In this document: positions 1 to 64,000 of the stretch, piece after piece
Layout of the letters: each line of letters begins with the position of its first letter
Position numbering within the stretch: the first letter of the stretch is position 1
NCBI RefSeq assembly: GCF_008087625.1
Contig: NZ_CP042997.1
Coordinates: forward strand, 1,364,001-1,428,000
Direction of reading: 5' to 3'
DNA length: 64,000 nucleotides
Origin: Aquisphaera giovannonii
Lineage (GTDB): Bacteria; Planctomycetota; Planctomycetia; Isosphaerales; Isosphaeraceae
Made by a program: the position numbers and the translations under genes
Notes under the pieces: model-generated
The model's input: only the letters and a program-made list of their open reading frames with translations
Told to the model about the DNA's origin: nothing
The model's database searches: none

Positions 1-1
1 G

Positions 2-274
2 TATGCCGGATTCGACGCCATGCGTGCGATCGCCGGATGCCTCCCGATCGCCTGGCCGTTGGCCGCGATCGGCCGGCTGCCGGGGGTCGCCGTCGTCGGG
101 AGAAAGGTTTACAATCGGATTGCCGCCTCGCGCCCCCGGGACGTCCCCTGCACGGACGAAGCCTGCGCGCTGCCGGGGCGGGGCCAGTCCGCCCTCTCAG
201 GTGAACGCGACCGAGATCCCCGGGAGCCTTCCCGCCCGGCCAGGATTCCTGCCGAGGAGATGCAGCCGCGATGA
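2..274 (+). CDS. C-terminal end of a DCC-family (DUF393) thiol-disulfide-oxidoreductase-like protein, 5' truncated by the window
   Basis: The frame is open from the first bases and ends at TGA 272-274, so only about 90 C-terminal residues are visible and the start lies outside the window. The segment reads GFDAMRAIAGCLPIAWPLA, then LPGVAVVGRKVYNRIAASR, then a cysteine pair (PCTDEACAL). This is the usual end of DUF393/DCC proteins: an aliphatic helix, an LPG turn, an R-x-V-Y-x-x-I-A-x-x-R helix and a short Cys-containing tail. The DxxCxxC N-terminus that names the family cannot be seen. The last 35 residues are Arg/Pro-rich and look unconserved. The stop overlaps the next start (ATGA at 271-274), so the two genes are probably translationally coupled. 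Confidence 0.55.
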   Translation, partial: YAGFDAMRAIAGCLPIAWPLAAIGRLPGVAVVGRKVYNRIAASRPRDVPCTDEACALPGRGQSALSGERDRDPREPSRPARIPAEEMQPR

Positions 275-621
275 GCCCGAACCACAGCGCCGGGGGCCAG
301 GACGCGAGGGCCCTCCGCGACCGCCCCGCCCCCGCCCAGGTCGTCCCGCACCTGTACGTCCACGAGCCCGGCTGGCGAGTCAGCCTCAAGCGCGGCAGCC
401 ACCGCGAATTCTGCTACGCCCAGGCACCCGGGCAGGACTACTACCACCGCATCCTCGACGGCGAGCTCTATCTCCACCACGGCGACGAGAAGCTCTGCCT
501 GAGCTGCGCCTGCCGCCGCGGCCTGATCGAATTCGAGCCCCGGGGCCTCGCCAGGCCGATCGACATCTCCCTGGCCGATTCCGCCGAGCTGCCCACCTTC
601 CACCCCGACGACGACCTTTGA
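271..621 (+). CDS. Small hypothetical protein (116 aa)
   Basis: I do not recognise a family. The ATG overlaps the upstream stop (ATGA), and a GAGGAG lies about 12 nt upstream. The protein is soluble, with no signal peptide or membrane segment. Its central part (LKRGSHREFCYAQAPGQDYY, then HRILDGELYLHHGDEKLCL) looks like a compact beta-rich domain, followed by three nearby cysteines (LCLSCACRRG) that might bind metal. The N-terminal 25 residues are Ala/Arg-rich and probably disordered. Position suggests an operon with the DCC-family gene, but no function follows from that. Confidence 0.6.
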   Translation: MSPNHSAGGQDARALRDRPAPAQVVPHLYVHEPGWRVSLKRGSHREFCYAQAPGQDYYHRILDGELYLHHGDEKLCLSCACRRGLIEFEPRGLARPIDISLADSAELPTFHPDDDL

Positions 622-690
622 GCCGCATGGCTACGCCTAACACGCCGCGCCTGCGTCGACCTTGTCGCTTGCCAAGGGTAGCCAATCCGG

Positions 691-797
691 CTCTCCCCCT
701 TGCGAAGGGGGAGTCGGAGAGGGTGGATCGGGCCGGCCGAGGCGATTGAATCCACCCCTCTCTATCCCCCCTTCGTAGGGGGAAGCGATCGACGCGC
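691..797 (+). repeat. Dispersed inverted-repeat element, copy A
   Basis: The element is a set of nested dyads: a perfect hairpin CTCCCCCTT-GCG-AAGGGGGAG, then a left arm GAGAGGGTGGAT, a G+C-rich centre with GGCCGAGGCGATTGA, a right arm ATCCACCCCTCTC, and a final hairpin CCCCCTTCGTAGGGGG. The same order of parts recurs near 6870-6980 and, inverted, near 61790-61900. It lies in the 207-base gap between two convergent genes, so it may also terminate transcription from either side. Confidence 0.75.
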
Positions 798-828
798 GGC
801 GAAAGCCTCGACTCGGATTCGCGCCGGA

Positions 829-2418
829 TTATCGGGCCGCGGCCTTCTCCTCCGGCTTGATCTTGGTGGGGGCCTTCTCCGCCGTGGCGACGGACCATCC
901 CAGCCGGAACGCGGCGCGGGCGACGCGGGCGGCCTTCTCGACGTCGGCCTTCTCGACGTCGTCCGTCGGCCTGTGGTAGTCCTCGTGGACGCCGGCGAAG
1001 AAGAAGATGACGGGCACGCCCTTGTGGGCGAAGCTCGCGCTGTCGGTCCGGTGGAAATACTCGTCCGCGTCGAAGACGAGCTCCAGGCCCTCGGCCTTGC
1101 AGAGTCGCTGGGCGGCGGGGACCAGCGCGTTGTATTCGTCGTGCCGGGGCGAGGGGGTCACGCCGATCCTGTGCGGGTCGTTGCGGCTGACCATGTCGAG
1201 GTTGATGTCCGCGACGACCTTGTAGCCCTCCGGCAGGGTCATGTGGCCGGCGAACCACTGGCTGCCGAGCAGGCCCTTCTCCTCTCCGGAGACCCAGAGG
1301 AACGCCACGCTCCGCGACGGGCGCGGGGCCTGCCCGAAGGCCTCCGCGATCTCCAGGAGCGAGCTCGTGCCCGAGGCGTTGTCGTCCGACCCGTTGAAGA
1401 TCTCGCCCTTCTCGTCCACCCCCACGTGGTCGTAGTGGGCGCTGAAGACGACGACCTCCTTCTTCTTCTCCGGGTCCGAGCCGGGGAAGAGGCCGACGAC
1501 GTTGCGGTCGGTCTTCACTTCCCTGCGGGCGGCGAAGCCGAACCGCGCGCCGAGCCCGTCCGGTGCCCGGGGCTTGCTGTCGGCCGTCAGGCCCAGCCCC
1601 GCCACGAGGACGTCGCGGACGGGATCGGTCAGGCCGATGACGGGGATCTCCGAGGGGGATGAGGCCAGCCGCATGGACGGCCGGTCGAAGCCCATGCCGC
1701 GGGCGTCCAGCGTCCGGGCGGCGGCCGGCCATTCGCGTCCGGGCGGCCGGATGAGCAGCACGGCGACCGCCCCGTTCTTGCGGGCGGCCTGGCCCTTGGC
1801 GAACGGGTTGAACGCCGGGGCGTGGCCGTCGGACTTCGGGCCCTCGCCGGGCTGGCCGTCGTAGACCAGGGCGATCTTGCCGCGGACGTCCAGCCCCTCG
1901 TAGTCGTCCGCCCCGGGATCGGACCGCGACCGGCCGTAGCCGGCGAAGACGACCGGGGCCTCGATCTCCCCGGCCACCAGGCCCCTCGGGTAGAGGAAGA
2001 AGTCCCCGCCGAGCTTGCACGGGATGACCTGCTTCGAGCCGTTCCGCTCGAGGGTCAGCACCAGCTCGGTCCCCTGCTCCAGGGGCGTGACGGACTCCAG
2101 CGGGATCGTCTGGAAGTAGCTCGGCTTGCCGTCCTCCGGCTCCCCCATCGGCTCGGCGCCGGCGGCGAACAGGTGCGAGGCCAGGTACTGACCGGCGAGC
2201 CTCGACTCCGGCGAGGCCGTGTCCCGCCCCCGCATCAGGTCCGACGCGAGGAACCGCAGGTGCCCGCCGATCTCCTTGCCCGTGATCGAGCGGATCGCCG
2301 CCGGCGGCTCCGACTCCTTCGCGGCCGGCCCGGGCTCCTGGGCGAGGGCCGCGGGCGGCGACGACACGAGGAAGGCCGCGCCGAGCGCGCACCACGAAAC
2401 GCCCCGCAACCGGATCAT
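829..2418 (-). CDS. Secreted M28-family zinc aminopeptidase (529 aa)
   Basis: Predicted exported metallo-aminopeptidase. The start at 2418 was chosen because it begins a clean signal peptide (MIRLRGVSWCALGAAFLVSS, cleavage after ALA). A PA-like insert lies near residues 150-260 (APVVFAGYGRS, DVRGKIALVYDG). The catalytic half carries the M28 metal ligands in order: SAHYDHVG, GSDDNASG, SGEEKGLLGS, INLDMVS and a late His in HEDYHRPTDD. The Glu pair of GEEKG is the expected catalytic base and ligand. Length and layout fit the family. It lies 58 nt downstream of the small zinc-ribbon gene on the same strand and may be co-transcribed with it. Confidence 0.88.
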   Translation of the reverse strand: MIRLRGVSWCALGAAFLVSSPPAALAQEPGPAAKESEPPAAIRSITGKEIGGHLRFLASDLMRGRDTASPESRLAGQYLASHLFAAGAEPMGEPEDGKPSYFQTIPLESVTPLEQGTELVLTLERNGSKQVIPCKLGGDFFLYPRGLVAGEIEAPVVFAGYGRSRSDPGADDYEGLDVRGKIALVYDGQPGEGPKSDGHAPAFNPFAKGQAARKNGAVAVLLIRPPGREWPAAARTLDARGMGFDRPSMRLASSPSEIPVIGLTDPVRDVLVAGLGLTADSKPRAPDGLGARFGFAARREVKTDRNVVGLFPGSDPEKKKEVVVFSAHYDHVGVDEKGEIFNGSDDNASGTSSLLEIAEAFGQAPRPSRSVAFLWVSGEEKGLLGSQWFAGHMTLPEGYKVVADINLDMVSRNDPHRIGVTPSPRHDEYNALVPAAQRLCKAEGLELVFDADEYFHRTDSASFAHKGVPVIFFFAGVHEDYHRPTDDVEKADVEKAARVARAAFRLGWSVATAEKAPTKIKPEEKAAAR

Positions 2419-2476
2419 GAGCGATCTCGCCAGGCAAGTCGAAGGATTGGGACGCGGCCGCCGTGTCGGCGAGTCC

Positions 2477-2599
2477 TCAGCGCTGGGACTCGGAGCACTT
2501 CTTGCAGCGGAAGGAACGCTTGCGGACCTGGCCGCCGCAGCGCTGGCAGCGATGGTACTTCGCCTGGCGGTTCTTGTTCTTGCGGGGACGGAGCGGCAC
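2477..2599 (-). CDS. Tiny zinc-ribbon protein (40 aa, GTG start)
   Basis: A 40-residue very basic protein: an N-terminal Arg/Lys tract (PLRPRKNKNRQAKYH) and two CxxC knuckles (CQRCGG and CKKC) separated by RQVRKRSF-like basic residues. That is a treble-clef/zinc-ribbon layout. The start is a GTG at 2599 preceded by GAGGTG about 8 nt upstream; longer in-frame starts have no such site. Similar small ribbons occur near ribosomal proteins in many bacteria, and a nucleic-acid- or ribosome-binding role is plausible by inference only. It is easily missed by gene callers because it is short and starts with GTG. Confidence 0.6.
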   Translation of the reverse strand: MPLRPRKNKNRQAKYHRCQRCGGQVRKRSFRCKKCSESQR

Positions 2600-2762
2600 G
2601 AGACACCTCGGAACGTTCTTTCGAAACCAGCGAAATTCACGGCCGGCGCACGCGGCCCGGCGACGAGACCCGTGAGTGTACCGGATCCCCGGGCCCCCCG
2701 GCCAGCCCAACGATCCGCGGAAAAGGCCCGCCCGCTCCCGACCGTCGCGACCAGTCAGGCCA

Positions 2763-2791
2763 TTGACAAATGTCGTTGACGGGTGCAGTAT
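2763..2791 (+). promoter_or_regulatory. Sigma-70-type promoter for the 2842 gene
   Basis: TTGACA at 2763-2768, exactly 17 bases of spacer, then CAGTAT at 2786-2791. The -35 box is perfect and the -10 box matches TATAAT at three of six positions (A2, A5 and T6). The predicted start lies about 40 bases before the ATG at 2842, which has an AGGAGAGG ribosome-binding site. Confidence 0.5.
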
Positions 2792-2841
2792 TGACGCAGG
2801 GCCTGGCCGGTGTGGTCATCTGAACAGGAGAGGCTTTCGCC

Positions 2842-3084
2842 ATGACGACCCATGCCGACACGGTGAACCCGGGGCGACTCGCGAGGTCCCTGGCGGTCCT
2901 GAGTGTGCTCTGCTTCTGGCTCCTGCCCTTCTCGCCCGCGGTGGCCATCGGGGCGGTCTCGACCACCCGGGGGGCTTCCGGATGGACTCGGCGGCTGGCG
3001 GTGGCCGGCGCCTGGTTGTGCGTCGCGTACACCGCCCTGATGACCGGCCTGTTCCTCAGGGCGGCGATGGAAATCCGCTGGTAG
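2842..3084 (+). CDS. Small two-helix membrane protein (80 aa)
   Basis: Two hydrophobic segments are visible, about residues 15-38 (SLAVLSVLCFWLLPFSPAVA) and 52-73 (LAVAGAWLCVAYTALMTGLF), joined by a short basic loop containing TTRGASGWTRR. The pattern resembles small DUF4190-like proteins but I would not assign a family. The start has AGGAGAGG upstream and a good promoter at 2763-2791. It stands 49 bases before the next gene on the same strand. Function unknown. Confidence 0.65.
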   Translation: MTTHADTVNPGRLARSLAVLSVLCFWLLPFSPAVAIGAVSTTRGASGWTRRLAVAGAWLCVAYTALMTGLFLRAAMEIRW

Positions 3085-3133
3085 GCGGTCAAACGGGCCG
3101 ACCCAACCCGGTCACCACTGGGAGACGCGGACC

Positions 3134-3484
3134 ATGGCGATCCCCCGAGACTGGCTCTGTCACGAGATCGACGCGGCGGCGGTCGAGGCCGGGCTCGTCG
3201 ACGACAATGCGCCCGAGCTCTGGCTCCGGACCTGGTGGGCGATGCGCGATCGCATGAGGCCGGGCGACGAGCTATGGGCCTATTTCAGAGAGGAGACTGC
3301 CATCTCCGTGAGGCCGTCTCCGGTCGAAATCGCCGGCTTCGAGCAGGTCCTGGACGGCGAGACGCTCGCGCGGCTGGGATTGCCGGGCTTTGAGGACGAG
3401 GACGAGGGTTTCGCGACGAACTTCCGGTCCGGGTACGCCGTGGTCCGGGATGGCGAGGTGGTGGACTCGATCGAGGATCCTTGA
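3134..3484 (+). CDS. Hypothetical acidic protein (116 aa)
   Basis: No family recognised. The start follows GGGAG about 9 nt upstream. The protein is soluble and acidic, with a Trp-rich N-terminal half (DWLCHEIDAA, ELWLRTWWAMRD, DELWAYF) and a second half with SVRPSPVEIAGFEQVLDGE and an Asp/Glu-rich stretch. It ends just before the large hairpin at 3518-3589, which probably terminates its transcript. It may form an operon with the small membrane protein at 2842-3084. Confidence 0.6.
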   Translation: MAIPRDWLCHEIDAAAVEAGLVDDNAPELWLRTWWAMRDRMRPGDELWAYFREETAISVRPSPVEIAGFEQVLDGETLARLGLPGFEDEDEGFATNFRSGYAVVRDGEVVDSIEDP

Positions 3485-3517
3485 GATTCGCACAGATGTT
3501 CCGGGGCGGCTGGGTGC

Positions 3518-3589
3518 CTGGGGCAGGGCGGAGCGGTGCCCCGGGGCTTTGCGGCCCGTGCGCCGGGGCACCGCTCCGCTCTGCCCCAG
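3518..3589. repeat. Large hairpin with 27-bp arms, terminator-like or REP-like
   Basis: Left arm 3518-3544 begins CTGGGGCAGGGCGGAGCGG and ends TGCCCCGG. The right arm 3563-3589 is its reverse complement with one mismatch, and the loop is 18 bases. There is no T-tract. It begins 34 bases after the stop at 3484. Its length and near-perfection exceed what a terminator needs and suggest a dispersed palindromic element that also serves as one. Confidence 0.7.
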
Positions 3590-3755
3590 CCACCCATCAC
3601 CGCTCTCATCCGACGAAATGCCCAGGTCATTCGCCCGATCCCTCGCGACGACCGTCCTCGATCGAGTCGTTTCGCGCAGGCAGATCGATGAGGCAGGGGC
3701 CAGGCGGCAGGGCGGTCCCTCGTGGTATGCTCGATGCCCGAGGAGGTCACCGTCG

Positions 3756-4370
3756 ATGCTCCGCGAACTCTGGCTCGTCCACCCCGAATCCGCCATGTGC
3801 GAGGCGTTCCGGCTCCGGTTCGAGGGGCTGCCTGGCGTCCGCGTCGTGCGGGCGATGTTCCAGGAATTGGACTCGCACGATTGCTTCGTGACGGCCGGCA
3901 ATGCGTTCGGCATCATGACGGCGGGGATCGACGCCGCGGTGGTGGACCGGCTCGGCGAGGGCCTGATGCGGCGCGTCCAGCAGCGGATCCTGGACGACTA
4001 CCTCGGCGAGCAGCCGATCGGCACGGCGTTCGTCGTCCCGACGGGGGACGCCGCGATCCCGTTCCTCGTCCACGCGCCGAAGATGCGCGTCCCCGGCAGC
4101 ATCGAGGGGACCGACAAGGTCTACTGCGCGACGTGGGCGACCCTGCTGGCGATCCTGGCCCACAACCGCACCGCCGAGTCACCGATCGAAGTCGCCGCCT
4201 TCCCCGCCATGGGGACGGGCTTCGGCGGCGTCCCGTTCGACGAGGCCGCCCGCCAGATGGCCGCGGCCTATCGCCACCTCCTGGAGCTGCCCCACCGGCT
4301 CGACTGGGATTTCGTGGCCCATCGTCATCGCTCGGTCTGCTACGACGGCAAGCGGCAGGTCGCCCGATGA
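3756..4370 (+). CDS. Macro-domain protein (204 aa)
   Basis: The start ATG at 3756 has a strong AGGAGG nine bases upstream. The protein begins LRELWLVHPESAMCEAFRLR, then FVTAGNAFGIMTAGIDAAVV, the macro-domain signature in which Asn of the GNAxG turn and the following Gly-rich loop bind ADP-ribose. Later segments KMRVPGSIEG and FPAMGTGFGGVPFDEAA match the second phosphate loop (GTGFGG). Length fits a single macro domain. Family members bind or hydrolyse ADP-ribose derivatives, including O-acetyl-ADP-ribose and ADP-ribosylated targets. Its stop overlaps the next start (ATGA), indicating coupling with a membrane protein. Confidence 0.8.
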   Translation: MLRELWLVHPESAMCEAFRLRFEGLPGVRVVRAMFQELDSHDCFVTAGNAFGIMTAGIDAAVVDRLGEGLMRRVQQRILDDYLGEQPIGTAFVVPTGDAAIPFLVHAPKMRVPGSIEGTDKVYCATWATLLAILAHNRTAESPIEVAAFPAMGTGFGGVPFDEAARQMAAAYRHLLELPHRLDWDFVAHRHRSVCYDGKRQVAR

Positions 4371-5110
4371 GCCGGCCGTCGCGTACCCGGATGAAGCGGG
4401 CGCTCGTCCTGATCCTGGTCGCGTGGCAGTTGTCGTTGACCGTCCTCCTCACCGCCGCGGGCGCGGGGGATCGCCTGATCGGGGCACTGGCCGGGATGCT
4501 CTGGGGGCTCGACCTCCTCTGGATCGGCGGCTGCGGCCTGCTCAGCCTCTACGGGCGGGAGCGGGTCCGTTCCATCTTCCGGCGCACGGGGCCCCTGCCC
4601 GGCCTCAAGTTCACCCTGCTCGCGACCGGGCTGGCCCTCCTGGAGGAGGTGGTCACGATCGCGATGACGAATTGCGCCCCGCTCTTCGGCTGCCGGGTCG
4701 GCGAGGTGTACATCACGGCGTCGGCGAACTACCTGGACGTCGTGGCCCTGCACAGCGTCGTCGTCTTCATCCCCCAGTTCGCGGCGTGGGCCTGGCTGCT
4801 CTCGCGGCATGCGTTCCGCCCGTTCGAGGTCTTCCTCCTGTTCGGGCTGACCGGCTTCCTCAATGAGGCGATGTTCTCCGGGCCCAATCCCGCCTCGCTG
4901 GCCCAGTGGATCCTGGTCTACGGCCTGATGGTGTACCTGCCCGCGTACGCCTTCCCCGACCTGCCCGGCCGGCGACCCGTGCGCTGGTGGATGTTCCCGA
5001 TCGCGGTCGTCCTGCCGATCCTCGCCGCCATCCCGCTGGTGTTCCTGCTCACGGCGGTGATCGCCCCCGGGCACCCGCAAATCCACTTCCCGCCGATCGG
5101 GGAGCGATAG
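4367..5110 (+). CDS. Multi-pass membrane protein (247 aa), coupled to the macro-domain gene
   Basis: I do not recognise the family. At least six hydrophobic segments are visible, for example ALVLILVAWQLSLTVLL near the N-terminus, LLWIGGCGLLSLYG, VVVFIPQFAAWAWLL, FEVFLLFGLTGFLNEAMF and IAVVLPILAAIPLVFLLTAV at the end. Acidic and Asn residues sit inside membrane segments (LNEAMFSGPNP, LEEVVTIAMTNCAP), which may be functional. The ATG overlaps the stop of the macro-domain gene by four bases, so the pair is made together. A transport or membrane-enzyme role is possible but unsupported. Confidence 0.65.
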   Translation: MSRPSRTRMKRALVLILVAWQLSLTVLLTAAGAGDRLIGALAGMLWGLDLLWIGGCGLLSLYGRERVRSIFRRTGPLPGLKFTLLATGLALLEEVVTIAMTNCAPLFGCRVGEVYITASANYLDVVALHSVVVFIPQFAAWAWLLSRHAFRPFEVFLLFGLTGFLNEAMFSGPNPASLAQWILVYGLMVYLPAYAFPDLPGRRPVRWWMFPIAVVLPILAAIPLVFLLTAVIAPGHPQIHFPPIGER

Positions 5111-5241
5111 CCCGCGGCCTCACGTGCCAGGATGATGGGCCGACAGGTCGATGACGACCACTCCGCGTCCGATAGGTCGTGATATCATGTGCCGGCGGGC
5201 GGGGCGTCCCGCCGAGCGTCCTCGTGATCTCAGGGGGGCCG

Positions 5242-5919
5242 ATGATGGCGTCACCGATCGTCTTCTTCGACATCGCAGGGCCGGACGATGTCGCGTTGCG
5301 GAACTTCTACGCCGCGGTGTTCGGCTGGCAGGCCGATCCCTTCGGACAGGTGCGGGTGGACGCCACCACGCCTCTCCCAGGGATGTTCCGGAAGCGTCCG
5401 CCGGACACGTTGATCTTTCTCGGCGTGCCGGACGTCTCGGCCTCGCTCGCGGAGGTCGACGCGCGGGGCGGAAAGATCGAGGCACCGCGAGCGGAAGTAC
5501 CTGGAGTGATGGCGCTCGGGCTCTTCCGGGACCCGGCCGGGAATGCGATGGGGTTGATCGAGAGGCCGATCGCGGGCTCACCGATTGTCTTCCTCGAGAT
5601 CGCCGGTCCGGACGATCTCGCTCTACGCGACTTCTACGCCGGGACGTTCGGGTGGCCGGTTGAGCCCTCGGGCCAGGTGCGGGTGGAAGCCACCACGCCG
5701 CTCGGAGGGGCGTTCCGGAAGGATCCCGTCGACAAGCGGATCTACATCGGGGTCCCCGACGTCACGGCCACGCTCGCCGAGGTTCAGGCCAGGGGTGGCA
5801 CGGTCGATGCGCCGCGATTCGAAGTCCCCGGCGTCGTGGTGCTCGGGCTCTTCCGGGACCCGGCCGGGAACACGATGGGGCTGGTGGAGATGGAAGGGGA
5901 CAGGCCGAAGATCCCTTGA
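5242..5919 (+). CDS. VOC-family protein with two near-identical tandem domains (225 aa)
   Basis: Glyoxalase/bleomycin-resistance-type fold. Residues 1-112 and 113-225 are clear duplicates: both carry SPIVF(F/L)(D/E)IAGPDD, LR(N/D)FYA, FGW, GQVRV(D/E)ATTPL, GVPDV(S/T)A(S/T)LAEV, ARGG and the ending LGLFRDPAGN(A/T)MGL. Metal-binding positions expected in VOC enzymes are not clearly preserved, so substrate is unknown. The ATG at 5242 was chosen for the GGGGGG tract six bases upstream and because residue 3 begins the first repeat. A second ATG follows directly. The similarity of the halves suggests a recent in-frame duplication. Confidence 0.8.
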   Translation: MMASPIVFFDIAGPDDVALRNFYAAVFGWQADPFGQVRVDATTPLPGMFRKRPPDTLIFLGVPDVSASLAEVDARGGKIEAPRAEVPGVMALGLFRDPAGNAMGLIERPIAGSPIVFLEIAGPDDLALRDFYAGTFGWPVEPSGQVRVEATTPLGGAFRKDPVDKRIYIGVPDVTATLAEVQARGGTVDAPRFEVPGVVVLGLFRDPAGNTMGLVEMEGDRPKIP

Positions 5920-5995
5920 CCGCGATCCGTCGGGCCTGGGAGGCCGATCACGTGTGCCCCTCACGGCGATCCGGGGGCACCCCGTCGTCAACGCC

Positions 5996-6700
5996 TCACA
6001 CGTAGTCGTCCCGCCGTCCCGAGGAGGAGCCCCTCGCGCGGAGGAAGAAGTAGAGGAGCTGGAAGATGCTCGTCAGCGTGGCGGCCACGTAGGTCATGGC
6101 CGCGGCGTTGAGGACCTTGCCGACGACCCGGTCCTCCTCGGGGCTGATCAGGCCGGTCCGCTGGAGTTCTTTCCGGGCGCGTCGGCTGGCGTCGAACTCG
6201 ACAGGCAGGTTCACGAGCTGGAACACCACGGTGGTCGAGAACAGGATGATCCCCAGCCAGATGAACCACATCGACCGGGCCATCATCCCGACGACGAGCG
6301 CCATGATCGCGAAGTTCGACCCGAAGCTGGCGAGCGGGACGATCAGGTTGCGGACCGTCATCAGCGGGTAGTGGTGGGCGTCCTGGAGCGCGTGGCCGGC
6401 CTCGTGGGCGGCGACGCCGACGGCGGCCAGGGTGTTGTACTCGTAGTTGGTCTCGGAGAGCCGGAGCACCTTCTTGGACGGATCGTAGTGGTCGGTGAGC
6501 TGGCCGGCCACCGGCTCGATCGGGACGTTCTCGATCCCCTCCGCCCGCATGATCGCCGCGGCGGCCTGCGCCCCCGTCGCGCCCGAGGACGCGCGATACC
6601 GCGACCCCTCGCGATACGCCGAGGCGATCTTCGCCTGGGCCCACCCGGCGATCAGCATCCCCGGGAGCATCATCAGCATGTAGAGCGGGTCGAAGACCAT
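5996..6700 (-). CDS. YugP-like zinc metallopeptidase, membrane bound (234 aa)
   Basis: A membrane-anchored neutral zinc peptidase of the family that includes Bacillus YugP. The N-terminus is a membrane segment (PLYMLMMLPGMLIAGW). The zinc motif HEAGH occurs in GVAAHEAGHALQDA near residue 110, and NYEYNTLAAVG precedes it as usual for the family. Two further hydrophobic segments follow (NLIVPLASFGSNFAIMALVV and FIWLGIILFSTTVVFQLV), then LPVEFDASRRA, which contains the conserved third ligand region, and a last membrane helix. Length is typical. No partner genes are visible beside it. Confidence 0.85.
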   Translation of the reverse strand: MVFDPLYMLMMLPGMLIAGWAQAKIASAYREGSRYRASSGATGAQAAAAIMRAEGIENVPIEPVAGQLTDHYDPSKKVLRLSETNYEYNTLAAVGVAAHEAGHALQDAHHYPLMTVRNLIVPLASFGSNFAIMALVVGMMARSMWFIWLGIILFSTTVVFQLVNLPVEFDASRRARKELQRTGLISPEEDRVVGKVLNAAAMTYVAATLTSIFQLLYFFLRARGSSSGRRDDYV

Positions 6701-6867
6701 GCGAGGGGCTCCGGGCTCGGCGGATTGTGGGAGGACGCGGGGCGCGAAGAAGCGACGTCGGGCCGCACCCTTCCGTCTCCAGGATAGGCGGCCCGGCGCC
6801 GGTTTCAAGCGAGGAGGAGCCGGTTCCCGAGCCCCTTGAATCCTCCACCCCCAAAGGGAGGAGCGGA

Positions 6868-6982
6868 TCCGACTCTCCCCCTTATGAAGAGGAAGTTGGA
6901 GGGGGTGTATTGACGAGGCTGAGGCGATCGAACTCACCCCCCTGTATCCCCCCTTCGGAGGGCGGGGAGAGTGACTCGCCCC
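6868..6982 (+). repeat. Dispersed inverted-repeat element, copy B, inside a 343-base gap
   Basis: Same architecture and orientation as the copy at 691-797: CTCCCCCTTATGAAGAGGAAG, left arm GGAGGGGGTGTATTGA, central GAGGCTGAGGCGATCGA, right arm ACTCACCCCCCTGTA, last hairpin CCCCCCTTCGGAGGGCGGGG. It has diverged more within the hairpins. The rest of the gap 6701-7043 shows no gene; it holds the leader of the metallopeptidase gene and the 3' end of the next minus-strand gene. Confidence 0.7.
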
Positions 6983-7043
6983 TGCCAGGGGCGAGTCGGA
7001 AGCGTGACCCGCGTCGACGGCGGCCGGCCTGGGAAACCGGCCC

Positions 7044-7910
<867 letters not shown>

Positions 7911-8445
7911 GGGTCGGCTCCTGCTGGCTGCTGTGCGTGTAGAAGGACTCGGGACGATCCTCGGAAGCCCGGGCGCCGCGGGGGCCGGCCCCCGGGCCGG
8001 CGAGGGGCCCACCATCTTAGCGGGCGTCGCCGGGCGAATCGACAAGCCTCCCCGCCCGGGGATCGCGCGATCGGGGCTCGCCGCGGACATCCCGGCCTGG
8101 ACAGGAATGGGGCGGGCCCGCCTCCGTCGCGGCGTGCCGGCGGTCCCAGCGACAGGCGAGTGCGCGGCGAACGATGCTCGCCGCGCGAGGCTCCTCCCGA
8201 CCCGGTATGCTCCGGCGGGCGCCGCGGCGCTGGGACGCCGCGGGCGTGAGGGCCGCGATGCCGCCGCGCCTTCGTCCGCACGCGACCGGGGGAGGAGGCC
8301 GAGGCTCGCCGGGACATCGACCGGGCCCCGGCCCCGAATCCCGACGGCACCGACCGGGACCGGTTCGACCGGCTCCACGAGGGGATCGCCGGTTGGGCGG
8401 AGGCGCATCGTTCGTGCCGCCGCCCGCTCGCCCTCGGCGCCCGCT
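7911..8445. other. 535-base gap without a convincing gene
   Basis: The stretch separates two minus-strand genes. It is extremely G+C rich and several frames stay open by composition alone. The only segment with protein-like texture is a plus-strand frame at 8250-8500 ([18 protein letters not shown], then [20 protein letters not shown]), which has no recognisable start or family and overlaps the next gene's 3' end. I see no promoter, repeat or RNA gene. Confidence 0.4.
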
Positions 8446-9867
8446 CTACCGCGCCGATTTCGCCGATTGCTCGCGGAGCAACTTCCGGACGTACTGCCTG
8501 ACGAGGATGTCGTAGAGGTCGTCCTTCTCGCCCGGGCGGGTCAGGTCCTGCCCCTTCTTGACGACGCCGATGTAGCCGACGAGCATCTCGTCGCCGACCT
8601 CCGGGCCCCAGCCGACGGCCTTCGGCGGGCTGTGCGGGTTGCGCGGGTGGGCGGAGTTGTCGAAGTGGGCGACGATCTTCACCGACGAGCCCCTGGGGAG
8701 GGAGATGGGCTTGTCGAAGTAATAGGTGTTCTGCCAGTTCGGGTCCCAGCTCTCGATGTGGAGCAGGTCCTGCGTCCGGCCGCCCGGGAAGACGGCGAAC
8801 ATCCGGAACGAGCGGCCCAGCTGGTGCATGTGGGGCGTCACCGCGAGGGCCTCCACGTCCACCGGGACGTTCCAGGTCGCCTTCACCTCGACGTCCGCCT
8901 GGCCGGCGGGGAGCCGGAACTTGTCGTTGGTTGCGTTCGCCCAGTGGAGCATCTGGCGGACGGGCTTCTTGCAGAAGTAGAGGCCGATCCGGGTCCGGTC
9001 GGACTCGACCTTGCCCGAGGGGTGATAGTGGACCTGGAGGAGCACGTCGGAGTAGGCGGGCACGGGCCGCCCGATGCCGTCGGGGAGGTGGTGGACGGTG
9101 TTCCCGGCGGCCCAGCCGCCGAGGTCCCCTTCCACGGGCACGCCCGCGTTGGAGTAGGAGGTGTAGCCGGGCCCCGGGTCGTTGGCGTCGCGCTCGCGGC
9201 CACCGCCCGCGGTGTCGAGGAACGCCATGGCGTGATGGACGACCTTCCGATTGCCCGGCTGGTACTCGACGGCGGAGATGGTGATGTCCCGCCGCAGGTT
9301 GGTCGGGATCACGAAGCACCGGTAGATGTCCGGCCCCGACGCGGGCACCTGGTAGGGCTCGGCCATCTCCAGGACCATGTCCGGCGTGCCGAGCGTCCAG
9401 CCCTCGGCGAAGGTCACCGGGGAGGGGCTGTCCTTCTCCTCGCCCCGGGGGGCGCCGGCATCCGCCCACGCCTCGAGCTTGGCCACATCCGCCGCGGTCA
9501 GCGACGGGTCGTGCTTCAGCCGCGGCCCCTTGCCCGCCTTCGGCTGCCACGGCGGCATGGAGCGGTCGCCGGCCACCGCGGCGATGTCGTCGGCCCGCTT
9601 CTTCGCCTGCTCATAGGTCTCCAGCGAGAACGGGCCCACCTGCCTGGAGCGGTGGCAGTTCATGCAGCTCTTCTGGAGGATCGGCAGGATATCCTTCGTA
9701 TACGTCGGGGTCGTGCCCGCCCCGCCCTTCCTCTCATCCGGCCCGCCCTCCCCCCGCCCCGCCCCCGCGGCGAGGCCCCTCGGCGCCGCGATCATCAGGC
9801 AGGCCAGGAGCGCAAGCGACCACCCGCCGCGGGGGGACCGGCCCCCCCGGGAATCGCCGTGGATCAT
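8446..9867 (-). CDS. Secreted cytochrome c - copper type II monooxygenase-like protein (473 aa)
   Basis: The start at 9867 begins a signal peptide ([18 protein letters not shown]) and is preceded by AGGA. A single c-type heme motif CMNCH follows ([19 protein letters not shown], about residues 65-85), then [12 protein letters not shown], as in planctomycete cytochrome modules. The C-terminal two thirds show the copper-ligand pattern of ascorbate-dependent monooxygenases (PHM/DBH type): [10 protein letters not shown] for the first site, and QVHYHPSG plus [11 protein letters not shown] for the second. Heme and Cu in one periplasmic protein suggest internal electron supply in place of ascorbate; that is inference. 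No operon partner is visible. Confidence 0.8.
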
Positions 9868-10258
9868 CGCGGATTGTCCTTTTGGTGCGGCGAAGAATAC
9901 GAACAGGGCCCCCGAGCGGAAATCGGAGACCGGAGGTCCCATTTCGCAATCCTCGGGCCAAACGTGCCGATATGTTGGGGAATCGGCGGCGTCCGCGCAA
10001 CACCATCCCCGGCTGCTCGATGACGCGGCGGCGAGCGGGCATGCCTGTGGGAGAGCACGCGACCGCGGCCCTCGTCGTCTCGGGCTGGGCGTCGGTTCGG
10101 GATCGCGAGAGGTTTGCGAGAAGGAACTAGGAGATGAGACAAACGGTATCGAGACGCCCGAGCGGTTTCAAGCGTATCCGCGCCGCTTTGATGATTTTGT
10201 GCGAATTGTGCGTGAGGTCACGGCACCCGGAATGCAACGCGGCAGCGGTCGAAGCGGC
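9868..10258. other. Gap of about 390 bases without a clear gene
   Basis: This holds the leader of the cytochrome/monooxygenase gene. Around 10135-10215 the G+C content drops visibly and a plus-strand frame reads ERFQAYPRRFDDFVRIV, which looks protein-like but has no start, stop or neighbour to support it. I cannot call a gene here. Confidence 0.35.
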
Positions 10259-10606
10259 CTAGCAACTCAGCGAAGCGCCGGCGGGCGAGATCGAGCCGAT
10301 CGCGCTCGAGCTCGGCACGGAGCGACTCCACGCTCCCGGCGCCGACGGCAGTCGAAGCTGATCGAGCCGGCGAGCCCCCTGGGCGCTCGGCCAGGGCCAG
10401 GCCAGCCCGCGGGCCGCCACGGCGAGCACGGCGAAGAAGGCGGCGAAACCCTGCGGATGGAGGAACGTGCCGCACAGGGCGGCCGCCGCCGCCGCGAAGG
10501 CCAGGCCGCCGAGCGGGGCCTTCACCGATCGGACGCGGGACGCGACTCCCCCCAGAAGGGCCCGGCCCAGGGCTTCTCCGCCGGCGATCTGCTGTGACGC
10601 CGGCAC
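10259..10606 (-). pseudogene. Probable remnant of a DUF58-type membrane protein N-terminus
   Basis: The frame reads APLGGLAFAAAAAALCGTFL, then HPQGFAAFFAVLAVAARGLA and WPWPS. This is the double-helix membrane hairpin (FLHPQGF...AWPW) that opens planctomycete DUF58 proteins. After it, sense is lost: the frame runs into unrelated residues and stops at 10259, while another frame (ending at 10218) gives ESLRAELERDRLDLARRRF. The normal protein is several hundred residues with a vWA-like DUF58 domain, none of which is present. I read it as a decayed fragment; a short genuine membrane protein is the alternative. Confidence 0.35.
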
Positions 10607-10801
10607 GATCTCGTTCGCTCCGGTCCATCGCGTTGAGGATTGGGATCATCGTGTGAGCGTGCGTCGATGAATGCGCCGGCAATGGGCAGGCCGTCCCCCC
10701 GGCGCACAGGCCGATCGGGGCCGTTCGTGTCGATCACGAAGGTCGGATCGTGCCCTCGGTGGCTGTCGAGGTCGGATGGCCTCGCGGCGGCCCATTCGGC
10801 C

Positions 10802-11251
10802 TCAGGATCGACTCGGAGCACGCCCGCGCCGGGGCGCGTTCGGGACGTTCCTGGGCGCCCTGTCCTCGGGAGCGAGCTTCCTCTGCTCGAGGTTCCGGAT
10901 GTCCTCCGCGGTGGGAACCTGGGCCTCCCGAAGCGCGTAGATGTCCTGCTCGGCCGCCTTCCAGTCGCCGGCCATCGCCTTCGACACGACCGCCGTCAGG
11001 GCGTCGTGCTCGGCGTCCGAGAGGCGGCCCTCGTCATGGCGCGTCTCGATCAGGCGGGCGTTCGACTCCAGCCAGTCCTTGTTCCGGGCCGAGACGGCCG
11101 TCGCCAGGGACGTGATGATCTCTCGATTCCCGGCGGCGACCTGCGTCGGGCGGTCGCAGCCGGCGGTCCCGACGAGGACCGCCCCCAGGACGAGCGCCAC
11201 GAGCACGCCCGGCCCGCGTCGGGCACGTACGAGACGGGAGGGAGGCAACAT
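10802..11251 (-). CDS. Probable lipoprotein, last gene of the DUF1559 cluster (149 aa)
   Basis: The ATG at 11251 is favoured because GAGGT lies nine bases upstream; another ATG at 11269 would add six residues. A basic N-terminus and hydrophobic stretch (GVLVALVLGAVLVGTAGC) end in a cysteine consistent with lipid modification, although the -3 residue is Thr and not the usual Leu. The mature part is helical and charged (EIITSLATAVSARNKDWLES, then ARLIETRHDEGRLSDAEHDA). Only 23 bases separate it from the upstream DUF1559 gene, so it belongs to that operon. In planctomycetes DUF1559 genes are often followed by a small lipoprotein of this kind; function unknown. Confidence 0.7.
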   Translation of the reverse strand: MLPPSRLVRARRGPGVLVALVLGAVLVGTAGCDRPTQVAAGNREIITSLATAVSARNKDWLESNARLIETRHDEGRLSDAEHDALTAVVSKAMAGDWKAAEQDIYALREAQVPTAEDIRNLEQRKLAPEDRAPRNVPNAPRRGRAPSRS

Positions 11252-11274
11252 CTTGGGGGACCTCGGCATGGTGC

Positions 11275-12258
11275 TCAGTAGGAATCGGCGCTGATGACCT
11301 CGCCGCCCGCGCGCGTCGCCAGGGCGGGCCAGACGGCCTGGCTGATGGTCGACCTCGCGAACCGGACGCTGCCGTCGCCCATGAGCACGTTGGAGCCGTC
11401 CGGGTGCTCGGCGTACATCCCGCAGAGCTTGCAGGAGCGGGCGTTGGGCGGGTGGATCAAAGGCGGATCCTCGCCGGGGTTCGGGCCGCTGTGGACCAGG
11501 GCCTGGGTCGCGCCGACGTCGCACCACGAGGTCGCGAACCGGGGCGTCGGGCACCCGATCGCGCCGGGGACGATCCCGACCCACGTCTTGTCGCTCAGGA
11601 CCGCGCTGTGTTCGCCCGCGAAGATCGTGTTCGAAAGCCCGTCGGTGACCGAGGCGTCCCGGACCTTGCCGTTGCGGAAGATCGGCCCGTCGGCGAGGGC
11701 AGACCAGTCGTCGGCCGCGTAGCCCCAGGCTTCCTGCCGGCCCGCATTCGCCGCGTAGTGCGACCGGCTGAGCGTGGCCAGGACGTCGCCGCCCTCGTCC
11801 TTCACGTCGTACAGCAACGACGCCTCGCTGACGGACGGGCAGAGGAAGACGGCCACCGAGGCCCGCGCCCCGGTCGTGTTCGCCGGGAGCCAGCAGGGAA
11901 GGTTGACGTTCAGCGACGCGTGTAACGGCGACAGCTCCAGGTAGGGCAGAAGCAGGGCCCCCCAGGCCCAGCCCGGCCCCGCGTCGCGGGTGAGCGGGTC
12001 CGGCGGCCCCATGAGCGTGCTGCCGCCCGGCAGGATGAGATACCCCGGCGGGAACTGGCCGTGCGAATCGTGATAGCCGTGCATGGCCAGGCCGACCTGC
12101 TTGAGGTTGTTGGTGCACTGGGCCCGCCTCGCGGCCTCCCGCGCCGACTGGACCGCGGGCATCAGCATCGCGATGAGCAGGGCCATGATCGCGATCACCA
12201 CGAGCAGCTCGATCAGCGTGAACCCGGGATCGCGTGGCGTCCTTCGACGAGTCTGCAT
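11275..12258 (-). CDS. DUF1559 prepilin-like protein (327 aa), second of a tandem pair
   Basis: Type II pseudopilin-like protein. A class III leader is followed by the cleavage site [13 protein letters not shown] with the invariant Glu at +5, then [18 protein letters not shown] and TNNLKQVGLAMHGYHD, which open the DUF1559 domain. The C-terminus has the family signature MGDGSVRFARSTIS and ends EVISADSY. The start has a near-perfect GGAGGAG site. It shares its architecture and its last eight residues with the upstream DUF1559 gene, pointing to duplication. Role: probably surface or secretion-system pseudopilin, as inferred for the family; direct evidence is lacking. Confidence 0.92.
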   Translation of the reverse strand: MQTRRRTPRDPGFTLIELLVVIAIMALLIAMLMPAVQSAREAARRAQCTNNLKQVGLAMHGYHDSHGQFPPGYLILPGGSTLMGPPDPLTRDAGPGWAWGALLLPYLELSPLHASLNVNLPCWLPANTTGARASVAVFLCPSVSEASLLYDVKDEGGDVLATLSRSHYAANAGRQEAWGYAADDWSALADGPIFRNGKVRDASVTDGLSNTIFAGEHSAVLSDKTWVGIVPGAIGCPTPRFATSWCDVGATQALVHSGPNPGEDPPLIHPPNARSCKLCGMYAEHPDGSNVLMGDGSVRFARSTISQAVWPALATRAGGEVISADSY

Positions 12259-12297
12259 GTTCTCCTCCGGAGGGTAGGGAGCGGCGTCGCTCGGGGA

Positions 12298-13341
12298 TCA
12301 GTACGAATCGGCGGAGATCACCTCGCCGAAGTTCCGGGTCGCCATCGCCCGCCAGGGCGCCGGGTTGATCGACGACTTGAGGAACCGGACCGAGCCGTCG
12401 CCCAGCAGGAAGTTGGCCCCGCCGGGGTGCCGGCTCCAGTAGTCCTCCACGTGGGCCTCCTCCTGGTTGATCGTCCGGTTCCCATCCTCCAGGCCCGCCG
12501 GGCCCATGACCTGCGTCCAGCACTCCTCCGGGGACGGGTTGAACTTGTCCGTCCCCCCCTCGATGGGCGAGGTCTTGCCCAGCCAGCCGCCGATCGACCG
12601 CGCCGTCCACGTCACGTAGCTGAGGTTGTGGCTCCGCTCGCCGACGGCGATCGTGTTGCTCGTCCCGTCGGTGATGGCGGCGATCCTCGTGGCGCTGTTG
12701 CGGTGGAAGATCCCCGCCGGGGTGCCAATCGATCCCACGTTCGGGGCATCGGTCGGCGCCGAGCCCGCGCAGATCTCGCCGATCCCCCACATGCCGACGT
12801 AGTTCCCCCGCGAGACGTAGTCCACGACGTTCGTGCCGGAGTACGTGCCCGGGTCGTTCGGGTCCGGCGGGTCCGCGAAGACCGGGACCACCGGCGGCCC
12901 GTCATCGGACGGGCAGAGGTACACGCTCAGGACGAGGGTGCTGCACGTGTCGTTGGCCTTGTAGGCGACGGAGAGGTTGAAGTTGATCGCGTTGTAGGCG
13001 TTCTGCTGCTCCATCTGGGCGAGGATCATGCTGCCCCACGCCCAGCCCGGCCCCAGGTCGACCGACGAGGCGTTCTCGGCGTCCTGATCGCAAGGGTCGG
13101 TGACCGTCTTGTCGACGGCGCTGACGTAGCCCGGCGGGAAGACGTCGAACGCCGAGTGGTAGTTGTGGAGGGCCAGCCCGATCTGCTTGAGGTTGTTGGT
13201 GCACTGGGCGCGGCGGGCCGCCTCCCGGGCGGACTGGACCGCCGGCAGCAGCAGGGCGATCAGCACCGCGATGATGGAGATGACGACGAGCAGCTCGATC
13301 AGCGTGAAGCCGCGGGGGCGGTGCGGGGCCGGCATCTTCAT
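12298..13341 (-). CDS. DUF1559 prepilin-like protein (347 aa), read from its own internal start
   Basis: Starting at the ATG at 13341 the protein has an ordinary short prepilin leader ([11 protein letters not shown]) and the cut site [17 protein letters not shown], then [16 protein letters not shown] and [15 protein letters not shown]. The C-terminus carries [14 protein letters not shown] and ends EVISADSY. The ribosome-binding site is poor, with only a GGA about 10 bases upstream, which is unusual beside the strong one of the next gene. The same frame continues upstream without a stop into an ECF sigma factor, so this gene may be made as a free protein, as a fusion, or both (see the next entry). 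It stands 39 bases before the second DUF1559 gene. Confidence 0.8.
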
Positions 13342-14016
13342 GGGCGGGGGTCCAGGGTGGCTCCGTCTTGAGTCGTGAGAGGCGGTTGAGGCCTCGGGGC
13401 GGTCGTCCGCCCGAGGATGCCGCCCCGCGGCGGGCGGCCCGTTGGCTTCGAGCACGGTTCGGAGGTGTTGCCGGGCCCGGCTCAGCCGCGAGCGGACGGT
13501 GCCGATCGGGATGCCCAGGGATTCGGCGATCCCGGCGTAATCCAGCCGCCCGTCGGTCCAGAGGCGGACGACGGCCCGCTGATCCGGGGGCATGGACCGC
13601 ATCGCCTCGTCGAGGCCCATGCGGAGCTCCGCGAACTCCGCGCGGCCCGACGGCTCGTCGCCGTCGCTCGCCTCCGCCCGCCGCTCGCCGGCGAGGCGCT
13701 CGTGCTTGCGGCGGCGGGCTCGGGTCCGGGCCAGGTGGAGGCTGTTCAGGACCACCGCCCTGGCCAGCCATCTCGCGGGGCGTTGCGGCATCTCGGGCTC
13801 GTCCCAGAGGGCGATCAGGGCCTCCTGGACCGCGTCCGCCGCCTCCGCGTCGTCGCCGAGGATCCGTCGCGCCAGGGCCATCATTCGTCCGGTCATCCGG
13901 GGCGCGGTGCGCGCAAGAAAATCGGATTTCCGGTCGTTCGCCGGCGGCCGCATGCCCCGGCGGCCGGGTGGATCTCCGTCCAGCCCGGCGAACCGCATGG
14001 TCGTGAGGAGGCTCAT
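12298..14016 (-). CDS. ECF sigma factor whose frame runs without a stop into DUF1559 (572 aa if fused)
   Basis: Residues 40-190 are an ECF sigma factor. Region 2 reads [29 protein letters not shown] and [18 protein letters not shown]. Region 4 reads [20 protein letters not shown], then [20 protein letters not shown]. After region 4 the frame does not stop: a Pro/Arg/His-rich linker of about 35 residues leads to Met226 and the DUF1559 prepilin leader, and the first stop is at 12298. The sigma factor therefore has no stop codon of its own in this sequence. The start at 14016 is a best guess among 14016, 13998 and 13953; none has a good ribosome-binding site. A frameshift in the linker is the main alternative. 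Confidence 0.6.
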
Positions 14017-14245
14017 CAGTCCGTGTTCCCGTCCATCGAGGTGCGCGAAGCGGTGGTGATCCGGTCCGTTCCGGGCGTGGGCCCGCCGAGGGCGGCGATC
14101 CTCGTGCTTACGCGACCCCGCTCCGATCGGCGGAGCGGGGCGGATCATCGCCGCGGGGGGCCCGCGGAGGGCCGCCGGACGTCGAGGGACGTGGGCCGTA
14201 CTGGAGAGGGCGCGAGGGCCGCGCCGGTCGGATCGTCCCGCGAGG

Positions 14246-14641
14246 TCAGGCGGCGACCGCGGTCGAGGCGGGTGGCGCGCGGGGCGAGGCCGAGCGGACG
14301 GATGTGCGTGTGGCGGGCGGGCGCTCGGGGAAGGGCTGCCAGCCGGACGGTTGCCAGCCGGTCGCCAAGGTGGGCGGATCGGCGGCGAGCTGAGGCTGGC
14401 CGAGGTAATGGCAGATCGGGCAGTCGTCGCCCTGCAGGTGGAGGGCGCCGGCGGGTATGGCGGCGGCCTCCTCGGCCGTCGCGGCCCCCTCCGCCACGCC
14501 GCCCTGATGGCCCTCCGCCCGGGAGAGCTCGGGCGAATGGGCCCATCCCGGCAAGTCGTGCAGGCATGGGCCGCAGAGCGTCGCGACCGCGTGGATCGCG
14601 AGCAGGCAGCAGGCCAGCAGCGGACGGGCGGGCCGGGGCAT
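14246..14641 (-). CDS. Secreted Cys/His-containing hypothetical protein (131 aa)
   Basis: The ATG at 14641 gives a clear signal peptide ([19 protein letters not shown]). The mature part contains CLHDLPG and a C-x-x-C-H motif in [15 protein letters not shown], like the DUF2946-type proteins that accompany metal or heme genes in other bacteria; the resemblance is limited to this motif and layout. The last 40 residues are Pro/Ala/Ser-rich. It lies upstream of the sigma/DUF1559 genes on the same strand, 229 bases away. Function unknown; a role in copper or heme handling would be a guess. Confidence 0.6.
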
Positions 14642-14823
14642 GGCGGGCGAGATTCTCTCTTCGGGCAACGGGGGAGGCCGGGGCGATCCGGCCGGCCGGT
14701 TTCCTCGCCCGCCCGCGGAGGGTGGGCCCTGTTCATCCTTATGTTGCCGGCCGGCCCGTCGGAGTTCCAGGAGATTTCCGGGTCTTGCGGATTGATCGCC
14801 CGGGCCGCCGGTCGCCCGGCTCG

Positions 14824-15255
14824 CTACTTCGCGGCCGCCCTGGGGGTCGCGGCGAATTCCTCGGCGGTCAGGGGCCGGATCGTCCGGCAGTCCTGCATGA
14901 GGACGGGCCCCCCACGCTCGGGGGCCGCCTTCGAGAAGGCCAGGATCGTATCTCCCCCGTCGTCGGCCGGCGGCGAGCCCCAGGCGACGACGAGCTCGCC
15001 GGAGTTCAGCAGGTCGAGGGCGTTGGGGAGGCCCTGGCCGGGCCCCTTCCCCCGCAGCTCCCTGGCACCCTTCGGGGCGCGACGGTTCTTGTGGAAGAAG
15101 TCCCGGTACGCCGCCGCGAGCTCTCGCAATCCCTGCTGGTCCGCCGGGATCGCCTCCGCGTGCCGCGGCCCCCCGCAGCCGGTCAGGATGGCCGCGGGCC
15201 CGGCGCATACGAGAGAAAGGAAGGATCGGCGCGTCCGCCGGATTCGCTGGATCAT
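14824..15255 (-). CDS. Small lipoprotein (143 aa)
   Basis: The N-terminus is basic (MIQRIRRTRRSFLSLVCAG), followed by PAAILTGCGG, a credible lipobox with Cys after TG. The mature domain begins AIPADQQGLRELAAAYRDFF, contains LLNSGELVVAWG and an acidic loop, and ends RTIRPLTAEEFAATPRAA. The texture (a residue-comparison segment followed by ELVVAWG) resembles planctomycete lipoproteins that accompany DUF1559 genes. AAGGAG lies about 12 bases upstream. It heads the minus-strand run 15255 to 10802 and may be co-transcribed with those genes. Confidence 0.65.
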   Translation of the reverse strand: MIQRIRRTRRSFLSLVCAGPAAILTGCGGPRHAEAIPADQQGLRELAAAYRDFFHKNRRAPKGARELRGKGPGQGLPNALDLLNSGELVVAWGSPPADDGGDTILAFSKAAPERGGPVLMQDCRTIRPLTAEEFAATPRAAAK

Positions 15256-15375
15256 GCTCGGGACGGCTCCTTCGAGGGATGAGGTCGTCTCCTCCATCCA
15301 GGAGGTTGCCGCCGGACCGGGGTGGGTTCCGGCGCCGGCGCCGATCCGCCCGCGAGCAGCTCGCGCCCCGGGAAT

Positions 15376-15404
15376 CTGTCGCGTGAGACCGTCGCTGATA
15401 TAAT
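15376..15404 (+). promoter_or_regulatory. Probable promoter of the PP2C gene
   Basis: A perfect TATAAT at 15399-15404 is preceded, 17 bases upstream, by a weak -35 (CTGTCG at 15376-15381). The predicted start lies about 30 bases before the ATG at 15442. The region is also the leader of a divergent lipoprotein gene. Confidence 0.4.
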
Positions 15405-15441
15405 CGGGGTGTGCATCTCCAACTGCCCGGGGGGACGGACC

Positions 15442-16470
15442 ATGTCGGCCACGCCGCTGAGCCTCGAGACCGCCGAGTTCGAGTTCCTCGTGGGCCCGTA
15501 CGACTCGTCCAGCGAGACCCCGGCCGAGCCGCCCAGCAGGACGATCCGGGTCAAGTACGGGGCCGTCAGCGACACCGGCAGGGTCCGGGCCCGGAACGAG
15601 GACCACTACATGGTGGCCCGCGTCCGGAGGACGCTGGACGTCCTGGCGCACAACCTGCCGAAGGGGGAGATGGCGGAATCCCTCGCCGAGGACGCCTACG
15701 TCATGGTCGTGGCCGACGGCATGGGCGGGATGAACTCCGGCGACGTGGCCAGCATGCTCGCGATCAGCACCGGCGTGAAGCTCGCGGATCGCAGCGTGAA
15801 GTGGGGCCTCAAGATCAACGACCAGGAGGCGGCCGAGCTCCTGCGGCGGATGAGCATGTATTTCCGCCTCATCGACCGCCGGATCACCCGCAAGAGCGAG
15901 CAGCACCGCCGGTATTTCGGCATGGGCACCACGATGACGCTGGCGTACAGCGTGGGGATCCACCTGTTCCTCATCCACGTGGGGGACTCGCGGGCCTACC
16001 TCTACCGCCGCGGCAAGCTCGAGCAGCTGACCCGCGACCACACCGTCGCGCAGGCGCTCGCCGACGCCGGGCAGATCGAGCAGAGCGAGGTCCGCACGCA
16101 CAGCAAGCGGAACACCCTGACCAACTACCTGGGCGGACACTGGGGCCGGGTCAAGGCGGACGTCCTCCACCTCCAGCTCGAGGACGACGACCGCGTGCTC
16201 GTCTGCAGCGACGGCCTCAGCGACATGGTGGACGACCCGGGCATCGCGGCCGTCCTGGCCGCCCACCCCGAGCCCGACGCCGCCGCCCTGGCGCTGACCC
16301 GGGCCGCCCTCGACGGCGGCGGCCGCGACAACGTCACCGTCCTCGTGGCCCGCTACGGCATCCCCTTCTCCCCGCGCTCCACCGAGGAGGCGGACGCCAC
16401 CCCCGTCGCCCCGGGCCCGGCTCACGCGGACGTGGCGACCGAGGATTTCCCCACGGAGCCGGCCGGCTGA
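15442..16470 (+). CDS. PP2C-family Ser/Thr phosphatase (342 aa)
   Basis: All PP2C metal-centre motifs are present in order: GAVSDTGRVRARNEDHYMV, VMVVADGMGGMNSGDVAS, FGMGTTMTLAYSV, LIHVGDSRAYLYRRGKLEQL, VLVCSDGLSDMVDDP and GGGRDNVTVLVARYG. Asp of the first and second blocks and of GGRDN coordinate the two metals. A 30-residue N-terminal extension and a Pro/Ala tail flank the domain; there is no membrane segment, so the enzyme is cytoplasmic. An insert of about 30 residues between the first two motifs is a little longer than usual. It likely reverses the Ser/Thr kinases common in this lineage. A 13-bp hairpin overlaps its stop codon. Confidence 0.92.
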   Translation: MSATPLSLETAEFEFLVGPYDSSSETPAEPPSRTIRVKYGAVSDTGRVRARNEDHYMVARVRRTLDVLAHNLPKGEMAESLAEDAYVMVVADGMGGMNSGDVASMLAISTGVKLADRSVKWGLKINDQEAAELLRRMSMYFRLIDRRITRKSEQHRRYFGMGTTMTLAYSVGIHLFLIHVGDSRAYLYRRGKLEQLTRDHTVAQALADAGQIEQSEVRTHSKRNTLTNYLGGHWGRVKADVLHLQLEDDDRVLVCSDGLSDMVDDPGIAAVLAAHPEPDAAALALTRAALDGGGRDNVTVLVARYGIPFSPRSTEEADATPVAPGPAHADVATEDFPTEPAG

Positions 16471-16483
16471 CGGCCGGCTCCGT
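16453..16483. terminator. Stem-loop overlapping the PP2C stop codon
   Basis: Perfect 13-bp arms, ACGGAGCCGGCCG at 16453-16465 and its complement at 16471-16483, with a five-base loop that contains the TGA stop. No T-tract follows. It lies between two convergent genes and probably works in both directions. Confidence 0.6.
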
Positions 16484-16505
16484 CCCGTCGATCCGCCGCG
16501 GCCGG

Positions 16506-17405
16506 TCAGCCGTCGGGCGACCCGGCTCGCCCGCGGAGCGCCTCGAGGAGCCCGGCGAGGTCCGCCGGCAGCGGAGCCTCGGCGCGGACGGGCTGGCCCG
16601 TGCTCGGGTGGGCCAGCTCCAGCGACCTGGCGTGGAGGGCCTGGCGGGAGAAGGGGACGGGGAACTTGGGCAGCGAGCGGTCGCGGTAGACCGGGTCCGC
16701 GACCACCGGGTGGCCGATCGCGGCGAGGTGGATGCGGACCTGGTGCGTGCGGCCCGTCTCCAGCCGGCAGGAGAGCAGGCTCGCGACCGTGCCGAACGCC
16801 TCGACCACGCGGTAGTGGGTCACGGCCTCGACCCCTCGCGCGGGGCCCCGGCCGCGGGCCACGCCGCGGCGGCCGTCGCCGCGATCCTCGACCAGAGGAA
16901 GGTCGATCGTCCCCTCCGGGGTCAGGAAGGCGCCCTCGACGACGGCGAGGTACTCGCGACGGGCGGCGTGGGCCCGGAACATCGCCTGCAAGGGTCGGAG
17001 CACCTGCGGGGACGTGGCCACCAGGATCGTCCCGGTCGTGTCGCGGTCCAGGCGGTGGACGATGCCCACGTACGGCCGCGTCCGCCCTCGCTTGCGCATG
17101 AGGTAGCGGCCGACGCGCTCCAGCAGGGTGTCCCCCTCGCGCTCCTGGGTCGGCTGGGTCAGCAGCCCGGCCGGCTTGTCGACGACGAGGATCTCGGGGT
17201 CCTCGTGGAGGACGCTCAGGTGGCGATCCGCCCCCCCGAACCGCGGCCGGTTGACGTCGAAGGCGACCGCGGCGTCGGGCTCGACCTCCAGCCCCGGCTC
17301 CAGGCATCGCGCGCCGTCGACGTCCACCTGGCCCTTGCGGACGGCCTCCTGGGCGGCCCGCCGCGAGAGGCCGTAGCGATCGGAAACGAGCTTGTCGAGT
17401 CTCAT
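16506..17405 (-). CDS. RluA-family 23S rRNA pseudouridine synthase (299 aa)
   Basis: An N-terminal S4 RNA-binding domain (MRLDKLVSDRYGLSRRAAQE, AVRKGQVDVDG) is followed by the synthase domain: VVDKPAGLLTQP, then GIVHRLDRDTTGTILVA with the catalytic Asp of HRLDRDTTG. RLETGRTHQVRIHLAAIGHP and VADPVY are the later family blocks. Length is typical of RluD/RluC-like enzymes. The ATG at 17405 begins directly at the S4 domain. The exact uridine target cannot be assigned. Confidence 0.9.
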   Translation of the reverse strand: MRLDKLVSDRYGLSRRAAQEAVRKGQVDVDGARCLEPGLEVEPDAAVAFDVNRPRFGGADRHLSVLHEDPEILVVDKPAGLLTQPTQEREGDTLLERVGRYLMRKRGRTRPYVGIVHRLDRDTTGTILVATSPQVLRPLQAMFRAHAARREYLAVVEGAFLTPEGTIDLPLVEDRGDGRRGVARGRGPARGVEAVTHYRVVEAFGTVASLLSCRLETGRTHQVRIHLAAIGHPVVADPVYRDRSLPKFPVPFSRQALHARSLELAHPSTGQPVRAEAPLPADLAGLLEALRGRAGSPDG

Positions 17406-17826
17406 GGTTTGCGTGGCTGATTGCGTGGCGTTGGTCCGCCCGGCCCCGGGCTTGGATCGGCGATTATAACGGGCCGGGCCGCCTCGGTGCGATCCGGCCC
17501 GGACCGCCTCCCCTCGGGGACTCAATCCCGCGTCGGTCCCGGCCGATAGTTAACGGAAGCATCGCGTCATCCCGCACGACCCAAATTGCGGAAACGCGAG
17601 GTTTCTCTGGTGTCAAGCCGTCAATCCGGCCGATCTGATAGGCAAGCAAGAAGCCCGGCGACCGCACCATGCGGCGGGGGCCGGCCGTCGCGTGGACGGG
17701 CCGGGTCCTCCGGACTCGGCAATCGCATGCGGCCGGACGGGAAGAAATTCAGGACTCCCTCGGCGGTGGATCCTCCCACTAGGATGGGTCGGAGGGCCGT
17801 CGGAGATGCCAAGGAGGGTGGATACG
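17406..17826. other. 421-base divergent intergenic region
   Basis: Leader region between the pseudouridine synthase (minus) and a lipoprotein gene (plus). I found no repeat, RNA gene or well-formed promoter. A slightly A+T-richer patch at 17550-17640 is the likeliest place for divergent promoters. An AAGGAGGG ribosome-binding site lies at the right edge (about 17811-17818). Confidence 0.4.
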
Positions 17827-18339
17827 ATGAGGTTGGCCCGCAGGAGATCGCCGCGAGGCGCCGGCAGCCGCCGGCTGGCGCTCTGGTCGGCGCTGGCGGT
17901 GGGCGGAATCTTGCCCTCGGTCGGCTGCCAGGTGGAATACGCGGGCATGACGCTGCCCTCGGGCAAGTACATGCACGACGACGTCCAGTACTTCCCCGCC
18001 GGCCCCGAGTTCCCCTGGGCGAACACCCAGGCGGCGACGCAGCGGGCGAGGATGCGGGCGATGGGCATCGAGCCGCCCGCCGGGCCGGGCACCTACGCCC
18101 CGCCGGTCGGTGCCGGCACCGTCCCGGGCGTCCAGAACCAGGGCGGCCGCTTCACCGACACGAACGCCGGCTCGTTCGGCGCCGACCCGGCCTCGGTGAA
18201 CCCGACCCCCGCGCCCCCGGCCCCGGGCATCCCGGGCGGCCCGGCCGTACCCGCCGGCGGTGCACCTCCCGCCGGCGGCGCGGCCGCCCCGGGCGGCGGC
18301 AACACCCTGCCCGCCCCGCCCCCGCCGGGCAACGGCTGA
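17827..18339 (+). CDS. Lipoprotein with Pro/Gly/Ala-rich tail (170 aa)
   Basis: The ATG at 17827 follows a strong AAGGAGG. The N-terminus is Arg-rich, then LALWSALAVGGILPSVGC ends at a cysteine in a plausible lipobox. The next block, EYAGMTLPSGKYMHDDVQYF, followed by PAGPEFPWANT, looks conserved: similar short segments are widespread in planctomycete lipoproteins. From about residue 95 on the protein is low-complexity Pro/Gly/Ala, probably a flexible spacer to the cell surface. A perfect 16-bp hairpin follows the stop. No function known. Confidence 0.7.
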   Translation: MRLARRRSPRGAGSRRLALWSALAVGGILPSVGCQVEYAGMTLPSGKYMHDDVQYFPAGPEFPWANTQAATQRARMRAMGIEPPAGPGTYAPPVGAGTVPGVQNQGGRFTDTNAGSFGADPASVNPTPAPPAPGIPGGPAVPAGGAPPAGGAAAPGGGNTLPAPPPPGNG

Positions 18340-18351
18340 TCCGGCACGGGC

Positions 18352-18387
18352 GGCGCGACGCCCGGCCCGACGGCCGGGCGTCGCGCC
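18352..18387 (+). terminator. Perfect 16-bp stem-loop after the lipoprotein gene
   Basis: The left arm GGCGCGACGCCCGGCC (18352-18367), loop CGAC and perfectly complementary right arm (18372-18387) begin 12 bases after the stop at 18339. There is no T-tract, as is common in very G+C-rich genomes. It is the most stable simple hairpin noted in the window. Confidence 0.65.
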
Positions 18388-18597
18388 CCGCCCCCTTCGC
18401 GGGGATCGCCTCGCAAAGTGCGGAACGGGACGATCGTGCGCCTCGACCCGACCAGGCTGGACGGGTCGCGGCCGCCTTCGAATCCCGTTCCGCGTCTGCG
18501 CGCGCCCCGTCCGGCGCCCGGTCGCCTGCCCGTTGACGGTGCCCCGCGCGGCCCCTACAGTGATTCGGGATCCGACCGCCGCCGGGAGCCTCGCCAC

Positions 18598-18921
18598 ATG
18601 ATCGCACCCCCCGTCATCCAGATCGTCCTGGGACTCTACGCCGCGCTCCTCGCCGCCGGCGGCGTCATCGGCCTGCTCAAGGCCGGCAGCCGGCCCTCGC
18701 TGATCGCCGGGCTGATCAGCTCCGCCTTGACGGTCCTCGCCTTCGCGCTGAGCTTCAGCTACCCGCTGGCCGGGCTGGCCCTGGGCTTCCTCGTCGCGCT
18801 CTCGCTCACCTTCTTCTTCGCCGCGCGGTTCTTCAAGTCGAGGAAGGTCATGCCCTCGGGGATGCTCGCGGTCCTCAGCCTGCTCGTCGCGTTCCTCACG
18901 TTCCTCGCGATGGCCGGCTAG
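18598..18921 (+). CDS. TMEM14-family membrane protein (107 aa)
   Basis: Four closely packed hydrophobic helices are visible: IQIVLGLYAALLAAGGVIGL, SLIAGLISSALTVLAFALSF, LAGLALGFLVALSLTFFFAA and MLAVLSLLVAFLTFLAM. The Gly-rich first helix with GGxxGxxKAGSxPSL and the loop RFFKSRKVMPSGML match the TMEM14/UPF0136 family, which in bacteria is a small four-helix inner-membrane protein of unknown transport role. It is followed after 70 bases by the sigma-54 activator gene on the same strand. Confidence 0.85.
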   Translation: MIAPPVIQIVLGLYAALLAAGGVIGLLKAGSRPSLIAGLISSALTVLAFALSFSYPLAGLALGFLVALSLTFFFAARFFKSRKVMPSGMLAVLSLLVAFLTFLAMAG

Positions 18922-18991
18922 CCCCGGAGGGTGCCCGGATCGGCGAGGCCCGGGTGGCCTTGGCGGTCGTTGGCGAGGGGGGGAGACGTCC

Positions 18992-20878
18992 ATGCCTCCG
19001 GCCGGGATCGACGAGGAAATCGCGGCCCTGCGGGCGATCGTCGAGGGGACGGCCGGGAGCACGGGCGGGCGTTTCTTCGAGTCCCTGGTCGGCCATCTCG
19101 CGGCCGCGCTGGGCGTCTCCCACGCCTTCGTGGCGGAATTCGCCGGCTCGGCGACCCGCGTCCGGACGCTCGCGTACCACGGCAAGGGGCGGATCCTCCC
19201 GAACGTCGAGTTCGACCTCGCCGGGACCCCCTGCGAGGACGTCGTGCGGGGGAACCTCTGCCATCATCCCGCCGGGATCCGCGAGAAGTTCCCCGACGAC
19301 CGGGGGCTCGCCGAGCTCGGCCTGGAGAGCTACCTGGGCGTCCCGCTCCTGGACGGCGCGGGGGAGGTCCTGGGCCACCTGGCCGTCTGCGACGTCCGGC
19401 CGATGCCGCCGGAGCCGCGGACGCTCTTCATCTTCCGGATCTTCGCCGCCCGCGCCGCCGCCGAGCTCGAGCGGTCGCGGATCGAGCGGCGGCTGACCGA
19501 GAGCGAGCGGCGCTATCGGGAGCTCTACGACGAGGCCCCGAACGCGTACGTGTCCCTCGACCGGGGCTTCCGCCTGGCGTCCGTGAACCGGACGGCCTGC
19601 CAGCTCCTCGGGCGGACGGCCGGCGAGCTCCTGGGCACGGACGCGCTCCGCCTCTTCGCGGCGACCCCGAAGGGGCGTGACCTCGCCGAGAAGGCCCTCC
19701 GCGAGGTCGCCGCCGGCGCGGAAATCTCGGGGCTGGAGCTGGAAGTGCGCCGCGACGACGGGCCGCTCTGGGTGAGCACCTGGATGAGGCCCTCCCGGGA
19801 TGCGGGCGGCCGGGTCGCGTCGATCAACGCGATCTGGGCGGACGTCACCGACCGCGTCCTCGCGGAGGCCGAGAGGGCCCGGCTGGCGGAGCAGAACCTC
19901 TACCTCCGGCAGGAGATCCAGGCCGCCCACGACTCCGAGGAGATCGTCGGCCGCAGCCCCGCGCTGCTGGCCGTGCTGGAGAAGGTGCGCCGGGTCGCCC
20001 CCACGGACGCCACGGTCCTGATCCAGGGCGAGACCGGGACGGGCAAGGAGCTGATCGCCCGGGCCATCCACGCGGCGAGCCCTCGCCGCGACCGGCCCCT
20101 GATCAAGGTCAACTGCGCGGCGCTCCCCGCCGGCCTGGTGGAGAGCGAGCTTTTCGGCCACGAGAAGGGCGCCTTCACCGGGGCGGTCGCCCGCCGGACG
20201 GGCCGCTTCGCCCTGGCCGACGGGGGCTCGATCTTCCTCGACGAGGTCGGCGAACTGCCACTCGACGTCCAGGCGAAGCTGCTCCGCGTCCTCCAGGAGC
20301 GCGAGTTCGACACGATCGGCGGGACCGCCCCGACGAGGGTGGACGTCCGCGTCATCGCAGCGACCAACCGGGACCTCCTGGCGGCCGTCCGCGAGCGGGC
20401 CTTCCGCGAGGACCTGTACTACCGCCTGGGCGTCTTCCCGATCGCCCTCCCGCCGCTCCGCGACCGGGCGGAGGACATCCCGCTGCTGTCACGGTCCCTG
20501 CTGGAGAAGCTCTCCCGGCGCATCGGGCGCCGATTCGACGGGATCGACCCGGACACCCTCCGACGGCTCACCGCCTACGCCTGGCCCGGCAACGTCCGCG
20601 AGCTGGAGAATGTCCTGGAACGCGCCGTGATCCTCGCCCCGGGGCCGACCCTGACCGTGGAGCCGGACGTCCTGGGCGCCTCGCCCGGGGCCCGCCCCGG
20701 CCCGCCGGACTCCCTGGAGGCGATCCAGCGCGAGCACATCCTCGAGGTCCTCCGACGCACCCGATGGGTCATCGAGGGGCCCCAAGGCGCGGCGGCCGCG
20801 CTCGGCCTCCACCCCAATACGCTCCGCAGCCGCCTGAAGAAGCTCGGGCTCCCCCGCCCTACCCACGAAACTTCGTAG
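18992..20878 (+). CDS. Sigma-54-dependent transcriptional activator, GAF-PAS-AAA+-HTH (628 aa)
   Basis: Bacterial enhancer-binding protein. Residues 1-150 are a GAF sensor (GVSHAFVAEFAG, ESYLGVPLLDGAGEVLGHL); about 165-285 a PAS domain (YRELYDEAPNAYVSLDRGF). The AAA+ domain follows: Walker A GETGTGKE, sigma-54 loop GAFTGA in GHEKGAFTGAVARRTG, Walker B GGSIFLDEVGEL, and the arginine-finger region. The C-terminus is a Fis-type helix-turn-helix (AAAALGLHPNTLRSRLKKLG). Direct GAF and PAS inputs and no receiver domain imply a small-molecule or redox signal. Two tandem palindromes lie at and just after its stop codon. The ATG follows GGGGGGAG. Confidence 0.92.
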   Translation: MPPAGIDEEIAALRAIVEGTAGSTGGRFFESLVGHLAAALGVSHAFVAEFAGSATRVRTLAYHGKGRILPNVEFDLAGTPCEDVVRGNLCHHPAGIREKFPDDRGLAELGLESYLGVPLLDGAGEVLGHLAVCDVRPMPPEPRTLFIFRIFAARAAAELERSRIERRLTESERRYRELYDEAPNAYVSLDRGFRLASVNRTACQLLGRTAGELLGTDALRLFAATPKGRDLAEKALREVAAGAEISGLELEVRRDDGPLWVSTWMRPSRDAGGRVASINAIWADVTDRVLAEAERARLAEQNLYLRQEIQAAHDSEEIVGRSPALLAVLEKVRRVAPTDATVLIQGETGTGKELIARAIHAASPRRDRPLIKVNCAALPAGLVESELFGHEKGAFTGAVARRTGRFALADGGSIFLDEVGELPLDVQAKLLRVLQEREFDTIGGTAPTRVDVRVIAATNRDLLAAVRERAFREDLYYRLGVFPIALPPLRDRAEDIPLLSRSLLEKLSRRIGRRFDGIDPDTLRRLTAYAWPGNVRELENVLERAVILAPGPTLTVEPDVLGASPGARPGPPDSLEAIQREHILEVLRRTRWVIEGPQGAAAALGLHPNTLRSRLKKLGLPRPTHETS

Positions 20879-20899
20879 TGCCCCACGATATTTCGTGGT
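20864..20899. promoter_or_regulatory. Tandem 16-bp palindromes, likely activator or autoregulatory sites
   Basis: Site 1, CCACGAAACTTCGTAG at 20864-20879, covers the end of the activator gene; site 2, CCACGATATTTCGTGG at 20884-20899, is a nearly perfect dyad. Their starts are exactly 20 bases apart, two helical turns, so both present the same face. They lie 268 bases upstream of the kinase gene. No convincing -24/-12 promoter was found between them and that gene. Confidence 0.55.
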
Positions 20900-21166
20900 T
20901 GGGCTCGGGCTGTTCGCAGCTTGAGACAGCGTCGTTCGGCTGGGTGCGGTCCGTAAATCCTTTCTGTTAATGGTTTTTCGCCGTGTGGGTGGGGCGTGAT
21001 GCCGGCCGGCGCCGAATTCGCTAAGTCGACGTACCCCGCCATGGATCGGGGGGAGAAACGGTCGCGGAGCGGCCCGGCATCCGGGCCGAGGGCGTGCGAA
21101 TTCACGCCGCCCGAGTAACGCTTCTCGGGGCCTCACGACGAACCATGCGACCGGGCAAGGCGCACC

Positions 21167-23348
21167 ATGAACCGGCTCGACACGGCCCGACGGAGATTGC
21201 CGCTGATGGAGGACCTGGCGCGGGGCGACGATCCCGGGGCGACCGTCGAGTTACTGCCGTCGGCGGACCTACTCGGGCCGGGCACTCCCTCCGGGTCGCG
21301 GCTCGCCCCGGTCGGGGTCGGTCGCCTGGGGCCCTACCTGATCCTCCGGGCGCTCGGCGAGGGGAGTTTCGGGCGGGTCTTCGTGGCCCGGGACGTCCGG
21401 CTCTCGCGGCCGGTGGCCCTGAAGGTCCTCAGGCCGGAGTGGGCCCGGGACCCGTCGGCCCGCTCCCGGTTCGTCCGCGAGGCGAGGGCCGCGGCGGCGG
21501 TCCGCCACGATCACATCGTGACCATCTACGACGTCGGCGAGGAGGACGGCATCCAGTTCCTGGCCATGGAGCTGCTCCGGGGCCTGTCGCTCCAGGCCTG
21601 GCTGGACCGGGAGCCCGACGTGCCGATCCGGGCCGCGCTGCGGATCGGCCGGGAGATCGCCGCCGGGCTGGCCGTCGCCCACGGGGCCGGGCTCGTCCAT
21701 CGCGACGTCAAGCCGGCCAACATCTGGCTCGAGGCGCCGGCGGGCCGGGTGAAGCTGCTCGACTTCGGGCTGGCCCGGTCCGACCGGGATGACGCCTGCA
21801 CGTCGCACGCCGGCCTGCTCGTGGGGACGCCGGCCTACATGGCCCCCGAACAGGCCCGGGGCGAGCCGGCCGGCCCGGGCTCGGACCTGTTCAGCCTGGG
21901 ATGCATCCTGTATCGCCTCTGCACCGGCCGTCCGCCTTACGAGGGGGCCACGGCCCTGGCCGTGCTCTCCGCGATCACCTCCGAGTCGCCCCCCCCGCCG
22001 CGGACGATCCGGCCCGAGATCCCGGAGGCGCTGGATGAGCTGGTCATGGGCCTCCTCGCCAGGGAACCCGCCGCGAGGCCCGGGTCCGCCCAGTCCGTGG
22101 CCGAGGCGATCCGCGCGATCGAGAAAGCCACGTCCGGGGCGGGACACGGCCTCGCGGGGCCGTCGCCCGGATCCGAGGCCGCGCCCGACGGCGCGCCGGC
22201 CGGGCCGACCCGGGGCGGCCGGCGCGCCTGGCAAATCGCCGCGCCCGCGATGCTCGCCGGGCTAGCCCTGTCGAGCCTGGTCTGCGACCGTCTTCATCCC
22301 TTTCCTTCGCCAGACCCCGGGCTCGGCTCCCGTCTCCTCCGCCGGCGCCTCCAGCAGGGACCTCGCGCCCGCGGAGGCGGCGGCACCTCCTCCGATCGCC
22401 GCGGCCCTCGCGCCGGCAACGCCCTCCCCGCCTCCCGCGGCGGGACCGGTGGGCCTCGACGCGTCCTCGCGTCGGGTGCAGGAGACGCCGGGGCATCGGG
22501 AACTCCCGCCGGCCCCGGGCTCGCCGACCGTCGGCGGCCCCGTCGCGGACCGGCCCGCCGCCGACCCTCCGCCCCCTCCGAATCCCTCGCCGCCGGCGGC
22601 TTCGACCGAGTCGGCCGCGGCGCGAGGGCCGAACCCGGGCGACTGGGGCCGGCCCGTCGATCCCGACGGCGACACCGCGATCGAGCTCGACGCCACGAGC
22701 GGCGAGATCAAGTTCGGCATCCCGGGGACGCCCCACGTGCTGGGCGCGGAGATCGGCCGCATGAATGCTCCCCGTGTGCTCCGCCCGGTGCGCGGCGACT
22801 TCGCGGCCGGGGTCGTCGTCAACGGCGTCTCCCATCCCGCGGGCCGCGCGACCCTGCCGGATTACGCCGCATTCCACGGCGCGGGCCTGCTGCTCTGGCA
22901 GGACGAGCGGAATTACCTCCGCCTGGAGATCGCCGCCGAGGTCCGCCGCGGGAGGCCTCGCCCCTACGCCAATTTCGAGCTCCGTCGCGGGGGCGTCCTC
23001 GCCTCCTCGCAGGGGATCGAGATCAAGGACGGCTCGTCGCGCCTGCTCCTCGTCCGTCGCGGGGGCGTCGTCCGCGGCGCCTTCGGCCGCGACGGCACGC
23101 GCTGGACCTGGTTCGCGCCGGTCGAGCTCGGCTTCGACGGCCCGTCCCGGATCGGGGGGGCGGCCATCAATTCGGCCACGAAGCCCCTGTACGCCGACCT
23201 CCAGTCGCTCCGCGTCGTCCCCATCGGGGACGCGGGGGAGTCGGAGGCCGTCCGCGAGGCGAGCGGACTCCCCGCCGCCGACCCGGACCCATCGTCGCAG
23301 GCGGATGCGACGGGACCCTCGGTACCTCAACGCACGGGAGACCACTGA
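21167..23348 (+). CDS. Ser/Thr protein kinase with C-terminal DUF1349 domain, split by an apparent +1 frameshift
   Basis: The kinase domain is intact: GEGSFGRVFVARD, VALKVL, GLVHRDVKPANIW, LLDFGLAR and GTPAYMAPEQARG. A membrane helix starts AAPAMLAGLALSSLV in the first frame and continues ATVFIPFL in the next frame if one T near 22288 is skipped. The second frame then gives a Pro/Ala linker and a concanavalin-like DUF1349 domain (EIKFGIPGTPHV, GLLLWQDERNYLRLEIAAE, FELRRGG), ending at 23348. Both halves are well preserved, so a sequencing error or very recent mutation is likely; programmed shifting is possible. The first frame, by chance, stays open into the next gene, so an automatic call would fuse kinase and peroxiredoxin. 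The TGATG overlap couples it to that gene. Confidence 0.75.
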
Positions 23349-24112
23349 TGAAGCGTGACGCGAAGCCCATGCCCCTCGCCGGACCCCTTTCACGGGGCCT
23401 GGCCGCCGCCCTCCTGGCCCTGGCGACCGGCGCGACGGCCCTCGCCCAGCAGCCGGAAGCCCCCGTCCGGAAGGAGCTCGAGGAGTTCCGCGAGAAGGCC
23501 GCGAAGTCCGCGCCGGCCGACCGGCTGCGGGCCTACGAGCAGGGCATCGAGGACGTCCGCAAATCCGGCGTCCTCGACCGCGCGCTGAAGGTCGGCGACC
23601 GGGCCCCCGATTTCGAGCTGCCGGACGCGAACGGGAAGACGGTCCGGCTCTCCGACCTGCGGGCCAAGGGCCCGGTCGTCCTCACCTGGTATCGCGGCGG
23701 CTGGTGCCCGTACTGCAACATCGCCCTGCGGGGCCTCCAGAGGCGGCTGCCGGACTTCCGGTCCGCCGGCGCGACGCTCGTGGCGATCTCCCCCGAGCTG
23801 CCCGACAACAGCATGAGCACGGCGGAGAAGGGCCACCTCGAGTTCGAGGTGCTCAGCGACCGCGGCGGCAAGGTCGCCCGCGACTATGGCGTCGCCTACA
23901 AGATCCCCGGCGTGGTCGCCGAGCAGTTCCGCGGCCGGCTCGACCTGGCGAAGCACAACGGCGGCGACGGGGACGAGCTGCCCCTGGGGGCCACCTACGT
24001 GATCGACCGCGGCGGGATCATCCGCTACGCCTTCCTCGACGCCGATTACCGCAAGCGGGCGGAGCCGTCCGACGTCCTCGATGCCGTGCGGGCCATCCCC
24101 GCGAAGCCCTGA
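23348..24112 (+). CDS. Secreted AhpC/TSA-type peroxiredoxin-like protein (254 aa)
   Basis: A signal peptide (SRGLAAALLALATGATALAQ) is followed by a helical segment and a thioredoxin-fold domain: KVGDRAPDFELPDANGKTVR, PVVLTWYRGGWCPYCNIALR, ATLVAISPELPDNSMSTAEK. The peroxidatic motif is WCPYC, as in the AhpC/TSA subgroup with two closely spaced cysteines. Late residues GATYVIDRGGIIRYAF complete the fold. Likely periplasmic peroxide or disulfide reductase. Its ATG overlaps the stop of the kinase/DUF1349 gene, and a DUF1223 protein follows 18 bases later, giving a small redox operon. Confidence 0.85.
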   Translation: MKRDAKPMPLAGPLSRGLAAALLALATGATALAQQPEAPVRKELEEFREKAAKSAPADRLRAYEQGIEDVRKSGVLDRALKVGDRAPDFELPDANGKTVRLSDLRAKGPVVLTWYRGGWCPYCNIALRGLQRRLPDFRSAGATLVAISPELPDNSMSTAEKGHLEFEVLSDRGGKVARDYGVAYKIPGVVAEQFRGRLDLAKHNGGDGDELPLGATYVIDRGGIIRYAFLDADYRKRAEPSDVLDAVRAIPAKP

Positions 24113-24130
24113 ACCCGGGAGGATGCGAAC

Positions 24131-24973
24131 GTGCGAATCCGGCTCCTGATCGTGGCCGCGGCCTCCCTGCTCCCGCTCGCCGGCCTCCCGGCGCGGGGCC
24201 AGGAGGCCGGCGGCCCGGCGTCGCGGCGGCTCGTGCTCGTCGAGCTGTTCACCTCGCAGGGCTGCGACATGTGCCCGGCCGCGGAGAAGATCCTCGGCGA
24301 GCTCTCGGCCCGCGACCCGCGGGTCGTGCCGATCGCCTTCCACGTCGATTATTTCAACGAGCCGTGGAAGGACGTGTTCTCGGACCCGCTCTACAGCCGC
24401 CGGCAGATGGCCTACAACGAGCTGTACGCGGGCCCGAAGGATCCCAACTACGGGCTCTACTACACGCCGATGCTCATGGTCGACGGCGTCGAGCCCGTCA
24501 ACGGCCGCGACCCGCAGTCCGCCGTCGCGGCGATCCGTCGCGCGGGAGCCCGGAAGCCGGCGGTCGACGTGGACGTGTCGCTGGACGTCAAGGACCCCGG
24601 CGGCAAGGCGAAGGCCCAGGCCGCGGCCACGATCCGCGTCCGCAGCCGGTCGCCGAGGGCCGAGAGGACCCCCCTGCTCGTCTGCGCCGTGATCCGGGAG
24701 GACGGCGTCGTGACCGACGTCCCCTCGGGCGAGAACGCCGGCAAGTCGCTCGTCGCGCGGTTCCCCGCGCGGCGGACGAAGTACGAGTTCGTGGAGCTCG
24801 ACGGCAAGGCCGCCTCGACCAGCCGGTTCTCGTTCGACGTCGACCCGTCCTGGGACCGTCGCCACCTCCGCCTCGCCGCCTTCGTCCAGGACAAGCGCAC
24901 CGGCGCGGTCCTCCAGGCCGCCGACATCCCCTGGCCGGCGAGCCCGGCCTCGGCCGCCGCGAGAGGCCGGTAG
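24131..24973 (+). CDS. DUF1223 thioredoxin-fold secreted protein (280 aa)
   Basis: The start is a GTG at 24131 preceded by GGGAGG eight bases upstream. A signal peptide (LLIVAAASLLPLAGLPARG) leads into the DUF1223 signature VLVELFTSQGCDMCPAAEKI, where CxxC replaces a typical thioredoxin pair, then FHVDYFNEPWKDVFSD and YTPMLMVDG. The second half is a beta-rich domain (TIRVRSRSP, LLVCAVIREDG, FVELDGKA). It sits directly after the peroxiredoxin-like gene. A periplasmic disulfide exchange role is inferred from the motif. Confidence 0.85.
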   Translation: MRIRLLIVAAASLLPLAGLPARGQEAGGPASRRLVLVELFTSQGCDMCPAAEKILGELSARDPRVVPIAFHVDYFNEPWKDVFSDPLYSRRQMAYNELYAGPKDPNYGLYYTPMLMVDGVEPVNGRDPQSAVAAIRRAGARKPAVDVDVSLDVKDPGGKAKAQAAATIRVRSRSPRAERTPLLVCAVIREDGVVTDVPSGENAGKSLVARFPARRTKYEFVELDGKAASTSRFSFDVDPSWDRRHLRLAAFVQDKRTGAVLQAADIPWPASPASAAARGR

Positions 24974-25147
24974 TGACGCGACTCGTCAGACCTCGTAACG
25001 CCCGCGACCCGACTCCCGCGAAGGGAGCAACCTTTAGCCGGGCGCCAGCTTGGCCGCCGATCCGACCCGTCCCGGCGTGCGTTGACAGGGGGGAACGCCG
25101 CCGGTCCGCAGCCACCCCCGGTCGATCTCGACTTCGCGAGGACCGGT

Positions 25148-28100
25148 TCAGTTCGGGTCGCCGATGAGGATGAAGCCGGCCCAGTGTTTGGGGTGTGCAT
25201 AGGGACGCTCGCCCCGCGGCACGGGTTCAAGGTTGACGGCCCGGACACCGCCGCGCTCGGCCGGGGGATGATCCTTACCGAGTCCGGCGAGGGCCTCGGC
25301 CGCATCGACGTGGTCCAGCCCGCGGAGCCATCGCCTCGCCTCGTCGATCGCCGCCGCCTTCGGCATGGGGCCGTGGAGGCCTTGCCGCTTGCCGAGCAAG
25401 TTCTCATAGAATCGGCCCATGAGCAGGGCCGTGGCCTTGTCCTCGACCTTCCAGAGGCTGAGCACGACGCTGCGAGCACCCTTGACGAACAGGGCCTGCG
25501 AGAACCCGAGGTAGCCTTCCCCATCGGCGACGCGGCCGAGGGCAGTCTGGCAGGCCGAGAGGACGACGAGGTCCGCGTCGAGCTGCCAGGTGCGAACGAT
25601 TTGCAGGGCCGTGATCCTGCCGTCGGCCTCCGGGGTCCGCCCGGAGAGGCCCTTGTCAGGGCCGGCGTGGGCGGTTTCCGGTGCGAGGATGATCTCCGAA
25701 TTCAGGGCGATCGTCGTGTCGGCTCGGCCGTGGGTGGCGAAGTGGAGGAAGCGATAGCGGGCGAGATCCCCGCCCGCGGCCAGGGCCTGGACGGCCGATT
25801 CCGTCGCCTGCTCTCCGAGCAGCGTATGGACCCGGCCCGATGGGAAGAGCCGGGCGATGGCCTCCACCTCGCGGCGGGAACCTTGCAGGCGTTTCAAGGC
25901 GACACCGCGGTTGAGCGGCCGCAGGATCTCCTCGGCGGCTCGATGCGCGAGGACGACCTCGCCGATCGACCGTTTCAGGTCGAAGCCGATGCCCGGCAAG
26001 CCGGCGGCCACGGTCAGCTCGCGGACCTCGCCGTCACGCCAGATCTTCACCGGGGTTGGCTTCTCGGGGTCCCCGGGCCGTGCCTCCTTCAAGTCGCCGA
26101 GCCCGGCGAGTCGCCGGCCGTTGTATTCGAGGAGGACGTCACCCTCGCGGATCTCCGACGGGCCGGCGCCGCCCGACTGATCGACAGTGGCGACGGCGAG
26201 CCCATGATCCGGCGGCGGCGGGGCGTCCGACTTGTCGGGTGGTGCGAAGGCCGGGTCGCCGAGGGCGAAGAGGCTCGGTCCTCCCGTGCCGGCCGGTCGG
26301 GGCCGGGCCAGGCGGGCGAGCATGGAGCCGGAGGGCGCGTAGCTGACGAGCCGGCGATCGGCGGTCTCGCCGCAGGCGACCAGGAGGGCCTCCAGCGGCA
26401 GGCCGGAGAGCGCCGGCGAGGGCAGCACGATGAGGTGACCCACTCCCTCGAGACGAGGGAGGAGAGGGGCGATGCGTTGGCGGGCGATCTCGGCCGCCAG
26501 GTCCCGCCAGATCGGGTCGCCGGCCGCGAGCGCGTCCCGCAACCGCATCGGCCGGAGGACGTCCGCCCCCGTCCATGTCCCGCCTTCCCCGCTGCCGGGG
26601 ATGGACACCCAGGCCGGGTCTCCGTCGCGGCGCACCACGCAAGCCCAGTGATGTCGCCCGCTGTCCAGCCAGCCCACCAGGGCTGCGCCAACCGGTAGGA
26701 CGGTCCGGATGTCCTCCAGGGACGAGGGCACGCCGGCGAGGGCGCGATACGTCTCGTCGAGCCGCCTCTCGAGGGCGATCAGCCGGCCCCTCGCGGCGTT
26801 CTGCTGGCGCTGGAGGTCGTCGAGTTGTCGATCCTCGTCCGGGGTCCGGACCTTCCGGGAGGCGAGCACGCCGATGCCCTCGTCGAGCGTCTGGAGGCGG
26901 CCGAGGACGTCGGACTCCTCTTTCCTTTCCGCGGCCGTGAGCGGCCTCGCCTGGCGAGCCGAGAAGTCATCGAGCAGGCCGCGGGCCAGGTCCGCCTCCC
27001 ACCTCTCCCAGGCGCGACGTGGCTCGCCGCGGCGAGCCAGGGCGAGCGCCAGGTCGGCGAGGGGCGAGACTCCCGAGCGTACCGCCCGATCCAGGCCGGT
27101 CGAGTCTCGAGCCCAGCGGGACCGTCCGAATGAAAGTGCGGCCTTCTCCCAATGCTCGATCGCGGCGTCTCTCCGCCCCAGCTCATCGAGCGACGAGGCG
27201 AGGTGGGTGCGGGTGATGATCGTGTCGAGGTTGTCCTCGCCGAGGGATGAGAGCTGCGTGGTCAGGGCGAGGCGGAAATGCGTCTCGGCCTCGGCATATC
27301 TCCGCCGTGCCTCCAGGACCCACCCCAGCGCGTTGTGACTCCACGCGGTGTCGGGGCTCCCCTCGCCGAGCGTCTCGATCCTGATGGCGAGCGAGCGGCG
27401 GGCGAAGTCTTCGGCCTCGGCAAGACGCCCCTGCTCGCGATACCCGGACGAGAGATTGGCCAGCCTCCGAGCGGTCTCCGCACTCTTCTCTCCGCTCTCC
27501 TTTCGCGCGAGCTCGAGGGCGTCCATGAACTGGAGCCTGGCAGCCTCGTAGTCGCCCAGCCCCTCCAGCGCGAGGGCCAGGTTATTCCGGATCAGGGACA
27601 CGACCCCCCTGGGCGTGTCCTTGGCCTGGAGGGCGGAGCCCAGGGCCTTCCGCTGCTGCTCCACGGCCTCCGCGTACTTGCCCTGCCCCCGGAGCACCTC
27701 CCCGAGATTCTGCCGGCAGCCGATCGTCCTCTGGTGGAGCTCCCCGCGGGCCGCGAGCGAGGACGCCAGGGCCCTGCGATGCTGCTCCTCCGCGGACGCC
27801 AGGTTGCCGAGGGACGTCTCGATGACGCCGAGGAGATTCCGGCTCTCGCACATCCGCTCGTCGCTCTCGGGATACAGCCGCGCGGCGATGTCCAGGGCGA
27901 GCAAGCATTCCTTCTCGGCCGCCAGGTGCCTGCCCTGCTCCTGAAGCACGGCGGCCAGGTTGAGGCGGCTCATGTGCACTGATGCATGGAATTGGCCGTC
28001 CCGTTCGAGCTCGATCGCCAGATTCTGCCGGAGCAGGTCTTCCGCCTCGTGAGGCTTCGATAGCTTCATGAGACACACGGCCAGGTTGTTGCGGGCGTCC

Positions 28101-29092
28101 AGCGTGCGTCGGTCGGACTTGCCATGGACGCGTAGGCAGGAGGCGAGCATCGGACCGAGCTGCGCCTCGGCGTCGGCATACTCGCCCCGATGGAAGTACA
28201 GGGAGGCGAGCTGTTCGCGACATGCGATCGTCGCTTCCCCGTGTTCTTCCTTCAGTTCAAGGAGCGAAGCCAGCGCGATGCGGTAGTGCGTCTCGGCCTC
28301 GGCCCGCCTCCCCCACTCGCTGGCGAGTTGGGCGAGATACTTATGGATCTTGGCCGTCTCCGGATGCACCTCCCCATAGGCCGTTCGATAGCCTCGCAGC
28401 GCCCGCTCGAGATGATCCCCCGCCTCGGCCCAGCGTTTCAGGTGGAGCAGGACGGTCCCGAGGTTGTCGTGGCTCCTCGCCGTACTCGGGTCGTCCTCGC
28501 CCAGCACCGCGAGCTTGATTTTCAGGGATTGACCGTGTTGCTCCGCGGCCTCGTCGTAACGCTCCAGGTCGACCAGGACGTCCCCGAGATTGTTGTGCGA
28601 GGCGGCCGTGTCCAGATGGCCCTTCCCCAGCCAGCGTTGCCGCAGGACTAGCAGGTCGCGGTCGATCTTCTCCGCGTCCCGGAACTTGCCCTCCCGGAAG
28701 AGCCGGGCCTCTTCCCGGATGAGTACGGGCACCCGGGCCATCTCTCGACGTCCCTGGTCGGAAAGGCCGGCGATCGTCCGAAGCGTGTCGACCCGGTGTC
28801 CGGCCTCCTTGGCCCGCCAGTGCTCGGGCCCGAGGACCTCTTTCGTCAGTGCAAAGGCCTCCTCCGCAGGCGCGACGGCCTCGCGGAACTTGCCTTCACG
28901 CCATGAGGCATCGATCCGGTCCTTCAGCTCTTGCACGCGTCGCGCCTGGGCTGGCGGGAGGCCCTCGACCGCCGGCTTACCTCTCGCTTTTTCCGCTTCT
29001 TGGGCGACGAGCCTTCGATCGCGGCCCTCCGATTGGAAGGCGAGGATGCCCGACATGGCAGCCAGGAGCACGATGCCATTCCGAGGTGACAT
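25148..29092 (-). CDS. TPR - PDZ - CHAT caspase-like protein (1314 aa)
   Basis: The start at 29092 is preferred for GGGAG upstream; an ATG at 29122 would add ten residues. After a signal-like helix (GIVLLAAMSGILAF), residues 60-730 are TPR repeats of the Kinesin-light-chain type (for example SHNNLGDVLVDLERYDEAAE, AWSHNALGWVLEARRRYAEA). The C-terminal third is a CHAT protease with the His of FLHFATHGRAD and the Cys of VVLSACQTALGR. Unusually, a PDZ-like segment (REGDVLLEYNGRRLAGLGDL, then VKIWRDGEVRELTV) sits inside the CHAT domain ahead of the catalytic residues. CHAT-TPR proteins of this lineage usually lie beside ECF sigma and kinase genes, as here. Substrate unknown. Confidence 0.85.
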   Translation of the reverse strand: MSPRNGIVLLAAMSGILAFQSEGRDRRLVAQEAEKARGKPAVEGLPPAQARRVQELKDRIDASWREGKFREAVAPAEEAFALTKEVLGPEHWRAKEAGHRVDTLRTIAGLSDQGRREMARVPVLIREEARLFREGKFRDAEKIDRDLLVLRQRWLGKGHLDTAASHNNLGDVLVDLERYDEAAEQHGQSLKIKLAVLGEDDPSTARSHDNLGTVLLHLKRWAEAGDHLERALRGYRTAYGEVHPETAKIHKYLAQLASEWGRRAEAETHYRIALASLLELKEEHGEATIACREQLASLYFHRGEYADAEAQLGPMLASCLRVHGKSDRRTLDARNNLAVCLMKLSKPHEAEDLLRQNLAIELERDGQFHASVHMSRLNLAAVLQEQGRHLAAEKECLLALDIAARLYPESDERMCESRNLLGVIETSLGNLASAEEQHRRALASSLAARGELHQRTIGCRQNLGEVLRGQGKYAEAVEQQRKALGSALQAKDTPRGVVSLIRNNLALALEGLGDYEAARLQFMDALELARKESGEKSAETARRLANLSSGYREQGRLAEAEDFARRSLAIRIETLGEGSPDTAWSHNALGWVLEARRRYAEAETHFRLALTTQLSSLGEDNLDTIITRTHLASSLDELGRRDAAIEHWEKAALSFGRSRWARDSTGLDRAVRSGVSPLADLALALARRGEPRRAWERWEADLARGLLDDFSARQARPLTAAERKEESDVLGRLQTLDEGIGVLASRKVRTPDEDRQLDDLQRQQNAARGRLIALERRLDETYRALAGVPSSLEDIRTVLPVGAALVGWLDSGRHHWACVVRRDGDPAWVSIPGSGEGGTWTGADVLRPMRLRDALAAGDPIWRDLAAEIARQRIAPLLPRLEGVGHLIVLPSPALSGLPLEALLVACGETADRRLVSYAPSGSMLARLARPRPAGTGGPSLFALGDPAFAPPDKSDAPPPPDHGLAVATVDQSGGAGPSEIREGDVLLEYNGRRLAGLGDLKEARPGDPEKPTPVKIWRDGEVRELTVAAGLPGIGFDLKRSIGEVVLAHRAAEEILRPLNRGVALKRLQGSRREVEAIARLFPSGRVHTLLGEQATESAVQALAAGGDLARYRFLHFATHGRADTTIALNSEIILAPETAHAGPDKGLSGRTPEADGRITALQIVRTWQLDADLVVLSACQTALGRVADGEGYLGFSQALFVKGARSVVLSLWKVEDKATALLMGRFYENLLGKRQGLHGPMPKAAAIDEARRWLRGLDHVDAAEALAGLGKDHPPAERGGVRAVNLEPVPRGERPYAHPKHWAGFILIGDPN

Positions 29093-29247
29093 GCGACGAT
29101 CTCCCGAGATCAGCCTGGTCATGATTTCGAAAGGTGCCCGACTTTCGGCGAATGGAATCGGTACGACCGCGAGATGTTACAGAGGCCCCCGCCCGAGGGG
29201 CCGACATGGGATCGCTGTCGGATCGCGGCTAATCGGCGGCGGTGCGC

Positions 29248-30219
29248 TCAGCGATCGCCGGGCGTCCTGACGGGAAAGCCGAGCGCCCGGACGGTGTCGA
29301 TGCCGGGGATGCTCTGAAGTTTCTGGCAGACTTCGAGGATCGGCTGCGGGGCCGTGTCGTCGGTAATGACCTGGCCACGCTCCAGGCCCGAGGCGGCGAG
29401 CTCCGGACGGAGGCCGAGGTCGTCGAAGATCCAGACGCCGTCTTTCTGGATCGTCGTCCACGGGAGGTCCTTGAGCCCCAGGGCCCAGCGGGAGAACGAC
29501 GGGAGGGGCTCGCGTGACGCCACGAGCACGAAGGCGTGGTATCCGGCGCCATCGTTCAATATGTAAAAGTCTCTCGGGCCTTGAGGGAACACATGTCGAT
29601 ACGTGCGTCGCGGGACCTCGTCTGCACTGGTGGGGACGAGCAGCTCTGCCCCTCCTTTCGCGTTCAAGGCGATGAGATAGGCATACGCCGGCCTGTCCAG
29701 GTCGAACCCAACCTTGAGCAGATCGTTGACGCGGCAGCTGTCCGAACCCTCCCCGAGCCGGCCGATTCCCAGGAGCCTCTTCGGATCCTCGTACGAACGA
29801 TACTGGTGGACGGCGAGCCGGCCGCTCAGGGGGCCGGGAGGGAGCGGCGGTGGCCTGAGCCACCAGTAGGCCCCTGCTGCCAGCGCCAGGATTATCACGA
29901 TCACCCCCACGAGCGCAGCCTGGCGTTTCCGCCGGCCCAGGTGGCGCAGGGCTTCGCCGAACTCGGCGGGCGACCCGTAGCGCGCGGATGGCTCCGAGGC
30001 GAGCGCCTTCAGGCAGGCTCGCTCAAGGGGTCGAGAGATGGTGGGATTCCACTGCCGCGGGGAGACGACGTGGCCCTTTTCCGCCTTGGAGAGCACGTCC
30101 TCGCGGCTCTCGCCCTCGTGTGGGGCGTGGCCGGTCAACAGGTGATAGAGCACCCCGCCAAGGCCGTAGACGTCCGTCCTGAAGTCGATAGCTCGCTCGC
30201 GACACGACTGATCGGCCAT
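29248..30219 (-). pseudogene. Ser/Thr kinase remnant: C-lobe, membrane helix and DUF4384-like domain only
   Basis: Homology begins abruptly at the activation segment (MADQSCRERAIDFRTDVYGL, the remnant of an APE motif) and continues through HLLTGHAPHEGE and ERACLKALASEPSARYGSP to a membrane helix (ALVGVIVIILALAAGAYWWL). A DUF4384-like extracellular domain follows (RPAYAYLIALNAKGGAELLV, PRDFYILNDGAGYHAF). The ATP-binding lobe, catalytic HRD and DFG are missing. The break coincides with the break in the upstream sigma factor, as if one deletion removed the end of one gene and the first half of the other. The ATG at 30219 could still start a 323-residue protein, but it has no ribosome-binding site. 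Confidence 0.7.
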
Positions 30220-30743
30220 TGGAGGAGGTAGCGATACCGGGCGACCAGCGCCGACCGCGGGTCCAAGTCGTCCAGCGCCTCGAGCGCCCCGATCAGCTGG
30301 GATACCGAGATCCGCTCGAAGCCTTCCAGTCGCTCGATCACCCCGTCGAGCGCCGACACCTGATGCAGGTCGGCGGGCTCGGCGATGGCTCCGAGCGGGA
30401 CTCGGTGCTTCCCGCCCGGCCCCCCCGCCCTGTTGCGGTGCCGCGCATGGTCGGTCAGCACCTGGTCCATGGCACGGGAGGCCGCCCTCAGGAGGAAATT
30501 TCGGTCCGTGGCCCTCGCGATCGTGGTGTCGCAGAGGAGTTTGCGGAGCGCCTCGTTGACAAGCGCCGTAGCCTGCAAGGTGTGGTCGGGACGCTCGCGT
30601 GACATCCGGCGACGGGCGAGGGCCCGGAACTCTTCGTAGAGCAACGCGACCAGCACGTCCCGGGCCGGGCGATCCCCGGCCTGGGCCCTCCGGATCAGGT
30701 CGCAGACCTGGCCCTCGCGATCCGCACCGCTCGGCGTGGACAT
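30135..30743 (-). pseudogene. ECF sigma factor truncated in region 4
   Basis: Region 2 is normal (DLIRRAQAGDRPARDVLVAL, LYEEFRALARRRM, LQATALVNEALRKLL, RAASRAMDQVLTDHARHR), matching the planctomycete ECF group linked to Ser/Thr kinases. Region 4 starts ALEALDDLDPRSALVARYRY and then fails at about 30230: the DNA-binding helix-turn-helix is absent and the frame reads out-of-frame kinase sequence to a stop at 30135. The protein would be about 202 residues with no -35-binding helix. It is probably inactive as a sigma factor. The start has only a weak upstream site. Confidence 0.7.
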
Positions 30744-30884
30744 CACGGATTCCCTGAGGATGTGTCGCGATTGTGACGTGTTCCTGCGGAATCTTCGCAG
30801 AAACCAAGCGCGGCTAAAAGAAGAAAACCGACAACGTGCCGGTTCTGTTCGTCCTCGTGCACAAGCCCGAGGACAACATCTGTC

Positions 30885-31425
30885 ATGCGCCGACGACGAA
30901 TCTGGATGCGGATAGTCTCCCTGCTCATCACCGGCCAGTTGGCGGCCGTAGCCCGCGCGGGATCCGAGGACGATTTCCTCCTGGACGCCCATCCTGCCCT
31001 CCGGATCACCGGTGCCCACATCGAATGGGAACCGAATCCCGTCGGGGCCTCCACGCCCATGCTGGCCTACGATGTCACGAATGTGACCAATCTCGCCGTG
31101 CCGATCCCCGTAAAGATCTTTGGCGGGCAGGCCGCCGACTGGGCGGGAAGCCGGCAGCACTGGATCGAGCGGCTGGGGGACGATCCAAGGATCCCTCCCC
31201 AACCCAGGGGAACCGCCGTGCGCAGGGGGGCGTCAGCAGGCCTACGGCGGGTATGCTATCCTTTGGTCCGCACAGGTGGTCGCGCCGGGCCATTTCTTCC
31301 GGTTTCGACAGCCGATCCGGATCGGCGGGTTCCCCTCCGGCCGGTACGCCATCAGGGTCGAGTACGCGACGACGCAAGCTCGTAGAACGATCCAGTCGGA
31401 GGCCGTCGTCCTCCAGGTGGCTTGA
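30885..31425 (+). pseudogene. Secreted hypothetical protein broken by a one-base shift in a G tract
   Basis: The first frame gives a signal peptide (WMRIVSLLITGQLAAVARAG) and a beta-rich start (LRITGAHIEWEPNP, MLAYDVTNVTNLAVPIPVKI). At the run of six G at 31225-31230 the sense passes to the next frame, which reads QQAYGGYAILWSAQVVAPGH, RFRQPIRIGGFPSGRYAIRV and stops at 31425. Removing one G restores one protein of about 180 residues. Either a slippage mutation or an assembly error explains this. Family unknown; the C-terminal half looks like an Ig-like or extracellular beta domain. Confidence 0.55.
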
Positions 31426-31608
31426 CGGCTTCGCAGATGGGGACGTCGCGCGACTTCGAGTTCCCCTCCCCGGGGCGGGAGAGGAGGAGTCTGGCCAGGC
31501 TCGCTGCAACCGCGGCGGCCCCGGCCATACCACACGACGGCGACGAAGTCCGCGAGACTCGGGCGGAATCGCCGGCCTGCGTCCTCGCCGCGGGCTCGAC
31601 GCGCCCGT

Positions 31609-32364
31609 TCACGCCACGACGACCTCCACGCCCAGCTCGCGGAGCGACTGGACGGCGTCCTCGGAGGCGCTCGGGTCGGTCACCAGGTGGGTGATGCGGC
31701 TGGCCGGGATCAGCAGGTAGGGGGCGACCGTGCCCAGCTTCTCGCCCGCCACGACGACGATCACGCGCGCGGCGTGCTCGACCATCGCCCGCTTCACCTC
31801 GGCCTCCTCGCCGTCGAAGATGGTCACCCCCCCCACCGGGTGCACCCCGGCCGCGCCCAGCACGCAGGCGTCGGGCCGGAGCATCCGGTAGGCGTCCACC
31901 GCGGCGATCCCGACCGTCGCGCGATAACGCTTGATCAGCCGGCCGCCGACGACGACGCAGTCCACCTTCGGGTGCCCCGAGAGCACCTCCACGGCCGGCA
32001 GGCTGTGCGTGACCACCGTCAGGGCGAGGTCCGCCGGCAGGTGCTCCGCCACCGCCAGCGGCGTCGTCCCGCCGTCGATCGCGACCACCTCGCCGGGCCT
32101 CAGCAGGCGGGCCGCCGCCTCGCCGATCTCCTCCTTCGCCTCGGTCGACTCCTTCTCCCGCTCCGTGTAGTCGATCGAGGTCTGCGATCGCGGCAGGGCC
32201 CCGCCATGCACGCGCTGGAGGAGGCCCGCCTTGTCCAGCTCGCGGAGATCCCGACGGACCGTGTCCTCGGACACCCCCAGCCTCTTGCTGAGGTCCGAGG
32301 CGAGGAGCTTGCCCTCGCTCTTCAAAACGTCCAGCAGCCAGCGTTTGCGCTCGGCGGTCAGCAT
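31609..32364 (-). CDS. DeoR/GlpR-family transcriptional regulator (251 aa)
   Basis: The N-terminal winged helix is typical: LTAERKRWLLDVLKSEGKLL, then ASDLSKRLGVSEDTVRRDLR and ELDKAGLLQRVHGGAL. The sensor domain has the sugar-phosphate-binding blocks VVAIDGGTTPLAVAEHL, VVTHSLPAVEVL and VDCVVVGGRL. Relatives repress sugar-phosphate catabolism or transport genes and respond to a phosphorylated sugar. The ATG follows GGGAGG. It is divergent from an MFS transporter gene, with paired operator-like boxes and a palindrome in the 177-base gap, so it very likely controls that gene and itself. Confidence 0.9.
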   Translation of the reverse strand: MLTAERKRWLLDVLKSEGKLLASDLSKRLGVSEDTVRRDLRELDKAGLLQRVHGGALPRSQTSIDYTEREKESTEAKEEIGEAAARLLRPGEVVAIDGGTTPLAVAEHLPADLALTVVTHSLPAVEVLSGHPKVDCVVVGGRLIKRYRATVGIAAVDAYRMLRPDACVLGAAGVHPVGGVTIFDGEEAEVKRAMVEHAARVIVVVAGEKLGTVAPYLLIPASRITHLVTDPSASEDAVQSLRELGVEVVVA

Positions 32365-32401
32365 TGGAGAGGCCTCCCGTTGTGCGAGGATCTTAATAAT
32401 C

Positions 32402-32417
32402 CCTGCACGAGATTGCA
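32402..32417 (+). promoter_or_regulatory. Left operator-like box of the DeoR/MFS intergenic region
   Basis: CCTGCACGAGATTGCA. The same 16 bases recur, inverted and with one change, at 32508-32523, 106 bases away start to start. The two boxes bracket the promoters of the divergent genes, which suits a repressor that loops the DNA. Confidence 0.6.
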
Positions 32418-32436
32418 GCATTCTTCTTGTGGGTTG

Positions 32437-32450
32437 CGTGAAATTTCACG
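32437..32450. promoter_or_regulatory. Perfect 14-bp palindrome between the two boxes
   Basis: CGTGAAATTTCACG is perfectly self-complementary and lies eight bases upstream of the -35 of the MFS promoter. It is a candidate second operator for the DeoR protein or a site for another regulator. Confidence 0.55.
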
Positions 32451-32457
32451 AATCGCC

Positions 32458-32485
32458 TTGATTCAACCGGGGTGAACCCTATGAT
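32458..32485 (+). promoter_or_regulatory. Sigma-70-type promoter of the MFS transporter gene
   Basis: TTGATT at 32458-32463, a 16-base spacer and TATGAT at 32480-32485. Transcription would begin near 32492, so the right operator box at 32508-32523 falls in the early transcribed region. Confidence 0.5.
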
Positions 32486-32507
32486 TCGGCGGGAACGGGA
32501 ATTTTCA

Positions 32508-32523
32508 TGCAATATCGTGCAGG
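32508..32523 (-). promoter_or_regulatory. Right operator-like box, inverted copy
   Basis: Read on the minus strand this is CCTGCACGATATTGCA, differing at one base from the left box at 32402-32417. It sits downstream of the MFS promoter, where a bound repressor would block elongation. Confidence 0.6.
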
Positions 32524-32541
32524 GAACGGAGGGGGCTGCGG

Positions 32542-33780
32542 ATGCTCAGGACACTCGGAGGCGAGCCGGACGATGGGCCCGCCGCGTTGCGACGGGCGCG
32601 GGGGGCGGTGCTCGCGATGTTCGCGGTCGATGGCCTGGGGTTCGGGCCGTGGGCGGCTCACCTGCCGGAGTTCAAGGCGTCGCTGGGGCTGAGCGACGGC
32701 GGCCTGAGCGTGCCGCTCTTCGCGACCGTGATGGGGAGCCTGGCGGCGATGCCCGTCGCCGGCCGGCTGATCCCGAGGGCGGGGAGCCGGCGGGTCCTGC
32801 TGGCCGCCGCCTTCCTGTACAGCGCGATCGTGCCGCTGATCGCGCTCGCGGTGGCCGTCGGCGGGGGCCTGCCGCTGTTCACGGCCGTCGCCTTCTTCTA
32901 CGGGGCGATCAAGGGGACGATCGACGTCGCGGCGAACGCCCAGGCGGTGGGCGTGGAGCGGGCCTCGTCGAGCCCGATCCTGTCGAGCTGCCACGGCTGC
33001 TGGAGCCTCGGCTCCCTGGCCGGCGCGGGAGGGGCCGCGCTCGCGCTGCGGCTGGGCTCGCCGCCGCTCCTGACCATGGGCCTGGCGGGCCTGGTGCTCG
33101 CGGCCCTGACGGTGGCCTCGGCGCCCCACCTCCGGGCCGACGACCGGGCGGAAGCGTCCGGCGGGGCCGGCATGACGGAGGCCCCGAGGGGCTCGGTCTG
33201 GCCGACCGGGCGGCTCCTGCCGCTGGGGGTGCTGGCGTTCCTGGGCCTCTTCTGCGAGGGGTCGGTGGCCGACTGGTCCGCGGTGTACCTGGCCGGGCCG
33301 GTGGGCGTCTCGGCGGCCTCGGCGGCGCTCGGGTTCACGGCGTACATGACGGCGATGACGCTCACCCGGTTCCTCGGCGACCGGCTGGTCGGGCGGCTGG
33401 GGCCGGCGGCGGTCCTCCGCGGCGGCGGCCTGCTCGTGGCGGCCGGCCTCGGCGGGGCGCTGGCGGCCCGGTCGCTGCCGGCGGCGATGGTCGGCTTCGG
33501 CCTGGTGGGGGTGGGGCTGGCCAACGCCGTGCCCGTGATCTTCCGGTCCGCCGGCAGCGGGCACGACCCCGGCGGCGCGATCGCGTCGGTCTCCACGATC
33601 GGCTACCTCGGCTTCCTCGCCGGCCCGCCGGCGATCGGCGTCCTCGCGGAGGCCGTCGGGCTGCCGGTCGCGCTGCTGCTGGTCGTGGCCTTCGGCCTGG
33701 CGATCGCGGTCGCCGCGGGGGCCGCACTCGGCCGGGGCGAGCGCCGCGGCGGCGTCCCCGCGCCGGCCCTCTCATCCTGA
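32542..33780 (+). CDS. MFS transporter (412 aa), probably a sugar permease
   Basis: Twelve hydrophobic segments can be followed. Recognisable MFS features are the N-terminal AHLPEFKASLGLSDGGLSV, the cytoplasmic loop between helices 2 and 3 (GRLIPRAGSRRVLL), and the repeat of the same in the second half (GDRLVGRLGPAAVL). The segment SSCHGCWSLGSLAGAGGAA in helix 5 is characteristic of the FucP/YbjJ-like group. The ATG follows GGAGGGGG. With the divergent DeoR regulator and the following HAD phosphatase it makes a compact sugar-uptake and dephosphorylation unit; the sugar is unknown. Confidence 0.88.
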   Translation: MLRTLGGEPDDGPAALRRARGAVLAMFAVDGLGFGPWAAHLPEFKASLGLSDGGLSVPLFATVMGSLAAMPVAGRLIPRAGSRRVLLAAAFLYSAIVPLIALAVAVGGGLPLFTAVAFFYGAIKGTIDVAANAQAVGVERASSSPILSSCHGCWSLGSLAGAGGAALALRLGSPPLLTMGLAGLVLAALTVASAPHLRADDRAEASGGAGMTEAPRGSVWPTGRLLPLGVLAFLGLFCEGSVADWSAVYLAGPVGVSAASAALGFTAYMTAMTLTRFLGDRLVGRLGPAAVLRGGGLLVAAGLGGALAARSLPAAMVGFGLVGVGLANAVPVIFRSAGSGHDPGGAIASVSTIGYLGFLAGPPAIGVLAEAVGLPVALLLVVAFGLAIAVAAGAALGRGERRGGVPAPALSS

Positions 33781-33862
33781 CGAAGACAACCCGCCGCGGA
33801 GGCGGGGCCTCTCCGACGCACGGAATCGGACCACGGTCCCCGGAACAGAGGAGACGAGATCC

Positions 33863-34720
33863 ATGGCGAATGCCACCTTCCCCTACGCCCTGGCGGCGAT
33901 CGACATCGACGACACCCTGGTCGGTCCGGACAAGCGGATCGGCCGCGCCAACCGGCGGGCGGTGGGGCGGCTGCGCGACCTGGGCTGCCGGGTGATCCTG
34001 GCGTCGGGCCGCCGGCACGCGAACATGCTGGCCTACTGCGAGGAACTCGGGCTGGACGACTACGTCGTGAGCAGCCACGGCGCCCGCGTCGAGCACCCGA
34101 GGACCGGCGAGATCCTGCATCGCGCCTGGCTCGACTCGGACCTCGCCGCGTCGCTGGTGGCCGAGGGCCTGGACCGCGGCCACACCGTCATGCTCTGGCT
34201 GGCCGAGGGGATCTACGCCCAGGCCGAGACCCGCTGGGTGGACGCCTATCGCCGGGCGACGGGCAACGACCCGGTCACCGTGGCCGACCTGCGGGCGTTG
34301 TCCGGCCGGCCGGCCGAGAAGGTGACCTGGTCCGCGGAGCCCGAGCGGATCGCCGCGCACCTCGCCGAGCTGTCGGCCCGCCGAGACCCGCGGGTCTGCG
34401 CCCTGACCACCGACGACTGGTGCATCGAGCTGACCGCCCGCGAGGCCCACAAGGCCGACGGCGTCGCCGCGGTGGCGAGCTCCGCGGGGATCCCGCGGGA
34501 GGCCGTGCTCGCGTTCGGCGACGGCAACAACGACGTCTCCATGCTCTCCTGGGCGGGCCTGGGCGTCGCCATGCCCCACGGCCGCCCCTCCGCCCGCGCC
34601 GCCGCCCGGGCCGTCGCCGCCGACGGCGACCCCGAATCCGCCCTCGCCCGCGCCGTGGACCACATCGCCGCGGGGTTCCCCTCCCCGGTCGCCGAGCAGG
34701 ACCTCCGCAGGGTCGACTGA
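33863..34720 (+). CDS. Cof-type HAD hydrolase (285 aa)
   Basis: The four HAD motifs are present: AIDIDDTLVGPD (nucleophile Asp14 and acid Asp16), ILASGRR, Lys in TAREAHKADGV, and FGDGNNDVSMLSWAG. The C2B cap typical of the Cof subfamily occupies about residues 80-190. Relatives dephosphorylate sugar phosphates or flavin intermediates. The ATG follows GAGGAG. It is 82 bases downstream of the MFS gene, likely in the same operon, so a sugar-phosphate substrate that also signals to the DeoR protein is a reasonable inference. Confidence 0.88.
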   Translation: MANATFPYALAAIDIDDTLVGPDKRIGRANRRAVGRLRDLGCRVILASGRRHANMLAYCEELGLDDYVVSSHGARVEHPRTGEILHRAWLDSDLAASLVAEGLDRGHTVMLWLAEGIYAQAETRWVDAYRRATGNDPVTVADLRALSGRPAEKVTWSAEPERIAAHLAELSARRDPRVCALTTDDWCIELTAREAHKADGVAAVASSAGIPREAVLAFGDGNNDVSMLSWAGLGVAMPHGRPSARAAARAVAADGDPESALARAVDHIAAGFPSPVAEQDLRRVD

Positions 34721-34907
34721 CGCGGCCCGGCGGCGATCTCCGAGCCGGGGACGCGGCATCCGAACCGACCCTCCGCGGCCCGTCCCCGGTGGAGACGCCG
34801 CAACCTTCCCCGGAATTTCGCCGTTCGACCGCGGGATCTACTCCCGCCCCGGTTACAAAGGCCCGTTCGCTGACGACACCGAACGGCCTCGAACTGGAGC
34901 GACGCGG

Positions 34908-35885
34908 ATGGGTGGCGACGGATCCCGGGTTCCCAGGTTGACGACCGCATTCCTCCTCCTCGTCGGGCTGCCCATGCCCGCCGGCGCCCCGACGCGTGCC
35001 GTGGCCCAGGACCGGCCCGGCGCCGCGGCGCCCGCGCCGGTGTCGGTCGACGTGCCCAATCGCGAGCCGATCCCGATGCGACCGGTGGCGAAGCTGCCCC
35101 CCGGCCCCGTCAAGGAAAACTCCGGGATCGTCCGCAGCCGCCAGTTCCCGGACCTCTTCTGGATGCACAACGACTCCGGCGACGAGCCGCGGGTCTATCC
35201 CATCCATCGCAACGGCGAGGCCTACAGGAGCACGCGCGAGCCGGAGACGCCGGGCGTGCTCATCGGCGGCGCCATCAACGTGGACTGGGAGGACATCACG
35301 GTCGATTCGGACGGCAACCTGATCGTCGCCGACGTGGGCAATAACGGGAACGACCGCCGCGACCTCGTGCTCTACTACATCCCCGAGCCCTCCCCGGACG
35401 CCTCACGGACGACCTTCCGGAAGAAGGTCTTCGTCCGCTACCCGGGTCAGAAAGACTTCCCCGCGCCGAGGTCCGACTTCAATTACGACTGCGAGGCCGT
35501 CTTCACCGTGGGCAATGCGGTCCACCTGCTCACGAAGCACCGCAGCGATACGTCCATGAAGCTGTACCGGCTCGACCACCCGAAGGCCGAGCAGACCAAC
35601 GACCTGACCTTCCTGGAGGCGTTCGACGTCCGCGACAAGGCGGTCGGGGCCGACGCGACGCCCGACGGCAAGCGAGTCGTCGTGGTCACCTACAAGGCGA
35701 TCTGGCTCTTCGAACGGGACGACGCCTCCCAGCCCCTCTTCGGCGGACGCATCTCCTACGCCCCCTACCAGTCCCCCCAGGTCGAGGCCGTCTGCTTCGC
35801 GGATGACAAGTCCCTGCTCCTGGCCGACGAGGAGACGGGGCAATTGTTCGAGGTCGAGCTCTCCGGGCTCACGAGGCTCCGCTGA
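34908..35885 (+). CDS. Secreted beta-propeller-like hypothetical protein (325 aa)
   Basis: A signal peptide (LTTAFLLLVGLPMPAG) is followed by a Pro-rich spacer and repeated blade-like segments: KENSGIVRSRQFPDLFWMHN, DSGDEPRVYPIHR, NVDWEDITVDSDGNLIVADV, DCEAVFTVGNAVHLLTKHRS, EAVCFADDKSLLLADEETG. These DSGDEP and WEDIT blocks are seen in exported proteins of unknown function that fold as propellers. The ATG has GGAG 12 bases upstream. No catalytic residues can be assigned and no partner gene is evident. Confidence 0.75.
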   Translation: MGGDGSRVPRLTTAFLLLVGLPMPAGAPTRAVAQDRPGAAAPAPVSVDVPNREPIPMRPVAKLPPGPVKENSGIVRSRQFPDLFWMHNDSGDEPRVYPIHRNGEAYRSTREPETPGVLIGGAINVDWEDITVDSDGNLIVADVGNNGNDRRDLVLYYIPEPSPDASRTTFRKKVFVRYPGQKDFPAPRSDFNYDCEAVFTVGNAVHLLTKHRSDTSMKLYRLDHPKAEQTNDLTFLEAFDVRDKAVGADATPDGKRVVVVTYKAIWLFERDDASQPLFGGRISYAPYQSPQVEAVCFADDKSLLLADEETGQLFEVELSGLTRLR

Positions 35886-36094
35886 CGGCCGCCCGGCCGC
35901 AGAACCCTCCCCGCCGCAGGACTCACCAGGCAACGGCATCGAGTCTCCCGAGGCCAAGTCAGGAATCCGAGGCAGATTTCGGGGGGGGACGGGGGTGACC
36001 CAACGCCCGAAGAGCCCTGGCCCCACTCGCCTGCTGCTGCGATGATGAATCCCCTGGGACGACGCGGACCGCGTGAGGCGTCCAGGGGACTCCT

Positions 36095-37198
36095 ATGCTG
36101 GAAGAAATCCAGAAGATCGATCGCTGCCGGGTCTCCGGCTTCAAGTCGATCCGACAGGCCGACCTCGCACTCGGCGAATTCAACGTCGTCATCGGCGCGA
36201 ACGGGGCCGGAAAATCGAACCTCGTCTCCTACTTCGCCTTCCTGCAAGCGGTCACGGCGGGCGGGCTTGAAAGTTACGTGGGACGGTACGGCGGCCCGGA
36301 GGCGTTCCTCTACCTGGGGCCGCAGCAGACCAAGGAGATCGCGTCCATCCTCGACGTGACGACGCGGGCCGGGACCGGCACGTTCTTCCAGCGTCTCGAA
36401 TTTCAAGCTCCCGATCGCTTGTTCTACAGCTTCGATCACGCGAGGAGCAACGGCGGCGAGGGCCTGCCCGAGGGATACGTGGACGGCCCTTTCTGGATCC
36501 GGGCCGATCGGGGGCCGGACGGGTCGCGGCTACAGATCCAGAAGCACGTCGTGGACGGGCTCCGAGTCTTCCACTTCCACGACACCTCGCTCACGGCACC
36601 CATCCGACGCGCGGGCTACATCGAGGACAACCGAGGCCTGCTGCCCGACGGCGGAAACCTGGCCGCCTTCCTGTACCGCCTGCGCGAGACCCGACGGAAT
36701 GCCTACCAGAGGATCGTCGGCACCATCCGCCTGGTCGCCCCCTTCTTCGACGACTTCAGCCTGGAGCCGCGTGCCCTCGACCCGACGCGGATCCTCCTGA
36801 ACTGGAAGCAACTCGGCACGGATTACCTGTTCGGCCCCCATCAACTCTCGGACGGGACACTTCGGGCGATGGCGATCATCGCCTTGCTCCTGCAACCCGA
36901 AGAGGAGTTGCCGAGGCTCATCGTCATCGATGAGCCCGAGATCGGTCTGCATCCGTATGCCCTCTCGGTCGTCGTTTCGCTGCTTCGGAAGGCGAGCCAT
37001 CGGGCACAGGTCCTTGTCGCGACGCAGAGCCCAGAGTTCGTGGACGAGTGCGAGCCCGAGGACTTGATCTGCGTCGAAAGGAAGGGGCAGGAATCCGTGT
37101 TCACCCGTCCGGACCCCGACAATCTGCAGGAATGGCTGGAGGAATACAGCCTCGGCGAGATCTGGAGGAAGAACGTCATCGGAGGAGGGCCGCACTGA
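36095..37198 (+). CDS. AAA/SMC-like ATPase of a two-gene defence-type module (367 aa)
   Basis: An OLD/RecF-like ATPase. Walker A is VIGANGAGKSN (residues 33-42), preceded by the family opening CRVSGFKSIRQADLALGEFN. The ABC signature region is LSDGTLRAMAIIALLLQP, Walker B RLIVIDEPEIGLHP, and the switch QVLVATQSPEFVDE. The long middle segment is specific to the subgroup paired with DUF4276. There is no TOPRIM domain in this chain. The stop overlaps the next ATG (TGATG), so ATPase and partner are made together. Pairs of this kind resemble RloA/RloB and OLD systems and are often found among anti-phage genes; function here is inferred. Confidence 0.85.
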   Translation: MLEEIQKIDRCRVSGFKSIRQADLALGEFNVVIGANGAGKSNLVSYFAFLQAVTAGGLESYVGRYGGPEAFLYLGPQQTKEIASILDVTTRAGTGTFFQRLEFQAPDRLFYSFDHARSNGGEGLPEGYVDGPFWIRADRGPDGSRLQIQKHVVDGLRVFHFHDTSLTAPIRRAGYIEDNRGLLPDGGNLAAFLYRLRETRRNAYQRIVGTIRLVAPFFDDFSLEPRALDPTRILLNWKQLGTDYLFGPHQLSDGTLRAMAIIALLLQPEEELPRLIVIDEPEIGLHPYALSVVVSLLRKASHRAQVLVATQSPEFVDECEPEDLICVERKGQESVFTRPDPDNLQEWLEEYSLGEIWRKNVIGGGPH

Positions 37199-37926
37199 TG
37201 GCCCGGCTCTACCTGTTCGCGGAAGGGCAGACGGAGCAGACCTTCGCGGACACGATTCTGGTGCCGCACCTGGCGCACTTCGGGGTCTATCTCCGGCGTT
37301 CCGTCCTCATCGCGACGGGTCGCAGGCACGGCAGAGTCCATCGCGGCGGAGGCCGCATGTATCTTCCGATGAAGAACGACATCCTGCGGTTCCTCAGGCA
37401 GGAGCGGGGCCAGGATGTTTTCTTCACGACGATGATCGACCTGTATGCAATCCATGCCGACATGCCCGGGCTTGCCGCGGCGGAGCCGCTTCGCCACGAT
37501 CCTCATCGGCGCGTCCGGGAAATCGAGAGATCCTTCGCGAACGACATCGGCGACCCCAGATTCATCCCGTATATCCAGTTGCATGAATTCGAGGCATTCC
37601 TTTTCGCGGGAGTGGAGTCGTTCGGCTATTTCTACGACGGGGCCGAGAAGGCCATCGGGAACTTGAAGGCAATCGCCGATGCCCATGCGAGCCCCGAGCA
37701 AATTGATGACGGCCCGCAGACCGCGCCCTCGAAGCGCATCATCGAGAACCTCCCCGGTTACGAAGGGGCCAAGCCCACGGTTGGACCGCAGGTCGCCGAG
37801 TTGATCGGGCTGGCAACGATCCGGGCGAAGTGTCCCCACTTCGACGGCTGGGTCTCCAGGCTGGAAGCACTTGGCAGACTTGCCCCTGTCCCCCAACTCG
37901 ACAACCCCGCCGTGCCGCCTGCATAA
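37198..37926 (+). CDS. DUF4276 protein, probable TOPRIM-like effector partner (242 aa)
   Basis: The N-terminus ARLYLFAEGQTEQTFADTIL carries the EGxTE block shared by RloB-like TOPRIM proteins. MIDLYAIHADMPG supplies an acidic residue at the expected second strand, and YIQLHEFEAFLF is the hallmark of DUF4276. In TOPRIM folds these acidic groups bind divalent metal for nucleic-acid cleavage; nuclease activity is an inference. It is translationally coupled to the ATPase gene and ends one base before the TetR start at 37928, suggesting a three-gene transcript. Confidence 0.8.
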   Translation: MARLYLFAEGQTEQTFADTILVPHLAHFGVYLRRSVLIATGRRHGRVHRGGGRMYLPMKNDILRFLRQERGQDVFFTTMIDLYAIHADMPGLAAAEPLRHDPHRRVREIERSFANDIGDPRFIPYIQLHEFEAFLFAGVESFGYFYDGAEKAIGNLKAIADAHASPEQIDDGPQTAPSKRIIENLPGYEGAKPTVGPQVAELIGLATIRAKCPHFDGWVSRLEALGRLAPVPQLDNPAVPPA

Positions 37927-37927
37927 T

Positions 37928-38680
37928 ATGGGGATGAGCACGCTCACCCGGAAACAGCGCGAGGTCCGGCAGCGGGAGCTGATGCTCCTGGACGTGGCCC
38001 GGAAGATCCTCATCGAGCAGGGGTATGCCGGGCTGACGATGGACCGCGTGGCGGAGGCGACCGAGTACTCCAAGTGGACGGTGTATCAGCACTTCGCCAC
38101 CAAGGAGGACCTGGTCGCGGCGCTGCTGATTCAGAGCACGGAGCACCGGCTCGAGCTGTTCACGAAGGCCCGCACGTTCCGGGGCCGGCCGCGCGAGCGG
38201 CTCTGCGCGCTGGGCGTCGCGGACGAGCTGTTCACGCTCAAGCACCCGCACTCGTTCCGCTCCGAGCAGATCATCAAGATGGCCGACCTGGAGAACCGGG
38301 CCTCCCCCGCCCGCCGCGAGACCATGGAGCGGCAGGACGACTGCATCTCGGGCTGGATCCGCGAGACCGCCGAGGAGGCCGCCGCCGCGGGCGACCTCGC
38401 CCTGCCCCGCTCGCTCACCCCGGGCGACCTCACGTTCTCCCTGCTCGCGATGGTCCTCGGCTCCCACAGCCTGAGGGTCAACCACGGCCGGATGCTGGAG
38501 GGCCTGCTCTCCGCCGAGCCCCTCATCGCCCTCCGCTCCAGCGTCCACGTCCTGCTCGACGGCTATGGCTGGAAGCCCCTCCTCTCGGAGTGGGACTACG
38601 ACGCAACCTACCGCCGGATCTATGGCGAGACCTTCGCCGACGAGCCCGCCATCCGGGCGATCGAATCGCTCCGGCGTTGA
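37928..38680 (+). CDS. TetR-family regulator (250 aa)
   Basis: The N-terminal helix-turn-helix is standard: LMLLDVARKILIEQGYAGLT, then MDRVAEATEYSKWTVYQHFA and TKEDLVAALL. The ligand domain is helical without recognisable motifs (DLENRASPARRETMERQDD). Two starts are possible, 37928 and 37934; neither has a good ribosome-binding site, and the first lies one base after the DUF4276 stop, so coupling is likely. It is followed by a promoter with a 33-bp dyad and by an RND efflux pair, which makes it the probable repressor of that pair. Confidence 0.88.
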   Translation: MGMSTLTRKQREVRQRELMLLDVARKILIEQGYAGLTMDRVAEATEYSKWTVYQHFATKEDLVAALLIQSTEHRLELFTKARTFRGRPRERLCALGVADELFTLKHPHSFRSEQIIKMADLENRASPARRETMERQDDCISGWIRETAEEAAAAGDLALPRSLTPGDLTFSLLAMVLGSHSLRVNHGRMLEGLLSAEPLIALRSSVHVLLDGYGWKPLLSEWDYDATYRRIYGETFADEPAIRAIESLRR

Positions 38681-38782
38681 GGGACCGGCCGCGGGATCGC
38701 CCCTTCCACGCCGATGACCCGGCACGGAATCCGGCCCCTGCGGCCACCCGCCCGGCATCATCCGATGCCTGTCCGCCTCACC

Positions 38783-38811
38783 TTGACTCTCCCCTCGGAC
38801 CGTCCTATGCT
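38783..38811 (+). promoter_or_regulatory. Strong sigma-70-type promoter of the RND efflux operon
   Basis: TTGACT at 38783-38788, 17 bases, TATGCT at 38806-38811. Transcription would start near 38818, inside the dyad at 38815-38847. A repressor bound there would cover the start point. Confidence 0.6.
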
Positions 38812-38814
38812 AAA

Positions 38815-38847
38815 CCTACGAATCGTCGGCAAGCGACGAAACGTAGG
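38815..38847. promoter_or_regulatory. 33-bp dyad operator at the RND promoter, copy 1
   Basis: Nested arms CCTACG...CGTAGG (38815-38820 and 38842-38847) and CGTCG...CGACG (38824-38828 and 38834-38838) are symmetric about base 38831. Size and position fit a TetR-family site. A second copy starts at 38939. Confidence 0.65.
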
Positions 38848-38938
38848 ATCTTGGGCCTTACCGAGGGATCTCGCCATGGCCATCGCGACTCCACTTCGCC
38901 CCGCCGGACCACCGGGCAACTCTCTTTTTTTGCCGCAA

Positions 38939-38972
38939 CCTACGAATCGTCGGAAAGCGACGATGCGAATGG
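38939..38972. promoter_or_regulatory. Second copy of the operator, overlapping the start codon of the membrane-fusion gene
   Basis: The left 25 bases repeat copy 1 with one change (CCTACG-AAT-CGTCG-GAAAG-CGACG); the right outer arm is degraded (CGAATGG). The two copies are direct repeats 124 bases apart. The ATG at 38963 lies inside this copy. Confidence 0.6.
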
Positions 38973-40156
38973 TCGGGGTGGGCGGATTTGCCGTCCTCGC
39001 GGTCTGGGCGAGGGGGTGGGTGGCGGCGCACGTGGCGGAGCGGGGGGAGAAGCCCGGGACGGAGCCGCCGGCGATGGTCCGGGCGGTGGTGCTGAGGCCG
39101 GAGCGGCTGGACGCCGGGGTGAGCTATCACGCGGCGGTGAAGGAGGTGGAACGTGCGGAGCTGTCGTTCCGGGTGGACGGCACGATCGAATCGCTTCTGG
39201 AGGTGAAAGGGCCCGACGGGCGGCCGCACACCGTCCACGAGGGGGACGTGATCGCGCGGGGGACGCCGCTGGCGAAGCTCGACGCGAGGGACTATCGCCG
39301 CGAGAGGGACATGGCGGCGGAGCGGCTGGCCGGGGCCGAGGCGAGGCGCGCCCAGGCCGAGGCGGAGGCCGGGCTCGCCCGGGTCGAGCGCGAGCGCGCC
39401 GAGCGGCTCGCCCAGCGGGCCTCGGCGACGGCCTCCGAGCTGGACGCGGCCCGCGCCCGGGACGCCTCGTCCCGCGCGGCGCTCGCCGGAGCCCGGCGCG
39501 AGGTGGAGTCGGCCCGGATCGCCCTGGACCAGGCGGAGGCGAACCTGTCGTATTGCTCGCTGGCCTCCCCTTTCGAGCGGGCCAGGGTGGCGTCGCGGTC
39601 GGTGGACCTCGGCCAGCGGGTCACGGCCGGGCGGGCCGCGTTCGTGGTCCACGACCTCTCCGGCGTCGCGATCGCCTTCGGCGTGCCCGACACCCTGGTC
39701 GGCCGGATCAAGCTCGGCGACCCCATGGAGGTGACCAGCGACGCCCTGCCCGCCGAGCGGTTCCGGGGCGTCGTCTACAAGATCGGCGCGGCGGCCGACG
39801 CCAGGACGCGGACGTACCCCGTCGAGGTCCGCGTGGACGACCCGCGCGGGCTCCGGCCGGGGATGATCGCCACGGTGCACCTGAGCCGCGCGTCCGACGC
39901 GCTGCTCCTGCCGCTGACGGCGCTCGTGCCCAGGGCGTCGGGCCCCGGCTGCGACGCCTTCGTCGTCGTGGATGGGCCGCACGGGCCGGTCGTCCGCCGC
40001 CGGCGGGCGACGATCGAGGACGTCGTGGACGACCGCGCGACCGTCCTCGCCGACGCGACGCCCGGCCCCGGCCAGTCCCTGGCCCCAGGCGACCGGGTCG
40101 TCGTCGACGGCGTCCACCGGCTGAGCGACGGCCGCGCCGTCGTCGTGGAGGACTGA
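38963..40156 (+). CDS. RND efflux periplasmic adaptor (membrane fusion protein, 397 aa)
   Basis: HlyD/AcrA-type adaptor. It opens with a single membrane helix (MVGVGGFAVLAVWARGWVAA), then a barrel-sandwich half (AELSFRVDGTIESLLEV, VIARGTPLAKLDARDYRRER). A long alpha-hairpin rich in Ala, Arg and Glu follows (residues about 110-190), then the second half-motif YCSLASPFERARVASRSVDL and the beta-barrel (VEVTSDALPAERFRG, RTYPVEVRVDD, LRPGMIATVHL). The start at 38963 places the helix first; an upstream in-frame ATG at 38876 is possible. It is four bases before the RND permease gene and under the operator described at 38815. Confidence 0.88.
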   Translation: MRMVGVGGFAVLAVWARGWVAAHVAERGEKPGTEPPAMVRAVVLRPERLDAGVSYHAAVKEVERAELSFRVDGTIESLLEVKGPDGRPHTVHEGDVIARGTPLAKLDARDYRRERDMAAERLAGAEARRAQAEAEAGLARVERERAERLAQRASATASELDAARARDASSRAALAGARREVESARIALDQAEANLSYCSLASPFERARVASRSVDLGQRVTAGRAAFVVHDLSGVAIAFGVPDTLVGRIKLGDPMEVTSDALPAERFRGVVYKIGAAADARTRTYPVEVRVDDPRGLRPGMIATVHLSRASDALLLPLTALVPRASGPGCDAFVVVDGPHGPVVRRRRATIEDVVDDRATVLADATPGPGQSLAPGDRVVVDGVHRLSDGRAVVVED

Positions 40157-40160
40157 CGCC

Positions 40161-43100
40161 ATGGCGGGCAACGAGCAGGGCCTCGAGCGGCCGGGTAACA
40201 CGCCCGGGGGCCGCTTGACGATCGCCCAGTTCTTCGTCTACAGGCAGGCGATCGCCTGGACCCTGCTGGTCGCGACGCTGGCCTGGGGCGTGTACGCCTA
40301 CTCGGCCATGCCGCAGCGCCAGGATCCCCTGATCCAGATCCGCAGCGGCGTCGTGCTGACGGCGTATCCCGGGGCCTCGGCCCTGGAGGTCGAGCAGGAG
40401 CTGACGCGCAAGGTCGAGAAGAAGCTGGCCGAGAACCCGGCCGTCGAGCACGTCCGGTCGATCAGCCGCCAGGGGCTCTCCGTCGTGTTCGTGGACCTGT
40501 ACGACACGACGAAGGACGCGGAGGAAGTCTGGCACGACCTCGACGGCAAGCTCGCCGCGATGCCGGACCTGCCCAGCTCCGGCGGGGCCCCGGTGCGCCC
40601 TCGGCTCGACAAGGACTTCGGCGACACCGTCGCGGTGATGCTCACCCTCTCCAGCCCGCCGGTCCCGGACTCCGAGATCGACCGCCATGCGGAGGTCGTC
40701 GCCCGCCGCCTCGCCGAAGTCCGCGCACGGGCGGACCGAGGACGCCTCTCGGGGGAGCCGGCTCCCACAACGGCCGCACGCCGGGCCAGCGTCGTGCTCG
40801 TCCACCCTTCGGGCCTGGATCCGGCCCTCGTGGAGCGGCTGGGCCGATCGTTCCTCCGCGACCTCGCCGAGCGGAAGGTCGCCGACGACGGCCAGTTCGT
40901 CGGGCTCCGGGGCGCCGGGGCGATCGACGTCCGCCTCGCGCCGGGCGTCGACCGCCGGCGGCTCGAGGAGGAGCTGACGAGTTGGAAGGCGGAGACGCTC
41001 GCCGCCGGCCTGGGGCATCCCGACATCTGGCCGCCCGTCGTCGTGGAGTCGCTCGACGACCTGGCGGCCGAGCTCCGGCGGGCCGTCCGCGACGAGCCCG
41101 GCGGCGTCGCCCGCTACTCGTACGAGCAGCTCCACCGATTCGCCGACAGGATCCAGGACCGGCTCCGCCAGTCGCCCCGCGTCGGCAAGGTCGAGCAGCT
41201 CGGGGTCGTGGACGAGGCCATCTACCTCTACCTCAGCGGCCGGCGGCTCGGCGCCTCGGGCCTGGACATGCAGGCGATCGGCCGGCTCCTCGCCGCGAGG
41301 AACCTCGACGTACCCGGCGGCGAGGTCCAGCTCAACCGCGGCTCCCTCGTCGTCAAGCCGACCGGCAAGCTGCTCGGCCAGGCCGACCTCGAGGACATCG
41401 TGGTGGACGGCAAGGACGGCTATCCGATCTACCTCCGCGACCTCGCCGAGATCGTCCGCGGCTACGAGGACCCGCCGCGGATGCTCCACTTCCGGACGGT
41501 CAAGGAGGAGGCGCGGGCGGAGATCGGGAAGGCCGCGGACACGGCCGGCCCGCATCCCCTGACCACGACCCGCGCCGTCACGCTGGCCGTCCGCCACGTC
41601 AAGGGGACGCACATCGCGGACTTCTCGCGCGACGTCGAGTCCGCCCTCCAGTCGCTGAAGGGCGTCCTGCCCGGGGACCTCCGGGTCGAGCGGACGAGCG
41701 ACGAGGCCGAGCGGGTGGAGCGGAAGATCCACGAGTTCGACGACTGCCTGATCGAGGCCGTCGCGATCGTCGTCGTGGTCGCACTGCTGTTCATGGAATG
41801 GCGGAGCGCCCTGCTCGTGGCGCTCTCGATCCCGATCACGCTGGCGATGACCCTGGGAGCCTGCGCCGCGATGGGGATCGACCTCCAGCAGGTCTCGATC
41901 GCCGCACTCATCATCGCGCTGGGCCTGCTCGTCGACGACCCCGTGGTGGCCGGCGACGCGATCAACCGGGAGATGGCCCACGGCGCCCCCCGCGACGTGG
42001 CGGCGTGGCTGGGCCCGCAGAAGCTGGCCCGCGCGATCCTGTACGCGACGATCACCAACTGCGTGGCGTTCCTGCCGCTGCTGCTGGTCACCGGCGTCAC
42101 CGGCGAGTTCATCTACTCCCTTCCGATCGTCGTGACGGCCTCGCTGGTGGCCAGCCGGATCGTCTCCATGACCTTCGTGCCGATGCTCGGGCGGATCCTG
42201 CTCCGGGGCCAGCTCGGCCTGGAGGCGGGGCTCGCCGAGGGGGGCCGGGGCTCTCGGTTCGCGAGACTCTACAACGGCTTCTCCGAGGTCTGCATGGAGT
42301 ACAAGTGGACCTCGCTGGCCGTCTGCCTGATCGCCCTGGCCGCCGGCGCGAGCCTGATCTCGCTGATCGGCTCCAGCTTCTTCCCCAAGGACCTGCACAA
42401 CGTCTTCACCGTGGACCTGTTCCTGACCGAAGGGACGCCGATCCGCCGCACCAAGGACGAGGCGATGCGGGCGATCGCCGAGATCGACGCCCTCGTCGGC
42501 GAGGAGGTGGAGGGCTACACGACCTTCGTCGGCGCCGGCGGGCCGCGGTTCTGGCTCTCGGCGGTGCCCGAGCAGCCGGCGCCGAGGTATGCCCAGATCA
42601 TGGTGCACGCGAGGGACCGACATCGCACCGGCGCGGTGGCCGAGCGGCTGCGCCGCGAGCTGCCGCCGCGGATCTCCTCGGCGCGCGTGCGGGTGAACCA
42701 GCTGGAGACCGGCCCGCCGATCGGCATCCCCGTGCAGGTCCGGCTGACCGGCCCGGACGTCGCGACGATCCGCCGCCTGGGCGAGCAGGTCAAGGACCTG
42801 CTGCGCGAGCATCCCGGCGTGACCGACATCCAGGACGACTGGGATCCGGAGATCTTCCGGCTCGGCCTGAAGATCGACCCCGACCGCGCCAACGCGGCGG
42901 GCGTGACGAACGAGGTGGCCGCCAACGTCGTCCACGGCGCCGTGTCGGGCTCGACGGCCACGACGATCCGCGACCGCGACCGGATGATCCCCGTGGTCCT
43001 CCGGCTGCGGCCGGACGAGCGCAGCCGGCTGTCCGACCTGAGCACGCTGGGCGTCCCGGCGGCCGAGGGCTCGCGGGTCCCGCTCGACCAGATCGCAAGC

Positions 43101-43883
43101 TTCCGGGCCGAGGCCGCCGCACCCAAGATCGCCCGCCGCGACCACGAGCGCTGCCTGACCGTCAAGTGCGACGCCGCGCCCGGCGTCCTGCCCAGCCGGA
43201 TCGTCGAGTTCCTCGAGAAGCGGTTTGCCGAGGTGACCCCGGCCTGGCCACCCGGCTACCGCGTCGCCTTCGGCGGCGAGAAGGAGGAGCAGGCCAAGGG
43301 CTTCGCCTCGGTGCGGACGGCGATGATCGTCTCGATCCTGGCCATCTACGTCGCGCTCGTGATGCAGTTCAACAGCGTCACGAAACCCCTCGTGGTCTTC
43401 GCCGCCGTCCCCTTCGGGATGGTCGGCGGCCTGATGGGGCTGCTCCTGTTCGACGTCCCGCTTGGCTTCATGGCGCTGCTGGGCCTGTCCTCGCTGGCCG
43501 GCGTGGTGATCAGCCACGTGATCGTCCTCTTCGAGTACATCGAGGAGGCCCACGAGCGCGGCGAGCCCCTGCGCCGGGCGGTCATCGACGCCGCCCTGGT
43601 CCGCCTCCGCCCCGTGCTCGTGACGGTGCTGGCCACCGTCGGCGGCCTGATCCCGCTCGTCATCCGCGGCGGCCCATTATGGGAGCCGCTCTGCTACGTC
43701 CAGATCGTCGGCCTCCTGCTGGCCACGCTCGTCACCAAGGTCGTCGTCCCGGTGCTCTACGTCCTCTTCGTCGAGGACTTCCACCTGATCCCGTGGGAGG
43801 AGAAAGCCGCCGACGAGGAGCCCGCTTCCGTGCCCAAGCCGGCGGCGCCGGCCCGGCGTGAGCCTGCGACAGGGAGAGTCTGA
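40161..43883 (+). CDS. RND efflux permease, AcrB/CzcA-type (1240 aa)
   Basis: A twelve-helix inner-membrane pump. The first helix (AIAWTLLVATLAWGVYAYSA) is followed by the periplasmic porter domain with GASALEVEQELTRKVEKKL and VRSISRQGLSVVFVDLY. The core helices carry FMEWRSALLVALSIPITLAM and IALGLLVDDPVVAGDAINRE, the latter with the Asp pair used in proton relay. The second half repeats the fold (IVSILAIYVALVMQFNSV, LSSLAGVVISHVIVLFEYIE). It is about 200 residues longer than AcrB, mainly from loops in the first porter domain, one of which contains a 16-base sequence also present downstream of the gene. No outer-membrane channel gene is adjacent. Substrate unknown. Confidence 0.9.
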   Translation: MAGNEQGLERPGNTPGGRLTIAQFFVYRQAIAWTLLVATLAWGVYAYSAMPQRQDPLIQIRSGVVLTAYPGASALEVEQELTRKVEKKLAENPAVEHVRSISRQGLSVVFVDLYDTTKDAEEVWHDLDGKLAAMPDLPSSGGAPVRPRLDKDFGDTVAVMLTLSSPPVPDSEIDRHAEVVARRLAEVRARADRGRLSGEPAPTTAARRASVVLVHPSGLDPALVERLGRSFLRDLAERKVADDGQFVGLRGAGAIDVRLAPGVDRRRLEEELTSWKAETLAAGLGHPDIWPPVVVESLDDLAAELRRAVRDEPGGVARYSYEQLHRFADRIQDRLRQSPRVGKVEQLGVVDEAIYLYLSGRRLGASGLDMQAIGRLLAARNLDVPGGEVQLNRGSLVVKPTGKLLGQADLEDIVVDGKDGYPIYLRDLAEIVRGYEDPPRMLHFRTVKEEARAEIGKAADTAGPHPLTTTRAVTLAVRHVKGTHIADFSRDVESALQSLKGVLPGDLRVERTSDEAERVERKIHEFDDCLIEAVAIVVVVALLFMEWRSALLVALSIPITLAMTLGACAAMGIDLQQVSIAALIIALGLLVDDPVVAGDAINREMAHGAPRDVAAWLGPQKLARAILYATITNCVAFLPLLLVTGVTGEFIYSLPIVVTASLVASRIVSMTFVPMLGRILLRGQLGLEAGLAEGGRGSRFARLYNGFSEVCMEYKWTSLAVCLIALAAGASLISLIGSSFFPKDLHNVFTVDLFLTEGTPIRRTKDEAMRAIAEIDALVGEEVEGYTTFVGAGGPRFWLSAVPEQPAPRYAQIMVHARDRHRTGAVAERLRRELPPRISSARVRVNQLETGPPIGIPVQVRLTGPDVATIRRLGEQVKDLLREHPGVTDIQDDWDPEIFRLGLKIDPDRANAAGVTNEVAANVVHGAVSGSTATTIRDRDRMIPVVLRLRPDERSRLSDLSTLGVPAAEGSRVPLDQIASFRAEAAAPKIARRDHERCLTVKCDAAPGVLPSRIVEFLEKRFAEVTPAWPPGYRVAFGGEKEEQAKGFASVRTAMIVSILAIYVALVMQFNSVTKPLVVFAAVPFGMVGGLMGLLLFDVPLGFMALLGLSSLAGVVISHVIVLFEYIEEAHERGEPLRRAVIDAALVRLRPVLVTVLATVGGLIPLVIRGGPLWEPLCYVQIVGLLLATLVTKVVVPVLYVLFVEDFHLIPWEEKAADEEPASVPKPAAPARREPATGRV
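40755..40770 (-). repeat. Repeat core inside the RND permease coding sequence
   Basis: GAGCCGGCTCCCACAA here is the exact reverse complement of TTGTGGGAGCCGGCTC at 43955-43970, downstream of the same gene. It encodes the Gly-Glu-Pro-Ala-Pro-Thr part of a loop that looks inserted relative to the rest of the porter domain. Confidence 0.5.
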
Positions 43884-44276
43884 ACGAACCACAGAGGCAC
43901 GGAGGGCACAGAGAAGAGGAAGCGGAGAAGGCTCCCGGAGGCCAGAGAGAGGTCTTGTGGGAGCCGGCTCTGTCCGGCGACCGGGTGAGCCTTTGCTCGC
44001 GAACGCCGCCGCTGGCATGGCCGGATGGCCCGATGGCCTCGGCGGCGGAATCATACAGGCCATGTCAGGACCGTGGAGGAATGGAGCCGACGAGGGGCAG
44101 GAGCAGACCGAGGTGGACCGCCGACAAGGTGAACACCGTGCTCCGCGACCGGCTCCGATCGTGGCTAGCGAGGCCCCGGGCCGGCCGGTCCGGGCGGATG
44201 ATGCTTCTCCCCGCACTGCCTCAGGCGACGGACGGGCGCGACGCGGCCGATCTGTTTGGCCGGGCTTTCGCCTGGG
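43884..44276. repeat. 393-base gap with dispersed-type repeat sequences, no gene
   Basis: Near the left edge is ACCACAGAGGCACGGAGGGC followed by ACAGAG (about 43888-43913), a sequence type known as a dispersed repeat in several planctomycetes and relatives. At 43955-43970 lies TTGTGGGAGCCGGCTC, inverted copy of the one inside the permease gene. The remainder shows no coding texture. Confidence 0.45.
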
Positions 44277-44612
44277 TCAAGGGCCCGAAGGAGGGTCGTA
44301 TCTCCACTCCCGTCCCGGATAGCCTCGGAACGTCCGGCCGCAGTTCCGACACCACCGCGTCTGCCTGATCAGCGGCGTGGGGAGGGCGTACGCCCGGGCG
44401 TGATCCAGTGTCCTGGTCCCGCACGCGGGGCAACGCGCCGGCAGGATGTGCCGGACGACATAGAACGGGACGTACGCCGGGATGAAGGCGAAGGTAGAGA
44501 CGAGGACCTTCTCCTCTCCGGAAATCCACCAGTTGTCGCGGATGAGGCTGTACGCGGCCAGGGAAGCACAGGCATAGAGGTTGAGTTCCAGGATTTGCCG
44601 GATGCGTTTCAT
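44277..44612 (-). CDS. Small membrane protein with a C-terminal zinc ribbon (111 aa)
   Basis: Two hydrophobic segments (LELNLYACASLAAYSLI and VLVSTFAFIPAYVPFYVV) are followed by two cysteine knuckles, CPACG and CRNCG, 26 residues apart, which would form a cytoplasmic zinc ribbon. The ribosome-binding site is weak (AGGG). It starts seven bases after the stop of the upstream minus-strand membrane protein gene, so the two are probably one transcript. Family not recognised. Confidence 0.6.
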   Translation of the reverse strand: MKRIRQILELNLYACASLAAYSLIRDNWWISGEEKVLVSTFAFIPAYVPFYVVRHILPARCPACGTRTLDHARAYALPTPLIRQTRWCRNCGRTFRGYPGREWRYDPPSGP

Positions 44613-44619
44613 GATTGCC

Positions 44620-45378
44620 CTATGGCCGGTGGGAGTTTTCGGCCAGGCAATGGGAGAGGTCCCGAAACGTCCGGAGGTCGCCGAACTCGACCCGTTCCGA
44701 CGGAAGGGCGGCCGTGAGCCAGGACACGGCCCACCCGGCCAGCATCACGAGGACACCGGCGAGGGACCATCCCGGACCCAGGAAGATACCGGCGATCCAG
44801 AGGAGAAAACCGACGAGGAAGGGGCCGCAGGAGGAGATCTCATGCAACGGCGTGCGGACCTCCACCGGCGGCAACGCGTTCGGGGCCAGGCGGGAGATCG
44901 GGCCGAGGAAGACGCGGGGATGATGTCGGGTGTACTCGCGGAGGGGCGTCGAGGGCGAGAGCCCGTCCACGTCGGCCCCCGCGTCCCGGAGCAGCGATCG
45001 AATCGCGAGGAAGGCACCCGCCGGCCGGCACGCCCGGCCCAGGATCGTCAGGGGCCTGATGACCGGCCGCGACCCCCTCGCCGCGATGAGCCCGCAGACG
45101 TCCCGGAGCGTCCGCTCCCGGGCCGGCTCCAGGACGGCTTTCCAGGCCGTATCCGAGAGCCCGAGCCGCCACTCGTCATCGAGCGCACGGCCGAGCCGTC
45201 GCCAGCCGATCAGGTCGCATGCGGATCGCCACGCGTCCACCGTCGTCTCGAAAGTCAACGCCATGGTCGGATCCGCCTCGGGGTCGAACCGGCACTGCTG
45301 GCGATGCGAATCGCGGATCACCTCCAGGACATACTCCGGCGTCGCCGGGACGAGCACGGGCGGGCGATCGTCGTTCAT
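44620..45378 (-). CDS. Membrane protein of a planctomycete-specific family, paralogue 1 (252 aa)
   Basis: The protein opens DDRPPVLVPATPEYVLEVIR and has a soluble N-terminal part of about 160 residues with TFETTVDAWRSACDLIGWRR, AVLEPARERTLRDVCGLI, PAGAFLAIRSLLRDAGADVD and PSTPLREY. Two membrane helices follow (GPFLVGFLLWIAGIFLGPG and GVLVMLAGWAVSWLTAALP), then VEFGDLRTFRDLSHCLAE. A close relative lies at 47250-48023, and the two copies enclose the ATPase/nuclease-like pair. The ATG follows a good GGAGGT. I know this layout from uncharacterised Isosphaeraceae proteins; function unknown. Confidence 0.7.
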   Translation of the reverse strand: MNDDRPPVLVPATPEYVLEVIRDSHRQQCRFDPEADPTMALTFETTVDAWRSACDLIGWRRLGRALDDEWRLGLSDTAWKAVLEPARERTLRDVCGLIAARGSRPVIRPLTILGRACRPAGAFLAIRSLLRDAGADVDGLSPSTPLREYTRHHPRVFLGPISRLAPNALPPVEVRTPLHEISSCGPFLVGFLLWIAGIFLGPGWSLAGVLVMLAGWAVSWLTAALPSERVEFGDLRTFRDLSHCLAENSHRP

Positions 45379-45582
45379 GGCCTGACCTCCAGCCGGGCCG
45401 GTTGGACTTCGGCATGGATGAAGAGTATGTGCCTGAGGTCGCATTCGGCAAGGTCCCGACGGCCGAACAGGAACATCGCGGCGCACGAGAATGGGGACCG
45501 TTACGCCATGCCTCAAGTCGGCTATGATGAGCAGACGATCCGACAACACCGGACCTTAGGGGCGGCGACTCGCTGTCATCGT

Positions 45583-46665
45583 ATGCTCCAACGGCTGAAT
45601 CTGAAGAATTTCACCGTTTTTCAGGACGCCGAGGTTGAATTCGTCCCCGGAATCAATGTCTTCCTCGGCGCGAATGCCACGGGGAAGACGCATGCGATGA
45701 AAGTTGTGTATGCGCTCATCCGGTCCGTCAAGGACTACCATGCAAAGCATGCGTCGCCGACCCGTCGAAGCCGAGGTCTGGAGCCGAAGATTGAGGAAAA
45801 GCTCTCCGCTGTATTTCGCCCGGAGGCCGGAAGCACTGGGAGACTGGTCCGACGCTTCGGAAGCAGTCCAATTGCGGATGTCTCGCTCACCCTGAAAGGT
45901 GCGAAGATCGAGGGCGGGATCGACTTCGAGTCCTTCCACCTGGAAATCCTCGACGATTCCGCCTCATGCCCGGCCTCCCTGTTTCTCCCGGCCCGCGAGG
46001 TCCTCTCGATCTATCCCGGTTTCCTCGCGGCCTACCAGAATCGTGAGCTAGCTTTCGATGAAACCTATTACGACCTCTGCCTGGCGCTGAGCGCATCTCC
46101 GCTGCGCGGTCGTCGAGGCGCTGCGGCCTCGTCGATCCGGGAGCCTCTCGTCGCGTGCCTCGACGCCGAGGTTGTTCTCCGGGGAGATTCATTCTTCGTC
46201 AAATCGGAGGATGATGGAATTGTCGAGGCCCACCTCGTCGCCGAAGGCTACCGGAAGATCGCGACGCTGCTGCATCTGATCGCCAATGGCTCGCTGGCGA
46301 AGGGGAGCGTGCTTTTCTGGGACGAGCCGGAGGCGAACCTGAACCCGAGGCTGACGAAGGTCGTCGCGGACTTCCTGCTCCGGCTCGCGGGTAACGGAAT
46401 CCAGGTCGTCCTCGCGACCCACGATTATCTCCTGACGAACGAATTGTCCCTCCAGGCCGAGTATCAAACCGACGCGGCCCGGCGGTCGCCGATCCGATTC
46501 TTCTCCTTCACGAGAGGCAAGGATCAAAGCGTCGGCGTGCAATGGGGCGCGACGCTGGCCGACCTGGCCGAGAATCCGATCATGGAGGAGTTCCAGGCCC
46601 TCTACGACCGGGAACGGCGCCTGTTCCTGGCCCGCGACGAGGAGCCGGCGGGCCGGGGAGATTGA
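45583..46665 (+). CDS. SMC/ABC-like ATPase (360 aa), first gene of a candidate two-gene nuclease system
   Basis: The chain starts LQRLNLKNFTVFQDAEVEFV, with Walker A FLGANATGKTHAMK (about residues 28-40), Walker B SVLFWDEPEANLNPRLTKVV and the switch VVLATHDYLLTNELS. The middle holds LFLPAREVLSIYPGFLAAYQ, a block common in AAA proteins paired with nuclease-like partners. The ABC signature is weak (VAEGYRKIATLLHLIANGSL). The start at 45583 was chosen because homology begins there; earlier starts add no recognisable sequence. The next gene begins three bases after the stop, so the pair is tightly coupled. No C-terminal TOPRIM is present. Confidence 0.82.
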   Translation: MLQRLNLKNFTVFQDAEVEFVPGINVFLGANATGKTHAMKVVYALIRSVKDYHAKHASPTRRSRGLEPKIEEKLSAVFRPEAGSTGRLVRRFGSSPIADVSLTLKGAKIEGGIDFESFHLEILDDSASCPASLFLPAREVLSIYPGFLAAYQNRELAFDETYYDLCLALSASPLRGRRGAAASSIREPLVACLDAEVVLRGDSFFVKSEDDGIVEAHLVAEGYRKIATLLHLIANGSLAKGSVLFWDEPEANLNPRLTKVVADFLLRLAGNGIQVVLATHDYLLTNELSLQAEYQTDAARRSPIRFFSFTRGKDQSVGVQWGATLADLAENPIMEEFQALYDRERRLFLARDEEPAGRGD

Positions 46666-46668
46666 ACC

Positions 46669-47226
46669 GTGCCGACGGTCATCGAGGAGCGGTTCCTCCG
46701 ATTCGAGTTCTCCGACGATTGGCTGGCCGTCAAGTACGACGACCATCCCGACTATCGGGAGCGGATCGGGGGGTTGCGGGAGACCAAGGCGATCGACCTG
46801 GTGGCGACATTCCGCCGCAACCGCCACACCCTGCACTTCATCGAGGTGAAGGATTTCCGCGGCCACCGCATCGAGAACCGCGAGCGTATCCGGGACGGCG
46901 AGCTGGCGGTCGAGGTCGCCCAGAAGGTCCGCGACACGATCGCCGGCATCATCGCGGCCCATCATCGAGGCAAGGCAGAGACCTGGGGGCCGCACGCTCA
47001 ATGCCTCGTCACTCCGGACCGGCCGGTCAAGGTGGTCCTCTGGCTGGAGGAGGACCTGCCCCACATCCCGCCGGGCCGTCCGCAGAACCGGGCTTCCGTC
47101 CTGACGGACGCCCTCAAGAGAGAGCTGCGATGGCTGACGACCAAGGTCCTGGTCCTCAACATCGCCTCGGGTAGCCTCGACGGCCTCGGCGTCACGAACC
47201 TGCCCGGGGCGGGGCATCAGCCATGA
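46669..47226 (+). CDS. PD-(D/E)XK-like protein (185 aa), partner of the ATPase
   Basis: The GTG at 46669 starts three bases after the ATPase stop. The signature is AIDLVATFRRNRHTLHFIEV continuing KDFRGHR: Asp43, Glu59 and Lys61 in the spacing D-x15-E-x-K of PD-(D/E)XK nucleases, with a hydrophobic strand before E-V-K. The remaining part is alpha/beta (VAQKVRDTIAGIIAAHH, VKVVLWLEEDLPH). I know no named family. Nuclease activity is inferred from the motif alone. The pair with an SMC-like ATPase resembles the logic of two-gene anti-phage systems. Confidence 0.7.
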   Translation: MPTVIEERFLRFEFSDDWLAVKYDDHPDYRERIGGLRETKAIDLVATFRRNRHTLHFIEVKDFRGHRIENRERIRDGELAVEVAQKVRDTIAGIIAAHHRGKAETWGPHAQCLVTPDRPVKVVLWLEEDLPHIPPGRPQNRASVLTDALKRELRWLTTKVLVLNIASGSLDGLGVTNLPGAGHQP

Positions 47227-47249
47227 TGCGGGCCGCCAGCTTGCCCCGC

Positions 47250-48023
47250 TCACTCCTCCAGAACCCAGGCTCCGTCGGCCACGGCGTACGAGAGGTCGCG
47301 GAAGGTCTGCAGGGGGCCGAACTCGACCCACTCGCGGGGATCGGGCGGGACGGTGATCCAAGATCCGACGTACGATACCAGGGCCAGGAGGAGGCCGGCC
47401 ATCATGACGATGGGTGACAGGAACTTCCCCACGAACGCCGTCATGTGGCCGAGGCGGCGCCCGAGGACGGCCGCGTCGTGCCAGGAATAGTTCCGGTGGA
47501 CCAGCACGATGGGGAGTGAGGCCGGGGCCAGGCGGGAGATCGGGCCCTGGAAGACGTCGCGGTGACGGAGGACATACTCGTCCAGCGACGTCGAGGGCGA
47601 GACGCCTTCCACGTCCGCCCCCGCCTCGATGAGCAGGGAGCGAATCGCCAGGAAGGCACCCGCCGGCAGGCAGGGGCGGCCGAGAATCGCGAGCGGCTCG
47701 AGGGCCCGCATCCGCGCACCCGAGGCGATGAACTCGCAGAGCTCACCGAGGGTCCGCTCCCTGGCCGGCTCCAAGACCGCCCGCCAATCCGCGTCCGGGC
47801 GGCCGAGCTGCCAGATGTCGTTCAGGGCTCGCCCGATCCACCGCGACGAGGCGACCAGATCGATCTCCGTCTGCCACTCCGCGACCGTGGTCTCGAACGT
47901 CAACGGGCGGTCCGGCTCCTGACCCGCAAGGCACCTCACGATCCTTCGATGGTCATTGCCGAACACATCGAGGACATACTCCGGCGTCGCCGGGACGAGG
48001 ACGGGCGGTCGATCGTCGCGCAT
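47250..48023 (-). CDS. Membrane protein of the same planctomycete family, paralogue 2 (257 aa)
   Basis: It shares DDRPPVLVPATPEYVLDV, LTFETTVAEWQTEIDL, AVLEPARERTLGELCEFI, PAGAFLAIRSLLIEAGADVE, GPISRLAP and VEFGPLQTFRDLSYAVAD with the protein at 44620-45378. Two membrane helices lie in FLSPIVMMAGLLLALVSYVG and its surroundings. It is convergent with the PD-(D/E)XK-like gene, with only 23 bases between stops. Together the paralogues bracket the ATPase/nuclease-like pair, which may be chance clustering of an expanded family or part of one system. Confidence 0.7.
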   Translation of the reverse strand: MRDDRPPVLVPATPEYVLDVFGNDHRRIVRCLAGQEPDRPLTFETTVAEWQTEIDLVASSRWIGRALNDIWQLGRPDADWRAVLEPARERTLGELCEFIASGARMRALEPLAILGRPCLPAGAFLAIRSLLIEAGADVEGVSPSTSLDEYVLRHRDVFQGPISRLAPASLPIVLVHRNYSWHDAAVLGRRLGHMTAFVGKFLSPIVMMAGLLLALVSYVGSWITVPPDPREWVEFGPLQTFRDLSYAVADGAWVLEE

Positions 48024-48148
48024 GGAGTCATCCTGCGTCCGGAAGGATCGGGGCGCGGCACACTCCGAGGCTACAAATCGGCGAGCTGTCCCGGCAAGGG
48101 CTCGCCGAGCGGTCGCCAGGCTCGCTGGGTTCGGTGAGGCGGGGCGGC

Positions 48149-49423
48149 TCACTCCATCGGCCAGATGCCCTGGGCGCGCAGCGTATTCAGGTCCAGCAGG
48201 CGCGGGCCGGTGGGGTCGTCTGGCCTCAGGCGGGCGGGGTCGAAGAAGCAGGCGAACAGCGACCGCGCGCGGTCGCGGGCGGCCTCGAAGTCGCCGTCGG
48301 AGATCATGGTCGTCTCCAGGTAGTCCCAGGTCCGGGAGCCCCGCGAGGTCTCCCAGGCGACGAAGGCGTGGCCCGGGATGAGCACGAGGCCCGCGTGCAG
48401 CGAGGCGCACTCCAGCAGGCTGGCGAAGAGCACGGTGCCGTCGATGCAGTTGGCCGCCTTCTGCCTCAGCGACTCCCGCGGCAGCCTCGTCCGCTGCGTC
48501 GCCTGCCCGGGCCCGGCGCCGAAGTCGATGATCGAATTGACGTAGGCGATGCCCTCCTGCGCCAGCGTGTCGAAGAGGGCCCTGACCTGGGCGGCCGTCG
48601 CCTCCGGGTCGCGCTCGCCCTGGTAGCCCCAGATCCGCCTCCCGGCGAGCTTCTCCGCGGCCTTGCGGACGATCGCCTGCACCGGCTCGATGTGCGGCGT
48701 GACCCAGGCCCCGTAATACTTCGAAAGGTCCCTCCGCGTGCCCGTGGACGGGTCGGCCACGGAGTTGAAGCTCGACGTGCGGGCCAGCATCAGCAGGCTG
48801 TGCGTGTCGTGCGACTCGATGAGGCTGGACCAGTTCGGGTTGCGCGTCCGCGCGTCCTCGATGGAGGCGAAGATCTCGACGCGGACCTGGAGGGTAGCCC
48901 GCTGGACCTGGACGATCCTCCGGGCCTGCTCGGGCAGCAGCGACGGCAGCATCGGGATGACCTTCGGCTCGCGATCGCCGGGGCGGAGCTCGACGGTCTT
49001 GATGGCCCGGGCCGAGAGCCCCTCGATGTGGGCGCTGACGCAGACCCGCCGCCACTCGAACGACTCGTTCGTGATGGACACGGTCAGCAGCGGATCGGTC
49101 TCGGGATCGAGCAGGTGATAGATGCCGGTGGGGACGGGCTTGAGCCGGACCATCGTCTCCACGCGGAGCCCCGTCGTCTCCGGGCCGAGCAGCAGGCCCA
49201 TCGCCCTGCTCGGCTCCCCTGCCCCTGGCTGCCGCTCCGCCCGTCGGGCTGCGTATTCACCCTCGATGTTTCGCAGGCTTGCCTCGGCCTCGGCCAGCGA
49301 ATCCAGGAGTGAGTCGTCCGGCGGGATCGCCAGCGACTCGAGGATCGCGGCGTGGAGGCCGCGGACCAGCCGGGACTGGTCCTCCAGCTCGCGGAGCAAC
49401 TCGTCGATCGGTCGTTGGCTCAT
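48149..49423 (-). CDS. Transglutaminase-like protein (424 aa), downstream of the CHAT-STAND genes
   Basis: The N-terminal 70 residues are a charged coiled-coil-like segment (IDELLRELEDQSRLVRGLHA, DSLAEAEASLRNIEGEYAAR). The middle is beta-rich (LLTVSITNESFEWRRVCVSA). The C-terminal part has a papain/transglutaminase-like triad: Cys in KAANCIDGTVLFASLLE, His in LIPGHAFVAWET and Asp in TWDYLETTMI. There is no signal peptide, so it acts in the cytoplasm. The ATG is seven bases after the stop of the larger gene at 49431, so they share a transcript. A second protease-type domain next to CHAT proteins suggests a proteolytic cascade; that is inference. Confidence 0.72.
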   Translation of the reverse strand: MSQRPIDELLRELEDQSRLVRGLHAAILESLAIPPDDSLLDSLAEAEASLRNIEGEYAARRAERQPGAGEPSRAMGLLLGPETTGLRVETMVRLKPVPTGIYHLLDPETDPLLTVSITNESFEWRRVCVSAHIEGLSARAIKTVELRPGDREPKVIPMLPSLLPEQARRIVQVQRATLQVRVEIFASIEDARTRNPNWSSLIESHDTHSLLMLARTSSFNSVADPSTGTRRDLSKYYGAWVTPHIEPVQAIVRKAAEKLAGRRIWGYQGERDPEATAAQVRALFDTLAQEGIAYVNSIIDFGAGPGQATQRTRLPRESLRQKAANCIDGTVLFASLLECASLHAGLVLIPGHAFVAWETSRGSRTWDYLETTMISDGDFEAARDRARSLFACFFDPARLRPDDPTGPRLLDLNTLRAQGIWPME

Positions 49424-49430
49424 GGTCGAC

Positions 49431-52400
49431 TCACGGGCCTCCGCGGGATGCCTGGGTAGGCTCCGCCGATTCGAGGGCTTCCCGGCCCGGCAACGTCCCC
49501 CACCGGGCCTTGAGGTCGGATCGGACCTGCTGCCATTCCTGGACCTCGAGGACGCGGTAGGTCCCCTTGTCCTCCAACTCCAGCCCCGTGAGGGCCCGGG
49601 TCCAGAGCTCGATGCCCGCCTGATCATCCTTCAGGCTGTGCCGGGCGACGGGCCAGATCCTCGCGGTCCTGTCCCAGCTCCCCGTGAGGACCGCCTTCCC
49701 GTCGCGGCGATACGCGACGGAGCAGACCGTGGCCTCGTGCCGGAACGGCGGGCCGACAGGCTTGCCGGTCGCAATGTCCCAGAGCCGGGCCGAGCCGTTC
49801 TGATCGCCGGTCAGCAGCGTCTCCCCGTCGGGGCTGAATGCGACGGACCAGACCGAGCAGGGATGCTGGATCGGGGTGCCGATGGGCCTGGCCGTCGCCA
49901 CGTCCCACAGGCGTGCGTAACCGTCGTCGCACGCGGTCGCCAGGATCGACCCATCCCGATTGTAGGCGACCGAGAAGACCGAGATCGGGTGGCGGAGCGG
50001 CGGCCCGATGGGGCGGAGCGTGCCGACATCCCATACCTGTACGACGCCGCTGTAGTCGGCCGTCGCGAAGCTCCCGCCGCTCGGGTGGAAGGCGATCCCC
50101 CAGACCTGCGACGCCAGCGACGCCGGTTCGGCGACGCCTCGTCCTTGGGCGACGTCCCAGAGATGAGCCTTTCCGCCCACGGTGCCGGTGGCTACATACT
50201 TGCCGTCGGGGCTGAAGGCCCCGGACATCACCGCGGTTCCGTGTCGGAGTGGCGGGCCGATCGGACTTCGCGTGGATGCGTCCCAGATCCGGATCGACTT
50301 GTCGCTGCCGCCGGCGAGGAACCTATCTCCTCCCGGATCGAACGCGACTATGTTCACCTCGTCATCAAACTTCAGGGGGCTGCCGCGCAGGGACCCGGAA
50401 GTCGTATCCCAGATTCGCACCGACTTGTCGCTGCCGCCGGTAACCATCGACCGGCCATCCGGGCTGATCGCCGCGGATCGCACCCAGTCCCCATGGTCAA
50501 AGACCTTCTCCCCATCGACGATCTGGAGGTTCCATATCCTGGCCGTCTTGTCGCCGCTCCCGGTCAGGATCTGCGAGCCGTCCGGACGGAATGCGACGGC
50601 CGGAACCCATGTCTGATGCCGGATCGGCGCCCCGCGAGGCCGGCCCGTCGTCGCGTCCCAGAGGCGGGCGTACCCGTCGAGGTGGCCCGACAGGATGAGG
50701 CGCCCGTCGGGGCTGAATGCGACGGCGACGACCGCCGACCTGGGCTGGATGATCTCCCGGACGAGGCTGCCCGTCGCGACATCCCAGATGCGGACTGCCG
50801 AGTCGTATCCGCCCGTCGCGCACGCCCGGCTATCCGGGCTGAATGCAACCGCGGAGACGACCTCGGAATGGTTGAGCCCCTGCACGGGGCGGGGCTGGGC
50901 GGCTTCGAGGTCCCAGAGTTGAGCTTTCCGTTCGGCGTAGCCGAGGAGGAGCCACTTCCCATCGCGGCTCAACGCCGCCGAGGTTACGTGCCCCTCCGGC
51001 TTGATCCGCTTGTCGAGCGGCTGCCCTGTGGCCGCATGCCATGACCGTACTTCCTCGTTGTAGCTCGTCGTCACCATCAGGGAATTGTCCCAGCTGAAGG
51101 TGACCGTGTTCGTGAAGTTCTCCTGGTGCTTTATGGGAGTCCATGCGCTTGCCCGCTCGCCCGTGCCCGCGTCCCACAATCGGATCTCGCCATCCTGGCA
51201 GCATGTGGCCAGATACTCGCCGTCTGGTCGGTAGGCCACGGCGCTGACGGTGTCGGGATGTTCCAGCGGCTTGCCGCGCGGCAAGCCCGTGGCCACGTCC
51301 CACAATCGCGCCGTCTTGTCGAAGCCGCCTGTCAACGCCGTCGCCCCATCGGGGCTGAACGCAACGGCTCGGACGCCACCGTCATGACGGAAGATTGCCT
51401 CGAGGGGCGTGAGTCGAGACTGCCACGCGGCCAGGTTCGCCAGGGTCACTCGGCGGAGGCCTTTCTCGTCCGGGGGGGTGAGCTTGAGGCTGCGTGCCAG
51501 CCAGAGCAGCCCGCGGTCAACCTCGCCTCCCTCGCAGAGCTTCGAGCCGCGATCGAACGCGAGGGCCGCGGAGGTCATCTGGAACGCGCGGCTCCTTGCG
51601 TCCGCGAGCCTCCGGCTGTCCTCGGCGAACTGCTGGCTCCGCCTGGCGGTGCCGGCCTGCTGGAAGGCGAAGAGGGCCAGGGAGAGCATGGCCGCGGCCA
51701 GCGTGAGGGACCCGGCCGTCGCCAGGACCAGCCGGCGGAACCGGGCTCGCCGGGCCCCTTCCTGGCCCCATTCGGCGGCCACCCTGGCCAGCGCGTCGTG
51801 GCCGAGCCGGATGTAGCGGAGCGGCTTCTCACCCTCGATGCGGATCTCATCCTCGCGGAGCAGGCGGACGCGGACCGCTTTCTCCAGCACCTCATCGAAC
51901 GAGGTCGGCCGGGCCCATCGCGCCGCCAGGCCGTCTCGCAGGTGCAGGGAGGTCGTGAGGGTGCCGTCGGGCTGGCGGTTGCAGAGCCGGCCGTAGAGGT
52001 CCTTGAAGGCACGGCGATCCTCGGCCGAGAGGCTCATGACGCGCCGCAGCGCGTCCTCGGCGAAGGCGCGGAGGCCCCCCTCGACCCCGCGGATCGCGTT
52101 CAGGTCATCCTCGGTGACGACCCCGGCCGAGACCGTGTCCTCCTTCTCGCGCTCGTAGAGCTGGGTGCAGATCACCTGGACCAGCGGCAGGATGCCGTCC
52201 TGGTGGTCCCGGCGCAGGTCCAGCACCGCGTCGGCGATCCGCTCCGGGATTCCCTCGGCGTAGCGGAAGCCGTACGAGGGCTCTCGCGTCGGTCTCTTGA
52301 TCGCCTCGATCAGGGCGGGCCGGGAGAAGTCGCGGAGCAAGTCGTCCCGAACGCCGACGAGGTCGCGGCGCCCCTCCCGCAGATGGTCGAGGAGCCGCCC

Positions 52401-54290
52401 GTAGTACTCCGTCCGCAGGGCCACGATCAGCTTCACGTCGGCCCGCACGTCGACCAGCCCCTGGATCATCCGGAGGGCCTGGTCGCGGTTCGCCTCGTCC
52501 TGCTTCGTGCGAGCCAGGGTGAACACCTCCTCCGCCTGGTCGAGCACCAGGACCAGCGCGTGGGGCAGTCGCCCCGCCATGCGGGCCAGGATCGCGGCCA
52601 GGAGGTTCGGGTCCGACGCCAGGGACTCGCGCAACCTCGCGTAGTCGGCCTTCGCGCCGATCGCCTCGTCGATCACCGGGCGGAGGTCCACCTCCAGCGG
52701 CCCGCCGGCCGGCGCCTCGAATCGCAGCGGCGTCTCCGAGAGGTCCAGCAGGGCGCGAGCGAACTGGCCGACGAGGTCCTTCGCGGTGGACAGGATCAGC
52801 AGGCTGCCGTCCGCCCGCCGGAAGAAGCGATACCCGCTGCACTCGCCTTCCAGGTAGGGGATGACGCCGGCGCGGAGGAAGGAGCTCTTCCCGACGCCGC
52901 TCTCCGCGTGGAGGATCAGGACGCGGGTGTCGGGCCGGTCGAGCGTCGCGGCGAAGCGGACGACGTCGGCGTCGCGGCCGGTGAACAGGGCCCGGTCCCC
53001 CTCGTCGTAGAAGCCCAGCGACGGATAGGGCCTCCCGGGCAGGACGGCCGGGTCGGTGGCCGAGTCGCCCTTCGCGGCGAGCCGGGGGACGAGCCCCGCG
53101 TCGGGCCCGGCCTCGGGGAGCGTGGCCGCCCCCAGCAAGGCCCCGGCGGCCTGGACATCCTCGCGGATCGCCATCGGTTCGCAGGGCGGCTCCGCCCCCG
53201 GGGCGACGCGGATCTCGGGCGGGCAGTGGGCGCCGTAGAGCAGGCCCAGCGGCGCCCGCTCCAGCCGCAGCTCGTGGAGCAATTGGCCGAGGGGCTTGCC
53301 GTCGCGGAGGAAGCCGCGGAGGAAGGCCAGGCCGAACTCGTTGGCGAAGTTGTCGATCGTCTGCCGCTCGGTGGCGATCGCCCCGGCGAACCCGAAGTGA
53401 TGCAGCACGTCGAGGAAGGAGCCGCCGGAGCCGGACTCGGCGGTCTGGCAGGCGTTGAGGAACGCCAGCATCCCCTCCGGCTTCTCGCGCGAGGCGTAGC
53501 TGCTCAGCAGATTCCGCAGGTCGGCGGGCCGGACCTTCTCCGCGTCGCCCAGTCGGAGGTATTCGGGCGTCGCGTGGCCCAGCCAGTACAGGAGCCGAGG
53601 ATAGCCTTTCCGCAGTTCGGCCCGGAGGTCTTTCAGCGAGCCGACCGGCGTCAACCGGGCTTCCGCGAGGAAGCGGTCGAGCTCGTCCCTCTGCTCCTCC
53701 TTCAGGTTCGCCCGCACGCTCGGGTCGATGACCGCGATGACGCGCGGGGCCTCCCAGGAGGGGGACCGCCTCAGCGGCTCGACCCTGCGCCCGGTCGTCA
53801 GGGCATAGCGGATGGCCCAGAAGGGCCTCCACCGCTCCGCCCCTCGGCCCGCCCGGAATTCGGCCTCATGGTCCTCGGGATAGTCGTCGTAGACGAGGTT
53901 CCACGGCACCGAGAGATACGACGCCGGGTCCTCCGAGAGCTCCTCGACGACGACCTCCAGCCCGAGCGAGCCCGACCGATCCCTGAGGTCGACCAGCCAG
54001 TTGCGGACGCTCCTGGCCGTGTCCTCGCCCCCCGGCAGCAGCCGGTTGTAGAGCTCGAACCCCGCCTCGACAACCTTGAAGGCCGGCTCCCACGGCATCG
54101 GCTGCGGGCCGGCCGTGTTGAGCGCGTGGACCAGCACTTCCAGCGCCTTGCGGGCCCGGGCGGCCGCGTCGCGGAGCTCGGCCAGCTCGGCGCCGGCGAT
54201 GGCATAGGGCCTGAAGAACCCGCCGCGCGAGGACCAGACGAGCTCGACCCGATCGGCGTGGTTGGTGACCTGGCAGATGACCTCGGACAT
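49431..54290 (-). CDS. CHAT protease - STAND NTPase - WD40 protein, paralogue B (1619 aa)
   Basis: Residues 1-110 are an N-terminal domain (SEVICQVTNHADRVELVWSS). The CHAT domain spans about 115-360, with catalytic His239 in LLYWLGHATPEYL and Cys281 in AFLNACQTAES. A STAND ATPase follows: FTGRDADVVRFAATL, Walker A HAESGVGKSSFLRAG, Walker B ALVLVLDQAEEVFTL, then VALRTEYYGRLLDHLREGRR. After a single membrane helix (LVLATAGSLTLAAAMLSLAL) come 14 WD40 repeats such as VRAVAFSPDGATALTGGFDK and TARLWDVATG, enough for two seven-bladed propellers. This is the architecture of a ligand-activated protease with WD40 sensor. It stands directly upstream of the transglutaminase-like gene and 249 bases downstream of its paralogue. 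Confidence 0.88.
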   Translation of the reverse strand: MSEVICQVTNHADRVELVWSSRGGFFRPYAIAGAELAELRDAAARARKALEVLVHALNTAGPQPMPWEPAFKVVEAGFELYNRLLPGGEDTARSVRNWLVDLRDRSGSLGLEVVVEELSEDPASYLSVPWNLVYDDYPEDHEAEFRAGRGAERWRPFWAIRYALTTGRRVEPLRRSPSWEAPRVIAVIDPSVRANLKEEQRDELDRFLAEARLTPVGSLKDLRAELRKGYPRLLYWLGHATPEYLRLGDAEKVRPADLRNLLSSYASREKPEGMLAFLNACQTAESGSGGSFLDVLHHFGFAGAIATERQTIDNFANEFGLAFLRGFLRDGKPLGQLLHELRLERAPLGLLYGAHCPPEIRVAPGAEPPCEPMAIREDVQAAGALLGAATLPEAGPDAGLVPRLAAKGDSATDPAVLPGRPYPSLGFYDEGDRALFTGRDADVVRFAATLDRPDTRVLILHAESGVGKSSFLRAGVIPYLEGECSGYRFFRRADGSLLILSTAKDLVGQFARALLDLSETPLRFEAPAGGPLEVDLRPVIDEAIGAKADYARLRESLASDPNLLAAILARMAGRLPHALVLVLDQAEEVFTLARTKQDEANRDQALRMIQGLVDVRADVKLIVALRTEYYGRLLDHLREGRRDLVGVRDDLLRDFSRPALIEAIKRPTREPSYGFRYAEGIPERIADAVLDLRRDHQDGILPLVQVICTQLYEREKEDTVSAGVVTEDDLNAIRGVEGGLRAFAEDALRRVMSLSAEDRRAFKDLYGRLCNRQPDGTLTTSLHLRDGLAARWARPTSFDEVLEKAVRVRLLREDEIRIEGEKPLRYIRLGHDALARVAAEWGQEGARRARFRRLVLATAGSLTLAAAMLSLALFAFQQAGTARRSQQFAEDSRRLADARSRAFQMTSAALAFDRGSKLCEGGEVDRGLLWLARSLKLTPPDEKGLRRVTLANLAAWQSRLTPLEAIFRHDGGVRAVAFSPDGATALTGGFDKTARLWDVATGLPRGKPLEHPDTVSAVAYRPDGEYLATCCQDGEIRLWDAGTGERASAWTPIKHQENFTNTVTFSWDNSLMVTTSYNEEVRSWHAATGQPLDKRIKPEGHVTSAALSRDGKWLLLGYAERKAQLWDLEAAQPRPVQGLNHSEVVSAVAFSPDSRACATGGYDSAVRIWDVATGSLVREIIQPRSAVVAVAFSPDGRLILSGHLDGYARLWDATTGRPRGAPIRHQTWVPAVAFRPDGSQILTGSGDKTARIWNLQIVDGEKVFDHGDWVRSAAISPDGRSMVTGGSDKSVRIWDTTSGSLRGSPLKFDDEVNIVAFDPGGDRFLAGGSDKSIRIWDASTRSPIGPPLRHGTAVMSGAFSPDGKYVATGTVGGKAHLWDVAQGRGVAEPASLASQVWGIAFHPSGGSFATADYSGVVQVWDVGTLRPIGPPLRHPISVFSVAYNRDGSILATACDDGYARLWDVATARPIGTPIQHPCSVWSVAFSPDGETLLTGDQNGSARLWDIATGKPVGPPFRHEATVCSVAYRRDGKAVLTGSWDRTARIWPVARHSLKDDQAGIELWTRALTGLELEDKGTYRVLEVQEWQQVRSDLKARWGTLPGREALESAEPTQASRGGP

Positions 54291-54303
54291 GGACCGACGC
54301 CCT
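54121..54303 (-). repeat. 5' segment of paralogue B almost identical to that of paralogue A
   Basis: These 183 bases, covering the first 56 codons and 13 bases of leader, match 59098-59280 with two mismatches by eye, while the remainder of the genes has diverged clearly. This points to recent gene conversion or constraint on the leader and N-terminus. Confidence 0.65.
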
Positions 54304-54539
54304 CGCTTCGAGCACCCGGGAGATCGGCCTCGGCCGACGGATCGGGAGATGAGCGCCATCCATCCTAGCGGAAGGGCTCCGGACGAAATAGCAATTTTAC
54401 GCAATCGGGGCCGTCGGCCTGGATCGACCTCCGGCCTGCGGTGAGCTCAGGCCAGGAGGATGGGCTCGTCGACGCTTCCAAGCCGCGTCGTTCCGCACGG
54501 ACCTGGATTCGAAGCCAAACGCGTGCGCGTCGCCTTGCC

Positions 54540-57500
54540 TCATCGCGTCGCGGGATCGTGGGGGCGGCGCCACTCCGTGTAGGGCAGGCTTTCCATCACC
54601 CCGTCCTCCCGGAGGTTCAGTCCGGTCAGGGCCCGGATCCGAGACGCGACCTGGTCGGCGTCGCCGTCGAGGGAGGCGAGCGGTCGCTTCCAGAGCCGGG
54701 CGGTCTCATCGAGGAAGCCCATCGTCAGGATGCTCCGACCATCCGGGCTGATGCGCAGGGATGCGATGGCGAAGTCGTGCACCATGGGCGCGTCGATCGG
54801 CTTGCCGGTCGAGATGTCCCAGAATTGCAGGATCCCGCCGACGCTGCCCGTCGCGATCGCCTGCATGCCGGGGTCGAAGGCGACAGCCCAGACACTCGTG
54901 TCGGTGCGGAACTTTTGGATCTCCTTCGTTTCCTCCCCGTACGTCCACACCCGCGCCCACAAATCGTTTGAGCAGAGGACGAACTTCCGGCCATCGGGAC
55001 TGAATGCGGCCGCCACGACTCCCCCGGAATAGGTGACCGGCTCACGCGAGATCTCTCCGGCGTCCAGGTCCATCGTCCGAACGAATCCGTCACCGCCTCC
55101 CAGCAGGATGAGCCGCCGCTCCGGATGGATCGCAATCGCCCATATGAGCGAATCAAACTCCCGCGAGGCTATCGGCCTACAATCCGGCATCCCCCACACC
55201 CGTATCCGCCGGTCGAGGCAGCTCGTCGCAAGGATCCGTCCGTCGCGACTGATCGACGCGCCGATGATCCTGCTTGGGTGCGGCAGGGGAGCAGTCAACG
55301 GCTTCCGCGTGCGGCCATCCCAAACGACGAGTTCGTTCTCCGATGGAGCGAGGAGCGCCATCCCGCCTCCGGTGGGACGCGAGTCGAGCGGTCCCCGGTC
55401 CCGATCGGGCTCCCGGTCCAACGGCGAGCCATCCTCGGAGTTCCAGGATCGGACGTCGCCACGACGGGTGACCGTCACGATCGCCTTGCCATCCGGTGCA
55501 AAAGCCGCATCGCGGAGCTCGCCGGGATCGCTAAGCCCGACTCCCGCATCGCTCGCCGCGCGCCATTTCCAGAGGCGGGCTGTCCTATCGCCACTTCCGG
55601 TGAGGATGGTGTCGCCGAGCGGGCTGAAGGCGACCGAGGTGACCCATCCCTGATGCTTGAGTGAGTCGCCGGCCGCCCGTCCCGAGGCCGCCTCCCAGAA
55701 CCGCACGGCGCCGTCGTTCGAGCCGGTCGATATGTACCTACCGTCGGGGCTGAAGGCGACCGCGTAGACCGGCCCCGGATGGGGGCCGAACTCGCGGATC
55801 AGACGACCCGATCGGACCTCCCACAGGCTGGCATTCCTGCCCATGGTGCCCACCAGCAGGGACTGCCCGTCGGGGCCCAGGGCGAAATCACGGACCTGGG
55901 CACCCGGGGCGATCTTCGGGTACGTCATCGGCCTCCCGGTCGATGCATCCCAGAATCGCACCTCGGTGTCCGCCGTCACGGCCAGCAGGCCGTCGCGACT
56001 GAAGTCTACACATGATATTGTGCTGGAGTGAATCATCGTTCCGACGACGGTCCTTCGCTCCAGGTTCCAGAGCCTGGCCCTATTGTCGTCGGAGGCCGTC
56101 AGCAGGCTCCGGTCGTCCGGGGAGAACGTGATGGCCCAGATCCCTCCCGGATGCCTCAACGCATCCCCGATGAGCCGCTGGGACGATACATCCCAAAGCC
56201 GTACGGACCCGTCATTGCAGCCGGTCGCGATCGTCCGGCCGTCGTGGCTGAATGCGACGGACTCCACGCTGTCCGGGTGGAGCATCGGCTCGCCGAGGGG
56301 TTCGCCCGTCGAGGCGTCCCAGATCCGGGCGGTGCGGTCGGTGCTGCCCGTGAGGACGGACTTCCCGTCCGGGTGGAAGCTGACCCCTTTCACGTCGAGC
56401 TCGTGCGGGAGGACCTGGCGGAGCTGCGAGAGGCGGGTGTGCCAGGCCCCGAGGTTGGCCCGGATGACGCGCTCCAGCGGCGGCGAGTCGCGGCCGACGA
56501 TCTGGAGGCTCCGCGCCAGCCAGGTCAGGCCGCTCGCCACGTCCTCCTGCTCGCAGAGGGCCAGCCCTCGATCGAGCGCGAGGTTGGCCGCGCCGATCTG
56601 GGCCTCGCGTCGGCGTGCGCGGGCCTCGGCGGCGCCCCGCCACGCGACGACGGCCAGGAGGAGCATCAGGGCGGCCAGCGCCAGGCTCCCGGCGATCGCC
56701 CCGATCGCCCTGCGGAACCGGTCCCTGCGGCCCCGCTCTTCCTCCCACGCCGCGGCGACGTCCGCCAGCGCATCGTGGCCGAGCCGGATGTAGCGGCGGG
56801 GCCGATCCCCCTCGATCCGGATCTCGTCCTCTCGCAGCAGCCGGGCCGACTTCGCCGCCTCGAGCACCCGGGCGAACGGCGTCGGCCGGCCCCACCTCGC
56901 TTCGAGGCCCGCCCGCGACGCCAGCCAGGTCGTCAGGGTGCCGTCGGCCTGCCGGTTGTAGAGCCCGCCCAGCAGATCCCTGAATGCGAGGCCATCCGCC
57001 TTCGAGAGGCGCATCGACCGCTCGATGGCGTCCTCGGCGAAGGCCCGGAGGCCTCCCCGGACTCCCTTGATGGCGGCGAGGTCCTGGGAGGTGATGACGC
57101 CGGCGGAGACCGTGTCTTCCTTCTCGCGCTCGTAGAGCTGGGTGCAGATGACCTGCACGAGCGGCAGGACGCTGTCCTGGTTCTCCGACCGCAGCGCCAG
57201 GACGCCGTCGGTGATCTCCTCCGGCACGCCGTCGGCGTAGCGGAATCCATACCGCGCCTCGGCCGTCGGCCGCTTGATCGCCTCGATGACGTCGGCCCGC
57301 GAGAAGTCGCGGAGCAGGTCGTCCCGGACGCCGACGAGGTCGCGACGCCCCTGCCTCAGGTGGTCGAGGAGCCGCCCGTAGTACTCGGTCCGCAGGGCGA
57401 CGATCAGCTTCACGTCGGCCCGCAGATCCACCAATCGCTGGATCATCCGGAGGGCGCGATCGCGGTCCTCCCGCTCCTCCTTCGTGCGGGCGAGGGTGAA

Positions 57501-59267
57501 GAGCTCCTCGGCCTGGTCCAGCACCAGGACCAGGACATGCGGCAGGCGTGCCGACATCCGCGAGAGGAGGTCCGCCAGCAGGTCCTCGTCGGCTCGCAAC
57601 GCCGCGTCGACCTGGCCGGAACCGGCCTCCGCCCCGACGGCCTCGTCGAGCACCGGGCGCAGGTCGATGACGATGTCCTCGCCGTGCGGCGATCGGAATC
57701 GCAGCGGGTCCTCGGCCATCTCGATCAGGGCCCGCGCGAGCTGGCCCACCGGGTCCTTCGCGGGCTGGACGATGAGCAGGCCCCCGTCGGGACGCCGGAA
57801 GAACCTGTAGCCGACGCACTCGCCCTCCAGGTAGGGGACGACGCCGGCGCGGAGGAAGGAGCTCTTCCCGACGCCGCTCTCCGCATGGAGGACGAGGATC
57901 CGCGTGTCAGGGCGGTCCAGCGTCGCGGCGAAGCGGACCGCGTCGGCGTCGCGGCCGGTGAACAGGGCACGGTCTCCCTCGTCGTAATAGCCGAGCGAGG
58001 GATAGGGCTTCTCGGGCAATGGCGGCCCGGGGGGCGTCGCCCGCGATGTCGTCACGGGCCGGTGGCCGAGGTCGGGGATGGGCCATGCGGCGGGCGTCGT
58101 CGTGGCCCCGAGGACCGTGCCGGCCACGGCGGCGCCCTCGCCGATCGGCATCGCTTCCGCGCGGGGCTCGCCCGCCGGGAGGACGCGGATCTCGGGCGGG
58201 CAGTGGGCGCCGTAGAGCAGGCCCAGCGCCGGGTTGGAAAGCCGGAGCTCGTGCAGGAGCCGCCCCAGCGGCTTGCCCTCGCGGAGGAAGCCGCGGAGGA
58301 AGGCCAGGCCGAACTCGTTGGCGAAGTTGTCGATCGTCTGCCGCTCGGTGGCGATGGCGCCGGTGAAGCCGAAGTCGTGCAGGACGTCGAGGAACGAGCC
58401 GCCGGAGCCGGCCTCGGCGGTCCGGCAGGCGTTGAGGAACGCGAGCATCCCCTCGGGACGCTCGCGCGAGGCGTAGCCGCTGAGGAGGCTCCGCAGGTCG
58501 CCGGGGCGGACCCTCTCGGTGTCGCCCAGGTGCAGGCAGTCCGGGGTGGCGTGGCCGAGCCAGTAGAGCAGCCTCGGGGGGCCCTTCCGCAACTCGGCCC
58601 GGAGCTCCTTCAGCGAGCCGACCGGCGCCAGCCCCTCCTCGGCGAGGAACCGGTCCAGGGCCGCCCCCTGGTCGGCCCCGAGGTTCTCGCGGACCTTCGC
58701 GTCGATCACCGCGACGACCCGCGGCCTGGTCCAGCCCGGGAGCCGCTTCAGCGGCTCGACGCGGCGCCCGGTCGTCAGGTTGTAGCGGATGGCCCAGAAG
58801 GGCCGCCATCGCTCCGCCCCGACGCCGGACCGGAACTCGGACTCGTGGTCCTCGGGGAAGTCGTCGTACACCAGGTTCCACGGGACCGAGAGGTAGGCCG
58901 CCGGGTTGCCCGAGAGCTCCTCGACGACGACCTCCAGCTCGATCGGGCCCGGACCGTCCCCGAGGCCGACCAGCCATTCGCGCACGCGACTCGCCGTGTC
59001 GTCGCCGCCGGGCAGGAGGCGGTTGTAGAGCTCGAAGCCCGCCTCGACCAGCCCGAAGGCCGGCTCCCAGGGCATCGGCCCCTGTCCCGATGAGTTCAGC
59101 GCGTGGACCAGCACCTCCAGCGCCTTGCGGGCCCGGGCGGCCGCGTCGCGGAGCTCGGCCAGCTCGGCGCCGGCGATGGCATAGGGCCTGAAGAACCCGC
59201 CGCGCGAGGACCAGACGAGCTCGACCCGATCGGCGTGGTTGGTGACCTGGCAGATGACCTCGGACAT
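54540..59267 (-). CDS. CHAT protease - STAND NTPase - WD40 protein, paralogue A (1575 aa)
   Basis: Same order as the gene downstream: CHAT with His239 (LLYWLGHATPDCL) and Cys281 (AFLNACRTAEAG), STAND ATPase with Walker A HAESGVGKSSFLRAG (Lys468) and Walker B VLVLVLDQAEELFTL, one membrane helix (AIGAIAGSLALAALMLLLAV) and 14 WD40 repeats. Two of the later repeats are degraded (the ninth lacks its GH-like turn). The linker after the CHAT domain differs most between the two proteins, as do the propellers, which suggests different sensed ligands with the same output. It heads the minus-strand run down to 48149 and probably drives it from a promoter in the 403-base gap upstream. Confidence 0.88.
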   Translation of the reverse strand: MSEVICQVTNHADRVELVWSSRGGFFRPYAIAGAELAELRDAAARARKALEVLVHALNSSGQGPMPWEPAFGLVEAGFELYNRLLPGGDDTASRVREWLVGLGDGPGPIELEVVVEELSGNPAAYLSVPWNLVYDDFPEDHESEFRSGVGAERWRPFWAIRYNLTTGRRVEPLKRLPGWTRPRVVAVIDAKVRENLGADQGAALDRFLAEEGLAPVGSLKELRAELRKGPPRLLYWLGHATPDCLHLGDTERVRPGDLRSLLSGYASRERPEGMLAFLNACRTAEAGSGGSFLDVLHDFGFTGAIATERQTIDNFANEFGLAFLRGFLREGKPLGRLLHELRLSNPALGLLYGAHCPPEIRVLPAGEPRAEAMPIGEGAAVAGTVLGATTTPAAWPIPDLGHRPVTTSRATPPGPPLPEKPYPSLGYYDEGDRALFTGRDADAVRFAATLDRPDTRILVLHAESGVGKSSFLRAGVVPYLEGECVGYRFFRRPDGGLLIVQPAKDPVGQLARALIEMAEDPLRFRSPHGEDIVIDLRPVLDEAVGAEAGSGQVDAALRADEDLLADLLSRMSARLPHVLVLVLDQAEELFTLARTKEEREDRDRALRMIQRLVDLRADVKLIVALRTEYYGRLLDHLRQGRRDLVGVRDDLLRDFSRADVIEAIKRPTAEARYGFRYADGVPEEITDGVLALRSENQDSVLPLVQVICTQLYEREKEDTVSAGVITSQDLAAIKGVRGGLRAFAEDAIERSMRLSKADGLAFRDLLGGLYNRQADGTLTTWLASRAGLEARWGRPTPFARVLEAAKSARLLREDEIRIEGDRPRRYIRLGHDALADVAAAWEEERGRRDRFRRAIGAIAGSLALAALMLLLAVVAWRGAAEARARRREAQIGAANLALDRGLALCEQEDVASGLTWLARSLQIVGRDSPPLERVIRANLGAWHTRLSQLRQVLPHELDVKGVSFHPDGKSVLTGSTDRTARIWDASTGEPLGEPMLHPDSVESVAFSHDGRTIATGCNDGSVRLWDVSSQRLIGDALRHPGGIWAITFSPDDRSLLTASDDNRARLWNLERRTVVGTMIHSSTISCVDFSRDGLLAVTADTEVRFWDASTGRPMTYPKIAPGAQVRDFALGPDGQSLLVGTMGRNASLWEVRSGRLIREFGPHPGPVYAVAFSPDGRYISTGSNDGAVRFWEAASGRAAGDSLKHQGWVTSVAFSPLGDTILTGSGDRTARLWKWRAASDAGVGLSDPGELRDAAFAPDGKAIVTVTRRGDVRSWNSEDGSPLDREPDRDRGPLDSRPTGGGMALLAPSENELVVWDGRTRKPLTAPLPHPSRIIGASISRDGRILATSCLDRRIRVWGMPDCRPIASREFDSLIWAIAIHPERRLILLGGGDGFVRTMDLDAGEISREPVTYSGGVVAAAFSPDGRKFVLCSNDLWARVWTYGEETKEIQKFRTDTSVWAVAFDPGMQAIATGSVGGILQFWDISTGKPIDAPMVHDFAIASLRISPDGRSILTMGFLDETARLWKRPLASLDGDADQVASRIRALTGLNLREDGVMESLPYTEWRRPHDPATR

Positions 59268-59670
59268 GGATCGACGCCCTGCTCGCGATGGAAGCCCGAA
59301 GTCCTCGGACGGGATGCGACGGATTCTACCCGATGATCAGCTCGACGGCGCATCCGCGCAAGAGAGGACGGCCGGCGGGGCCGGATGACGGCGGGACGAG
59401 CGGGATCCTAGGCTCGATGTGTACGCACGGCCCGGGGAGACGAGGCCCGCCGGCCCGGCCACCGGGCCTCGCCGGCGGTCGCATCGAGTCGTCGCGCGTC
59501 GGACGGCGCGGTTTCTCGCTAAGTATGGGGCATATTATCCCGTTTGCGGGAATGACTGAAAGAACAGTCCTCGGTGCTCGGTGATACCCGCTGCGCCGGG
59601 CGGTGTTGAATCGGTTGCAGGGCACGAGGAGGGGCGGGAAACAGGTCGGGGCACGTCGGGGGATTCCTTC
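59268..59670. other. 403-base divergent intergenic region
   Basis: Upstream region of the CHAT-STAND operon (minus) and the DUF1549 gene (plus). A G+C-rich dyad-like stretch lies at about 59430-59480 (GGCCCGCCGGCCC...CGGGCC). An A+T-richer patch at 59515-59580 containing AAGTATGGGGCATATTATCC is the likeliest promoter area. No gene is supported here. Confidence 0.4.
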
Positions 59671-61710
59671 ATGACTACGGGTCGCGGCGATCGTCGGGGA
59701 TGGAGGGGGCCTGCGGGGATGCTCGCGGTCGCCGTGGCGCTGGGCGTCGCGGGCTGGGTCGTCGAGGCGAGGGCCTGGGCGAGGCAGGAGAAGGGGGACG
59801 CGACCGGGGCGGCGAAGCGATCGGAGAAGCCCGCGGCAACCCCCGAGGCCCCCGCCCCGGGGCTCATGGAGAGGGAGGCCGAGAAGCAGGAAGAGGCCGC
59901 CGCGATGCCGGCGATGCCCGGCGACGACGGATCGCGGGAGGTGCTGAAGGCACTCCGCGAGCTGGGCGGGGCCGCGCGGAAGGACGCGGCGCGGGCGAGG
60001 CAGGCGGCGGCGAGGGCCCCGCTGCCGAAGAGGCCGGCGAAGACGGTCACGCCGCCGACGGTCACGCCGGCGGATCTCGACGCGATGCTCGCGAAGTACC
60101 TGAAGGAGAAGGACCCGAAGGTCGAGCCGGCGCCGCCGACGAGCGACGTGGAGTTCGTCCGGCGGGCCTACCTCGACCTGGCGGGGACGCCGCCGACGCC
60201 GCGGCAGGTGGCGGAGTTCGTGGGCAGCCGTGCGAAGGACAAGCGGGCGAGGCTCATCGACGCGCTGCTGGAGAGCCCGGAGATGGCCCGGAACTGGGCC
60301 CGGTACTGGCGGGACGTGATCAAGTTCCACGCGACGAACCAGAACCCCGGGCAGGTCCGCTACGACCTGCTGGAGGAATGGCTCGAGGCGCAGTTCCGCG
60401 CGAAGCGTCCGTGGGATGAGATCGTCTCGGCCATGATCACGGCGACCGGCCGCGTGGACGAGAACGGCGCGGTGGCGTTCCCGCTGGCCAGCGAGGCCAA
60501 GCCCGTGGAGATGGCCGGCGAGGTCTCCCGGCTGTTCCTGGGCGTCCAGATCCAGTGTGCCGAGTGCCACGACCACAAGACCGACTCCTGGAAGCGGCAG
60601 CAGTTCCACGAGCTGGCCGCCTTCTTCTCCGGCACGCGCTCGCGGAGGGTCGACAAGGCCATGCCGGGCCAGCCGGCGGTCTTCAGCGTCGAGACGACCC
60701 CGCGGGCCCGCTACGCGATGCCCGACCTCGCCGACCCCAAGAAGCAGATCCCGGTGGCGCCGAGGTTCTTCCTGGCCTCGTCCCGGGAGGAGGTCCCGAG
60801 CCTCCCGGAGACGCTCGCCCCGGCCGACCGGCGGGCCCTCGGGGCCTCGTACGTGACGGGCCAGGACAACCCGTGGTTCGCCCGGGCGTTCGTGAACCGG
60901 ACGTGGTTCGTGCTCATGGGCGAGTCGTTCTACGACGTGGTGGACGACATCGGGCCGGAGCGGGAGCCCAAGGCGAGGGAGGTCATCGAGACCCTGGCCG
61001 ACCAGTGGCAGAAGGGCGGGTACGACGTCCGCTGGCTGCTGCGGACGATCGCCAACACGCAGGCCTACCAGCGTCGGGTGCGCTCGACGGCCAACCCGGC
61101 CGGCAAGACGGCGTTCGCGGCCAATTGCCCCAGCCGGCTCCGCGCCGACCAGATCGCCGACGCCCTCGTCGAGGCGCTCGGCCTGCCGGAGGACCTCCGT
61201 CCGGTGCCGCCCCCCGGGGCCGCGAAGGGGAAGGGCGCGGGCAGGGCGCAGGGCGGGAAGATGCCCGTGGCGAAGGTCAAGGGCGCCGCCAAGGTCGCGG
61301 AGGCGACCGGGCTGGGCGGGGCCCCGGTCCAGGGGAAGGGCCCGAACAAGGCCGTCCGCGCCGGCGGCGCGCGGGCCCTCTTCGGGGCGCTGTTCTCGAT
61401 GGACCCCTCGGCCGCGCCGGACGAGATCCTCAGCACGATCCCGCAGGCCCTCTTCCTGATGAACGGGCCGATCGTCCAGAACCGGACCCAGGCCCGGCCG
61501 GACACCGCCCTGGGCGAGATCCTCGCCACCTCCTCGAGCGACCGCGAGGCCCTCAACCGGCTCTACCTGCGGACGCTCTCCCGCCAGCCGAACGCGAAGG
61601 AGGTGGAGGCCTGCGCCGCCTATCTCGCGCGAGCCGGGAACCGCGTCGAGGCCTTCGAGGACATCTACTGGGCACTCGTCAACACCACGGAGTTCGTCTC
61701 GCGGCGTTGA
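59671..61710 (+). CDS. DUF1549/DUF1553 cytochrome-like protein (679 aa)
   Basis: A planctomycete-type exported protein. The start at 59671 gives a membrane/signal segment (MLAVAVALGVAGWVVEARAW). Residues about 130-300 are DUF1549 (VEFVRRAYLDLAGTPPTPRQ, RNWARYWRDVIKFH, LEEWLEAQF), ending with a CxxCH motif in IQCAECHDHKTDSWKRQQFH. DUF1553 follows (NPWFARAFVNRTWFVLMGES, DVRWLLRTIANTQAYQRR, LRADQIADALVEALGLP, ALNRLYLRTLSRQPNAKEVE). Its DUF1501 partner lies 275 bases downstream on the same strand, the usual pairing. Substrates are unknown. Confidence 0.9.
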   Translation: MTTGRGDRRGWRGPAGMLAVAVALGVAGWVVEARAWARQEKGDATGAAKRSEKPAATPEAPAPGLMEREAEKQEEAAAMPAMPGDDGSREVLKALRELGGAARKDAARARQAAARAPLPKRPAKTVTPPTVTPADLDAMLAKYLKEKDPKVEPAPPTSDVEFVRRAYLDLAGTPPTPRQVAEFVGSRAKDKRARLIDALLESPEMARNWARYWRDVIKFHATNQNPGQVRYDLLEEWLEAQFRAKRPWDEIVSAMITATGRVDENGAVAFPLASEAKPVEMAGEVSRLFLGVQIQCAECHDHKTDSWKRQQFHELAAFFSGTRSRRVDKAMPGQPAVFSVETTPRARYAMPDLADPKKQIPVAPRFFLASSREEVPSLPETLAPADRRALGASYVTGQDNPWFARAFVNRTWFVLMGESFYDVVDDIGPEREPKAREVIETLADQWQKGGYDVRWLLRTIANTQAYQRRVRSTANPAGKTAFAANCPSRLRADQIADALVEALGLPEDLRPVPPPGAAKGKGAGRAQGGKMPVAKVKGAAKVAEATGLGGAPVQGKGPNKAVRAGGARALFGALFSMDPSAAPDEILSTIPQALFLMNGPIVQNRTQARPDTALGEILATSSSDREALNRLYLRTLSRQPNAKEVEACAAYLARAGNRVEAFEDIYWALVNTTEFVSRR

Positions 61711-61788
61711 GTGCCTGTCCCGCAGGTTCGGGCCGGGTTCGCGCGGGGTTCCTCGGGGCGTCCCCTGGCAATCGGACTGAGCTGGATC

Positions 61789-61902
61789 CGCTTCCCCCCT
61801 TTCCAAGGGGGGACACGGGGGGTGGATGCGACCGCCTCGGCAGGGGTCAATGCACCCCCTCTAACTCCCCCTTGGTAAGGGGGAGAACCGGACTCGCCCC
61901 CT
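61789..61902 (-). repeat. Dispersed inverted-repeat element, copy C, inverted orientation
   Basis: Read on the minus strand: CTCCCCCTTACCAAGGGGGA, left arm GAGGGGGTGCATTGA, central GCCGAGGCGGTCGC, right arm ATCCACCCCCCG, last hairpin CCCCCCTTGGAAAGGGGGG. The order of parts equals that of the copies at 691 and 6868. It lies between the DUF1549 and DUF1501 genes of one likely operon. Confidence 0.75.
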
Positions 61903-61985
61903 TACTCAGTGGGGGGATGGAAGAATGCGAAGTCAACCAAAGCACATGCCCTGATCCTGGCGAAGAAGACGACGGGGGACCAGCG

Positions 61986-63302
61986 ATGACGGACGAGTCG
62001 AGCATCGTGCGGGTGGGGATGAACGGCCAGGGCGTGGTGAGCCGCCGGGGGTTCATCCGGACGATGAGCTGGGGGGCGGCCGGCCTGGGGGCGGCGGCGG
62101 GCGCCGGGGTGATCCCGGCGACCTTCACGGACCTGATGGTCCTGAAGGCGGACGAGCTGCGGAAGCGGCAGATGGCCTGCATCCTGCTCTGGATGGCGGG
62201 CGGCCCGAGCCAGCTCGAGACGTTCGACCCCAAGCCGGGCACGGAGCACGGCGGGACGACGAAGGCCATCGAGACCTCGGTCCCGGGCATCTCCATCGCC
62301 GAGGGCTGGAACCAGACCGCGAAGGTGATGAAGGAGATCGCGCTCGTCCGCTCGATGACCAACAGGGAGGCCAACCATCAGCGGGCGTCGTACCAGCTCC
62401 ACACCGGCTATGCCCCGAGCGCGACGATCAAGCACCCGCACCTCGGCTGCTCGGTCGCCGCCCAGCTCGGCGAGAGCAAGTTCGACCTGCCGCACATCGT
62501 GAGCATCGGCGGCGCCACGGCCGGCGCCGGGTTCCTGGGCGCGTCGCTGGAGCCGTTCGTGATCCAGAACGCGGAGCGGCCGCCGGACAACACCCAGCCG
62601 AGGGTCGCCGTCGACCGCTTCAAGCGGCGGCTCGGGCTGCTCAACAACCTGGAGGTCGCCGGATTCGGCACCAACGGCGGGGCCGACCGGGTGAAGGAGC
62701 ACCGGGCCGTGTACACGCAGACGGCCCGGATGGTGCTGTCCCCGGAGATGAAGGCGTTCGACCTCGAGGGCGAGAGCCCCGCCCTGCGGGACGCCTACGG
62801 CCGGACGGCGTTCGGCCAGGGGTGCCTGCTGGCCCGCCGGCTCGTCCAGGCCGGGGTGACGTTCGTGGAGGTCCGCTCGAACGGCTGGGACACGCACCAG
62901 GAGGTCAACGACAGGGTCGGCAAGCTGGCCGGCCAGGTGGACCCGGCGTTCGCGACGTTGATCCGCGACCTGAAGGAGCACGGCATGCTCGGCCGGACGC
63001 TCGTCGTCTGGATGGGCGAGTTCGGCCGGACGCCGAAGATCAACGCCAACGCCGGCCGCGACCACTTCCCCCGGGTCTTCAACGTGGCCCTCGCCGGCGG
63101 CGGCGTCCGCGGCGGCCAGGTGATCGGGGCCTCCAACGCCGACGGCACCGACGTCAAGGACCGCCCGGTCTCGGTCCCCGACCTGATGGCCTCGCTCTGC
63201 CACGGCCTGGGCGTCAACGCCCAGAAGGAGGTCGACACGCCGATCGGCCGGCCGATCAAGGTCGTCGACGGCGGGAAGGCGGTCGCCGAGCTCTTCGGAT
63301 GA
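61986..63302 (+). CDS. DUF1501 Tat-exported protein (438 aa)
   Basis: A sulfatase-like-fold protein of the family that always accompanies DUF1549/DUF1553 proteins. The twin-arginine signal is SRRGFIRTMSWGAAGLGAAA. Family blocks follow in order: CILLWMAGGPSQLETFDPKP, GTTKAIETSVPGISIAEG, MKEIALVRSMTNREANHQ, NGWDTHQEVNDRVG, VVWMGEFGRTPKINANAGRD, HFPRVFNVALAGGGVRGGQ, SVPDLMASLCHGLG. Asp, His and Glu within these are positioned as metal ligands of the alkaline-phosphatase superfamily. Likely periplasmic; substrate unknown. Confidence 0.92.
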   Translation: MTDESSIVRVGMNGQGVVSRRGFIRTMSWGAAGLGAAAGAGVIPATFTDLMVLKADELRKRQMACILLWMAGGPSQLETFDPKPGTEHGGTTKAIETSVPGISIAEGWNQTAKVMKEIALVRSMTNREANHQRASYQLHTGYAPSATIKHPHLGCSVAAQLGESKFDLPHIVSIGGATAGAGFLGASLEPFVIQNAERPPDNTQPRVAVDRFKRRLGLLNNLEVAGFGTNGGADRVKEHRAVYTQTARMVLSPEMKAFDLEGESPALRDAYGRTAFGQGCLLARRLVQAGVTFVEVRSNGWDTHQEVNDRVGKLAGQVDPAFATLIRDLKEHGMLGRTLVVWMGEFGRTPKINANAGRDHFPRVFNVALAGGGVRGGQVIGASNADGTDVKDRPVSVPDLMASLCHGLGVNAQKEVDTPIGRPIKVVDGGKAVAELFG

Positions 63303-63382
63303 GGTCGGCGATGGATGTCGCGTCCGGCTCCGGATAGGCTGGGGGTCCGCTCGTGATCCGCCGGGCTCGGGGAGGACCTCGC

Positions 63383-64000
63383 ATGCGACTCCGACACGTC
63401 GCGCGCCGCTGGCTGCCGGGAGTGGTCGCCCTCGCCGCGGTCCTCGGCGTCGCGTCGCGGATCTTCGACGACTGGTCGCGGGGCGGGCCCTGCCGGCCGC
63501 TCGTGGAAGCGCTGAGGGACGGGGATGCCGAGGCCCGGCAGGACGCCGTCGCGGACCTGTTCACGCTGACCCTCAACGGGGTGGACATGTCGCCGGCCAT
63601 CCCGGCGCTGGTCGAATGCCTCGATGACAGGGATGGGACGGTCGGCGAGGTCGCGGCCGATGCGCTGGCCCAGGTCGGGACCAAGGCGGCCCCGGCCGTG
63701 CCCGCGGCGGCTCGCCTCCTGCGCGGCGGCCGGGCCGACTTGCGGCCCCGCCTCCTGCGCATCCTCGCGGCCGTCCATGTCAGGGAGGCGGACGAAATCC
63801 TTGAAGGGGCCCTCGACGACCCCGACGCCCGGCGACGCGTCGAGGCCTTCGAGGCCCTGGACTTCGCGAGGAGGGCGGATCTCGTGCCGGCGGTCATCCG
63901 TCGGCTGGCCGCCGATCCCGCCCCCGCGGCGAGGCTGGCCGCGCTCCGCATGCTCGCTGCCACCGAACCGCATTCCGACCGCGTCGTGGAGGCGGAATGC
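63383..64000 (+). CDS. HEAT-repeat protein, 3' end beyond the window
   Basis: The ATG at 63383 follows GGAGG. A membrane or signal helix (WLPGVVALAAVLGVASRIF) precedes repeated helical pairs: LVEALRDGDAEARQDAVADL, PALVECLDDRDGTVGEVAAD, ALAQVGTKAAPAVPAAARLL, EILEGALDDPDARRRVEAFE. These are HEAT/PBS-lyase-type repeats used for protein binding. At least 206 residues are visible and the frame is still open at the last base. Such proteins commonly accompany DUF1501 genes in planctomycetes. Confidence 0.75.
   Translation, partial: MRLRHVARRWLPGVVALAAVLGVASRIFDDWSRGGPCRPLVEALRDGDAEARQDAVADLFTLTLNGVDMSPAIPALVECLDDRDGTVGEVAADALAQVGTKAAPAVPAAARLLRGGRADLRPRLLRILAAVHVREADEILEGALDDPDARRRVEAFEALDFARRADLVPAVIRRLAADPAPAARLAALRMLAATEPHSDRVVEAEC

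Follow-up and report, generated by a model that had tools for sequence, protein, structure and literature searches.

HEC-02 in Aquisphaera giovannonii, a candidate anti-phage operon joining an SMC/OLD-like ATPase to a predicted PD-(D/E)XK nuclease

Two adjacent genes in a 64,000 nucleotide stretch of the Aquisphaera giovannonii genome (contig NZ_CP042997.1, positions 1,364,001 to 1,428,000; hereafter the window) encode an ATPase and a small protein, and raise the question of whether they form a defence system and, if so, of what kind. The ATPase gene (45583..46665, plus strand, 360 aa) runs from an ATG at 45583 to a stop codon ending at 46665. It is followed after a gap of 3 nt by the co-oriented gene for the small protein (46669..47226, plus strand, 185 aa), which starts with a GTG at 46669 and whose stop codon ends at 47226. 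The sequence GGGGAG at 46655..46660 on the plus strand, 8 nt before this GTG, is a plausible ribosome-binding site by sequence reading alone. An earlier note, made from the DNA letters, had given the coordinates, strand, motifs and three-base spacing of the pair, and direct reading of the sequence found all of these as described. The codon-position GC of both open reading frames is of the coding type. Third-position GC of the ATPase gene is 0.76, below that of most surrounding genes, which fits a recent acquisition without proving one.

By its profile matches the pair belongs to HEC-02 and does not represent a novel type of system. The abbreviation HEC denotes Hma-embedded candidate, and HEC-02, Hma-embedded candidate 2, was first found embedded in Hma systems; its founding description is reportedly the Payne 2024 preprint. 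Searched against PADLOC-DB 2.0.0, the ATPase matched the HEC-02 ATPase model PDLC04213 (HEC-02A; E 1.1e-93, residues 1-346) and the small protein matched the HEC-02 effector model PDLC04228 (HEC-02B; E 3.8e-27, residues 4-166). Both proteins are therefore covered over most of their length, and the two genes stand in the same order as in HEC-02. The title of the earlier note had described the system as not matching a named family, a claim that fails because each of the two is matched by an HEC-02 model of that database. Whereas the family was described from Hma systems, the window copy lies in a variable segment of its own; no Hma embedding was found among the genes scanned, and in the subset of window genes scanned with Pfam those flanking the pair are not of Hma type. 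Among the papers searched, none linked HEC-02 or DUF6661 by name to defence, and none gave activity data or a mechanism for HEC-02. HEC-04 and HEC-06 have been reported to be antiviral (PMC12111858; PMC12988326).

The small protein carries the motif D43-x15-E59-V60-K61. Across 60 relatives E59 and K86 are invariant, while D24, D43, K61 and D89 each reach at least 90% conservation, and because of this conservation the D43/E59/K61 motif is not a chance occurrence. Pfam gave no significant match to the small protein of the window; among the relatives, 18 of 60 matched DUF6661 and six of 60 matched the nuclease-related domain NERD. The AlphaFold2 model of the protein had a mean pLDDT of 92.9 and a pTM of 0.90. 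By VIA-align its best match was a domain of a protein deposited as Upx (Z 7.5 over 136 residues, 3.8 A), and further matches included the FokI cleavage domain (Z 5.9), BstEII (5.7), Card1 (5.6), Cdn1 (5.4), HamA (5.3) and Can2 (5.0); these Z values are modest, 7.5 at best, and a few unrelated folds are mixed into the same range. Because Foldseek gave no match to the model at E <= 0.001, the fold is assigned from the VIA-align list together with the conservation. A search of solved structures with the small-protein sequence, alone and as a profile, also gave no match. This evidence supports the prediction of a PD-(D/E)XK nuclease, DUF6661/NERD-like, with a putative active site of D43, E59 and K61. 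The restriction-endonuclease-like core that had been proposed for this protein is thus upheld by the structure prediction, with its high pLDDT and restriction-enzyme-domain matches, and by the conserved residues. TOPRIM and HNH readings of the small protein were both rejected, since neither Pfam nor PADLOC matched either domain and conservation and fold point to PD-(D/E)XK.

The larger protein contains a Walker A motif (GANATGKT), a Walker B motif (LFWDEPEANLNP), a signature-like AEGYRK, the switch residue H280 and the sequence WDEPEANLNP, and 17 columns of its alignment are invariant in 46 relatives. Pfam assigned it to AAA_21/AAA_15, and profile matches to AriA in PADLOC-DB were weak. Its AlphaFold2 model (mean pLDDT 91.8) aligned over its whole length (residues 1-360; Z about 20, Foldseek E 5.7e-13) with PtuA as present in Septu and retron complexes. 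Matches to PtuA and to SMC and Rad50 heads all fell at Z 18-21, and because the SMC and Rad50 heads score the same as PtuA, the likeness to PtuA is at the level of the fold only. Motifs, domains and model together support an assignment as an SMC/OLD-like ABC ATPase head, in agreement with the SMC/ABC-like ATPase that the earlier note had called.

The pairing itself is conserved outside the genome of the window. Its absence elsewhere, or a predicted structure lacking the restriction-endonuclease-like core, would have counted against the earlier reading, and neither was seen. A nuclease homologue was present at 75 of 83 loci of relatives from many phyla, most of which had been found through the ATPase, and the two-gene order in relatives is that of the window pair. 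In a set of 59 genomes related to that of the window, the same seven carry the ATPase and the nuclease, adjacent in each; one of the seven (G017) has a stop inside the ATPase and a short match to the nuclease. Where the nuclease appeared to be missing, loci mostly held remnants of it, ended with the contig, or encoded divergent proteins keeping the ExK motif, and partner swapping by the ATPase as a general idea was rejected on these grounds. At two loci (L124 and L125) no nuclease was found beside the ATPase. At a third (L052:6059-8686) no nuclease was found by the ATPase and a TIR-domain-like ORF lies downstream, where a change of partner is possible. Distances in the ATPase and nuclease trees correlate with r 0.65, a value reached by 0 of 5000 permutations (permutation maximum 0.18), and agreeing trees can also come from joint transfer without physical contact. 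The distribution is patchy and mobile: the pair is plasmid-borne in Paracoccus, Pseudanabaena and Comamonas, and one Sulfuricystis plasmid carries the ATPase without an intact partner. Strong amplification was seen in Candidatus Thiomargarita nelsonii (G073), with 12 nuclease and 18 ATPase matches, several of them broken.

The surroundings of the relatives are rich in defence genes. Their 110 flanking ORFs matched 38 PADLOC families at E <= 1e-25, a figure in which some proteins count through more than one model and which includes one tandem HEC-02 copy, while 119 control ORFs, taken from randomly chosen regions in ten of these genomes, matched one family; the enrichment is qualitative, because the controls represent 10 genomes and not every flanked genome and the families listed are the best 25. 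Among those best 25 of 38 were BrxC, PglX, type I-III methyltransferases, MADS2 and ThsB, and genes of BREX, RM and Thoeris systems stand in the flanks. In a Sandaracinaceae genome (L025:1259-10265) the HEC-02 relative lies between PglX and BrxC, all on one strand, inside a BREX operon. The neighbourhood of defence genes that had been suggested for the pair is therefore seen in the survey of its relatives.

In the window, HEC-02 sits between two paralogous genes of unknown function, outside any known defence operon. These homologous copies are on the minus strand at 44620-45549 (309 aa) and at about 47250-48020. Comparison by blastn with a genome of the same genus (G002) placed the pair in a variable segment (45406..59887) that also holds the second copy of the 309-aa gene, a 492-aa ORF and two CHAT/nSTAND-type genes. 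The backbone is syntenic on both sides, the segment is replaced at the same place in G002 by unrelated DNA, and G002 carries its own HEC-02 elsewhere. At the corresponding place G002 has one copy of the flanking gene, and the two copies in the window against one in G002 may be a trace of the way in which the segment came to be inserted. The two CHAT/nSTAND-type genes are large and in tandem (49431-59267, minus strand). The first has nSTAND1 and WD40 by Pfam as well as the CHAT-like motifs GHAT and NACQTA, and the second starts with the same residues as the first. Of the CHAT-STAND neighbours named in the earlier note, the STAND part is thus supported by Pfam (nSTAND1, WD40), and the CHAT part is read from sequence motifs only. 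The DUF4276 pair that had been noted to the left is confirmed as HEC-01 (36095-37926; PADLOC E 3.9e-121 for the ATPase and 6.3e-73 for the DUF4276 protein). It ends 7.66 kb left of HEC-02 and is missing, too, from its syntenic position in G002.

We consider there to be a good likelihood that HEC-02, a candidate anti-phage operon, acts through an SMC/OLD-like ABC ATPase gating a PD-(D/E)XK nuclease. The pair is probably anti-phage, and we infer both this activity and its targeting of nucleic acid. The ATPase would oligomerise and bind the nuclease, keeping it inactive or correctly placed, until an infection cue, either a phage protein or a DNA structure, altered the state of the ATPase. The nuclease would then cut nucleic acid through a metal-dependent centre formed by D43, E59 and K61, with K86 helping. 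The substrate could be phage DNA, as has been proposed for Septu, or a molecule of the host, whose cleavage would arrest growth of the infected cell as PARIS does.

Two versions of this scheme follow from the choice of target. In an abortive version like that of PARIS, the ATPase would sequester a toxic nuclease and free it on sensing a phage protein, harming the host and halting the spread of the phage. We regard this as a real possibility, somewhat short of an even chance. Gene order and design are the same as in AriA/AriB (PMC12409363), and the weak AriA profile matches of the ATPase agree with it. Moreover, the nuclease is often broken or lost beside an intact ATPase, and an intact nuclease without the ATPase was seen in none of the 13 genomes searched with both proteins. 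Such loss hints at a costly effector, but the way in which loci were collected biases the asymmetry: most were located by their ATPase, which makes it in part an ascertainment effect, and frameshifts in draft genomes add noise to it. Against the abortive version, the HEC-02 effector is not TOPRIM, and in structure the ATPase is matched best by PtuA and by the SMC and Rad50 heads. These matches, with PtuA aligned over residues 1-360, speak for direct restriction of the Septu or Rad50 kind, in which the ATPase would load the nuclease on invading DNA and the DNA would be cut without host suicide; the matches of the nuclease to DNA-cleaving domains of restriction enzymes point the same way. However, the pair in the window comes with neither a DNA-recognition domain nor a methyltransferase partner, which leaves discrimination from host DNA unexplained under direct restriction, a version that we likewise judge conceivable without being the probable outcome. 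A DNA-repair or plasmid-maintenance (addiction) module is improbable, for although some plasmid copies lie near partition and toxin-antitoxin genes and the fold is SMC/Rad50-like, the patchy presence (seven of 59 relatives), BREX embedding and defence-enriched flanks are usual for defence systems but not for core repair.

Taking HEC-02 as an anti-phage operon, we suggest, more speculatively and with considerable doubt, that it may represent a third mechanistic solution, distinct from the HNH-based Septu and the TOPRIM-based PARIS. In this scheme an SMC/OLD-like oligomer would silence a NERD/DUF6661-type nuclease until a phage trigger arrives, and the active site of that nuclease would be extended, with the invariant helix residue K86 and the conserved D24.

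Several known systems share parts of this design. Septu (PtuA/PtuB) and the effectors of retrons Ec78/Eco7 resemble HEC-02 in combining an SMC-like ATPase with a small nuclease, and the ATPase fold aligns end to end. PtuB, however, is an HNH nuclease, whereas the HEC-02 effector, with no HNH match in Pfam or PADLOC, is a predicted PD-(D/E)XK enzyme, and HEC-02 differs from the retron systems in being without the retron RT. PARIS has the same succession of an ABC ATPase gene (AriA, the sensor) and a nuclease effector gene, and AriA bears a weak profile resemblance to the HEC-02 ATPase, but AriB is a TOPRIM tRNase and the HEC-02 effector has a different fold, with no TOPRIM match in Pfam or PADLOC. 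HEC-01, in the same genome segment, is likewise a two-gene combination of ATPase and effector, although its ATPase is of another subfamily and its effector is DUF4276. The same architecture is that of the OLD-type ABC ATPases paired with PD-(D/E)XK nucleases, which PMC12839542 describes as a class of auxiliary BREX effectors; because of that description, the architecture is already known as a class. The L025 relative of HEC-02 likewise lies inside a BREX operon, and the identity of that class with HEC-02 is one that we infer. The present analysis gives the candidate family HEC-02 a planctomycete-like copy, predicts the active site and brings together a broad set of relatives. Set beside Septu and PARIS, HEC-02 makes it possible to test directly whether nuclease folds as unrelated as HNH, TOPRIM and PD-(D/E)XK can be gated by one ATPase scaffold.
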